A DNA stretch of 39,150 bases from Halodesulfovibrio sp. GTDB lineage: Bacteria > Desulfobacterota > Desulfovibrionia > Desulfovibrionales > Desulfovibrionaceae. The notes under the pieces were generated by a model. It ran no database searches. It saw nothing but the letters and a program-made list of their open reading frames with translations, and had not been told where the DNA came from. A program made the position numbers and the translations under genes. This document shows positions 1-39,150 of the stretch, one piece after another (within the stretch, counting starts at the first letter, position 1; each line of letters opens with the position of its first letter). The stretch covers positions 1-39,150 of the forward strand of contig NZ_JADMLB010000029.1 in assembly GCF_015482765.1 (NCBI RefSeq). Direction: 5' to 3'.

Positions 1-11
1 TAAAGAAAATT

Positions 12-86
12 TGGCTGGGCTACAAGGACTCGAACCTTGATTAACGGAGCCAGAACCCGTCGTCCTGCCAATTGAACGATAGCCCA
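12..86 (-). tRNA. tRNA-Gln (anticodon CTG)
   Basis: Read on the minus strand, the acceptor arms TGGGCTA and TAGCCCA pair perfectly, followed by discriminator G and an encoded CCA end. The T arm carries GGTTCGAGTCC, and the anticodon loop TTCTGGC gives CTG, a glutamine anticodon. The gene lies downstream of glnS on the same strand but behind the glnS terminator, and it has its own promoter-like sequence, so it is probably transcribed separately. The pairing of a tRNA-Gln gene with the glutaminyl-tRNA synthetase gene is functionally neat, but no co-transcription is visible. Confidence 0.95.
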
Positions 87-103
87 GCAAGTTGTGAGAT
101 GTG

Positions 104-132
104 TTTCTATGGAAAAGGATGCAAGCTGTCAA
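104..132 (-). promoter_or_regulatory. Sigma-70-type promoter of tRNA-Gln
   Basis: On the minus strand a perfect -35 box TTGACA (127-132) is followed after exactly 17 bases by TAGAAA (104-109, 4 of 6 matches to TATAAT). Transcription would start about ten bases before the mature tRNA 5' end at 86. A strong -35 close to a stable RNA gene is as expected. Confidence 0.7.
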
Positions 133-198
133 CGGAAAATTTAAAAAAAGTTTACGTCAGGTGCCAGTTATCCACCACTCGGCATTGATTAGCGACAA

Positions 199-231
199 TA
201 AAAAAGCCCCCCGCATATCGCGAGGGGCTTT
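199..231 (-). terminator. Intrinsic terminator of glnS
   Basis: AAAGCCCC (203-210) and GGGGCTTT (224-231) form an 8-bp stem. On the minus strand the stem runs into a U-tract, seen as the A-run at 199-205. It lies 15 bases beyond the glnS stop codon. Confidence 0.85.
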
Positions 232-245
232 GAGATTTACATCAA

Positions 246-1958
246 CTATTTCTGGTTACGCTCAACACGTTTCCAGCTGTCTCTCAGAGTCGCTGTGCGG
301 TTGAATACAGGCTTTTCTGCACTGGTATCAAGATCAGCGCAGTAGTACCCCAAACGCTCAAACTGAACGCGCTCACCAGCGTTGCATTCAGCAAGACGAG
401 GCTCAAGATACGCGGTCACTACTTTTTCAGAATCAGGATTAATGTAGTCGATAAAGGTCTTGCCTTCTTCTACTTTGTTCGGATTCTCTTTTTCGAAAAG
501 CGGTTCATACAAGCGAACTTCTGCCGGCACTGCATGTTTTACAGAAACCCAATGCAAAGTACCTTTAACTTTACGGCCATCTTCGGACCAGCCGCCTTTA
601 GTTTCAGGATCGTACGTACAATGAATTTCAGTAATCTCGCCATTCTCGTCTTTTACTACATCTGTTGCTGTGATGTAGTAAGCGTAACGCAAACGCACTT
701 CTTTACCGATGGCAAGACGGAAGAATTTCTTGTTCGGTGCTTCTTCACGGAAGTCAGCACGTTCAATGTATAACTCACGAGAGAAAGGAACAACGCGCTT
801 ACCGTACTCTTCAAGTTCCGGATGAAGCGGCATCTCAAATTCATCAACCTGATCTTCAGGGTAGTTTGTGATCACAACTTTAACTGGATCAACAACACCC
901 ATAAGACGCGGCGCATCGGCATTCAATTTTTCACGCATGCAGAATTCGAGCATTGCAGCATCAACCATAGAATCAGCTTTAGCTACACCAATGCGGGAAC
1001 AGAATTCACGGATAGCTTCCGGCGGGCAACCACGACGACGCAGACCAGAAATGGTAGGCATACGAGGGTCATCCCAGCCACGCACATGGCCTTCTTCAAC
1101 CAGCTGAATCAGTTTACGCTTGGAAAGAACCGTGTGTGTGAGGTTAAGACGCGCAAATTCAATCTGCTGAGGACGGTAAACACCGAGAGTTTCAAGCAGC
1201 CAGTCGTAAAGTTCACGGTTGTTTTCAAACTCAAGAGTACAGATAGAATGAGTAATGTGCTCCTGAGAATCAGAAAGACAATGCGCGAAATCGTACATTG
1301 GGTACATACACCAAGTATCACCGGTACGGTGATGGGTTGCTCTGCGAATACGGTACAACGCAGGGTCACGCATAATAATATTTGGTGATGCCATATCAAT
1401 TTTTGCACGCAAAACACATTCGCCATCAGCGAACTCACCGGCACGCATGCGGGCGAAGAGATCAAGGTTCTCTTCAACACTGCGGTTGCGGTAAGGGCTT
1501 TCAACACCCGGCTCAGTCAGTGTACCGCGCATTTCACGAATAGCTTCCGGTGTAGAATGGTCTACATACGCTTTGCCCATCTCAATGAGCTTCACAGCAT
1601 GATTGTAAAGCACTTCAAAATAATCAGAAGTGTAGAACGGCTTTTCGCCCCAATCGAAGCCAAGCCATTTAACATCTTCCTGAATGGATTTTACGTACTC
1701 ATCTTCTTCTTTCAACGGGTTTGTATCGTCGAAACGGAGGTTGCAAATGCCGCCTTCGTGCTCTTGTGCAATACCAAAGTTCAGGCAAATGGATTTAGCA
1801 TGCCCAAGATGCAGATAGCCATTAGGCTCTGGCGGAAAACGAGTATGTACGCGACCGTCATACTTACCGCTCTCACAATCTTCAGCAATAATAGTACGGA
1901 TAAAATCCAGACTAGTTCCTTCGTTCTTTTCTTCAGGTGCTACAGGAGCCTTACTCAT
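246..1958 (-). CDS. glnS: Glutaminyl-tRNA synthetase
   Basis: This cytoplasmic class I aminoacyl-tRNA synthetase attaches glutamine to tRNA-Gln. The 570-residue length is right for bacterial GlnRS. The class I signature appears near residue 45 as [12 protein letters not shown], and the KMSKS-type loop appears as VLSKRK near residue 280. The C-terminal half has the beta-barrel anticodon-binding region, including the conserved stretch [12 protein letters not shown] at the end. The ATG at 1958 is preceded by AGAGGA at a good distance. A terminator follows, and a tRNA-Gln(CTG) gene lies just beyond it on the same strand. Having GlnRS means the organism can charge tRNA-Gln directly, rather than only through the Glu-tRNA amidotransferase route. 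Nothing in the gene looks damaged. Confidence 0.97.
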
Positions 1959-2276
1959 GAATACGTCCTCTAAATCTATTTCTTCGCAGCAATGCGATTA
2001 TGAACAATTTATAAGCGGATGACATACGGGAAACAAACGCGGGGGTCAATTGGGGACAAACCGCTCTCTCGTACAGAATGTTTCACCGTAGTACCGGCAA
2101 CGCATCATTATATACAAGCACAGCCCGTCCTCCAAGGACAAATAACGTTTTTCGTAAAAAGCCACGCCCTCCCTTTCCGCCTGCATTTTTGCGGCAGACC
2201 AACTCCTGCTCAAATTGATTTGCAGAAAAAATCACTTTTTGCCGAAACAATGGATTTTCCCATTAGGATTTCGTTT

Positions 2277-2306
2277 TATTTTGAAGAATCCTCCATCTTC
2301 AAAATA
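2277..2306. repeat. Perfect 11-bp inverted repeat upstream of liv operon
   Basis: TATTTTGAAGA (2277-2287) and TCTTCAAAATA (2296-2306) are perfect inverted copies around an 8-base centre. No T-run follows on the plus strand, so it is a poor intrinsic terminator. A regulator binding site, or a structured leader if transcription starts further upstream, are alternatives. Confidence 0.55.
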
Positions 2307-2382
2307 GTTGAGCACACAATCTATCAAGTTTTCTCAAACTACTGAGTGACACTTTATTTTAAGGAGTGAAATACTTTTTCAG

Positions 2383-2399
2383 TTATATCAAGATATAAT
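2383..2399 (+). promoter_or_regulatory. Palindrome overlapping a possible -10 box for livK
   Basis: TTATATC (2383-2389) and GATATAA (2392-2398) form a perfect 7-bp inverted repeat around AA. Its right arm overlaps a consensus -10 hexamer TATAAT (2394-2399). No good -35 box is seen 16-18 bases upstream, so the promoter call is weak, but an operator lying on a -10 element is a common repressor layout. It would give livK a leader of about 215 bases. Confidence 0.35.
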
Positions 2400-2620
2400 A
2401 CCCGCACTACATACGGCAAATCTGATATATTAAGATTATTTCATATATTTTTTACTTTTTTGATAAAAAGAGTAGTTTTAGTTTTGACAATTTTAGTATT
2501 TTCGTGAACAAAGAAAATGAAGGGGACGTTATTTTTTCTGTTTCACCCTAGACGACACGCGCACTTACAACCATATTGCTAGAATGACAGGCAATACGAT
2601 TTTCAACGCTGGAGGAACAT

Positions 2621-3742
2621 ATGACATTTTCTGGTTTGGTTAAGTCCATCATAACCGGTCTCGCCGTTACAGCCATGTGTGTACCTGCTTTTGCAGCAGA
2701 CACCATTAAAATGGGCGTAGCCGGAGCACACAGTGGTGACCTTGCTTCTTACGGCTTGCCAACAGTAAACGCTGCAAAAGTTGTTGTTGAAAAAATCAAC
2801 GCAGCCGGCGGTATCAACGGCAAACAGGTAGAACTGCTCATTCAGGATGACCAGTGTAAACCTGAACAGGCAACCAACGTAGCAACCAAACTTGTTTCTG
2901 ACGGTGCTAACGTAGTACTCGGGCACATCTGCTCAGGCGCAACAAAAGCTGCTCTTCCTATCTACACAGAAGGCAAGCTTATCGCCATGTCACCAAGTGC
3001 TACCAACCCAATGCTTACCCAGTCAGGTGACTACCCGACTTTCTTCCGTACTATTGCATCCGATGACATGCAGGCACGCCTCGGCGTCGACTTTGCTATC
3101 GAAAAACTCGGTGCAAAAAAGATTGCCGTACTGCACGACAAAGGTGACTACGGTAAAGGGTATGCTGAATTCGCACGCAAATTTATTGAAGAAGGCGGCA
3201 AAGCAGAAGTTGTTATGTTTGAAGGCGTAACACCGGGTGCTCCTGACTACTCAGCGGTAGTGCAGAAAATCCGTCGCTTCAAAGCTGACACCGTTATTTA
3301 CGGCGGCTACCACCCTGAAGCTTCTAAAATTGTCAGCCAGATGCGTAAAAAACGTATCAAAGCGAACTTTGTTTCTGATGACGGCGTAAAAGACGATACA
3401 TTCATTAAAGTAGCAGGCAAAAACGCAGAAGGCGTATATGCTTCCGGCCCTATCGATGTATCCAACCTGCCGATGTACAAAGAAGCAATCGCAGCTCACG
3501 TAAAAATGTTCGGTTCAGAACCGGGCGCATTCTACCCTGCAGCATACGCAGCAGCAGTAGCAATGCTCACAGCAATCGAACGTGCAGACTCCACTGACTA
3601 CGATGCAGTAACCGCAAAACTGCGTAGCGAATTTGTAGATACTCCAGTGGGTAAAATTAAGTTTAACGAAAAAGGTGACGCAGAAGGCGTTGGCTTCTCC
3701 ATGTATCAGGTACAAAACGGTAAATACGTAGAACTCAAATAA
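2621..3742 (+). CDS. livK: Branched-chain amino-acid ABC transporter, periplasmic binding protein
   Basis: This is the periplasmic ligand-binding component of a HAAT-family (Leu/Ile/Val-type) importer. Residues 1-25 form a signal peptide ending in VPAFA, with cleavage before ADTIKMG. The mature part is a two-lobed type I periplasmic binding protein of about 348 residues, with the usual early motif GVAGAHSGDLASYG and a later segment LIQDDQCKPEQA. The ATG at 2621 follows GGAGG. It is the first gene of a complete livKHMGF set. A strong hairpin terminator lies between it and livH, which would let the binding protein be made in excess over the membrane parts. The exact ligand cannot be read from the sequence; leucine, isoleucine, valine or related amino acids or amides are typical of the family. 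Confidence 0.93.
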   Translation: MTFSGLVKSIITGLAVTAMCVPAFAADTIKMGVAGAHSGDLASYGLPTVNAAKVVVEKINAAGGINGKQVELLIQDDQCKPEQATNVATKLVSDGANVVLGHICSGATKAALPIYTEGKLIAMSPSATNPMLTQSGDYPTFFRTIASDDMQARLGVDFAIEKLGAKKIAVLHDKGDYGKGYAEFARKFIEEGGKAEVVMFEGVTPGAPDYSAVVQKIRRFKADTVIYGGYHPEASKIVSQMRKKRIKANFVSDDGVKDDTFIKVAGKNAEGVYASGPIDVSNLPMYKEAIAAHVKMFGSEPGAFYPAAYAAAVAMLTAIERADSTDYDAVTAKLRSEFVDTPVGKIKFNEKGDAEGVGFSMYQVQNGKYVELK

Positions 3743-3765
3743 TCTACCGGATTGACCGCAACCAC

Positions 3766-3800
3766 AACGGGGAGCAGTCTCGGATTGTTCCCCGTTTTTT
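3766..3800 (+). terminator. Terminator/attenuator between livK and livH
   Basis: AACGGGGA (3766-3773) pairs with TCCCCGTT (3789-3796), and six T residues overlap and follow the stem end (3795-3800). Because livH-livF follow in the same direction with no clear new promoter, partial read-through is likely. This would set a high ratio of binding protein to permease. Confidence 0.8.
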
Positions 3801-3870
3801 ACTCAGATAATCGGCCTCGTACCTGCAACGCTATTTTGCAGACAGGCATCGCTCTGACAGGGACATACAC

Positions 3871-4779
3871 ATGGATTGGGAATTTTTCATCGAATTGGGT
3901 CTTGGCGGATTAACGCGAGGGAGTATCTATGCACTCATCGCGATCGGCTACACGATGGTATACGGCATTATCGAGCTTATTAACTTTGCCCACGGCGAAA
4001 TTTACATGCTCGGTGCTTTTACCGGCCTCATCGTTGCCGGAGTGATGGGAATCTATGGGTTTCCAGCGTTTGCAATCCTGCTCATGGCAATCGTTATTGC
4101 CATATTGTACTGTGCTGCCTACGGGTACACCATGGAGAAAGTGGCATACAAACCACTTCGCGGCGCTGCCCGCTTATCTCCACTTATTTCTGCTATCGGT
4201 ATGTCACTTTTCCTCCAGAACTACATCATTCTGGCGCAGACTTCTGACTTTTTACCGTTTCCAACACTGATTCCGGACTTTGAATTTATGGAGCCGATTG
4301 CACACATCTTCGGCTCAACAGATTTAGTTATTGTTGTCGCCAGTGCTGTCTCAATGGTAGCACTCACTCTGTTCATCAAGTTTACCAAACTCGGTAAAGC
4401 AATGCGTGCCACGGCGCAGAACAGAAAAATGGCTATGCTTCTCGGTATCAACGCAGACAAAATTATTTCAACAACCTTCATTATCGGCTCTTCTTTGGCT
4501 GCCCTCGGCGGTGTACTTATCTCCACCCACTCAGGTCAGTTGAACTTCATGATCGGCTTTATTGCCGGTGTAAAAGCATTTACGGCTGCGGTTCTCGGCG
4601 GCATCGGCTCCATTCCGGGTGCCATGCTCGGCGGGTTATTCCTCGGACTGACTGAAAGCTATGCAGCAGGATACATTTCCAGTGACTACGAAGACGTTTT
4701 CGCATTCTCCTTGCTGGTAATCTTCCTGATTTTCCGTCCATCCGGTATTCTAGGCAAAGCGCCTGTTGAAAAGGTTTAA
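3871..4779 (+). CDS. livH: Branched-chain amino-acid ABC transporter permease LivH
   Basis: This inner-membrane permease forms the translocation channel together with LivM. The 302 residues are mostly hydrophobic, with about eight membrane segments. The LivH hallmarks are present: GLTRGSIYALIAIGYTMVYG near the N-terminus, INFAHGEIYMLGAF next, and AVLGGIGSIPGAMLGGLFLG near residue 250. The length is normal for LivH. The gene follows livK after the attenuator and precedes livM by 28-60 bases, depending on the livM start. No defect is seen. Confidence 0.95.
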   Translation: MDWEFFIELGLGGLTRGSIYALIAIGYTMVYGIIELINFAHGEIYMLGAFTGLIVAGVMGIYGFPAFAILLMAIVIAILYCAAYGYTMEKVAYKPLRGAARLSPLISAIGMSLFLQNYIILAQTSDFLPFPTLIPDFEFMEPIAHIFGSTDLVIVVASAVSMVALTLFIKFTKLGKAMRATAQNRKMAMLLGINADKIISTTFIIGSSLAALGGVLISTHSGQLNFMIGFIAGVKAFTAAVLGGIGSIPGAMLGGLFLGLTESYAAGYISSDYEDVFAFSLLVIFLIFRPSGILGKAPVEKV

Positions 4780-4840
4780 CCGTATTCACTCGTAACGAAA
4801 GAAGGAGTTGCAGAACATAGTTTTCTGCAGAAGAGATACA

Positions 4841-6064
4841 ATGCAAGGACTGAAACAATCCATAATTACCAGTTTGTGGTTCATGTTCCTTACATTTCCT
4901 ATCATGGTTGCTCGAGTAAATACTATCGAGAATACCGTTGAGTGGAGATGGATGAACTTAGCCTACGTCGGAGTCGGGGTATTCTTTTTATCCTATGTCT
5001 GGCGCTGGGCACTGGCTCGCAAAGAAGCTAAACAATATGAAGCACCATCCACGGAAACAGCCAAGAAACAATCGTGGCTTTCCCGTGCAATGGAAGAACC
5101 GGCAGTTGCCCGCCCCGCTCTTGCGGCATTGTTCGCTTTGAGTGTTGCTATGCCAATGCTGGTGACCACATACCAGACAAACATTTTTATTTCGTTCCTG
5201 CTGTATGTCGTTCTCGGGCTCGGCTTGAACATTATCGTAGGTGTAGCAGGTCTGCTTTTCCTCGGACACGCAGCTTTCTACGCAATCGGTGCATACAGTT
5301 ACGCACTGCTCAACCATTACTTCGGCATCGGATTTTGGATAGCACTTCCACTTGGCGGCCTTTTTGCCTGCCTTGGCGGCATAATGCTCGCATTTCCTGT
5401 GCTTCGTCTGCGCGGTGACTACCTTGCTATTGTTACTTTGGGCTTCGGAGAAATTATCCGACTCGTGCTGGAAAACTGGGGTTCCCTCACCGGTGGTCCT
5501 TCAGGTATTTCCAACATTGACCGCCCGGGACTTTTCGGCATGGAATTGTCCGTAGCAGATGCAAACATCTACATTTACTACATTGTACTTGCCCTTGCGA
5601 TCATCACAATGATCGCTGTACAGCGCCTCAAAAACTCCCGTATCGGGCGTGCGCTTCAGGCATTGCGTGAAGATGAAATTGCATGTCAGGCAATGGGCAT
5701 TGACCGCGTAAACGTTAAACTGATGGCATTCGGACTGGGAACAGCATGGGCTGGATTTGCAGGTGTTATCTTTGCCGCAAAAACCACGTTCATTAACCCA
5801 GCCAGCTTCACCTTTATGGAATCGGCAATCATTTTATCTATTGTTGTTCTCGGCGGCATGGGATCAAACCTTGGTGTTATCCTCGGTTCTGCATTCCTTG
5901 TACTGATGCCGGAATATCTGCGTGCATTCTCCGAATACCGTATGATTATCTTCGCAGCAGCAATGGTACTTATGATGGTATTCCGCCCGCAGGGACTTAT
6001 TGCTCCTAAAGGCAGAAAATACCATGTGGATGATCCCGACCTTATCAAAGAAGGAGAAGCGTAA
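4841..6064 (+). CDS. livM: Branched-chain amino-acid ABC transporter permease LivM
   Basis: This is the second channel-forming permease of the liv system. About 100 N-terminal residues with two or three membrane segments precede the conserved LivM core, which includes NIIVGVAGLLFLGHAAFYAI and FPVLRLRGDYLAIVTLGFGE. The EAA-like cytoplasmic loop facing the ATPases lies in RALQALREDEIACQAMGID. I chose the ATG at 4841, preceded by AGAAGAG, which gives 407 residues. An in-frame TTG at 4808 would give 418 residues but sits directly against its GGAG with no spacing. A 7-bp hairpin (4809-4829) lies between the two candidate ribosome sites. The stop codon overlaps the livG start by one base, indicating translational coupling. 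Confidence 0.93.
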   Translation: MQGLKQSIITSLWFMFLTFPIMVARVNTIENTVEWRWMNLAYVGVGVFFLSYVWRWALARKEAKQYEAPSTETAKKQSWLSRAMEEPAVARPALAALFALSVAMPMLVTTYQTNIFISFLLYVVLGLGLNIIVGVAGLLFLGHAAFYAIGAYSYALLNHYFGIGFWIALPLGGLFACLGGIMLAFPVLRLRGDYLAIVTLGFGEIIRLVLENWGSLTGGPSGISNIDRPGLFGMELSVADANIYIYYIVLALAIITMIAVQRLKNSRIGRALQALREDEIACQAMGIDRVNVKLMAFGLGTAWAGFAGVIFAAKTTFINPASFTFMESAIILSIVVLGGMGSNLGVILGSAFLVLMPEYLRAFSEYRMIIFAAAMVLMMVFRPQGLIAPKGRKYHVDDPDLIKEGEA

Positions 6065-6852
6065 TGTCCACAGTACTGAACGTTAATTCGCTCTCCAAAA
6101 GCTTTGGCGGCCTGCGTGCACTCAACGACGTAGACCTGCAAGTGGACAGTGGTGAAATTGTAGCTCTTATCGGGCCGAACGGTGCAGGGAAGACAACGTT
6201 CTTTAACTGCATCACGGGCATTTACGAACCGACTGACGGCGACGTGTTTTTTACACCCCATGATGAAGAAGAGCGACGCGTCAACGGCATGAAACCTAAT
6301 AAGGTGACAGAGCTTGGCATGGCACGAACATTCCAGAACATCCGTCTGTTTAAGAACATGACAGTGCTGGAAAACGTTATGGTAGCCCGCCACTGCCGAA
6401 CAAAAGCAGGTATTCTCGATGCGCTGCTTCGTCCACCACACGTAAAGCGTGAAGAAAAAGAAAATATCGAAAAAAGCTATGAGCTCCTCAAGTACGTAGG
6501 ACTCAACCAGCATTATAACGATTTGGCTTGCAATCTGCCGTACGGCGATCAGCGCAAGCTTGAAATTGCCCGTGCAATGGCAACCGAACCGTCACTGCTT
6601 CTGCTGGATGAACCTGCGGCAGGTATGAACCCGCAGGAAACAGCTTCACTCAAAGAGTTGGTGCTGGACATCCGCGACAAGTTCAATCTGGCGATTCTGC
6701 TCATTGAACACGACATGAGTATGGTTATGAGCCTGTCCGAGCGTATCTACGTTATGGAATATGGCTGCCTTATCTCTCAGGGAACACCGGAAGAGGTAAG
6801 TAAAGATCCGCAGGTTATCAAAGCGTACCTCGGGGAGGAAAGCCATGCTTAA
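6064..6852 (+). CDS. livG: Branched-chain amino-acid ABC transporter ATP-binding protein LivG
   Basis: This cytoplasmic ATPase powers the liv importer and pairs with LivF. The 262 residues contain Walker A GPNGAGKTT near residue 37 and Walker B SLLLLDEPAAG, followed by the LivG-specific MNPQET. The signature motif is degenerate (LPYGDQRKLEIARA), as is normal for LivG. The long insertion after Walker A and the segment ARTFQNIRLFKNMTVLENV are typical of this subfamily. The start shares one base with the livM stop, and the end overlaps livF by eight bases, so the last three genes should be made in step. Confidence 0.96.
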   Translation: MSTVLNVNSLSKSFGGLRALNDVDLQVDSGEIVALIGPNGAGKTTFFNCITGIYEPTDGDVFFTPHDEEERRVNGMKPNKVTELGMARTFQNIRLFKNMTVLENVMVARHCRTKAGILDALLRPPHVKREEKENIEKSYELLKYVGLNQHYNDLACNLPYGDQRKLEIARAMATEPSLLLLDEPAAGMNPQETASLKELVLDIRDKFNLAILLIEHDMSMVMSLSERIYVMEYGCLISQGTPEEVSKDPQVIKAYLGEESHA

Positions 6853-7549
6853 AATTAACGGAATCAACACATTTTACGGCAACATCCACGCTCTGCATGA
6901 TGTAAGCCTGCATATTGATGAAGGTGAAATCGTAACGCTTATCGGCGCTAACGGTGCCGGTAAATCTACGACCCTCATGTCGATCTGTGGCGGAACACCG
7001 CCACGCTCAGGTGAAATAACCTTTGAGGGCAAACCGATTCACAATATGAAAATGGATCAAATTGTACACCTCGGCATCTCACAGGTACCGGAAGGACGAC
7101 TTATTTTTCCAGACCTGACAGTTATGGAAAATCTGGAGCTCGGCGCTTTCCTCCGTAACGACAAAGATGCCATCAAGCGAGATATGGAGTACGCCTTCCA
7201 TCTGTTCCCTATTCTGGAAGAACGCCAGAAGCAGACAGGCGGCACCCTCTCCGGTGGTGAACAGCAGATGCTCGCGATTTCCCGCGCTCTGATGGCAAGA
7301 CCTCGACTGCTCCTCTTGGATGAGCCGTCACTTGGACTTGCACCAATTATTATCCAGCAGATCTTTGAGATCATTCAAAAGGTTAACGCATCCGGAACCA
7401 CCGTATTCCTTGTGGAACAGAATGCAAACCAGGCCCTCAAAGTTGCGCATCGCGGATATGTAATGGAAACAGGGCACATTACTATGGAAGACGACGCAGC
7501 TACTCTGCTCGCCAACGAAGACGTAAAGAAAGCATACCTTGGCTTATAA
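6845..7549 (+). CDS. livF: Branched-chain amino-acid ABC transporter ATP-binding protein LivF
   Basis: This is the second ATPase of the liv transporter, with 234 residues. Walker A is GANGAGKST, the signature is TLSGGEQQMLAISRAL, and Walker B is RLLLLDEPSLGLAP. The segment QVPEGRLIFPDLTVMENL is diagnostic for LivF over LivG. The ATG at 6845 lies inside the end of livG, with GGGGAGG just upstream acting as the ribosome site. It is the last gene of the operon, followed within about 20 bases by an intrinsic terminator. Confidence 0.96.
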   Translation: MLKINGINTFYGNIHALHDVSLHIDEGEIVTLIGANGAGKSTTLMSICGGTPPRSGEITFEGKPIHNMKMDQIVHLGISQVPEGRLIFPDLTVMENLELGAFLRNDKDAIKRDMEYAFHLFPILEERQKQTGGTLSGGEQQMLAISRALMARPRLLLLDEPSLGLAPIIIQQIFEIIQKVNASGTTVFLVEQNANQALKVAHRGYVMETGHITMEDDAATLLANEDVKKAYLGL

Positions 7550-7569
7550 GGCCAAACCCATTCGAGAGA

Positions 7570-7598
7570 GGGCGACAGCTTTTGCTGCGCCCTTTTTT
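7570..7598 (+). terminator. Terminator of the liv operon
   Basis: GGGCG-A-CAGC and GCTG-CGCCC pair around a TTTT loop with one bulged A, followed by six T residues. It begins about 20 bases after the livF stop. Confidence 0.85.
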
Positions 7599-7621
7599 CA
7601 TGTCCTTTTTATCTGATGCTC

Positions 7622-7702
7622 TGGAGCCTCCGGCGGGCAAGGCGGACGCCGCCCTCTTGCATCCCCCGCAAGGGGATTCATCCCCTTACCCCCCGATTAA
7701 GT
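7622..7702. repeat. GC-rich intergenic element of Desulfovibrio type
   Basis: This stretch is much richer in G+C than its surroundings. It begins with GCCTCCGGCGGGC and contains GGCGGACGCCGCC and an 8-bp hairpin AAGGGGAT/ATCCCCTT (7670-7687) between C-runs. From memory, intergenic elements starting GCCTCCGGCGG and containing GGGG/CCCC hairpins recur many times in Desulfovibrio genomes. Only one copy is present in this window, so repetition cannot be shown here. The rest of the gap up to 7838 holds only the ribosome site of the next gene. Confidence 0.5.
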
Positions 7703-7838
7703 AATCTACTTTCCCTGTTATCTAATTCTTTACAGAGCGTTATGAACTCTTGCTATAGAAATTACAGATTATCCCCACTTCCAATTGACTTTGATTATCA
7801 TCTTCAATATTCTTCTGCAAAACGATACGGAGAAATGA

Positions 7839-8822
7839 ATGAGACCATCAGAGATTGCATCTGCCTTAGAAACACTCATAACAGTCAAACAACCAGCTTT
7901 CATATGGGGAGCACCGGGTGTAGGTAAAAGCCAAATTGTTGCTCAACTGGCAGCCAACAGAGGACTCACCTTAGTAGATATCCGCGCCGTGCTGCTTGAT
8001 CCAGTAGATCTGCGAGGCATCCCGCGCATCGACGATTCAGGAAAAACCGCATGGTGTGCGCCTTCTTTTCTTCCCACAGAAGGGGAAGGAATTCTCTTTT
8101 TAGATGAATTAAACACCGCACCGCCACTTGTTCAAGCGGCCTGTTACCAGCTTATCCTCGATCGAAAACTTGGCGAATATGAAATGCCGGAAGGCTGGAC
8201 AATTATCGCAGCAGGCAACCGTGAATCAGACAAAGCCGTCACACACAGAATGCCTTCTGCACTTGCTAACCGCATGGTGCATCTCGACTTCGAAGCCAAC
8301 CTTGATGACTGGCTCACATGGGCAGACAACAACGAAATAATTTCTTCTCTCAAAGCTTTTCTTCGTTTTCGTCCTAAACTGCTCCATGCTTTTGATCCCA
8401 AGAAAAACGATAAAGCCTTCCCTTCTCCACGCTCTTGGGAGTTTGTTTCAACCATTCTTGCAGCCAACCCTGCCGCCAATACCAAGCGAGCATTAATCAC
8501 AGGTGCAGTTGGTGAAGGCGCAGCAGCGGAGTATCTTGCATTTCTTACCGCCTGCGATCAGCTGCCGGATGTTGAGACAGTTCTCGCCAATCCGGACACA
8601 ATTGAACTGCCGGACGATCCGGCTGTCGTGTATGCGCTATGCGAATCAGTAGCGCGGAAAGCATCTGACAAAGTGATTCCGCAGATCGCTGTACTTGCGG
8701 CACGGCTGCCTATTGAGTTTAGTGTACTGCTTATGCGCGATTCCGCCGCCACAGCACCTTCTATTGTTGAAACTCCGTCCTTTGCCAATTGGGCGTGTGC
8801 TAATAGCGATATTCTGGTGTAG
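7839..8822 (+). CDS. MoxR-family AAA+ ATPase
   Basis: This cytoplasmic AAA+ ATPase belongs to the MoxR group (COG0714), chaperone-like ATPases that usually act with a VWA-domain partner. In its 327 residues, Walker A is GAPGVGKS (24-31) and Walker B is ILFLDELN near residue 88. A sensor-1-like AAGNRESD comes next, and an arginine-finger-type region ALANRMVHLDF follows. The ATG at 7839 has GGAGA upstream. The gene is two bases from the metallopeptidase/VWA-like gene, so the two products almost certainly work together. MoxR-VWA pairs in other bacteria help insert metals or cofactors or remodel complexes. The client here is unknown, and a link to the molybdenum genes 15 kb away is only a thought. 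Confidence 0.88.
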   Translation: MRPSEIASALETLITVKQPAFIWGAPGVGKSQIVAQLAANRGLTLVDIRAVLLDPVDLRGIPRIDDSGKTAWCAPSFLPTEGEGILFLDELNTAPPLVQAACYQLILDRKLGEYEMPEGWTIIAAGNRESDKAVTHRMPSALANRMVHLDFEANLDDWLTWADNNEIISSLKAFLRFRPKLLHAFDPKKNDKAFPSPRSWEFVSTILAANPAANTKRALITGAVGEGAAAEYLAFLTACDQLPDVETVLANPDTIELPDDPAVVYALCESVARKASDKVIPQIAVLAARLPIEFSVLLMRDSAATAPSIVETPSFANWACANSDILV

Positions 8823-8824
8823 GC

Positions 8825-10141
8825 ATGCATAAAGCTGCGCACAGCAAAATGCTCAAGGCTCGCATGGAGCTGGTTCTCGATCATCCTTTTTTTGCAAACC
8901 TCGCACTCCGCTTGGAGTTTCGTGAAGACCATACATGCCGAACAGCATGGGCAAACGGGCAAACACTTGGATACAATCCCATCTACATTGATGCTCTCCC
9001 ATTAGAGAAAGTGAAAGGGTTGCAGTGCCACGAGGTGCTGCACCTTGCCTGTTGCCATCACACGAGAAGAGGTTTGCGGGATATCAAACTTTGGAACACC
9101 GCCTGTGACTACGCTATTAATCCGGTTCTTCTCGAAGCCGGAATTGAACTTCCAACGGGCTATCTTGATGACCCCAAACACCATGGAAAAAGTGCTGAAG
9201 CTATCTACTCTTCCTTAAAAAACCACAATGAAGAACTGAAAGGTGGAGCAGATGGAGGCGCTGAACAAGGTGCTATCGCCGGAGATGATATCGAAGGTGG
9301 CGGAGACGGAGATGCTCAGTCCGAAAGTGAAGGCGAAAAGTCAGCACAGGGCAGTGATGGAGAAGCGCCTGAAGAAACGGGCGATGGCGCAGGTGCTGGA
9401 GATGATGGTGACGAGGAGCAGGAACAATCAGACGACAGCAATGATCCCGGAATGACGGGTGAAGTTCGTGATGCACCGTCCAATGGCGGCGGCACGGACT
9501 CAGATTCCAATCAGATTCAGGAAGATGCATGGCGTTCTGCGTTAACACAGGCAATCCATAAGTCTCTCCAGTTTGGAGACCTTCCCGGAAATATGGAACG
9601 TCTCTTCAATAAAATCATGTCACCGACATTAAACTGGCAGGAACTTCTTAGACAGTTCATGGCAGATGCTGCTAAAAACGATTTCTCATGGGTACGCCCT
9701 AACCGCCGCTATCTGCATTCCGGTCTCTACTTACCGGGCATGCATAGTGAAGAGCTTCCGGAAGTCGCAGTGGCCGTTGATGTTTCCGGCAGTATTACCC
9801 AGCGCGAGCTTGATGCATTTGCAGCAGAGCTTTCTGATATTCTGGAAGAATTCGATACAACCATAACAGCCATTGCTTGCGACACAAAAATTTCAGAAGA
9901 AAAACGCTTATCCAAGTGGGATTTGCCACTGGAACTTATAGCAACCGGCGGTGGCGGAACTGACTTCCGTCCTCCATTTGTAAGGCTGGAAGAAAAAGGC
10001 ATTGTGCCTGCGTGCCTGATCTATCTGACAGACATGCAATGCAACCTCTTTCCTGAAGATCCCGGTTATCCAGTACTGTGGGTCAGCACAACACCGCAAT
10101 ACAATGCTCCGCCTTTCGGCGAAGTGCTTGTTCTGGAGTAA
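8825..10141 (+). CDS. Putative metallopeptidase with C-terminal VWA-like domain (DUF2201 type)
   Basis: This 438-residue protein is of the COG3864 type. Residues 1-130 form a putative zinc metallopeptidase-like domain with the HExxH motif H69-E70-V-L-H73, followed by ACCHHTRRG. Residues from about 140 to 235 form a low-complexity linker very rich in Gly, Asp, Glu, Ser and Gln. From about residue 300 comes a VWA-like domain with a metal-ion-dependent adhesion motif DVSGS in AVAVDVSGSIT and later TDMQCN. It starts two bases after the MoxR gene, a classic partner arrangement. Whether the HExxH site cleaves protein is unknown, and no substrate can be named. No signal peptide is seen, so it should be cytoplasmic. 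Confidence 0.85.
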   Translation: MHKAAHSKMLKARMELVLDHPFFANLALRLEFREDHTCRTAWANGQTLGYNPIYIDALPLEKVKGLQCHEVLHLACCHHTRRGLRDIKLWNTACDYAINPVLLEAGIELPTGYLDDPKHHGKSAEAIYSSLKNHNEELKGGADGGAEQGAIAGDDIEGGGDGDAQSESEGEKSAQGSDGEAPEETGDGAGAGDDGDEEQEQSDDSNDPGMTGEVRDAPSNGGGTDSDSNQIQEDAWRSALTQAIHKSLQFGDLPGNMERLFNKIMSPTLNWQELLRQFMADAAKNDFSWVRPNRRYLHSGLYLPGMHSEELPEVAVAVDVSGSITQRELDAFAAELSDILEEFDTTITAIACDTKISEEKRLSKWDLPLELIATGGGGTDFRPPFVRLEEKGIVPACLIYLTDMQCNLFPEDPGYPVLWVSTTPQYNAPPFGEVLVLE

Positions 10142-10143
10142 AC

Positions 10144-10614
10144 ATGAACATAGATTGGTCCATCAGTAAGAAGCGCGGTAACTTTCGACCAGTGCTTACG
10201 TACACAATCACACTGACAGAATTTGAAAAAAGCCTCGCCATGCCAGCTATCCGTATTACCAGCACTATTCCCAAGCCGCCCGAAGCAGGCTGGACACACT
10301 GTTGGCCAGACCAGCACGAGCGGACAGACTGGGAACCTTCGGAATACTATCAGCTTATGTCTCCTTCACACAAAGAAAAAGATTCACTTGTCACTCTCAA
10401 ACTCCCTTGGCGAGAGTCCAATGAATACCCTGAAGTCGAGGAATCTTTAACTGCTCTGCGTGACGCCTTTGAGGAAACGCTAGTTACATCTATGAACAGC
10501 AACGCCCTTAACACACAGGGGAGCCTTAAAACTTCGGCATCAGCAAAAGGAATAATCGCTCCTACCTTCGCGGCGGAGCGTATTCTTCAGTCTGTCGCTC
10601 GTAAAACAGCGTAG
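10144..10614 (+). CDS. Hypothetical protein, third gene of the MoxR/VWA operon
   Basis: I do not recognise this 156-residue protein. It begins MNIDWSISKKRGNFRP two bases after the stop of the metallopeptidase/VWA gene and runs in the same direction, so it is probably co-translated. It has no signal peptide or membrane segment and no obvious catalytic motif. The first half has alternating polar and hydrophobic residues suggesting beta strands (VLTYTITLTEFEKS, AIRITSTIPKPP). A Trp/His/Cys-containing patch WTHCWPDQHE lies near residue 55, and the C-terminal third is helical. It may be an accessory or client-binding subunit of the ATPase pair. Confidence 0.75.
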   Translation: MNIDWSISKKRGNFRPVLTYTITLTEFEKSLAMPAIRITSTIPKPPEAGWTHCWPDQHERTDWEPSEYYQLMSPSHKEKDSLVTLKLPWRESNEYPEVEESLTALRDAFEETLVTSMNSNALNTQGSLKTSASAKGIIAPTFAAERILQSVARKTA

Positions 10615-10768
10615 CCTCATTCAATCCGTAACTACCCATTATGAATGAGCACTGGAAACAAACACTATGACTTCCTTCAAGAAATTAGGCTAATAGAAAA
10701 ACAAAACTAGAAACGTTCTTCTTTACCTAACGAGACAGATTTCTGTGGACAAGCTCCACACAGCCACT
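10615..10768. other. Gap between convergent operons
   Basis: No gene is visible. CTCATTCA (10616-10623) and TGAATGAG (10642-10649) are perfect 8-bp inverted copies 18 bases apart, directly after the stop codon. Without a T-run this may be only an mRNA 3' hairpin. Confidence 0.4.
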
Positions 10769-10806
10769 AAAAAAACGGCTGCCTTTGTATGGGCAGCCGT
10801 TTTTTT
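10769..10806. terminator. Bidirectional intrinsic terminator
   Basis: ACGGCTGCC and GGGCAGCCGT form a stem of about nine base pairs, with an A-run on the left and a T-run on the right. It can therefore end transcription of the MoxR operon on the plus strand and of the signalling operon on the minus strand. Confidence 0.85.
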
Positions 10807-10842
10807 ACGTTTAACCAATTCTGTTCACAGCAAAAATTAGCA

Positions 10843-11547
10843 CTACGCTTCAGATTTCTTTACAGCAGAAAGGTTAGCGAACGCCAAAATCACTCCAAGA
10901 GCAATTCCTAGAAGAGCTGCAAACAAAATACGAAAATCAGGAGGTAATAAAAATGTTATGGTATGTGCCGGAATCCAGAAGAAGGGGATAGTTTTCTTCA
11001 ACACCAATCCCCACATCACGTTCCAGTCAATGTCGTTAAAACGATCCACCATATTAATCGGGGTAACTACAGAAACAAACCTGCCTCCGTGGGCATGAAT
11101 ATGTCCATCTGTAATCTTATGGAGAATCATCAATACCGGCGCAAAAATACAATTCAAAGAGGTGCTGATAACAAGGGCTGTTACAAGTCGCTCAAAAAAA
11201 GAACCGGTGGCAAGCGTTGCCGCTGAAAAATCTAAGCCAAATGAGGCCAGAATATTTGGTGCTCCTGTAGCAAATACGGTAAATGCCAACTTGATAACGA
11301 TCCCGAGAAAGCCCCAGACCACCATCTTTGCGCACAATCCAAATCCTTTTTTCCAATAACGCCCTGTCACAATGCGTAACGCAAGGCATTCACCAAACGA
11401 CGCTAAAATTGCAAACTTAATAAAGCTCATTCCATAGCCATGAGCTTTACTGTAATACCGAAATGATTCCACAAAACCGTTGCTTGTACAGGCTGCAATG
11501 AGAAGTACTAACACAATACTTGCCAGCAACATATCTTTTGCTTTCAT
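10843..11547 (-). CDS. Small integral membrane protein of unknown function
   Basis: This 234-residue protein has five or six hydrophobic segments, the first at residues 8-25 and the last near 205-225, so it sits in the inner membrane. I do not recognise it firmly. The C-terminal part WIPAHTITFLLPPDFRILFAA loosely recalls the Mpv17/PMP22 group, but this is a faint resemblance. A His-rich cytosolic or periplasmic loop HKITDGHIHAHGG lies near residue 145. I chose the ATG at 11547, nine bases after AAGGGA; a TTG immediately before it is the alternative. It is the last gene of the minus-strand run after the REC-GGDEF gene (gap about 35 bases) and may be part of that operon. Confidence 0.75.
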   Translation of the reverse strand: MKAKDMLLASIVLVLLIAACTSNGFVESFRYYSKAHGYGMSFIKFAILASFGECLALRIVTGRYWKKGFGLCAKMVVWGFLGIVIKLAFTVFATGAPNILASFGLDFSAATLATGSFFERLVTALVISTSLNCIFAPVLMILHKITDGHIHAHGGRFVSVVTPINMVDRFNDIDWNVMWGLVLKKTIPFFWIPAHTITFLLPPDFRILFAALLGIALGVILAFANLSAVKKSEA

Positions 11548-11582
11548 CAAAAGTTCCCTTTCAACACTTCGCTATTTACCGG

Positions 11583-12581
11583 TTAACAGCTAAGTGATGC
11601 TGTACAACACACATTTCTTCCCTCACCCTTGGCTTTGTACAATGCAGCATCAGCGGCCTTGATCAGCGAAACGGTGTCTTCTTTTTGGGTAGGCACCACA
11701 GAGGCAGTACCGACACTTACAGTTATTGTATCTGAAACGGGAGAACCTTCATGCTGAATTGCAAGCTTCTCTACATTACTACGAACTCGTTCAGCAACAA
11801 ACTGCGCTCCTTTCAACTCCGTGTCTGGAAGAATAATCGCGAATTCTTCCCCACCAATACGAGCACTTAAATCCACATCTCGCTTCACTGTTTCTGAAAC
11901 AGCTTGAGCAACCTTAATAAGGCATTCATCACCTTTGGTATGTCCATAGGTGTCATTGTAGGCCTTAAAAAAGTCGATATCGATAATAATCAAAGAAAGC
12001 GGAGACTTATTTCGATATGCACGCTTCCATTCATGTGTAAAATTAGTGTTAAATTGACGCTTGTTCAACAGACCGGTCAAACCGTCTGTAATGGACAATA
12101 ACAAAAGCTGTTCATTGGTCTGTTCAAGCTGCTGCTGAAGCTCTTCAAGTTCTGCGAGCTTCTGGTCAAGTTCAAGGCTCTTTTGTTCCAATGCTTCTTT
12201 ATGGTGGAACAGTTCAATAAAGACACCAACCTTACTTTGAAAAATATGAGCATCCAGCGGTTTAAACAAATAGTCAACGGCACCGGACTCATACCCTTTA
12301 AAAACCTGAGCTTTTCCTTTTACTTCAGCTGTTACAAAAATAATCGGGATATGTTTTGTTTTTTTATTACCTCGCATCAGCTCTGCTACTTCATAGCCGT
12401 CCATACCCGGCATCTGAACATCCAACAGAACCAGCGCAAAATCATGGTCAAGCATATGAGCAAGCGCTTCCTCACCGGAATTAGCGCGTATTATCTCAAT
12501 GCCCGGCTGCTCTAACAAACCTTCTAACGTAAGCAGGTTTTCAGGTCTGTCATCTACTATGAGTACCTTGGCAATTCCCAT
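11583..12581 (-). CDS. Response regulator with GGDEF diguanylate cyclase domain
   Basis: This 332-residue cytoplasmic protein should make cyclic di-GMP when phosphorylated. Residues 1-118 form a receiver domain with phospho-acceptor D54 (LLDVQMPGMDG) and conserved K107 (FKPLD). Residues 125-160 form a coiled-coil linker rich in Glu and Gln. Residues 165-325 form a GGDEF domain with an intact active site GGEEF (243-247). An inhibitory I-site R234-x-x-D237 lies five residues before it, so feedback inhibition by product is expected. It starts three bases beyond the cheB-like gene and belongs to the kinase-cheR-cheB operon. The phosphoryl donor is probably the hybrid kinase at the head of that operon. 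Confidence 0.93.
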   Translation of the reverse strand: MGIAKVLIVDDRPENLLTLEGLLEQPGIEIIRANSGEEALAHMLDHDFALVLLDVQMPGMDGYEVAELMRGNKKTKHIPIIFVTAEVKGKAQVFKGYESGAVDYLFKPLDAHIFQSKVGVFIELFHHKEALEQKSLELDQKLAELEELQQQLEQTNEQLLLLSITDGLTGLLNKRQFNTNFTHEWKRAYRNKSPLSLIIIDIDFFKAYNDTYGHTKGDECLIKVAQAVSETVKRDVDLSARIGGEEFAIILPDTELKGAQFVAERVRSNVEKLAIQHEGSPVSDTITVSVGTASVVPTQKEDTVSLIKAADAALYKAKGEGRNVCCTASLSC

Positions 12582-12583
12582 GG

Positions 12584-13237
12584 CTATCCTCTGTTACCTA
12601 GTAAATTCAAAAATGAACCGATTTCATCTAAGGGAAGGACGAAATCCGGATTTGCAGTTGCTATAGCAGCTTTCGGCATCGCATCAAATTCAGCCGATTC
12701 CGGAGCCTGCACAATAGTCAATCCGCAGCGTTTTTTTATGTAAGACAACCCGACTGCACCATCAGAGTTGGCTCCTGTCAGAATAACCCCTATCAAACCT
12801 TCACCATAGGCTTCTGACGCGGTCTCAAATAAAACATCAATGGACGGACGCGAGTAATTAACCCGCTCTTCCAGCGATAAGGCGATACTTTTCTCAGGTT
12901 CTACAAGTAAGTGGTAGTTAGGCGGAGCAATGTATATCCCCCCCGCACAAATTTCATCTTTATCCTCTGCTTCCTTTACTGTGCCTTCACAATACTGGCT
13001 AAGCAGCATTGGTAAACGACTCTCAAATGTCGGGCTAATATGCTGAACAATAAGAACAGGTAAAGGAAAACGTCTTCCCAACTTCGCAAACAATGCATGT
13101 AATGCCGTCAGCCCCCCAGCTGAAACGCCAATGACAACTGCTTCGTATTGTCGGGATGTAATTACGGCCTTCGTTACCGGCTCTTCGCTACATGCGTTTT
13201 TTGCGATAAATTTTCTCCCGTTCCGCAACAACTTCAA
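12584..13237 (-). CDS. cheB: Stand-alone CheB-type protein-glutamate methylesterase domain
   Basis: This is a chemoreceptor methylesterase/deamidase catalytic domain of 217 residues without the receiver domain that normally controls CheB. The catalytic triad is visible as S39 (GVSAGG), H66 (VQHISP) and D159 (TGANSDG). The frame opens with TTG at 13237, overlapping the end of cheR by 50 bases, and no ATG or GTG exists before the domain begins near residue 31. The true start is therefore uncertain and may depend on translational coupling. With CheR, a kinase and no chemoreceptor or CheA nearby, it probably adjusts glutamyl side chains on the operon's own kinase or on another sensor. Confidence 0.9.
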   Translation of the reverse strand: MKLLRNGRKFIAKNACSEEPVTKAVITSRQYEAVVIGVSAGGLTALHALFAKLGRRFPLPVLIVQHISPTFESRLPMLLSQYCEGTVKEAEDKDEICAGGIYIAPPNYHLLVEPEKSIALSLEERVNYSRPSIDVLFETASEAYGEGLIGVILTGANSDGAVGLSYIKKRCGLTIVQAPESAEFDAMPKAAIATANPDFVLPLDEIGSFLNLLGNRG

Positions 13238-14024
13238 ACTTGTGCGCTACATCTGAAAATTTAATATTTTCCTTAGAGCCGAGACACAAAAAGCCACCGG
13301 GGCACAGGCTTTCATAAAACAGATTCAATACTCTGTTCTGTAAATCTCTGTTAAAATAAATAAGAACATTACGACAGAAAATAGCGTTCATCTCTCCAAA
13401 AACACCATCCGTAACAAGGTTATGCGAAGAAAAAAGAACGTGTTCCTTCAAAAATCTTCGAATAACTACATTGTCGTAGTCGGCAGTGTAATAATCAGAA
13501 AACGACCGCTTCCCTCCAGCCTGTTGATAATTTGCAGTATACTCACGAACAAGATTCATCGGGTAAATGCCGTCTTTAGCTTTAGCCAAGATCAGCTCAT
13601 TAAAATCTGTGGCGTACATCTGCACACGCTCTTTCATCCCCTCTTCATGCAGAACAATCCCCATGGAATACACTTCCTGTCCGGCAGAACAACCTGCATG
13701 CCAAACTTTAGCAAATGGATATGTTTGCAAATACGGGACTACAAGCTCACGAACACTCTTATAAAACCACGGATCTCGGAACATTTCTGTGACGTTGATG
13801 GATAAGTCCAGCAGCAACCGGTTAAAAAACATCTCGTCATTGAGAAGCAAATGCTGCATTGCAGACATATTAGGCAATCCTTCCAACGTTCGCCTATGCT
13901 CTAGTCTGCGTTTCGTGTGGGCGCTAGCATATTTTCTAAAATCATATCCGTACTTTAGAAAAATAGCCTCAAGTAAGAGTTGCACTTCAATCCGTTCATT
14001 TTCAACCTGTTCGATTTCACACAT
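13188..14024 (-). CDS. cheR: CheR-type protein-glutamate methyltransferase
   Basis: This SAM-dependent enzyme of 278 residues methylates glutamate side chains. Residues 1-80 form the all-helical N-terminal CheR domain with KYGYDFRKYASAHTKRRLEHR. From about residue 85 comes the SAM-binding domain with VWHAGCSAGQEVYSMG, and later the typical AIFCRNVLIYFN. The ATG at 14024 lies one base after the stop of the hybrid kinase gene, so the two are translationally coupled. The 3' end overlaps cheB by 50 bases. There is no extra tetratricopeptide extension. Its target is unknown; the kinase upstream is the first candidate. Confidence 0.95.
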   Translation of the reverse strand: MCEIEQVENERIEVQLLLEAIFLKYGYDFRKYASAHTKRRLEHRRTLEGLPNMSAMQHLLLNDEMFFNRLLLDLSINVTEMFRDPWFYKSVRELVVPYLQTYPFAKVWHAGCSAGQEVYSMGIVLHEEGMKERVQMYATDFNELILAKAKDGIYPMNLVREYTANYQQAGGKRSFSDYYTADYDNVVIRRFLKEHVLFSSHNLVTDGVFGEMNAIFCRNVLIYFNRDLQNRVLNLFYESLCPGGFLCLGSKENIKFSDVAHKFEVVAEREKIYRKKRM

Positions 14025-14025
14025 T

Positions 14026-17000
14026 CTAGTACAACCAAACCCGCATCATGGACAGCAGTTTATCAGTGTTTACCGGTTTAGAAAGATAGTCGCTGGCACC
14101 TGCATCAATGCACTTACTTCTATCCCCCTTCATAGCCTTTGCAGTCAAAGCAATAATTGGCAGCTTTGCAAACTCAGATTTTTTACGAATCTCTGTCATT
14201 GCTTCGTAGCCATCCATTTTCGGCATCATGATATCCATCAAAATGCAGTCTATAGAATCGACTTCCTCAAGTTTTTCCAAGCACTCTATGCCGTTTTTAG
14301 CCACAACAACATCCATATTTCTGTCTTCAAGCACACTGGAAAGAGCAAAAACGTTACGCATGTCGTCATCAACAATCATAATCTTCTTGCCGTTCAGCAC
14401 AGATTCTTTGTCGTGCACCATCTTGAGCATCTGCTGCTTTTCATGTGGAAGATCCGATTCTACGCGGTGCAGGAATAATGCAGACTCATCAAGAAGTCTT
14501 TCAGGAGACTTTACCCCTTTAATGATAATGCTTTCGGCATATTTACTCAGCTGCTTTTCTTCTTCCTGCGTTAAGTCACGTCCTGTATAGATAATGACCG
14601 GAACCCGCATGGCTGCTTCACTTAACCGGATTTTTTCCAACAGATCAAAACCGGACATGTCTTCAAGTCCCAAGTCCAGAATCATGCAGTCATAATTCCC
14701 ATTGGAAAGCTCTTCATATGCTTCTCTACCAGTGGCAACATCAGTCGTTTTCACGTCACCGTTGCCAATTAATTCTTTAATGCTCTGGCATTGAATTTTA
14801 TCGTCTTCAACAAGTAATAAGTTGCGAACCGGCTTTGAAATAACGTCTTCAAGGGCACTGAAAGCTTCTTCCACATGCTCCATTGTCACAGGTTTCGCAA
14901 GATAGCCGATTGCTCCCATGCGCAAGGCATCCAAGGAATTGTCATGAGCTGACATGAAGTGCACCGGTATATGACGCAGCTTTGGGTTATCCTTAAGACG
15001 TTCCATTACCGTCCACCCGTCAATCCCCGGAAGCCCTACATCCAGAATAATTGCGCTTGGCTTGTAGTAATCGGCAAAATGTAATCCGGTTTCACCGTCC
15101 TCAGCGACAAGACAAAGGAAGCCACGCTCCCGACCAAGATCACGCATAATTTTGGCAAAATTCCAATCATCCTCAATAATCAAGAGACTGCGTGAATCAG
15201 GGGTAATTGAGGTACGATCATCCTCAACATATTCACTTTCTTTATAAGGAGCCGCCTGCTGCACTGTAACGGGTTCAGCTTCTTTGCTTGAGGTATCGGC
15301 CTGTATTTCTACTTTTGAAGCAGTCTCTGCCGCATCTCTTTCTACAGACTCAGAAGAAGCAAACTGCTCCCCACCTGCTGCCAACGGCAGTTCAACATGC
15401 TCAACATCTTTAGAAACGAATAGGTCAGCATTATAAAATTCCGGAAGAACTACAGTGAAGGTACTTCCTTTCCCTTCCTCGCTTTCAAGGTAAATAGCCC
15501 CTTGCAGCAGACGAGCTAATTCACGGGAAATGGATAACCCTAATCCCGTACCGCCATAGTTTCTGCTTGTACTACCGTCTGCCTGCTGGAAAGCTTGGAA
15601 TATAGCGGCCTGCTTCTCTTTCGGGATTCCAATACCATCATCAGCTACGGCAAAAGAAATTGTATTGCTTGCATCTATACCAAGCTCATCCGCTAATTCC
15701 TGTGGAGGTCTTGATATAGCCAGAGAAACAGTCCCCTGATGGGTAAACTTAAAGGCATTGGTTAACAGGTTTCGCAAAACTTGCTGTAAGCGCTGTGAAT
15801 CTGTTTCCAACGAGGCTGGAACAGCAGAGTCAACGGTCACGTCAAAGGTAATGCCTTTTTCCTCTGCAAGGTCTTTGTATAATCTATTAATATCACAGAT
15901 AAGATTAGAGACACCAACCGGTTCAATCATCAACTCAATCTTTCCGGCCTCTATTTTGGAAAGATCCAAAATTTCGTTAATTAACGTCAATAAATCCGAA
16001 CCGGAAGAATGAATCGCTTTGGCTGACTCAATCTGTTTTTCAGAAAGATTACCGTCTTTGTTCTGACCGAACAGCTGCGATAAAATCAGAATAGAGTTCA
16101 ATGGAGTTCGCAATTCATGAGACATGTTTGCCAAAAACTCAGACTTGTATTTGCTGGCAACTTCAAGATCTTGTGCCTTTTGCTTCACAGCCTTCTGTGC
16201 TTTCACCAACTCAGAGTTTTTAACCGCGATAGCAGTCTTCTGCTCCTCAAGTGCAGAAGTTCGCTCCTCAAGTTCTTCATTAATAACTCGAAGTTCTTCC
16301 TGCTGCGCCTGAAGTTCAGATTGTGACTCTTTTAAGACCTTCGCCTGTCCTTCAAGCTCTTCGTTAGTTACACGCAGCTCTTCCTGCTGTTGTTGCAAGC
16401 GAGATTCAGATTCAAGCAAAGCATTTGTCTGCTCTTCAAGCTCTTCGTTTGTAACTCTCAATTCTTCACGCTGTTGCTGCGCCTGCTCTAAAAGCTCATG
16501 TACGAGCTGACGAGATTGCGACGCATTCATAAGAATAGCGATATTCTCAATATTTTGTTCAATAAATGTACGCTGGGAGACGGTGAAAGGTTCCATTGAA
16601 CCAAGAAGAATGACACCTACAACAGCTTCTTCAAATGAAATTGGTACAGCCATGTAGGCATTCGGGAAGGCGTCGCCCGTACCATAGTTTACGGTCGGGG
16701 CATCCTCTGTGATATTTGTAAAAATAAGAACTTCATTTTCGTATGCAGCCTGTCCGACCAGCCCTTCACCCAGTACAAACCGGTTAAAATTCCCTTTACG
16801 ATCACTGAAGGCAAAACTGGCTCGCAACTCGAGCACCTTGTCATCCAATTCATACACAGCACCAAGCTGAGCCCCCATGTGCCTGCAAAGGTAGCTGATA
16901 AAAATTCTAGCTAAGTCCTGAGGTGAATGCTCACCACGCATGGCGTCATCAAGACCTTCCTTGCCGGACTTTAACCAATCCAGCTCCTGTAGCTTTCGAG

Positions 17001-18195
17001 CCATGCGGTCCAATGAACGGGCAAGATCTCCCAACTCATCTTTTTGGTTCACTTCAATAGTGGCATCCAGATTGCCCTCGGCAATAGCTTTTGCAAACTC
17101 CATATCGGCAATAATAGGTCGTGTGATCGTCCGTGAAAAAAAGACTGCAAGCGCACCGACAAGCAACAGCAAAAATCCTGAGACAATTGCCAGAATATTA
17201 CGAGTTAAACGAATAGGAGCCGTAACCTCGTACTTGTTTATTTTAGAAATAAGGAACCAGCGCAGACCGGGAATATCCAACTCGTTGTAGGCTACAAGCA
17301 CTTCTTTTCCGGCACTGTCCGTATAGGTATTGTATCCTCCGGACTCACCAGCTTCGGCAGCATCTTTCCAGTAATCAAGTGGACGTTTCAAGGAATAACC
17401 GACAACAAAGTCACCATTCCCCATTGTCCTCAAATTGCTGCGGAACTCATATCGGTTCTGCGCCAAGTTTGCGCCCATAAGGTATGATTCGCCTGTTTCT
17501 CCCATGCCCTGACGTGAATCAACAACGCGCGTAATTAATTGAGGGGTCATTTGGAAAATAACAACGCCTGTCACTTTGCCGAAAACATCACGGATAGGCT
17601 CAGCAATAAATGCAGCCTCAGCACCGCCACTCGGTTCATATGCCGCAAAATCAACAAGTGTTGTTTTTCCAGAGGTAACAGCACGCTTCCATGCATTTCC
17701 AAGCCCGCTGTTTCGGTATTGCCCAAGCTTTAGGTTGGTTCCTAAATCTTCTTCACGGGCAAGAGAGAACAAAACGTTCCCTTCGTCAGCATCCACAAGA
17801 AATAAGTCATGGTATCCGTATGACCGGATATATTTTTTAAGCGGAGCAACGTAACTACGAAATTTTTCCTGATATTGCAGCGAATGCGCATCAACAAGCA
17901 GAGACTGTTCTTTTGTCAAACCTTCACGATGACGTGTCAGCAGCGTCATCATTTCTTGAATTCTTTCAGATTCAGCTAAAATACGAATTCTGGAAAAGCT
18001 GGTTGAAAAGAAATCTTCTATTTCACCTTTGCGAATAGACTGTACTGTTATGAGCTGATTAAAGGACTTTTCCATTAATGCATCTGTAGCAAGTCTAGTG
18101 CCTACAAGGCCGACAACTAACAACGGAATTGCGCCGACAGTAACAAGCAGCAAAACCAACTTAGATCTGATACGAAGATCTGAGATACGAATCAT
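14026..18195 (-). CDS. Hybrid sensor histidine kinase with three receiver domains
   Basis: This inner-membrane sensor kinase has about 1389 residues. In order: membrane segment 12-32; periplasmic dCache-like sensor to about 330; membrane segment 334-354; HAMP to 405; GAF 425-560; a coiled coil with three 28-residue repeats 577-660; HisKA with phospho-acceptor H693 (NMSHELRTP); HATPase 780-905 (DDGIGIP, GTGLGLSI); an acidic linker; and three receivers with acceptors D1052, D1174 and D1321. I chose the ATG at 18195, preceded by GAGGGGGGG; an ATG at 18237 is upstream without a good ribosome site. It heads an operon with cheR, cheB and a REC-GGDEF gene. The second receiver has LGLEDMSG and a less standard lysine region (IIKGVKSPE). 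The ligand is unknown. Confidence 0.93.
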   Translation of the reverse strand: MIRISDLRIRSKLVLLLVTVGAIPLLVVGLVGTRLATDALMEKSFNQLITVQSIRKGEIEDFFSTSFSRIRILAESERIQEMMTLLTRHREGLTKEQSLLVDAHSLQYQEKFRSYVAPLKKYIRSYGYHDLFLVDADEGNVLFSLAREEDLGTNLKLGQYRNSGLGNAWKRAVTSGKTTLVDFAAYEPSGGAEAAFIAEPIRDVFGKVTGVVIFQMTPQLITRVVDSRQGMGETGESYLMGANLAQNRYEFRSNLRTMGNGDFVVGYSLKRPLDYWKDAAEAGESGGYNTYTDSAGKEVLVAYNELDIPGLRWFLISKINKYEVTAPIRLTRNILAIVSGFLLLLVGALAVFFSRTITRPIIADMEFAKAIAEGNLDATIEVNQKDELGDLARSLDRMARKLQELDWLKSGKEGLDDAMRGEHSPQDLARIFISYLCRHMGAQLGAVYELDDKVLELRASFAFSDRKGNFNRFVLGEGLVGQAAYENEVLIFTNITEDAPTVNYGTGDAFPNAYMAVPISFEEAVVGVILLGSMEPFTVSQRTFIEQNIENIAILMNASQSRQLVHELLEQAQQQREELRVTNEELEEQTNALLESESRLQQQQEELRVTNEELEGQAKVLKESQSELQAQQEELRVINEELEERTSALEEQKTAIAVKNSELVKAQKAVKQKAQDLEVASKYKSEFLANMSHELRTPLNSILILSQLFGQNKDGNLSEKQIESAKAIHSSGSDLLTLINEILDLSKIEAGKIELMIEPVGVSNLICDINRLYKDLAEEKGITFDVTVDSAVPASLETDSQRLQQVLRNLLTNAFKFTHQGTVSLAISRPPQELADELGIDASNTISFAVADDGIGIPKEKQAAIFQAFQQADGSTSRNYGGTGLGLSISRELARLLQGAIYLESEEGKGSTFTVVLPEFYNADLFVSKDVEHVELPLAAGGEQFASSESVERDAAETASKVEIQADTSSKEAEPVTVQQAAPYKESEYVEDDRTSITPDSRSLLIIEDDWNFAKIMRDLGRERGFLCLVAEDGETGLHFADYYKPSAIILDVGLPGIDGWTVMERLKDNPKLRHIPVHFMSAHDNSLDALRMGAIGYLAKPVTMEHVEEAFSALEDVISKPVRNLLLVEDDKIQCQSIKELIGNGDVKTTDVATGREAYEELSNGNYDCMILDLGLEDMSGFDLLEKIRLSEAAMRVPVIIYTGRDLTQEEEKQLSKYAESIIIKGVKSPERLLDESALFLHRVESDLPHEKQQMLKMVHDKESVLNGKKIMIVDDDMRNVFALSSVLEDRNMDVVVAKNGIECLEKLEEVDSIDCILMDIMMPKMDGYEAMTEIRKKSEFAKLPIIALTAKAMKGDRSKCIDAGASDYLSKPVNTDKLLSMMRVWLY

Positions 18196-18237
18196 TACGC
18201 CCCCCCGAGCATATCCGAGCCTGTATACACGTTCCAT

Positions 18238-18683
18238 ATAGGCAATGAAACGCTCTTCCCCACAGCAAATACGAATATATAAGAATTAAAACATGTAAGA
18301 GTAGAACCCTGACTATGTTCTAACTTGAACAGAAAATCAATATTATTGACTCAAAAGCACGTTTTTTTATCTAATTAACAGACGAAGAGTGTAAACGCAG
18401 CATCCTAAACGTTGCATTTTTGCACTAACAACCTCATTTTAGCTCTAAAAACCAGCACGAAAGCGACTTACTACTTTACTACTAAGACAGTACAAAGAAA
18501 ATATACATTCCATCTATGCCAGACAATATTATTCATAGATGAATTCACATACAAAAAAGCCCTTGCAATACTGACAAGGGCTTTTTTGATTCTCAATCAA
18601 CTCATTTTACAGTCAAACAATCATACATTTGTAATTATTACATAAAAAAGAGTGCCACTCTACCACGCACCCTAGATTTCGCG
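18238..18683. other. Intergenic region upstream of the kinase operon
   Basis: No gene is supported in these bases. The left half must hold the kinase promoter on the minus strand. TTGATT followed after 17 bases by CATAGT, around 18315-18345, is a possible but weak match. The right half holds the tunR terminator. Confidence 0.4.
18553..18587. terminator. Bidirectional-looking terminator downstream of tunR
   Basis: AAAAAAGCCCTTG (18553-18565) and CAAGGGCTTTTTT (18575-18587) form a 13-bp stem that includes the A/T runs. It lies about 100 bases beyond the end of the minus-strand tunR gene, which it most likely terminates. Confidence 0.8.
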
Positions 18684-19736
18684 TTAATAAACAGAATTAA
18701 GTACGACAGAAAGCTCCTTAAAATACACATAGATCAAACTTCCTGTTTCAAGCTGAAGAGTGTCTACTGTGTTTCTTGAAATCAGAGCACAAATGCCGCT
18801 TCCGTCTTCAAGATGTCCTGTAATTTCAGCCATCACATCACTAACACTAATACGTTCTACACTACAGGCGAATCCATTGCGTTGCTTTTTGCTGGGAACC
18901 GAACCGTGCTCTGTAATGCCAACATACGGAGCCTTAATAGTGGCAACAACAGGAGTTCCTATAGACAATCGTAGGGTACGCACACTTTCCTCAGTAATAA
19001 TGGAAAATACAGAAAGGCCCGACTCAGTAGCGACCTCCACTTCAGCCATTATTCCGTCTGTCGACACATGAGCAACGTGCCCGACAAACGAATTACGCGC
19101 ACTGGTTCGCTGCTGCATCTCAGTGTGTGCTTTGCGCACAATGGAATTCACATCATCATGGGTATATTTACGAAAACTGGCCAGCACATCAGAAGAAAGG
19201 TGCCCGAGAACATTACTCACCATCATCAACGGCACACCGCCACGTAACATTTCAAGAGCACGGCTGTATCTAAGAACTCTAGGCGTTGCCAGCTCTTTGG
19301 GCAACCCGCAGTCCATTGCCCGTGCATAAAAAACTCTGCGTACATACCCTGGGTCCATATGAAAAAACGTTCCGCGCAGACTGCACCCCATTGAGCTTTC
19401 CAGAAGTTCCTGAAGTTCTGAACTCACAACGGTTTCTAAAGGAACCTCACGCTCTGTATCTCCCTGTCCGAGACAAACTGTCTTATTGGTGAAATCAAAT
19501 GCGGTTCGATCGTCCAAAGCCAGTGCCTCGCCAAGACGCGCGCCCGTAAAGCGCAGCAACAGAAACAACGCACGCATCCGCTGCCGCGAACGAATATATT
19601 CCTGCCTGTTTGTGGCGGAACACCATGCATCAAAAGATTGAAGAAAGACCTTCAGCTGCTGCGGCTCAAGGTACCGCAAAGAATCAGGAACAGTAAAAAG
19701 AGAATGCGGGGGCAACAGACCGGCACGTTCTGGCAT
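18684..19736 (-). CDS. tunR: TunR-type regulator: tyrosine-recombinase fold fused to two TOBE domains
   Basis: This cytoplasmic transcription regulator has 350 residues. Residues 15-205 resemble the catalytic domain of phage integrases: R67 in TGARLGE, R156 in VLRYS, H179 in LGHLS and Y191 in RKYTH. The usual His of the HxxR motif is Arg153. Residues 215-277 and 287-347 are two TOBE/molbindin domains that bind molybdate or tungstate. This architecture matches TunR, described in Desulfovibrio as a tungstate-responsive regulator of molybdate-uptake genes (family knowledge, from memory). It is divergent from modABC with 149 bases between the starts, and that gap holds two inverted repeats that could be operators. 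The ATG follows GTGGAG. Real recombinase activity is unlikely. Confidence 0.88.
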   Translation of the reverse strand: MPERAGLLPPHSLFTVPDSLRYLEPQQLKVFLQSFDAWCSATNRQEYIRSRQRMRALFLLLRFTGARLGEALALDDRTAFDFTNKTVCLGQGDTEREVPLETVVSSELQELLESSMGCSLRGTFFHMDPGYVRRVFYARAMDCGLPKELATPRVLRYSRALEMLRGGVPLMMVSNVLGHLSSDVLASFRKYTHDDVNSIVRKAHTEMQQRTSARNSFVGHVAHVSTDGIMAEVEVATESGLSVFSIITEESVRTLRLSIGTPVVATIKAPYVGITEHGSVPSKKQRNGFACSVERISVSDVMAEITGHLEDGSGICALISRNTVDTLQLETGSLIYVYFKELSVVLNSVY

Positions 19737-19751
19737 AACAACTCCACGGGA

Positions 19752-19777
19752 GTCACGGTTTCATATTTTTCCGTGAC
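19752..19777. promoter_or_regulatory. Candidate operator 1 in the tunR-modA gap
   Basis: GTCACGG (19752-19758) and CCGTGAC (19771-19777) are perfect 7-bp inverted arms around a 12-base AT-rich centre. They begin 16 bases upstream of the tunR start. The size and position fit autoregulation, but binding is not shown. Confidence 0.5.
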
Positions 19778-19840
19778 GTACTTGTTCAAAAAAAACAATC
19801 TTCTTAGAAGCAGTTACAAAAGTAAAGTTATGAAATTTTC

Positions 19841-19857
19841 TATGGTTACCAACCATA
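19841..19857. promoter_or_regulatory. Candidate operator 2 just upstream of modA
   Basis: TATGGTTACCAACCATA is a perfect palindrome of two 7-bp arms around ACC. It ends 28 bases before the modA ATG, between the likely promoter and the ribosome site, where a bound repressor would block transcription of modABC. Confidence 0.6.
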
Positions 19858-19885
19858 CTTTTCCTTACCGGATGGAGACTCCGCA

Positions 19886-20620
19886 ATGAAAAAACTGCTA
19901 ACTTTTTTGATGATCATCGCTCTTTCTCTGCCAGCATATGCACATGCTGCTGACCTTATCCTTGCTCAGGCTGCCAACTTTATGCCGGCAATGAAAGAAA
20001 TTATTCCGGCGTTTGAAAGGGAAACTGGATTAAGGGTTCAGGCAACTTATACCTCCACAGGCAAACTGTACGGACAAATTATCAGCGGAGCACCTTTTGA
20101 TATTTTCTTAGCCGCGGATTCTCGTCGCCCCGAAAAACTTTTCGACGGCCATCTCTCTTTTGAACCCTTTGTCTATGCAAAAGGAAGCGTTGTACTCTGG
20201 ACGACAAATACAGATTTCTGTGAAAAGTCATGGAAGGAAGTTGTTCTCTCTTCCGCAGCAAAAAACATTGCAATCGCAAACACAGAAACCGCCCCTTATG
20301 GCTCTGTGGCGAAAACAGCGCTGACTAATGAACAGCTCTGGAAAACAATTAAACCCAAGCTGGCAATCGGCCAATCTATCTCACAAGTCTTCCAATATGT
20401 CGCCACAGGTGCTGCCGATGTCGGTTTTTGTGCATATTCTTATATGTTCACTCCGCAAGGGAAAAATGGATGCTTTCTGCAAGTTGAAGAAGCACCCAAA
20501 GTTATTCAGAAGGCATGCATTTTAAAAAACACTCCGCATAAAGAAGCGGCCGAAAAATTTACCACGTTCCTCGGTTCCCCCACCGTAGCGGCAATTAAAC
20601 ACAAATACGGGTACGAATAG
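19886..20620 (+). CDS. modA: Molybdate/tungstate ABC transporter, periplasmic binding protein
   Basis: This oxyanion-binding protein of 244 residues is exported by a signal peptide (1-21, hydrophobic core and AYAHA before ADLILAQ). The mature part has the ModA features: AQAANFMPAMKEIIPAFERE, then YTSTGKLYGQIISGAPFDIF with the oxyanion-binding serine and backbone positions, and LAADSRRPEKL. The C-terminal lobe includes ANTETAPYGSVAKTAL, typical of ModA. It is the first gene of modABC, preceded by the palindrome at 19841-19857 and divergent from tunR. Whether the site prefers molybdate or tungstate cannot be told from the residues I can see. Confidence 0.95.
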   Translation: MKKLLTFLMIIALSLPAYAHAADLILAQAANFMPAMKEIIPAFERETGLRVQATYTSTGKLYGQIISGAPFDIFLAADSRRPEKLFDGHLSFEPFVYAKGSVVLWTTNTDFCEKSWKEVVLSSAAKNIAIANTETAPYGSVAKTALTNEQLWKTIKPKLAIGQSISQVFQYVATGAADVGFCAYSYMFTPQGKNGCFLQVEEAPKVIQKACILKNTPHKEAAEKFTTFLGSPTVAAIKHKYGYE

Positions 20621-20623
20621 CCT

Positions 20624-21283
20624 ATGACGCTAGAGCCCCTCCTCCTCTCAGCAAAACTGGCATTCTGTACTATGGTGCTCATTCCGTTACTTGCGTTTCC
20701 CCCTGCATATTTCCTCGCCTTTGGAAAATGCAGAGGGAAAAGCATCCTTGATGCTCTTATAACGCTGCCCATGGTTATCCCCCCTACAGTTCTCGGTTTC
20801 GGTCTCCTTGTTGTCATGACACCGACGGGAGCTGTAGGTTCAACATGGCAAAGCCTGACAGGCGACAGGCTTATCTTCAGCTTTACGGGCATATTGTTTG
20901 CGTCCCTTGTTTTCAACCTGCCGTTTGCAGTGCAGCCACTGCGTGCATCGTTTGAAAAACTGGACAAGCGCTTACTGGAAAGCGCAGCGGTATTGGGATT
21001 ATCTCCGTTCCAAACATTTTACCGTGTCGTACTCCCCAACTGTGTAAGCGGCATCGTAGCCAGTTCTATTCTGGTATTCGCACACAGTCTGGGCGAGTTC
21101 GGCGTCATCCTCATGGTCGGCGGCAGTATCCCCGGAAAAACTCAAGTTGCATCCATTGCTATCTTTGAAGCAGTAGAGGCACTGCGTTATGAAGATGCTT
21201 TGTACATGTCTGCAGCGCTGGTTCCGGTCTGTTTTGTCTTTCTTCTTATCATTAATGCCGTCAACGGGAGACAGCGCTCATGA
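20624..21283 (+). CDS. modB: Molybdate ABC transporter permease
   Basis: This inner-membrane channel of the molybdate importer has 219 residues and about five or six membrane segments. The ATPase-contact (EAA) loop is seen as SAAVLGLSPFQTFYRVVLPN followed by HSLGEFGVILMVGG, both typical of ModB. It starts three bases after modA and overlaps modC by four bases (ATGA), so the three genes form a coupled operon. The ribosome site is weak, which suggests coupling to modA translation. Confidence 0.95.
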   Translation: MTLEPLLLSAKLAFCTMVLIPLLAFPPAYFLAFGKCRGKSILDALITLPMVIPPTVLGFGLLVVMTPTGAVGSTWQSLTGDRLIFSFTGILFASLVFNLPFAVQPLRASFEKLDKRLLESAAVLGLSPFQTFYRVVLPNCVSGIVASSILVFAHSLGEFGVILMVGGSIPGKTQVASIAIFEAVEALRYEDALYMSAALVPVCFVFLLIINAVNGRQRS

Positions 21284-22041
21284 CTCTTTCCATTTCTGTA
21301 TCAAAGCAATTGGAAACATTAACAGTAGAGCTGGAAACAGTCTGTCCTTCCAACTCGCTGACAGCTATCGTCGGCCCATCCGGCTCAGGCAAGACCACTC
21401 TTATCCGTATGCTTGCAGGACTTGAGACACCGGATGCCGGAACCATACGCTGCAATGAAAAAACGTGGTTTTCCAGTAAGGAAGGAATTTCTGTCCCAGC
21501 CCAACACCGGCGAGTTGGACTTGTTTTTCAAGATTACACACTGTTTCCTCATCTTACTGTAGAAAAAAATATTCTTTTTGCAGCCGAAAACCCTGATGTA
21601 ACCCTCGACCTTCTTAAAACCTTCGGCATCACCCACATCCGCAATAAAAAACCGCACTCCATTTCAGGTGGAGAGCGGCAGCGTGCGGCTTTTTGTCAAG
21701 CTTTAGCGCGGGAACCAGTTGCGCTGTTACTGGATGAGCCATTTTCAGCGCTGGATGTAACGACACGGCGAAAATTGCAACACCTGCTGTTAGAAATAAA
21801 AACACGACTTCCCATCCCGATTATCCATGTGACACATGATCTGGAAGAAGCTACCCTACTCGGAGATACCATTATTGCAATGGAACAGGGAAAAGAATCC
21901 CCTAATTGGCTGAATACACAGTTGCTTGCAGCGCATCACGCCACCCGCGGCAACCTTCCCTACGAACAATGCCATCAGTGCGGAATCCATGCTCAGGCAG
22001 GATACAAAATCAAGCGAGAAAATAATGCAGGCATTAGATAA
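21280..22041 (+). CDS. modC: Molybdate ABC transporter ATP-binding protein, short form without TOBE domain
   Basis: This ATPase powers molybdate uptake. Walker A is GPSGSGKTT near residue 31, the signature is SISGGERQRAAFCQALA, and Walker B is ALLLDEPFSALD. The protein is only 253 residues, against about 350 for E. coli-type ModC, because the C-terminal TOBE/molbindin regulatory domain is missing. After the H-loop (HVTHDLEEA) only a short tail remains, with a Cys/His-containing stretch EQCHQCGIHAQAG. Metal sensing may therefore rest on TunR. The 3' end overlaps the next gene by 17 bases. No frameshift explaining the missing domain is seen, because the overlapping gene encodes a different protein. 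Confidence 0.93.
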   Translation: MTLSISVSKQLETLTVELETVCPSNSLTAIVGPSGSGKTTLIRMLAGLETPDAGTIRCNEKTWFSSKEGISVPAQHRRVGLVFQDYTLFPHLTVEKNILFAAENPDVTLDLLKTFGITHIRNKKPHSISGGERQRAAFCQALAREPVALLLDEPFSALDVTTRRKLQHLLLEIKTRLPIPIIHVTHDLEEATLLGDTIIAMEQGKESPNWLNTQLLAAHHATRGNLPYEQCHQCGIHAQAGYKIKRENNAGIR

Positions 22042-22747
22042 CATCCACTCTCAGGCTCTTGCCCACTGGAACGATTTAAACATCCTACAGGAAAAAATTG
22101 TTGTTTCCGCAAAGCCCCTCACACCGGAGGAAGCAATCGGAAAACCTGATGATCAGGATTATCCCATCCAGCAAGGCAAAGAGCATTTAATGGAAGCCAC
22201 ATTCAACGGCCACAAAGGACAGGCATTCACAGACAGCCGCGGTACATTCTCCGGCACCCTTGCGGATATTGCAGCCCTACCCATGTCTTCTAACTTCAAC
22301 CGTGCTGTTTTTGTTGCCACCCTTAATGCTGTCGGCTGTGCATACGACAACACAGAGCATACCGTGCATTGCAAAGACAATGAACCGAAAGAATGTGCCG
22401 GCAACCTCCGTGAATACATCAAAGAAAAATATGGAAAACGCCGTATAACAATTATCGGTTTCCAACCTGCAATGACAGAAGCATTGCATGCAGAATTTGA
22501 TGTTCGCCTTATAGACCTTGATCCGAATAATATTGGTCAAATAAAACGAGGAGTTCTAGTCGAAGGAAAAGAAAAAACGCAAGAAGCCGTTGAGTGGGCA
22601 GAACTGCTGCTGGTGACAGGAACCACGCTGGCCAACAACTCTATTGATCTTTTCCTTACTGAGAAGCCGGTAATTTTTTACGGGACTACAATCGCAGGAG
22701 CCGCTCCGTATATGAACTGGGAACGGTTTTGTCCTATGAGTAAATAA
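22025..22747 (+). CDS. DUF364-type protein (putative heavy-metal chelation domain)
   Basis: This is a 240-residue cytoplasmic protein. Residues 15-85 resemble the N-terminal DUF4213 part (DSRGTFSGTLADI). The C-terminal part is a Rossmann-like DUF364 domain with RRITIIGFQPAMTEAL, ELLLVTGTTLANNSID and VIFYGTTIAGAAPYMNWERF. Families of this type are proposed to bind metal or a metal cofactor, and they often lie beside molybdenum or other metal transport genes. The ATG at 22025 lies inside the end of modC, so it is translated with the mod genes. It may help hold or sort the incoming metal, but no reaction is established. It converges on modE with only five bases between stop codons and no visible terminator. 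Confidence 0.82.
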   Translation: MQALDNIHSQALAHWNDLNILQEKIVVSAKPLTPEEAIGKPDDQDYPIQQGKEHLMEATFNGHKGQAFTDSRGTFSGTLADIAALPMSSNFNRAVFVATLNAVGCAYDNTEHTVHCKDNEPKECAGNLREYIKEKYGKRRITIIGFQPAMTEALHAEFDVRLIDLDPNNIGQIKRGVLVEGKEKTQEAVEWAELLLVTGTTLANNSIDLFLTEKPVIFYGTTIAGAAPYMNWERFCPMSK

Positions 22748-22752
22748 CGCCT

Positions 22753-23094
22753 TTAACGAACCCAATTAAAGAAGTTTTGCATGCAATCCTGAGCGGCTTC
22801 ATCCATCTTCTTTTCTGCTTCTCTGTACGATGCAACAAACCGCCTGCCTGTTTCAGTCAGGCGGTATCCTTTTTTATTGCCGCCCACCTTTGTCACAAGG
22901 TCTTCACCTATTGTTTCTTCAAGCTTTTTTAATCTCCCCCAAGCCCGTCGGTACGACATGCCAAGCTCTTTTGACGCTCCTGAGAGCGAACCCAGCGCAT
23001 CAATCTGCTCAAGCAGCACCGTCCCGCCGGAACCGAATAGCATTTCCCCGTCCTCTTCAAGCCAAAACTTAAACCGCACTCTTTTTTTATGCAC
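22753..23094 (-). CDS. modE: ModE-type winged-helix regulator lacking the molbindin domain
   Basis: This DNA-binding protein of 113 residues matches the N-terminal domain of ModE: FGSGGTVLLEQIDALGSLSG, then SKELGMSYRRAWGRLKKLEE as the helix-turn-helix, and GGNKKGYRLTETGRR as the wing. The C-terminal TOBE domains that bind molybdate in E. coli ModE are absent. It may be constitutive, or it may rely on another sensor such as TunR. The start is GTG at 23094 with AGGAG upstream; no ATG fits. It is divergent from the MoeA-like gene, and the shared promoter region holds a 9-bp repeat in opposite orientations. Confidence 0.87.
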   Translation of the reverse strand: MHKKRVRFKFWLEEDGEMLFGSGGTVLLEQIDALGSLSGASKELGMSYRRAWGRLKKLEETIGEDLVTKVGGNKKGYRLTETGRRFVASYREAEKKMDEAAQDCMQNFFNWVR

Positions 23095-23114
23095 GCTTTA
23101 CTCCTATTTTCACC

Positions 23115-23234
23115 GCGATTACTCGCTTGTGAAATTTTTCTTAAACAAATCAATATCTACGGTATTTTTTTAAATCAAAAAAAGGTTTGACTTATTATGC
23201 CCCCGTGGACATAAGAAAAAGCACCAGTAATCGC
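23115..23234. promoter_or_regulatory. Divergent promoter region of modE and the MoeA-like gene with paired 9-bp sites
   Basis: GCGATTACT occurs at 23115-23123 on the plus strand and as its inverse AGTAATCGC at 23226-23234. Each copy lies upstream of one of the two divergent genes and reads in the same sense relative to that gene. Between them TTGACT (23187-23192) and CATAAG (23210-23215), 17 bases apart, make a plausible plus-strand promoter. The regulator could be ModE itself. Confidence 0.4.
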
Positions 23235-23281
23235 CTACTCACTACTTTTTTCATCAACCTGAATCGCAAAAAGAGATTACA

Positions 23282-24304
23282 ATGCAGGCAGTTCCAGTTC
23301 AAAATTCAATTGGTATGGTTCTTTGTCACGACATCACCCGAATCGTTCCCGGTGAAAGTAAAGGCCCTGCGTTTAAAAAAGGCCACATCGTAACAGCAGA
23401 AGACATTCCAACCCTTCTTGATATCGGTAAAGAGCATCTTTATGTGCTCGATCTTACCGAAAATCAAATTCACGAAAACGAAGCGGCTATGCGTATTGCA
23501 AAAGCAGTTTCCGGTGAAGGCATCACTCTAACCGATGTTTCCGAAGGGCGAGTAAACCTTATTGCAAGCAAAGGGCTACTGTCCATTGATGTTGAGAAGG
23601 TTAACGAAATCAACGCCATTGATGAAGTTGTACTTTCAACCATGCACAACGGTCTGAATGTTCTTTCAGAACGACCGGTTGCAGGTACACGCATTGTTCC
23701 TCTTGTTACCGATAGATCAAAGGTTGAAGAAGTAGAAGCGGTCTGTGCAACAGGCGGTCCTGTTATTCAGGTAAAACCATTTAAACACCATAAAGTAGGT
23801 GTAGTTACCACTGGTAGCGAAGTCTACAATGGTAGAATTACAGATAAGTTCGGGCCTGTAATCCGTAAAAAATTTCACGAACTCGGGTCAAACGTTGTGG
23901 AACAGGTTTTTGTTCCCGACGACCAGCAGATGACAACAGATGCCATCAACAAGTTCCTCGATGATGGCCTTGATTTTGTTGTTGTCACCGGCGGTATGTC
24001 TGTCGATCCAGATGACAGAACCCCCGCCAGTATCCGCGACACCGGAGCAGACGTAGTCAGCTACGGCTCCCCAACCTTCCCCGGTGCCATGTTTATGCTT
24101 GCCTACAAGGATGGACGACCAATCGTCGGCCTTCCGGGCTGCGTCATGTACTACCGCGCCAGTATCTTTGATCTCATTGTACCACGCATTCTCGCAGGCG
24201 AAACAATTACCCGTAGAGATATTACGAACTTGGGACACGGCGGCTTCTGTGCCGGCTGCGACACATGTCATTTCCCACTGTGTTCCTTTGGTAAATCGTC
24301 ATAA
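23282..24304 (+). CDS. MoeA/MogA-like molybdopterin-binding protein with C-terminal cysteine motif
   Basis: This 340-residue cytoplasmic protein has the molybdenum-cofactor-binding (MoCF) fold at residues about 175-310. The fold shows VGVVTTGSEVYNGRI, VVTGGMSVDPDDRTPAS and GRPIVGLPGCVMY. The N-terminal half is a MoeA-like beta-rich region. MoeA inserts molybdenum into adenylated molybdopterin; this shorter relative is commonly encoded beside molybdenum hydroxylases and probably hands over or modifies the cofactor for Mop. The last 20 residues carry four cysteines (FCAGCDTCHFPLC, spacing 2-2-4), which could bind zinc or an Fe-S cluster. It lies between modE and mop, 131 bases before mop. Confidence 0.9.
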   Translation: MQAVPVQNSIGMVLCHDITRIVPGESKGPAFKKGHIVTAEDIPTLLDIGKEHLYVLDLTENQIHENEAAMRIAKAVSGEGITLTDVSEGRVNLIASKGLLSIDVEKVNEINAIDEVVLSTMHNGLNVLSERPVAGTRIVPLVTDRSKVEEVEAVCATGGPVIQVKPFKHHKVGVVTTGSEVYNGRITDKFGPVIRKKFHELGSNVVEQVFVPDDQQMTTDAINKFLDDGLDFVVVTGGMSVDPDDRTPASIRDTGADVVSYGSPTFPGAMFMLAYKDGRPIVGLPGCVMYYRASIFDLIVPRILAGETITRRDITNLGHGGFCAGCDTCHFPLCSFGKSS

Positions 24305-24313
24305 TGATTGGCT

Positions 24314-24330
24314 GGTTCTATTAAAGAACC
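24314..24330. repeat. Small inverted repeat between the MoeA-like gene and mop
   Basis: GGTTCT and AGAACC pair around a 5-base AT loop. It has no T-run. It may be the 3' hairpin of the MoeA-like gene, or a regulator site overlapping the mop -35 position. Confidence 0.35.
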
Positions 24331-24339
24331 CTCCTGCTG

Positions 24340-24430
24340 TATAACCTATATGTGATGGTACCTTACGCAGCGGCATCACAACTCGCCTCACGATGATGTC
24401 CTGCCTGATCGCCTAGGTACCCGAGAGGAG
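24340..24430 (+). promoter_or_regulatory. mop leader with possible promoter and pseudoknot next to the ribosome site
   Basis: TATAAC (24340-24345) could be a -10 box, giving a start near 24351. From there TGTGATG (24351-24357) pairs with CATCACA (24374-24380). The 16-base loop contains GTACCT (24358-24363), which pairs with AGGTAC (24415-24420). The second helix crosses the first, as in an H-type pseudoknot, and ends two bases before the ribosome site GAGAGGAG (24423-24430). This layout suits a riboswitch or protein-controlled leader. The sequence does not match the Moco RNA motif as I remember it. Confidence 0.45.
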
Positions 24431-24435
24431 TTTCC

Positions 24436-27153
24436 ATGCTTAAAAAAATGCTCCATGTAAACGGCGTAGACCGTATGGTCATATGCGAAGAGGACGATTC
24501 ACTCGCTAACGTCCTGCGCGAAAAGATCGGTCTTACAAGCGTTAAAATCGGTTGTGGTACCGGTCAGTGCGGTAGCTGTACTGTTGTAGTAGACGGTAAG
24601 CTCAAACGCACCTGTACCATGAAGATGAAACGTGTTGCAGAACACACCGAAATCGTAACAGCTGAAGGCGTAGGTACTCCTGAGAACCTGCACCCTATCC
24701 AGCTCGCATGGATTGCTCACGGCGGCGCACAGTGCGGTTTCTGTACCCCTGGCTTCATCGTATCTTCATACGCATTGCTCCTTGAAAATCAGTCCCCGAC
24801 TCGTGAAGACGTTCGAGACTGGTTCCAGAAGCATCGTAACGCATGTCGTTGCACAGGTTACAAACCTCTCGTAGACGCTGTAATGGACGCTGCTGCTGTA
24901 CTGCGCGGTGACAAAACACGTGACGAACTTATGAAAGACGTACCTCAGGAAGGTCGCATTTTGGGTACTAAATACCCACGTCCTACCGCAGTTGCAAAAG
25001 TAACCGGTACTCTTGATTACGGTGCAGACCTTGGCATCAAACTCCCTGGTGATGCTCTCCGCCTTGCATTAGTTCAGGCTGAAGTATCCCACGCTAAAAT
25101 TATTTCCATTGACACTTCCGAAGCTGAAAAAATGGAAGGCGTCAAAAAAATCATTACCCACAAAGACGTTAAAGGTAAAAACCGCATCACCGGTCTTATT
25201 ACCTTCCCGTCCAACAAGGGTGATGGCTGGGATCGTCCTATTTTGTGTGACGAGAAAGTATTCCAGTACGGCGATACTATCGCTATTGTTTGTGCTGATA
25301 CTGAAAAGCATGCAAAAGCAGCTGCTGCAAAAGTAAAAGTTGAACTTGAACAGCTCCCTGAATACATGAGCGCTCCTGAAGCAATGCAGGATGACGCCAT
25401 GGAAATTCATCCTGGCACACCAAACATTTACTACATTCAGAACATCGCTAAAGGTGAAGAAACTGCGCCTATCTTTAAAGACGCAGACGTTACTATCGAA
25501 GGCGATTACTATGTTGGCCGTCAGCCACACATGCCTATCGAGCCAGACGTAGGTTTTGCATACCGCAACGATGAAGGCAAACTCGTTATCCATTCCAAAT
25601 CTATCGGTATGCACCTGCATGCTGCTATGATCGCTCCTGGTCTCGGTGAAGAGCTTGATAACATTGTTATGGTTCAGAACCCATCCGGCGGTACTTTTGG
25701 CTACAAATTCAGCGCAACCATGGAAGCACTTGTCGGTGTAGCTTGTATTGCAACTGGTAAACCTGTGTTCCTTAACTACACATGGCACCAGCAGCAGACA
25801 TACACTCCAAAGCGTTCTCCATTCTTCATGAACGTACGTATGGCTGCAGACAAAGAAGGTAAACTCCTCGGTATGGAAACTGACTGGTCTGTAGACCACG
25901 GTCCATACTCTGAGTTCGGTGACCTTCTTACCCTCCGTGGTGCACAGTTCATCGGTGCTGGTTACGATATTCCAAACATCCGTGGTGAAGGCCGCACTGT
26001 TTGTACTAACCATGCATGGGGTTCTGCTTTCCGTGGTTTCGGTTCTCCTCAGTCTGAGTTTGCATCCGAAGTTCTCATGGATGAACTTGCTGAAAAAATC
26101 GGCATGGATCCTTTGGATATTCGTTACAAAAACGCTTACCGCAAAGGTTCTACCACCCCTACAGGCCAAGACCCTGAAGTGTACAGCATTCCGGACCTCA
26201 TCGACACAATTCGTCCAAAATACGAAGAAGCTAAAAAACGCGCAGCAGAACTCTCTACTGATGAAGTTAAACGCGGCGTAGGTATTGCTCTTGGTGTTTA
26301 CGGTTCCGGTCTCGACGGCCCAGACACTGCTGAAGCAGCGCTTGAGCTTGATGAAGAAGGTATCATCACTGTGTACACCACTTGGCACGACCATGGTCAG
26401 GGTGCAGACATCGGTGCATTAACCACCGCTCACGAAGCTCTCAGCCCAATGGGCATCCCGCCAGAGCAGATCCGTGTTTGCTTGAACGACACCAGCGTCT
26501 GCCCTAACGGCGGCCCTGCAGGTGGTTCCCGTTCTCAGGTTGTAATCGGCCGCGCAATTAAAGCAGCTGGTGAAGAACTTGTTGCAACAATGAAAAAAGA
26601 AGACGGCTCTTTCTACACCTATCAGGAAATGGTAGAGAAAAAGCTTCCTACCCGTGCAAACGGCAAATGGACTGCTCCTTGTACAGATTGTGACGAAAAC
26701 GGTCAGGGTAACCCATTCGCATGTTACATGTACGGTATGTTCCTTGCTGAAGTCAGCGTAGAAGTTGCTACCGGTAAAACTGCAGTTGAAAAAATCACCG
26801 CTGCAGTCGACGTTGGTACAATCATGAACAAACTTGCTGTTGACGGTCAGATGTACGGCGGTCTTGCACAGGCTATCGGCCTTGCTCTTACAGAAGACTA
26901 CGAAGACATTAAAAAGCACTCCACCATGGTGGGTGCAGGTCTTCCTTACATCAAGCAGATTCCGGACGACATGGAACTCATTTACATTGAATCCGAACGT
27001 CCAGAAGGTCCATTCGGCGCATCCGGTGTTGGCGAACTTCCACTCACCAGCCCTCATGCAGCGATCATTAACGCGATCTACAATGCTTGTGGCGCCCGTA
27101 TCCGTCATCTGCCAGCACGCCCTGAAAAAGTGCTCGCAGCTCTCAAAAAGTAA
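24436..27153 (+). CDS. mop: Molybdenum aldehyde oxidoreductase (xanthine oxidase family)
   Basis: This enzyme oxidises aldehydes to carboxylic acids with water as oxygen source, using a molybdopterin cytosine dinucleotide site and two [2Fe-2S] clusters. The cysteines C40, C45, C48 and C60 (plant-ferredoxin type) and C100, C103, C137 and C139 (helical type) fall exactly at the numbers known for the Desulfovibrio gigas enzyme. The active-site glutamate is E867 in ASGVGELPL, 38 residues from the end as in D. gigas E869. It has 905 residues in a single chain and no FAD domain. The ATG follows GAGAGGAG after five bases. Codon choice is strongly biased (CGT, GGT, CTC frequent), suggesting high expression. 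A 12-bp hairpin separates it from the maturation genes. Confidence 0.96.
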   Translation: MLKKMLHVNGVDRMVICEEDDSLANVLREKIGLTSVKIGCGTGQCGSCTVVVDGKLKRTCTMKMKRVAEHTEIVTAEGVGTPENLHPIQLAWIAHGGAQCGFCTPGFIVSSYALLLENQSPTREDVRDWFQKHRNACRCTGYKPLVDAVMDAAAVLRGDKTRDELMKDVPQEGRILGTKYPRPTAVAKVTGTLDYGADLGIKLPGDALRLALVQAEVSHAKIISIDTSEAEKMEGVKKIITHKDVKGKNRITGLITFPSNKGDGWDRPILCDEKVFQYGDTIAIVCADTEKHAKAAAAKVKVELEQLPEYMSAPEAMQDDAMEIHPGTPNIYYIQNIAKGEETAPIFKDADVTIEGDYYVGRQPHMPIEPDVGFAYRNDEGKLVIHSKSIGMHLHAAMIAPGLGEELDNIVMVQNPSGGTFGYKFSATMEALVGVACIATGKPVFLNYTWHQQQTYTPKRSPFFMNVRMAADKEGKLLGMETDWSVDHGPYSEFGDLLTLRGAQFIGAGYDIPNIRGEGRTVCTNHAWGSAFRGFGSPQSEFASEVLMDELAEKIGMDPLDIRYKNAYRKGSTTPTGQDPEVYSIPDLIDTIRPKYEEAKKRAAELSTDEVKRGVGIALGVYGSGLDGPDTAEAALELDEEGIITVYTTWHDHGQGADIGALTTAHEALSPMGIPPEQIRVCLNDTSVCPNGGPAGGSRSQVVIGRAIKAAGEELVATMKKEDGSFYTYQEMVEKKLPTRANGKWTAPCTDCDENGQGNPFACYMYGMFLAEVSVEVATGKTAVEKITAAVDVGTIMNKLAVDGQMYGGLAQAIGLALTEDYEDIKKHSTMVGAGLPYIKQIPDDMELIYIESERPEGPFGASGVGELPLTSPHAAIINAIYNACGARIRHLPARPEKVLAALKK

Positions 27154-27168
27154 TATAGTATACAAAAC

Positions 27169-27196
27169 CGTCCGTGCTGCTCCGGCAGCACGGACG
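27169..27196 (+). other. 12-bp hairpin with UNCG-type tetraloop after mop
   Basis: CGTCCGTGCTGC (27169-27180) pairs perfectly with GCAGCACGGACG (27185-27196) around TCCG. In RNA the closing C-G pair and UCCG loop match the very stable UNCG class. No T-run follows, so it is not a standard terminator. It lies 15 bases after the mop stop and 16 bases before the next start codon, and probably shields the mop mRNA 3' end or reduces downstream expression. Confidence 0.7.
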
Positions 27197-27212
27197 TATT
27201 CAGTAGTACGAT

Positions 27213-29495
27213 ATGGAACAACACGAACTTCGCCAATGGGAAGCACAGTGTACGCAGGAAGAACTGCCTCACTGTCAAACCCGTTGCCCACTGCATATTG
27301 ACGTACGTAACTTTTGTAAAAAACTTGCTGCAGGTAAAATAAACGAAGCCTGGGCTATTCTTTACAAAAGTATGCCTATTCCTCACATTGCTGCCAACCT
27401 GTGTGAAGGTGACTGCATGGATTCATGCCTGCGCCATGAACTTGGCGGCAGCATTAATATGCCAGAGCTGGAGCGTTGTTGTGCAGCTAATGCAACCAAA
27501 ACCCCGCCTCTTCGTCCATTACCATCTAAGGGTAAAAAAGTTCTTATCATCGGCGGTGGCCTCACAGCGTTAGCAGCAGCATGGGATCTTGCGAAAAAAG
27601 GTATTACACCTACAATACTCTCTGAAAATCCATACGAAGACCTTGCTTCTGTTCTACCGGAAGATTCTTTTGCACAACACCAGGCTGCATTCGAAAAACT
27701 CGGCGTACTCTTTTCATCAGAAGACCTCCCGTCAAACCTCAATGAGGCATCTGACGCATGGGATGCTGTTCTTCTGGCAACGCAGGAAGCTGCAGCATTA
27801 TACGATTGCGCGCTCACTGATCCTGCAATTCTCCAAACAGAAATTTCTTCTGTATTCTCTGTTCCATCCCCTTGTATTGCTACCAAGATAGAACGTATTG
27901 CACAGGGCAAAACGTTAGCATTATCAGCGGAACGAAGCATGCAGAATGTGTCCCTCACCGCAGGAAGAGAACATGAAGGTTCCTACCAATCGCGACTGCA
28001 CACTGCGGTCTCGTCTATCTCTTCATTGCCCCTCCTTCCCGCTGGTGAAACGGGATATGATGAAGCGACCGCTATGCTGGAAGCTGGAAGGTGCCTACAG
28101 TGCGAATGTATGCAGTGCGTAGATAACTGTGTGTATCTGGCAGAATTCAAGAGCTACCCGAAAGTCTACGCGCGGCAGGTATACAACAATGCCGCGATAG
28201 TCATGGGCACACGATATGCCAACAAAATGATCAACTCCTGCATGTTGTGTGGCTTGTGCGAAGAAATTTGTCCTGAAGACTTTGCTGTACAGAATCTCTG
28301 TCTCACAGCACGACAAGATATGGTGGCAGCTTCCACAATGCCGCCGTCAGCACATGAATTTGCGCTCCGCGATATGGCGTTTGCCAATACCGCGGGCATG
28401 CTTGCAATGAATGCACCTTCCGCTTCCGCTAGCACGTACGCGTTCTTTCCGGGATGCCAACTTCCGGCAATTTCCCCGCACCTTGTTGAGAGTACTTATT
28501 CGTACTTACGAGATTCTCTGGAAGAACCTGTAGGTCTATTCATCCACTGTTGCGGTGCTCCGGCACATTGGGCAGGACAAAAAGAACTGACTCAAGCAAC
28601 AACAGATCAAATTCAGAAGCAATGGGAAAACATGGGAAAACCGCAGCTCATTACAGGCTGCCCGACCTGTGCAACTATGCTTGCTGAATTGCTGCCGCAT
28701 ATCCCTACACGCTCGCTATGGGCAGTACTTGAAGAAATCGGCTTACCGCCAACTGCACGTTTGCCGAAACAACCATATGTTCTGCATGACCCATGTTCTA
28801 CACGTCATGATGAACCTATGCGGGATCATGTACGTTCCATCGCATCAACACTCGACATTTCTATTTCAGAACCGCACCATACCGGAGTATTAACTGAATG
28901 CTGCGGCTACGGCGGCTTACTGGATACAGCCAATCCGGAATTGTCACGAAAGGCTTCTGAGCACAGAGCAGAGGTTCTCTCGTCCTGTACGGAAGAAGAA
29001 CAGGACATACTCACCTACTGCGCAATGTGCCGTGACATGCTGGCAAGGACTGGGAAACGAACTATCCACTTGCTGGATATCCTCTTCCCGAACTGTAACG
29101 CAGCACTTGCGTGCTGTAATGCCGATCCGGCAACGATACCAGTCACAGGCTTTTCTGATCGACGCGAAAACCGTATCCGCTTGAAGGAACATCTGCTGAC
29201 AACTCTCTGGGGAGAAAAGGAACACGTTGCAGACACCGATGCTCCAACAATTACCTACACCGAGCAGGCATCTGCAAATATGGAAGAACGTCGTATTCTG
29301 CGCAGTGACATCCGTAAAGTTGTGACGCACGTTGAAGAAACCGGCGAAAGCCTGTTCAACACAGAAACTGAACGACATGTTGCCAGCTTCCGCCCAGTAA
29401 CCGTGACATACTGGATGGAGTACACAAAAGACGAAAACGGATACTGCATTCATAATGTATGGTCACACAGAATGCAGATACTTCCTCCCAAATAA
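27213..29495 (+). CDS. Flavin/Fe-S/CCG-domain oxidoreductase of DVU_1558 type
   Basis: This large electron-transfer protein has 760 residues. Residues 10-90 form a GltD-like N-terminal Fe-S domain (C13, C21, C25, then C64, C68, C72). A dinucleotide-binding start VLIIGGGLTALAAAWDLA lies at 110-127, but the region up to 280 is short. It lacks the second nucleotide-binding motif found in GltD-type reductases. A two-cluster ferredoxin domain follows: C294, C297, C299, C302, C306 and C343, C346, C349, C353. From about 395 on come two CCG half-domains as in heterodisulfide reductase B (FFPGCQL, HCCGAP, GCPTC, ECCGYGG). The ATG at 27213 has a poor ribosome site. It follows mop and opens the maturation gene run. 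It may reduce Mop's partner or a sulfur-containing maturation substrate. Confidence 0.87.
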   Translation: MEQHELRQWEAQCTQEELPHCQTRCPLHIDVRNFCKKLAAGKINEAWAILYKSMPIPHIAANLCEGDCMDSCLRHELGGSINMPELERCCAANATKTPPLRPLPSKGKKVLIIGGGLTALAAAWDLAKKGITPTILSENPYEDLASVLPEDSFAQHQAAFEKLGVLFSSEDLPSNLNEASDAWDAVLLATQEAAALYDCALTDPAILQTEISSVFSVPSPCIATKIERIAQGKTLALSAERSMQNVSLTAGREHEGSYQSRLHTAVSSISSLPLLPAGETGYDEATAMLEAGRCLQCECMQCVDNCVYLAEFKSYPKVYARQVYNNAAIVMGTRYANKMINSCMLCGLCEEICPEDFAVQNLCLTARQDMVAASTMPPSAHEFALRDMAFANTAGMLAMNAPSASASTYAFFPGCQLPAISPHLVESTYSYLRDSLEEPVGLFIHCCGAPAHWAGQKELTQATTDQIQKQWENMGKPQLITGCPTCATMLAELLPHIPTRSLWAVLEEIGLPPTARLPKQPYVLHDPCSTRHDEPMRDHVRSIASTLDISISEPHHTGVLTECCGYGGLLDTANPELSRKASEHRAEVLSSCTEEEQDILTYCAMCRDMLARTGKRTIHLLDILFPNCNAALACCNADPATIPVTGFSDRRENRIRLKEHLLTTLWGEKEHVADTDAPTITYTEQASANMEERRILRSDIRKVVTHVEETGESLFNTETERHVASFRPVTVTYWMEYTKDENGYCIHNVWSHRMQILPPK

Positions 29496-29504
29496 GAGCG
29501 CACC

Positions 29505-29720
29505 ATGAACACGCTACAAGTCTTACACGACGATTTTTCACATTGGAAATGCACCAAGTGTAACGAGCAACTGGTCTTTGCTCCCGTGGAACTGGTGTAC
29601 CTCGAAAGTAAATTTTCTGTAGAACTCCCAACATGTCCGTCCTGCGGATATGTACTTATTCCTGAATCCCTTGCCTTAGAAAAAATGGCAGAAGTGGAAC
29701 GACTACTGGAAGACAAATGA
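29505..29720 (+). CDS. Small two-CxxC redox or zinc-ribbon protein of DVU_1557 type
   Basis: This 71-residue protein carries C16-x-x-C19 (WKCTKC) and C44-x-x-C47 (TCPSCG), spaced like a rubredoxin or zinc ribbon. No signal peptide is present. Nine bases separate it from the preceding oxidoreductase gene, and its stop overlaps the methyltransferase start by four bases (ATGA). The family is known to me only as a redox protein found next to aldehyde oxidoreductase genes in Desulfovibrio. It may pass electrons between the large Fe-S protein and the radical SAM enzyme, or bind zinc; the sequence cannot decide. Confidence 0.82.
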   Translation: MNTLQVLHDDFSHWKCTKCNEQLVFAPVELVYLESKFSVELPTCPSCGYVLIPESLALEKMAEVERLLEDK

Positions 29721-30436
29721 GTACTCCGCTTTGGCAGCATCCTCTTATGGCTTCACTTGAGGATGGCGCTCTCCGCCCCGGCGGGCTGCAGCTTACCCGC
29801 ACGGCATATGACAAGCTGAATATTTCTTCTGCCACCCGCATCCTTGATGCCGGATGCGGCAATGGGACCACGGCTCAATTCCTTCAGCAGCACTATAGTG
29901 CGCACGTCACAACAATAGATCTTTCCGAACAGAACACCAAACAGGCTCACCAAAAAGCCCTGTGTACCGTTCAAGCCAGCGTAGATCACCTGCCGTTCTG
30001 TGATAATGCATTTAATATTGTAAACTGTGACTGCGTACTCTCCCTATGTAGTTCTGTAGAGACTGCCGTTGCAGAATTCTCCCGCGTTCTCAGCACTGGT
30101 GGAATGCTTATTCTCTCAGACCTTTATAGAAGGGCTCAGACACCATCGTGCTCTCACGCCCCAAAAGCCGCTCCAATCGAACATACTGCCTCTTGTTCGA
30201 ATACAAGTGGTTGCAGCAGCAATCCGCTATCTTTACCCAAACTCTTTAAAATACTCACCAACGCTGGATTTACGCACACATCCAGCACAGACTGCACAAA
30301 AGAACTCAAGGAATTAACTGCAAAACTTATTTTCTCAGGAATCACTCCCTGCTGTTCAAAAAACAGTCAGGACTGCTCTACTTCATACGATAAAACAATC
30401 GGATACATCCAGATTAACGCCGAAAAGAAGGGGTAG
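29717..30436 (+). CDS. trsM: Class I SAM-dependent methyltransferase of DVU_1556 type, cysteine-rich
   Basis: This 239-residue methyltransferase has the SAM-binding motif I ILDAGCGNGTT near residue 42, then TTIDLSEQN (acidic ribose contact) and FSRVLSTGGMLILSDLY. The C-terminal third is unusual, with clusters of cysteines: SCSHAP, SCSNTSGCSS, TDCTKE, TPCCSKNSQDCS. Cysteines next to a methyltransferase fold recall enzymes that methylate arsenic or other soft elements, but no such function is shown. It overlaps the preceding gene by four bases and lies three bases before the C-GCAxxG-C-C gene. The name trsM is from memory of protein-family naming and is not certain. Confidence 0.83.
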   Translation: MSTPLWQHPLMASLEDGALRPGGLQLTRTAYDKLNISSATRILDAGCGNGTTAQFLQQHYSAHVTTIDLSEQNTKQAHQKALCTVQASVDHLPFCDNAFNIVNCDCVLSLCSSVETAVAEFSRVLSTGGMLILSDLYRRAQTPSCSHAPKAAPIEHTASCSNTSGCSSNPLSLPKLFKILTNAGFTHTSSTDCTKELKELTAKLIFSGITPCCSKNSQDCSTSYDKTIGYIQINAEKKG

Positions 30437-30439
30437 CAC

Positions 30440-30898
30440 ATGCTTTCAGATATTCAACTGCAATTGCTTCAATGGGCTGGCAAAGGCTACTGTTGCAGCC
30501 AAATTCTTGTAGGAATGGCGCTGGAATACTCAGGGCTTGAAAATCCGCAATTAATCAGGGCAGCAGAAGGTCTCTGCAACGGCATGTCCAGCTGCAAAGG
30601 AACATGCGGACTGATGACCGGCGGAGCACTGCTTCTGGGAATGTACGCAGGACACGATGCCGAAACAGAGGAAAAAGATGAACACCTGCCGATGCTTCTT
30701 GAATCTTTTTCTGAATGGTTCACTCAAAAAACAAAAGAGCAATACGGGGGCATTACCTGCGGAGAAATCCTTGGTGAAACAAGCGGTGCACCAGTACCGG
30801 ACACATCTAAATGCGGTGCTCTGCTTGCCGAAACATTTACCTACATTGAATCACTGCTTGCCGAATACGAATACGACATCTCCGCAGTAAAAGAGTAG
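30440..30898 (+). CDS. C-GCAxxG-C-C family protein of DVU_1555 type
   Basis: This is a 152-residue protein of the C-GCAxxG-C-C family, probable redox-active or metal-binding proteins. A Cys pair lies at residues 18-19 (GYCCSQ). The central motif LCNGMSSCKGTCGLMTGG with three cysteines follows, and then ITCGEILG and KCGALL. Members of the broader family often occur as selenoproteins, but every expected position here is cysteine and no in-frame UGA is seen. The ATG at 30440 follows GAAGGGG, and the gene ends two bases before the radical SAM gene. It may carry a sulfur, selenium or metal intermediate in Mop maturation; this is inference. Confidence 0.85.
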   Translation: MLSDIQLQLLQWAGKGYCCSQILVGMALEYSGLENPQLIRAAEGLCNGMSSCKGTCGLMTGGALLLGMYAGHDAETEEKDEHLPMLLESFSEWFTQKTKEQYGGITCGEILGETSGAPVPDTSKCGALLAETFTYIESLLAEYEYDISAVKE

Positions 30899-30900
30899 CT

Positions 30901-32259
30901 ATGTCTGACCATATTTCCCATACAGAGAGTGTTTGTCCTCAATGTCTTCAGCGCATCCCTGCCATGCGCGTTACAAAGGGAGACGAAACACGGCTGGTGA
31001 AGCACTGTCCTCAACATGGTGCGTTCTCGACACCAGTCTGGCGTTCAACACACCCTTCAACAACTTTTACAGACTGGCTGCGCCCTAAAATTCCATCGAC
31101 ACCGCCAACCATCTCAACGTCTGTGGATAAAGGGTGTCCATTCGATTGCGGACTTTGCGAGGAGCACCGCCAACACAGCTGTATGGCTTTAATTGAAGTT
31201 ACATGGCGCTGTAACCTTTCGTGCCCAGTATGTTTTGCATCTGCCGACAACAAATATAAAGCCACTACCCCTGCCGATCCAAGCAAAGAAGAGCTTATTG
31301 CATTGCTGGAAACAACAATGCAAACTACAGGTGGCTGTAACCTGCAATTTTCAGGCGGTGAACCCACAATTCGGGATGACTTACCGGAACTGGTGGCAGC
31401 AGCAAAAGCCATCGGCTTTCCTTTCGTACAAATTAACACAAATGGAGTGCGTGCCGCTCACGATCCGGAATATGTAAAAAGACTGGCACAGGCCGGAGCG
31501 GATTCTGTTTTTCTTCAATTTGACGGTCTGCATGAATCCACATGGAAGGCATTCCGTAACGCTGACTTACGGGATATAAAAAACAAAGCCATTGCTGCAT
31601 TTGAAGAAGCAGGTATCGGCATTGTCCTTGTACCTGTAATCTCCCCTGTCATTAATAAAAATGAGATCGGAGATATCATACGCTTTGCGATTGATCACGC
31701 TCCAGCAGTCCGTGGCGTTCATTTCCAGCCAATAAGCTACTTCGGCCGCTACCCTGTAGCTCCGGCGGATAATGAACGTATCACCCTGCCGGAATTAGCT
31801 GAAGAATTGGAAAAACAAACAGATCATCTTGTTGCTACCGGAGACTTTGTGCCTCCAACATGCGAACACGCGTTATGCTCTTTCCATGCAAACTACATCA
31901 TTAATGACGACAAGACCCTGCAACTGTTATCCGTGCCTAAAAACTCCTGTAACTGTAAGCCGAAACCTGCCGCAGAAGGTGCAGAAAAAGCTCGCTCCTT
32001 CGTACGCAGCCAGTGGGCAGCAGCGGAATTAGATGCGAAGCCAAAAGATTTATCCAACGAGCTTGATTCGTTTATACAGCAGGCATCAACACGGCGATTC
32101 GCAATTTCAGCAATGGCATTTCAAGATGCATGGTCTCTCGATATAGAGCGCCTTAAAGGATGCTGTATTCACGTTGTAGCACCGGATGGAAGGCTTGTAC
32201 CGTTCTGCGCCTACAACCTGACAGCGGCAAACGGGACAACGCTTTACCGCGGAAAATAA
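30901..32259 (+). CDS. trsS: Radical SAM protein of TrsS type
   Basis: This 452-residue enzyme is of the MJ0619-like radical SAM group. The [4Fe-4S] motif is C104-x3-C108-x2-C111 in WRCNLSCPVCF. The N-terminus has a zinc-ribbon-like part (C12, C15, C36) and an auxiliary Cys set C79, C83, C86 and C94. The C-terminus has CCIHVVAPDGRLVPFCAYNL, typical of the group. The glycine-rich SAM-contact motif is FSGGEPT. Family members are known in a selenocysteine form; here the N-terminal CPQC and C-terminal CC are all cysteine. It lies two bases after the C-GCAxxG-C-C gene and 70 bases before the CoA-ligase-like gene. The substrate is unknown; modification of Mop, its cofactor, or a small precursor are options. 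The symbol is recalled from family naming. Confidence 0.87.
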   Translation: MSDHISHTESVCPQCLQRIPAMRVTKGDETRLVKHCPQHGAFSTPVWRSTHPSTTFTDWLRPKIPSTPPTISTSVDKGCPFDCGLCEEHRQHSCMALIEVTWRCNLSCPVCFASADNKYKATTPADPSKEELIALLETTMQTTGGCNLQFSGGEPTIRDDLPELVAAAKAIGFPFVQINTNGVRAAHDPEYVKRLAQAGADSVFLQFDGLHESTWKAFRNADLRDIKNKAIAAFEEAGIGIVLVPVISPVINKNEIGDIIRFAIDHAPAVRGVHFQPISYFGRYPVAPADNERITLPELAEELEKQTDHLVATGDFVPPTCEHALCSFHANYIINDDKTLQLLSVPKNSCNCKPKPAAEGAEKARSFVRSQWAAAELDAKPKDLSNELDSFIQQASTRRFAISAMAFQDAWSLDIERLKGCCIHVVAPDGRLVPFCAYNLTAANGTTLYRGK

Positions 32260-32329
32260 AAAAACATCACTACGGATAAGATAGTACGTTTACTAAACGA
32301 CTCAAAAAGAACACCCGGCAACAAATTTT

Positions 32330-33679
32330 ATGATGCAAAAAACATGTGTAAAAAATGCAGAGCAGCAAATAGCATGGCGTAACCCACTCGATATCCAAGC
32401 TACGCTTGATATGAAGCATGAAAATGCTGAAATTCCCGTTACCCGCGATACTCTTGAAGCATGGCAACTTGCCAGACTCCAACAGGTCTGCACCTATGCA
32501 CAAAAAAACAGCATCTTTTATGCTGAAAAACTGCGAGAGCTTTCGGACGTATCCTTTGCATCCGGTGAAGCTTTTTCGCACCTTCCAAGAACAACTGCCG
32601 ACGATATTCGTGAAGCTCCGCTGAATTTCCTTTGTACATCACAGGATGATATCGCACGCGTTGTAACACTGACGACATCAGGCTCTACAGGGAAACCAAA
32701 GCGTCTTTTTTTTACACAAGATGAACTGGATGAAACAAAAGCTTTTTATGATCATGGAATGCGCTGCCTCGCTCACTCCGGCGACACGGTATTAGCGCTG
32801 TTACCCGCCCCTAAGCCGGACAGCGTTGGAGCACTTCTTGTTGATGGACTGACTGCATTGGGAGCTTCTCCGGTTCTGCATCAAAATCCTGACGATGTCG
32901 CCACCTCTCTTGCTCTATTCAAACAGCATGCTCCGGACTGCGTTGTGGGAACTGCCGCACACGTTCTTGCACTGACAAAACTCTGGCAAAAAAACAGTAA
33001 CAGAGTTTCTCCTGTAAAAAGTGTCTTACTCTGCTGGGACGCAAGCTCACCTGCCGTCAGAAAGTACATCGAATCAACATGGAACTGCCGAGTCTACACC
33101 CACTGGGGAATGACAGAAACCAGCCTTGGCGGGGCTGTCAGTTGTCCGTTTGGCAGAGGCATGCATCTGCGTGAAACAAATATTTATGTAGAAATTACCG
33201 ATCCGGACACGGGGCTTCTTGTCCCCGATGGGGAACGTGGAGAAATCGTCGTAACGACACTGACTCGAACAGGGATGCCACTAATACGATACCGTACAGG
33301 CGATGAATCTCATATCATTACCGAACAATGCCCATGCGGTTCCCCATTGCGCCGACTGAGTCCTGAAATCCACAGAATCTCGCTTCCTATAAATGCACCG
33401 GATTGGTTCAAACAAATTACACCGAACGCCATAGATGAGCTATTGCTCTCTGTGCCGAGTTTTCTAGCCCAGCAAGCACAATTAAGGGTGGCACCGAACA
33501 TACTGGAAGTAACTGTTGACATGAGCACAAACTCACCTCAACAATTATCAAGTATTAACGAGCTGTTATGTGATCTTGTTTCTCCATTGCAAACGGCTCC
33601 GGATATATTGTGCTTGCCGGGCAAGAATAACGGCAACATTTCCATTGGATTCGCAAAACGCAAAATCAGCGTCAAGTAA
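32330..33679 (+). CDS. AMP-dependent CoA-ligase-like protein of DVU_1553 type
   Basis: This 449-residue adenylate-forming enzyme is most like phenylacetate-CoA ligase. The ATP-binding signature is TTSGSTGKPKRLFF near residue 118. Later come THWGMTETSLGG and GERGEIVVTTLTRTGMPLIRYRTGDES, the adenylation-domain core motifs. A Cys pair in EQCPCGSPLRRL resembles the metal-like site in PaaK proteins. It would activate a carboxylate as acyl-AMP or acyl-CoA, but the acid is unknown. Its place among Mop maturation genes suggests a dedicated substrate rather than general metabolism; alternatively it could use the acid that Mop produces. The start ATG-ATG at 32330 has a weak ribosome site, and a 70-base gap precedes it, the largest within the run. 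Confidence 0.85.
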   Translation: MMQKTCVKNAEQQIAWRNPLDIQATLDMKHENAEIPVTRDTLEAWQLARLQQVCTYAQKNSIFYAEKLRELSDVSFASGEAFSHLPRTTADDIREAPLNFLCTSQDDIARVVTLTTSGSTGKPKRLFFTQDELDETKAFYDHGMRCLAHSGDTVLALLPAPKPDSVGALLVDGLTALGASPVLHQNPDDVATSLALFKQHAPDCVVGTAAHVLALTKLWQKNSNRVSPVKSVLLCWDASSPAVRKYIESTWNCRVYTHWGMTETSLGGAVSCPFGRGMHLRETNIYVEITDPDTGLLVPDGERGEIVVTTLTRTGMPLIRYRTGDESHIITEQCPCGSPLRRLSPEIHRISLPINAPDWFKQITPNAIDELLLSVPSFLAQQAQLRVAPNILEVTVDMSTNSPQQLSSINELLCDLVSPLQTAPDILCLPGKNNGNISIGFAKRKISVK

Positions 33680-33689
33680 CGAGGGTACA

Positions 33690-34709
33690 ATGCATTCAAT
33701 TCTTACAGATATTACACGAAATCTCGCAGCACATAACTGCGTTCTTGCCACTGTGATTTCCAGCACAGGCTCTACACCACGCTCTTCAGGAGCGCATATG
33801 CTTATCTGTCCGAAAGGCGAATTCTATGGGACTGTTGGTGGGGGATTAATTGAAGCTAAAGTACAAGAGACTGCAGCAACTTTTCTTACTGGAGAACACG
33901 GCGCAGCTGCACTGCATTCGTATGAACTTGATAACACCAAAGCCGGTGCGTTGGGCATGTCCTGCGGTGGGTCTCTCACAGTTCTTCTTGAACGCCTTAC
34001 ACCAGAACATCATGAAGAGTTTGTTCAGCTAGAAGAAGCTGTACTAAAAGGAAACACTATTAGCCGTGAAGCCTTTTATCTTCAGCAAGATGCCATCTGG
34101 AAGCGGGTTACAGCCCATGAACTTGCGAACGAGCAATACGCCAAAACTGTAGAAGAAATCCACACTGAAAAAAAACTCACAGACAACAGCTCACCTCTAC
34201 TGATTAACAAAGAACCAGTGAAATATTTTGCCGAAACATACCACCCTTCTGCCACGGTTATCATTGCCGGTGCAGGGCATGTAGCAAAACCGACAGCAGA
34301 GGTAGCTCATCTTGTCGGATTCTCAGTTGTTGTTCTGGATGACCGTGATGATTTTGCCAACAAAGAACGTTTCCCTAATGCGCATGTTCAGGTTGTAGAC
34401 TCCTTAGACGATATTTTATCTGACATCACGATCCATAAAGACTGCTATGTTGTCATCGTCACCAGAGGCCACGAGCATGATAAGACTGTCTTGCAACAAA
34501 TGCTTACAACACCGGCAAAATATATCGGTATGATTGGAAGTAAAAGTAAACGAGACGGCCTGTATCAACGCCTACGGGAAGAAGGCGTAACAGACGAAGC
34601 TATTGCACGCTGTCACTGCCCGATCGGCCTTCCGCTTGGCGGCAGAGCTCCGGAAGAAATTGCGGTAAGTATTATGGCAGAAATCATTCAGACCAAAGCA
34701 CAAGGCTAA
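33690..34709 (+). CDS. XdhC-family aldehyde oxidoreductase maturation factor
   Basis: This 339-residue cytoplasmic chaperone belongs to the XdhC/CoxI family, which binds the molybdenum cofactor, promotes its sulfuration and inserts it into xanthine-oxidase-type enzymes. The N-terminal domain has LATVISSTGSTPRSSGAHM and GTVGGGLIEAKV. The C-terminal Rossmann domain has VIIAGAGHVAKPTAEVAHLV, VTRGHEHDKTVL, and KYIGMIGSKSKRDG with HCPIGLPLGGRAPEEIAVSI. The ATG at 33690 follows GAGGG with five bases of spacing; the frame stays open further upstream, but that part overlaps the ligase gene. It lies four bases before the NTP-transferase gene. Its target is almost certainly Mop. Confidence 0.93.
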   Translation: MHSILTDITRNLAAHNCVLATVISSTGSTPRSSGAHMLICPKGEFYGTVGGGLIEAKVQETAATFLTGEHGAAALHSYELDNTKAGALGMSCGGSLTVLLERLTPEHHEEFVQLEEAVLKGNTISREAFYLQQDAIWKRVTAHELANEQYAKTVEEIHTEKKLTDNSSPLLINKEPVKYFAETYHPSATVIIAGAGHVAKPTAEVAHLVGFSVVVLDDRDDFANKERFPNAHVQVVDSLDDILSDITIHKDCYVVIVTRGHEHDKTVLQQMLTTPAKYIGMIGSKSKRDGLYQRLREEGVTDEAIARCHCPIGLPLGGRAPEEIAVSIMAEIIQTKAQG

Positions 34710-34713
34710 ACGC

Positions 34714-35874
34714 ATGCATACCGCATACGCAATATTACTTGCAGCGGGGTATGGCTCACGCATGGGGCAATGCAAGCCGACACTCCCTTTGGGAACCTCC
34801 AGTGCTCTGGAGTTGCTTTCCCAAAGCTTTACACGGGCAGGCGTTACACCGATTGTCGTTACAGGACACGCTCAGGAAAATGTCGAAGCCGAGTGTCGTC
34901 GCCTGTCACTTGTTTCTGTCCATAATCCAGCCTTTGACGACGGTATGTTTTCTTCCGTGCAAGCAGGCTGTAAAGCTCTGCCGGATGATACAGAATACTT
35001 CTTCATAACTCCTGTAGATATTCCGCTTATCAGGCATCAAACAATTTCTGCTCTGCTCACAAACGCAGGGCAGAAATCTGCAACGGTTCTCCATCCTGTG
35101 CTTGATGACAGCCCGTTAACCCCACTGCCAAAGTTCATGTATGAAACAGAGGCGAAACGGGGGCATCCACCATGTATGCACGCGTCACTCAAGCAAGAAA
35201 TTCTTGCATACAGCGGAGAAGGAGGACTGGCAGGACTCTTAGCTCATCATGCGAAGACAACCAGCTATATTCCCGTTACAGATAGCGGGATGTTGCAGGA
35301 TATGGACACACCAGATGATTATCAAAAACTATGTGAACTGGAAAAATTACAGCAACTACCATCAACACAAGAGTGTTACGCTCTTTGGAATGCTGAAAAC
35401 CTTCCTTCGCACATTCGTAAGCACTCCATAGCTGTAACCGACGTAGCCAGAGCCATTTTACCCCACCTTCCGGATACAACACCTCTTTTTGAACAAACTG
35501 TTCTTTCCGGAACCATGTTGCATGATATTGCTAAAGGCTCACCAAAACACGCAAGTAAAGGCGCTGAAATAGTCAGCGAATATGGATTTCCCGAACTTGC
35601 GTCGTGCATCGCAGCCCACTCACACCTGCAAGTATCGTCTGGAGCAGTCACACCGGAAGAGCTGGTCTTTTTAGCAGATAAATTTATCGAAGGAACAACT
35701 GTCTGTTCACTTGAACGCAGATATGAAGAAAAAATGGCGTGCTATGCTTCCTCAGCTGAAGTTGTGGAGGCCATAAAGCAAAAGTTATCTCAGGCACAGG
35801 CTATCCAACATAAGGTTGAAGCTGCTATAAACACCACTCTTGATACGCTTCTCAACACAAACAGGAGACATTGA
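34714..35874 (+). CDS. MocA-like molybdopterin nucleotidyltransferase fused to an HD domain (DVU_1551 type)
   Basis: This 386-residue two-domain protein begins with a nucleotidyltransferase (residues 1-200) carrying AILLAAGYGSRMGQCKPTLPLG, the signature of MocA-type CTP:molybdopterin cytidylyltransferases, and FITPVDIPLI for metal binding. Residues about 228-370 form an HD phosphohydrolase domain with HSIAVTDVA, MLHDIAKG and AAHSHLQ. The first domain fits making molybdopterin cytosine dinucleotide, the cofactor form known in Desulfovibrio Mop. The HD part could cleave a phosphate ester or nucleotide in the same pathway; its substrate is unknown. It starts four bases after xdhC and ends one base before the phosphatase gene. 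Confidence 0.9.
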   Translation: MHTAYAILLAAGYGSRMGQCKPTLPLGTSSALELLSQSFTRAGVTPIVVTGHAQENVEAECRRLSLVSVHNPAFDDGMFSSVQAGCKALPDDTEYFFITPVDIPLIRHQTISALLTNAGQKSATVLHPVLDDSPLTPLPKFMYETEAKRGHPPCMHASLKQEILAYSGEGGLAGLLAHHAKTTSYIPVTDSGMLQDMDTPDDYQKLCELEKLQQLPSTQECYALWNAENLPSHIRKHSIAVTDVARAILPHLPDTTPLFEQTVLSGTMLHDIAKGSPKHASKGAEIVSEYGFPELASCIAAHSHLQVSSGAVTPEELVFLADKFIEGTTVCSLERRYEEKMACYASSAEVVEAIKQKLSQAQAIQHKVEAAINTTLDTLLNTNRRH

Positions 35875-35875
35875 T

Positions 35876-36457
35876 ATGCTCTATCTTGTTCGCCATGGTG
35901 AAACGATTCTGCCCAAAGGAATATGTATAGGGCAAACTGATATTCCGATGGCACAAAAAGGTATAGAAAACATTACACAAAAGACTCTTCCACACCTCCT
36001 TGCATTACATGTGGAGTCGCCTTCAATTGTTGCCAGCCCGCTCCAGCGAACAATGACCACAGCCCAAATCTTTGCCCAGGAATTCTCAGTTGAAATTGAA
36101 CAAGATCCAGCTTTGCAGGAAATCGATATGGGTAAATGGGACGGACTTGCCTTTACCTATATAAAAAAACATTGGGCAGCAGAATACGAAGAACGAGGAC
36201 AAAACTTCGCTCACTTCCAAGCACCGGAAGGAGAGTCTTTTTCAGACGTCCAACAGCGTGCTCTGGAAGCAATTCTCCCATTATGCCAGCGCCCTGAGCC
36301 AGTCGTTATCGTTACACACGCCGGCGTAATCCGTAGTTTACTCTGCGCAGCCAATCAAACACCACTTCAAGAGCTTTTCACATACACTCCCAAAACAGGC
36401 TCTATAACACTGCTCAGTAAAGAAACATTCCGCTGTAAGTCATTATACCTTCAGTGA
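35876..36457 (+). CDS. Histidine phosphatase family protein (phosphoglycerate-mutase/CobC-like)
   Basis: This 193-residue phosphatase has the RHG motif at residues 6-8 (YLVRHGET), the second catalytic segment ASPLQRTMTTAQIF, DMGKWDGL, and the second active-site histidine in IVTHAGVIRSLL. CobC-type members remove a phosphate in cobalamin synthesis, but no cobalamin gene is present here. Its position at the end of the Mop maturation run suggests a phosphate-removal step in that pathway. The ATG at 35876 has AGGAG nine bases upstream; a longer frame upstream overlaps the HD gene and is unlikely. No clear terminator follows in the 60 bases before the convergent patatin gene. Confidence 0.88.
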   Translation: MLYLVRHGETILPKGICIGQTDIPMAQKGIENITQKTLPHLLALHVESPSIVASPLQRTMTTAQIFAQEFSVEIEQDPALQEIDMGKWDGLAFTYIKKHWAAEYEERGQNFAHFQAPEGESFSDVQQRALEAILPLCQRPEPVVIVTHAGVIRSLLCAANQTPLQELFTYTPKTGSITLLSKETFRCKSLYLQ

Positions 36458-36517
36458 GTTAGAGAACCTTACGCTTTCCAACACACACAGGCTTTTAAAC
36501 CGCAATTGGATCGGCCA

Positions 36518-37375
36518 TTACGCTAAGAATTCCAGTAACGCTGCTTCTTTTTTTCGAGCTAAATCGTATCCATCATCATACAGCTGATACAATTTCTTAC
36601 GATCTCGACATACCCGTCCGACCCCAAGAGTACTTTCAGGACGGACAACAAAAATCTCACCCTGTTTCTCTTTGGCTTCAATCGTAGCGAGCATATCGTT
36701 GTAGAGGGTATGGCGACGTTCTATAACCCGAAGCATGCCTGTAAACTCAGGATACTGCCACTTACAAACACGAACACTTTTGCTTGCCCGCTTACGGTAA
36801 CCATGGGGTTGTGTAAGAACCAAAACTGGACGCTCGTTATGTTCTAAACATTGCTGCAACGGAATCGGGTTCGCAATGCCGCCATCCATATACGTTTTTC
36901 CGTTGAACTCAACAGGCTTTGCAATGAGTGGTAAGCTTGCAGAAGCTCGCATAATAGTGAGCGTATCTTCCAACGTAGGAAGCATACTTTTTTCAAACAT
37001 CACCGCTTCGCCCGAATAACAGTCCGTCACTCCTACCCAAAAGCGGATAGGATTCTCTACAAACGCTTTATAATCAATCGGTACGACTCGTCGCGGAATA
37101 TCCCCGAAGATAAAATCCATTCCGAAAAGGTCACCACCCTTTACTAGGCGAAGATAACTAAGATACCGACTATCATCCACAAATCGAGTATTTGTAATAC
37201 GGTTACGCTCGGGCTGACCTGAGACAATATTTGCACCGTTGCATGCCCCCATCGAAACACCATAGATTGATGTAAAGGCAAGCTTCAGATCAACAATATG
37301 CCTCAAGACGCCTGCAGAAAAGTTTCCCCGCAGCCCGCCACCCTCAAGTACCAAACCGGTCGCTGTTTCTTTCAA
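36518..37375 (-). CDS. Patatin-like phospholipase
   Basis: This 285-residue serine hydrolase of the patatin family probably cleaves acyl chains from phospholipids. The oxyanion-hole motif is GLVLEGGGLRGNFSAG (residues 7-22). The nucleophile motif is GVSMG (residues about 40-44), and the catalytic Asp lies in MDGGIANPIP. No signal peptide is seen, so it is probably cytosolic or loosely membrane-bound, like RssA/YlbK-type proteins. Translation begins at TTG (37375), preceded by a strong GGGAGG at a good distance; no ATG fits. It stands alone between the Mop cluster and panF and converges on the former. Confidence 0.9.
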   Translation of the reverse strand: MKETATGLVLEGGGLRGNFSAGVLRHIVDLKLAFTSIYGVSMGACNGANIVSGQPERNRITNTRFVDDSRYLSYLRLVKGGDLFGMDFIFGDIPRRVVPIDYKAFVENPIRFWVGVTDCYSGEAVMFEKSMLPTLEDTLTIMRASASLPLIAKPVEFNGKTYMDGGIANPIPLQQCLEHNERPVLVLTQPHGYRKRASKSVRVCKWQYPEFTGMLRVIERRHTLYNDMLATIEAKEKQGEIFVVRPESTLGVGRVCRDRKKLYQLYDDGYDLARKKEAALLEFLA

Positions 37376-37527
37376 GAAAAAAACCTCCCAAAAAAGTCAC
37401 AATAATGCGCTGTAAAAACACCTTACTGCACCACACAGTATAGTTCAAAGAAGCCTGAGAGAACAGCAACAAAACGCCCCTGATACTAGTTTAAAACAAT
37501 GAGAAGTGAGTACAAGTTTTGTTGTAT
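37376..37527. other. Gap upstream of the patatin gene
   Basis: Apart from the ribosome site GGGAGG of the patatin gene, I see no gene or clear promoter in this stretch. The panF terminator lies at its far end. Confidence 0.4.
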
Positions 37528-37561
37528 AAAAAAAGACTCCCGCACCGTTACGGGAGTCTTT
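37528..37561 (-). terminator. Terminator of panF
   Basis: AAAGACTCCCG (37532-37542) and CGGGAGTCTTT (37551-37561) form a perfect 11-bp stem. On the minus strand it is followed by a U-run (A-run at 37528-37534). It lies 50 bases beyond the panF stop. Confidence 0.88.
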
Positions 37562-37610
37562 CATATCGTTTTCGTAAACAAACCCTAAAGTGGGTAGTTG
37601 GGGCAGAGGG

Positions 37611-39092
37611 TTATTGCTCTCCCCAAAACAACGCGACAACTTTTTTCTCTGGTGCACTTCCGGCATATGATCCGGCAACGAAGGCACACAGTGCGATCAA
37701 AGTAGTCGGAACAATTGCGTGGACACCACCCATTGCAGGCTTCATGACACTAATTGTAACAAAGCTCGCAACACCAAACAGAATAGACGCAACTGCGCCT
37801 GTGGCGTTTGCACGTTTCCAATACAGTCCGAGAATTATCGGCCACAGGAAAACAGCTTCGAGTCCTCCGAAAGCAAACAGGTTAATCCACACAAGCAGAT
37901 CAGGCGGCTGAATAGCAGCGATAAACACCAATAATCCGATAACAGCTGTAGACATAAGGCTCATACGCTGGATGCTTACAGAAGGCATCAGGGACGCATC
38001 TCCACGTAACTTGTAATGCACATACAAGTCCTTAACAATCGCAGCTGAAACAAGCAGCAGCATAGAGTCTACAGTAGACATAATTGCCGCAAGCGGCCCG
38101 GCAATGAAGACCCCTGCCCAAAATGGCGACAACAATTCCATGATTAAGGAGGGCATAGCAAGGTCGCCAGCTGGCAGCTCTGGCAGAATAGCTCGTCCCA
38201 ATGCGCCGGAAAGATGCGCACACAAAATGATGAAGCCAATAATCAACGTCCCGATGATCATCGCATCATGCATTGCGCGAGAATCCTTGTACCCCATGCA
38301 GCGCTGCGTTGTTTGCGGCAGGCCCAGAATTCCAAGCCCCACAAGTACCCATAAAGAAAGTGTAAAGGGCTGAGGTACAGCGTTGTTAGGACCGGTCGGC
38401 GTAATCAATCCGGGATCAATGTCTTTAAGTGCCGTAATACACTGTTCCATTCCTCCACCAGCATTAATGATTGCCAGCAAAATAACAACAACAGCCACGA
38501 CCATAATTATTCCCTGAATTGCATCAGTAATAACGACAGCACGGAACCCACCAACAGCGGTGTACAGCACAACAGTTATGCCAAAAAGAACCAGACCGAC
38601 AATGTACGGATAGCCGGTTACTGCCTGAAACAGACGTGCACCGCCAATGAACTGAGCAAGCATGGCAGCCATAAAAAATACGAGTAAGGCGACTGAACAA
38701 AGAATTACAACAGCATCACTTTTGTATCGTGCACGTAAAAAGTCAGTAATAGTCATGGAATTTGTTTTGCGGGCAATAATCGCAAAACGCTTTCCAAGCA
38801 CACCGAGGGTCAAAAAAGTTGTCGGCACTTGAATCATTGCAAGAAAAACCCAGCTCAACCCATAACGGTAAGCAACGCCAGGCCCACCGACAAAGCTACT
38901 GGCACTGGTGTAACTGGCAATAATTGTCATGGCGAGCACAAAGCCCCCCATTGAACGACCGCCGATAAAATAGTCTTCCATAAATCCTTGTGAGGATTTT
39001 GATGCCGCTTTGTTACGTGCCCATAGAGCGACAGCAAATGAAAGAGCAAGATAAAGAACAACAGGAATGATTGTTACGAGGGCGTTATTCAT
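37611..39092 (-). CDS. panF: Sodium/pantothenate symporter
   Basis: This sodium:solute symporter takes up pantothenate. The 493-residue inner-membrane protein has about 13 hydrophobic segments. Conserved parts include FIGGRSMGGFVLAMTIIASY, SSFVGGPGVAYRYGLSW, QVPTTFLTLGVLGKRFAI and LGLPQTTQRCMGYKDS, which together are typical of PanF over other symporters of the family. I chose the second ATG (39092), which has AAGGA nine bases upstream; the ATG at 39101 overlaps that ribosome site. The start overlaps the stop of the preceding gene by six bases (ATGAATAA), showing translational coupling. It ends at a strong terminator. Confidence 0.93.
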   Translation of the reverse strand: MNNALVTIIPVVLYLALSFAVALWARNKAASKSSQGFMEDYFIGGRSMGGFVLAMTIIASYTSASSFVGGPGVAYRYGLSWVFLAMIQVPTTFLTLGVLGKRFAIIARKTNSMTITDFLRARYKSDAVVILCSVALLVFFMAAMLAQFIGGARLFQAVTGYPYIVGLVLFGITVVLYTAVGGFRAVVITDAIQGIIMVVAVVVILLAIINAGGGMEQCITALKDIDPGLITPTGPNNAVPQPFTLSLWVLVGLGILGLPQTTQRCMGYKDSRAMHDAMIIGTLIIGFIILCAHLSGALGRAILPELPAGDLAMPSLIMELLSPFWAGVFIAGPLAAIMSTVDSMLLLVSAAIVKDLYVHYKLRGDASLMPSVSIQRMSLMSTAVIGLLVFIAAIQPPDLLVWINLFAFGGLEAVFLWPIILGLYWKRANATGAVASILFGVASFVTISVMKPAMGGVHAIVPTTLIALCAFVAGSYAGSAPEKKVVALFWGEQ

Positions 39093-39150
39093 GCGGTACA
39101 TCCTTCAGCTGGGATTCAGAGCATTCTTTCTGTTCAGCACAGTTCTCAAC
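39085..39150 (-). CDS. 3' end of a gene upstream of panF (possibly YhdT/DUF997)
   Basis: Only the last 21 codons are in the window, ending KDVPHE and a TAA that overlaps the panF start codon region. The tail is hydrophilic and contains two cysteines, so no domain can be recognised. In many bacteria panF follows yhdT, a short DUF997 membrane protein with overlapping ends, which makes that a reasonable guess from position only. Confidence 0.5.
   Translation of the reverse strand, partial: VENCAEQKECSESQLKDVPHE

Follow-up and report, generated by a model that had tools for sequence, protein, structure and literature searches.

The nine genes that follow mop in the window (the whole stretch analysed, 39,150 nucleotides from Halodesulfovibrio sp.) belong to two modules. 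XdhC, a MocA-like nucleotidyltransferase-HD fusion (MocA-HD) and a histidine phosphatase form a module that accompanies Mop, apart from a Trs core made up of DICL, a DVU_1557-type protein, a methyltransferase, the radical SAM protein TrsS, an AMP ligase and, often, a C-GCAxxG-C-C protein. The reading that we favour, with a probability of about 0.4, is that a single recruitment brought in Mop, which took the place of NAD(P)H as the electron donor to DICL of an older radical pathway. That Mop now serves instead of NAD(P)H, with DICL as the missing flavin partner and with the pathway also Mop-free in other phyla, is proposed more tentatively. Gene content, co-occurrence, the single clade of Mop-linked TrsS and the lack of an NAD(P)H domain from DICL of the Mop type were all computed.

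All nine genes, from DICL to the histidine phosphatase, lie on the + strand of 27213..36457 (Table 1). A preliminary description of this DNA had reported a co-directional run with short or overlapping junctions, and the coordinates confirmed this. Eight of the nine proteins passed curated NCBIfam cut-offs; the exception was the phosphatase, for which the best model, the CobC-type TIGR03162 (alpha-ribazole phosphatase), gave 152.5 bits, below its cut-off of 162.9. The same gene order was found again in many other genomes, so the arrangement is not due to chance. The kinship with the D. vulgaris cluster DVU_1551-1558 (NF045645, NF045646, NF045663-NF045669) was likewise borne out: the families are the same, the order is mostly the same, and the window is a member. 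NCBIfam names the families of eight of the nine genes, without any function found for them; no function of the cluster was found in the open-licence literature under gene, enzyme or family names, TrsS/selenium or aldehyde oxidoreductase, in agreement with the earlier statement that no proven reactions were known for the related clusters. New relative to the NCBIfam description of DVU_1551-1558 are the division into a core independent of Mop and a Mop-specific part, and the loss of the NAD(P)H domain.

Table 1. Features of the nine-gene run and its upstream neighbours, in window positions.
Feature	Coordinates	Strand	Profile score	Remark
MoCF-type molybdopterin-binding protein, 340 aa	23282..24304	+	TIGR00177, 65.9 bits, under its cut-off	5' of mop
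Mop, single-chain molybdenum aldehyde oxidoreductase	24436..27153	+	NF045668, 1672.9 bits (cut-off 1100)	
Perfect 12-bp hairpin	27169..27196	.		mop-DICL gap
DICL	27213..29495	+	NF045663, 904.1 bits (530)	starts 59 bp past the Mop stop
DVU_1557-type small protein	29505..29720	+	NF045645, 99.1 bits (60)	gap 9 after DICL
DVU_1556-type class I methyltransferase	29717..30436	+	NF045667, 190.6 bits (155)	overlap 4 with DVU_1557-type gene
C-GCAxxG-C-C protein	30440..30898	+	NF045669, 169.5 bits (103); PF09719	gap 3 after methyltransferase
TrsS radical SAM protein	30901..32259	+	NF045646, 653.9 bits (490)	gap 2 after C-GCAxxG-C-C gene
DVU_1553-type AMP-dependent (PaaK-like) ligase	32330..33679	+	NF045666, 417.7 bits (300)	gap 70 after TrsS
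XdhC-type maturation factor	33690 (ATG)..34709	+	NF045664, 396.4 bits (350)	gap 10; Mop-specific part
MocA-like nucleotidyltransferase-HD fusion	34714..35874	+	NF045665, 413.4 bits (315)	gap 4; Mop-specific part
Histidine phosphatase, CobC-like	35876 (ATG)..36457	+	PF00300, 147.7 bits	gap 1; Mop-specific part

Alternative starts in open frame were present for XdhC (GTG at 33570) and for the phosphatase (TTG at 35840). Absent from the preliminary description were the 70-bp gap ahead of the ligase gene and the mop-DICL hairpin. At other loci, 18 of 50 mop-DICL gaps contained a stem of at least 8 bp that was matched by none of 50 simple shuffles. The hairpin perhaps lets Mop be expressed separately from the remaining genes; it points to possibly unequal amounts, which would be less expected for a stoichiometric partner. 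Upstream of mop, the MoCF-type protein is an accessory, recurrent neighbour, with relatives in 27 of 97 other loci (the window being the 28th).

Among 178 Desulfobacterota genomes, TrsS, the DICL C-terminal domain (at E 1e-5, confined to TrsS genomes) and the ligase occurred in an identical set of 18. TrsS accompanied Mop in all 12 Mop genomes of this set and in all 11 among 291 genomes from the class of G323; in Desulfovibrionaceae it did so in 90 of 93, and in the remaining three the contig breaks off within the module. Mop without the core was not found in these three genome sets. Within the genus of the window, two genomes (G198 and G304) lacked both Mop and TrsS and the remaining seven had both. 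Gene fusions joined core genes with one another and with MocA-HD or the phosphatase; MocA-HD was fused with TrsS and also with the phosphatase. Molybdate transport genes and sigma-54 regulators recurred nearby, as would be expected if the modules were mere neighbours under common control, by molybdate or aldehydes for example, without joint work; however, co-retention and co-loss across genera, even with the genes far apart, and the fusions make this explanation very improbable.

Mop was absent from 6 of the 18 TrsS genomes, and four of these six (G131, G075, G108 and G039) gave no MoCoBD_1 match at all. Of the co-occurrence anticipated in the preliminary description, the dependence of Mop on the core stood but that of the core on Mop did not, and the expectation that the core would be missing where molybdenum hydroxylases are missing was contradicted by the latter four genomes. 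The Trs core without Mop was also found at loci of Chloroflexota and Acidobacteriota. In total, 33 TrsS loci had no Mop nearby: genomes were searched for 22, L033-L037 were covered by the 178-genome counts, and L064, L065, L104, L114, L118 and L119 lay outside the genome search. Mop exceeded its cut-off in 11 of the 22 genomes; G339 gave 1099.7 bits, just under it, Mop of G334 was cut by a contig end, and G322 contained Mop-like pieces. Nor did the seven genes first left unexplained behave as one unit: TrsS, the DICL C-terminal domain and the ligase share their genome set, whereas the phosphatase was found at none of 10 Mop-less loci. Counts of small proteins over Mop-less loci are lower bounds; at L127, a DVU_1557-like frame directly before TrsS was missed. 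Since the core exists without Mop or any molybdenum hydroxylase, it is unlikely to be merely a pathway of Mop maturation, and its existence elsewhere without Mop suggests that Mop was recruited into an older pathway of radical chemistry.

XdhC passed NF045664, the model for an 'aldehyde oxidoreductase maturation factor', and MocA-HD resembles MocA (above the cut-off of NF045665; 109.5 bits versus 186.45 for the MocA cytidylyltransferase model TIGR03310), which upheld their earlier designation as maturation factors. Together with the strict dependence of Mop on the module in the three genome sets, the fusions of MocA-HD with TrsS and the phosphatase, and a hairpin that would suit low amounts of maturation enzymes, these two genes would fit an explanation in which the whole run matures Mop and provides its molybdenum cofactor with a modified ligand, sulfur or selenium, through synthesis or loading. 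We regard this as quite unlikely, in view of the four TrsS genomes without any MoCoBD_1 protein and of at least 36 of the 178 genomes that have xanthine-oxidase-type proteins matching the model of Mop (E <=1e-120) and no TrsS above its cut-off. D. gigas also speaks against it. The window Mop matched PDB 1dgj and 1sij at E 0 and is a close homologue of the aldehyde oxidoreductases of D. desulfuricans (1dgj) and D. gigas (1sij). The D. gigas genome carries the Trs core behind mop, and the sections covered here of a historical review of its enzyme (PMC10223205), which do not treat the Trs core, describe the crystallised protein with a molybdopterin cytosine dinucleotide cofactor, i.e. of the ordinary type, and as active without a sulfido ligand. 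The presence of the core together with an ordinary cofactor makes a stable special ligand on Mop, as first proposed, less likely; a transient or subtle effect may still exist.

Further observations would fit sulfur or selenium loading. The Sporomusa cluster contains a cysteine-desulfurase-like gene. An EF2568-like aminotransferase (340.9 bits, below the family cut-off of 377) is present in a Mop cluster of Sporomusa, a likeness to the genes of selenium-dependent molybdenum hydroxylases; no EF2568-type gene was seen within the nine-gene run of the window. TrsS of L127 has an in-frame TGA aligned with C321 of the window protein and is a selenocysteine candidate, but it belongs to the Mop-less type. 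Some TrsS members contain selenocysteine; the window TrsS is the Cys form, with Cys at C321 and no stop interrupting its frame. The '(seleno)' name at NCBI and the Sporomusa aminotransferase had prompted the idea that selenium loading is the central theme, which was not adopted because the window TrsS is the Cys form and the sole TGA relative is of the Mop-less type. No inner stops were present in the listed TrsS matches over the cut-off; a TGA noted in G499 proved to be the gene's own stop, and TrsS of G039 is split by a frame change. In the wider survey, TrsS relatives were taken as the best 80 of 578. A scan of viral contigs with TrsS found no relative.

The name TrsS reportedly comes from Haft and Tolstoy 2025. 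The TrsS family profile matched PDB 7tol (Tes/GDGT-MAS) over nearly its full length (E 5.9e-125), and the two proteins share the radical SAM motif, the N-terminal metal-site pattern and the GCPxDCGLC and C-terminal CCIH...PFC stretches. TrsS scored 356.9 bits with the Tes model NF045702, below the cut-off of 450. Unlike Tes, which joins lipid chains, TrsS has redox proteins, a ligase and a methyltransferase encoded among its neighbours; a lipid substrate of TrsS would be putative. In a rooted tree (43 rows with outgroup, some rows having been dropped), all 24 Mop-linked TrsS fell into one clade (support 100/97), with Mop-less and tandem TrsS outside; the Mop label given to L079 refers to its genome, as the locus itself lacks Mop. 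The outgroup branches are long, so the root may be wrong.

DICL matched Fer4_20, CCG and Fer4_17, and Pyr_redox_2 partially (19.2 bits versus 26.1). It joins a GltD/Nfn-like half (4Fe-4S and FAD fold) to a dicluster and two CCG sites, as in carriers of the HdrB/HdrC type, but differs from both groups in being one chain with a C-terminal domain and, in the Mop type, in being without an NAD(P)H domain. Both CCG sites are complete (C...CC...CxxC; C415/C446-C447/C483-C486 and C528/C563-C564/C603-C606) and invariant in 26 sequences. Their spacings of 30/35 and 34/38 are near the HdrB ranges of 31-39/35-36 and partly outside them. Despite the NF045663 name 'Pyridine nucleotide-disulfide oxidoreductase', alignment showed that the NAD(P)H-binding domain is missing from the window DICL; judged by length, it is absent from 69 of 71 DICL proteins, and the two that retain it (L111 and L117) are both Mop-less. 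Other Mop-less loci had a short CCG protein without FAD, and 3 of 10 had no recognised CCG protein. That only two Mop-less DICL carry the domain weighs against a donor swap. Also at odds with the favoured reading are a distance of about 28 kb between Mop and TrsS on the same contig of G269, the DICL of L097 (which begins at a contig end, in a genome without Mop over the cut-off), G337, which has a Mop-less-type TrsS yet Mop elsewhere in the genome, and the C-terminal GD of the FAD fold, which is not conserved in DICL.

DICL may bind FAD, and electrons may flow from Mop to DICL. Mop itself has no FAD, and its partner is still termed putative in section 9 of the same review (PMC10223205), which in the parts covered also describes flavodoxin as taking electrons from D. 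gigas Mop in vitro, an observation against the flow to DICL.

The small proteins and tailoring enzymes were also compared with known families. Two CxxC pairs are present in the DVU_1557-type protein, whose C-terminal tail is conserved (E65, K71). The methyltransferase has conserved C106 and C166, which we take to be at ArsM positions; arsenic methylation was rejected, the score with the ArsM model NF008823 (41.8 bits) being far under the cut-off of 263. ArsM structures matched the methyltransferase family profile, but other structures matched better. The ligase matched PDB 4r1l (E 2.4e-27) and passed NF045666 but not the phenylacetate-CoA ligase (PaaK) model TIGR02155 (99.1 bits versus 646.3). 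A ligase of this carboxylate-activating type in 18 of 18 core genomes, and the failure to find Mop without the core in the three sets, would agree with Mop being a step of the Trs pathway, oxidising a core-made aldehyde to an acid that the AMP ligase activates. Mop-less branches would then use another oxidoreductase; beside Mop-less loci, there are an Fdh-like molybdoenzyme (L037), a TfrA-like flavoprotein (L117) and MaoC-like proteins (L110, G075). We find this explanation rather doubtful: it leaves the loss of the NAD(P)H domain from DICL of the Mop type unexplained, and the D. gigas enzyme accepts many simple aldehydes.

According to the recruitment of Mop as electron donor, the Trs core would be an older, self-standing anaerobic pathway. 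TrsS would act on carbon by radical chemistry like that of tetraether synthase, and the methyltransferase and ligase would tailor the substrate. DICL, the proposed redox hub, may use its two HdrB-like CCG sites to deliver electrons to a step involving a thiol or a disulfide, in which the small Cys proteins would be its partners; this step and the order of steps we infer. The ancestral CCG protein could draw electrons from NAD(P)H. Mop would have been recruited once, together with XdhC, MocA-HD and the phosphatase for its maturation; DICL would then have lost the NAD(P)H domain, kept the FAD fold and been fused to its C-terminal partner. Aldehyde oxidation by Mop would become the electron source for DICL, which would be the physiological flavoprotein partner of Mop, the 'missing flavo-domain' of D. 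gigas aldehyde oxidoreductase.

The aldehyde oxidoreductase of D. gigas, a molybdenum enzyme, has been studied for a long time, and the flavin partner that it uses in nature is still called putative. The genomes suggest a particular partner, encoded within the cluster itself, as well as a purpose. In addition, they delineate a separate radical-SAM pathway in sulfate reducers, acetogens, Chloroflexota and others, and they correct the obvious assumption that all genes behind mop work in the making of Mop. If the proposed reading is true, a classical enzyme would be the electron pump of an undescribed pathway.

The preliminary description placed nine genes in one direction behind mop, the gene for a single-chain molybdenum aldehyde oxidoreductase (Mop, NF045668), and this arrangement was confirmed: all nine lie on the + strand, and neighbouring genes are separated by 1 to 70 bp or overlap by 4 bp. 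In a profile search against curated NCBIfam cut-offs, eight of the nine passed, the phosphatase being the only one below. The NCBIfam models are numbered consecutively, which suggests that NCBI treated the genes as one group when defining them. The closest named relative of the radical SAM protein, among the best 80 of 578 relatives, was found on genome contigs of Halodesulfovibrio spirochaetisodalis (84% identity in the best segment). The name of this protein, TrsS, comes from Haft and Tolstoy 2025, as cited in PMC13188914. Searches of an open-licence literature library gave no function for the cluster.

TrsS was over cut-off in 17 of 178 Desulfobacterota genomes; with G039, where a frame change divides the gene, the total is 18 (G numbers denote genomes, L numbers loci). 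The C-terminal domain (DICL-Ct) of DICL, the dicluster/CCG protein encoded behind mop, was matched in 18/178 and the AMP ligase family was over cut-off in 18/178; direct comparison showed that the three sets are identical, DICL-Ct being confined to TrsS genomes. Since 6 of the 10 rows of the DICL-Ct alignment were taken from those genomes, the independent evidence consists of the remaining 12 hits and the 160 genomes without a match.

Mop was over cut-off in 11 of the 178 genomes and cut by contig ends in G104, and TrsS was present in all 12. Six genomes (G131, G075, G108, G039, G125 and G152) have TrsS without Mop. The first four, 90-100% complete, gave no match to MoCoBD_1, a sign of any molybdenum hydroxylase; G125 and G152 gave 5 and 9 matches, none of them Mop over cut-off. 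The Mop model was matched at E 1e-120 or better in 50/178 genomes; beyond the 12 Mop genomes, only G125 and G152 had TrsS over cut-off, and the other 36 did not. MocA-HD was over cut-off in 14/178 genomes (nine with Mop, five with neither Mop nor TrsS) and in 0/6 Mop-less TrsS genomes; this distribution places it outside the core. The co-occurrence with Mop held in one direction: Mop was not found without TrsS in these genomes, whereas TrsS, DICL-Ct and the ligase occurred without Mop in 6/18 genomes. The core does not depend on Mop.

Employing a segment of the D. gigas enzyme and TrsS as queries in 149 Desulfovibrionaceae genomes, we found the former in 94, the latter in 92 and both in 90; 5 of the 18 TrsS genomes above also belong to this set. 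The enzyme stretch alone was matched in G227 (45% identity, left out of the Mop count) and in G204, G296 and G308, where the contig stops within the module, with all or the first part of DICL in place. TrsS alone was found in G287, in which the end of Mop is truncated at the contig start, and in G178, where TrsS genes are arranged in tandem and Mop gave no match. Within the genus of the window, seven genomes have Mop and TrsS, and two (G198 and G304) lack both. Among 291 genomes of the class of Clostridium ragsdalei (G323), Mop and TrsS were over cut-offs in the same 11.

Mop was thus not seen without the core in three genome sets, in agreement with the earlier proposal that the whole run is a maturation or cofactor pathway. 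Downstream of its mop gene (L133), D. gigas (G192; a 100% match to the crystallised enzyme, 1sij, across the 307 residues used in the search) carries DICL, DVU_1557, methyltransferase, C-GCAxxG-C-C protein, TrsS, ligase, XdhC and phosphatase, yet its enzyme is described in the review PMC10223205 as having a cytosine dinucleotide cofactor and being active without a sulfido ligand. Maturation of Mop is also at odds with retention of the core in the four genomes without any MoCoBD_1 match and with the 36 genomes in which enzymes match the Mop model without TrsS. The core may affect Mop transiently or subtly.

Gene content was counted by BLAST, which gives lower bounds, in stretches from 17 TrsS genomes and in 80 named loci (the top 80 out of 578 relatives, a sample skewed in favour of the window). 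Mop and TrsS occurred together in 56 loci, 50 of which extend far enough beyond TrsS for counting. These contained DICL (all 50), ligase (at least 48), methyltransferase (46 or more), C-GCAxxG-C-C protein (42 or more), DVU_1557 (38 or more), MocA-HD (36 or more), phosphatase (34 or more) and XdhC (28 or more). In 10 Mop-less loci, the counts were 10 for DICL-Ct and TrsS, and at least 9 for methyltransferase and ligase, 7 for CCG protein and DVU_1557 and 2 for C-GCAxxG-C-C protein; BLAST found Mop, XdhC, MocA-HD and phosphatase in 0/10. The ligase is absent from L034 but present elsewhere in its genome (G075). Neighbours in Mop-less loci include RACo, corrinoid proteins, TRAP transporters, an Fdh-like molybdoenzyme, MaoC-like proteins and a BadF-type ATPase with a 2-hydroxyglutaryl-CoA dehydratase component. 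Fusions join TrsS to ligase (L080), MocA-HD to TrsS (L097), methyltransferase to ligase (L129), ligase to phosphatase (L060), DICL (L082, L102, L115) or DICL-Ct (L108) to DVU_1557, and MocA-HD to phosphatase (L076, L116, L123, L132); some could be artefacts of draft-genome errors. A perfect 12-bp hairpin lies between mop and DICL in the window, and stems of at least 8 bp, not reached by any of 50 simple shuffles, occur in 18 of 50 further mop-DICL gaps.

Positions of the run and of further features in the window and other loci
Locus	Coordinates	Strand	Feature
Window	27213-36457	+	Nine-gene run
Window	33690	+	XdhC, preferable start
Window	35876	+	Phosphatase, preferable start
Window	18684-19736	-	Tyrosine-recombinase-like domain fused to molybdate-binding Mop domains; resembles tungstate regulator TunR of sulfate reducers
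L061	15477-17351		Sigma-54 activator 3' of Mop cluster; relatives in 11 loci, acetogens among them
L066 (Sporomusa)	8529-9960		EF2568-like aminotransferase (340.9 bits, cut-off 377) and 104-aa protein, directly before TrsS; locus also has a split XdhC
L127 (Acidobacteria draft genome)	9914-11326		TrsS of Mop-less type; in-frame TGA aligned with window C321
L133 (D. gigas)	4918-5571		BluB/nitroreductase-like gene between mop and DICL
L134	7158-9757		Two tandem TrsS genes with ligase and DUF5714 protein; outside Mop clade
L164	2646-6601		As L134
L163 (C. ragsdalei)	1161-3889		Second mop copy, reads as two frames; adjoins full core set without ligase, as far as contig end
L165 (Mop-less G075)	6067-6770		Second DICL-Ct and DVU_1557 pair, away from TrsS; DVU_1557 89% identical to first copy

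An unrooted tree built from 97 TrsS proteins groups nine Mop-less TrsS together (SH-aLRT 99), spanning at least three phyla (Desulfobacterota, Chloroflexota and Acidobacteriota). One of their genomes (that of L127) has Mop elsewhere, and another (that of L117) has related enzymes, none of them Mop over cut-off. In a rooted tree of 43 rows, six of them the outgroup, the 24 Mop-linked TrsS are united in a single clade (100/97) with Mop-less and tandem TrsS outside; the grouping of Mop-less proteins applies to the unrooted tree only, and the root of the other could be misplaced because of long outgroup branches. TrsS of the window is a Cys protein. The TGA in L127, a selenocysteine candidate, fits NCBI's name for TrsS, yet it provides no connection between selenium and Mop.

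Mop-type DICL comprises a GltD/Nfn-like 4Fe-4S and FAD half, a dicluster, two CCG sites and the C-terminal domain. Nine aligned proteins show that it cleanly lacks the NAD(P)H domain; since the first FAD motif is retained, though a later GD is lost, FAD binding is likely. The FAD motif and the dicluster are 170-219 residues apart in 69/71 DICL proteins, including that of L097, which starts at a contig end and whose genome has no Mop over cut-off. In L111 and L117, both Mop-less, the spacing is 363 residues and accommodates a complete Pyr_redox_2 domain. In L110, a NuoF-like protein adjoins a short CCG protein.

The HdrB-like sites of DICL suggest a thiol or disulfide step, and TrsS, whose profile match to tetraether synthase covers nearly the whole length, suggests a radical reaction at carbon. 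The neighbour of mop codes, in the branch that Mop entered, for an Fe-S protein that has an FAD fold and lacks an NAD(P)H site. Mop itself is without FAD, its physiological partner is labelled putative and flavodoxin is functional with it in vitro, according to section 9 of PMC10223205. The simplest reading of these sequences is that Mop serves as electron supplier in place of NAD(P)H, and would donate the electrons which NAD(P)H can supply in other branches.
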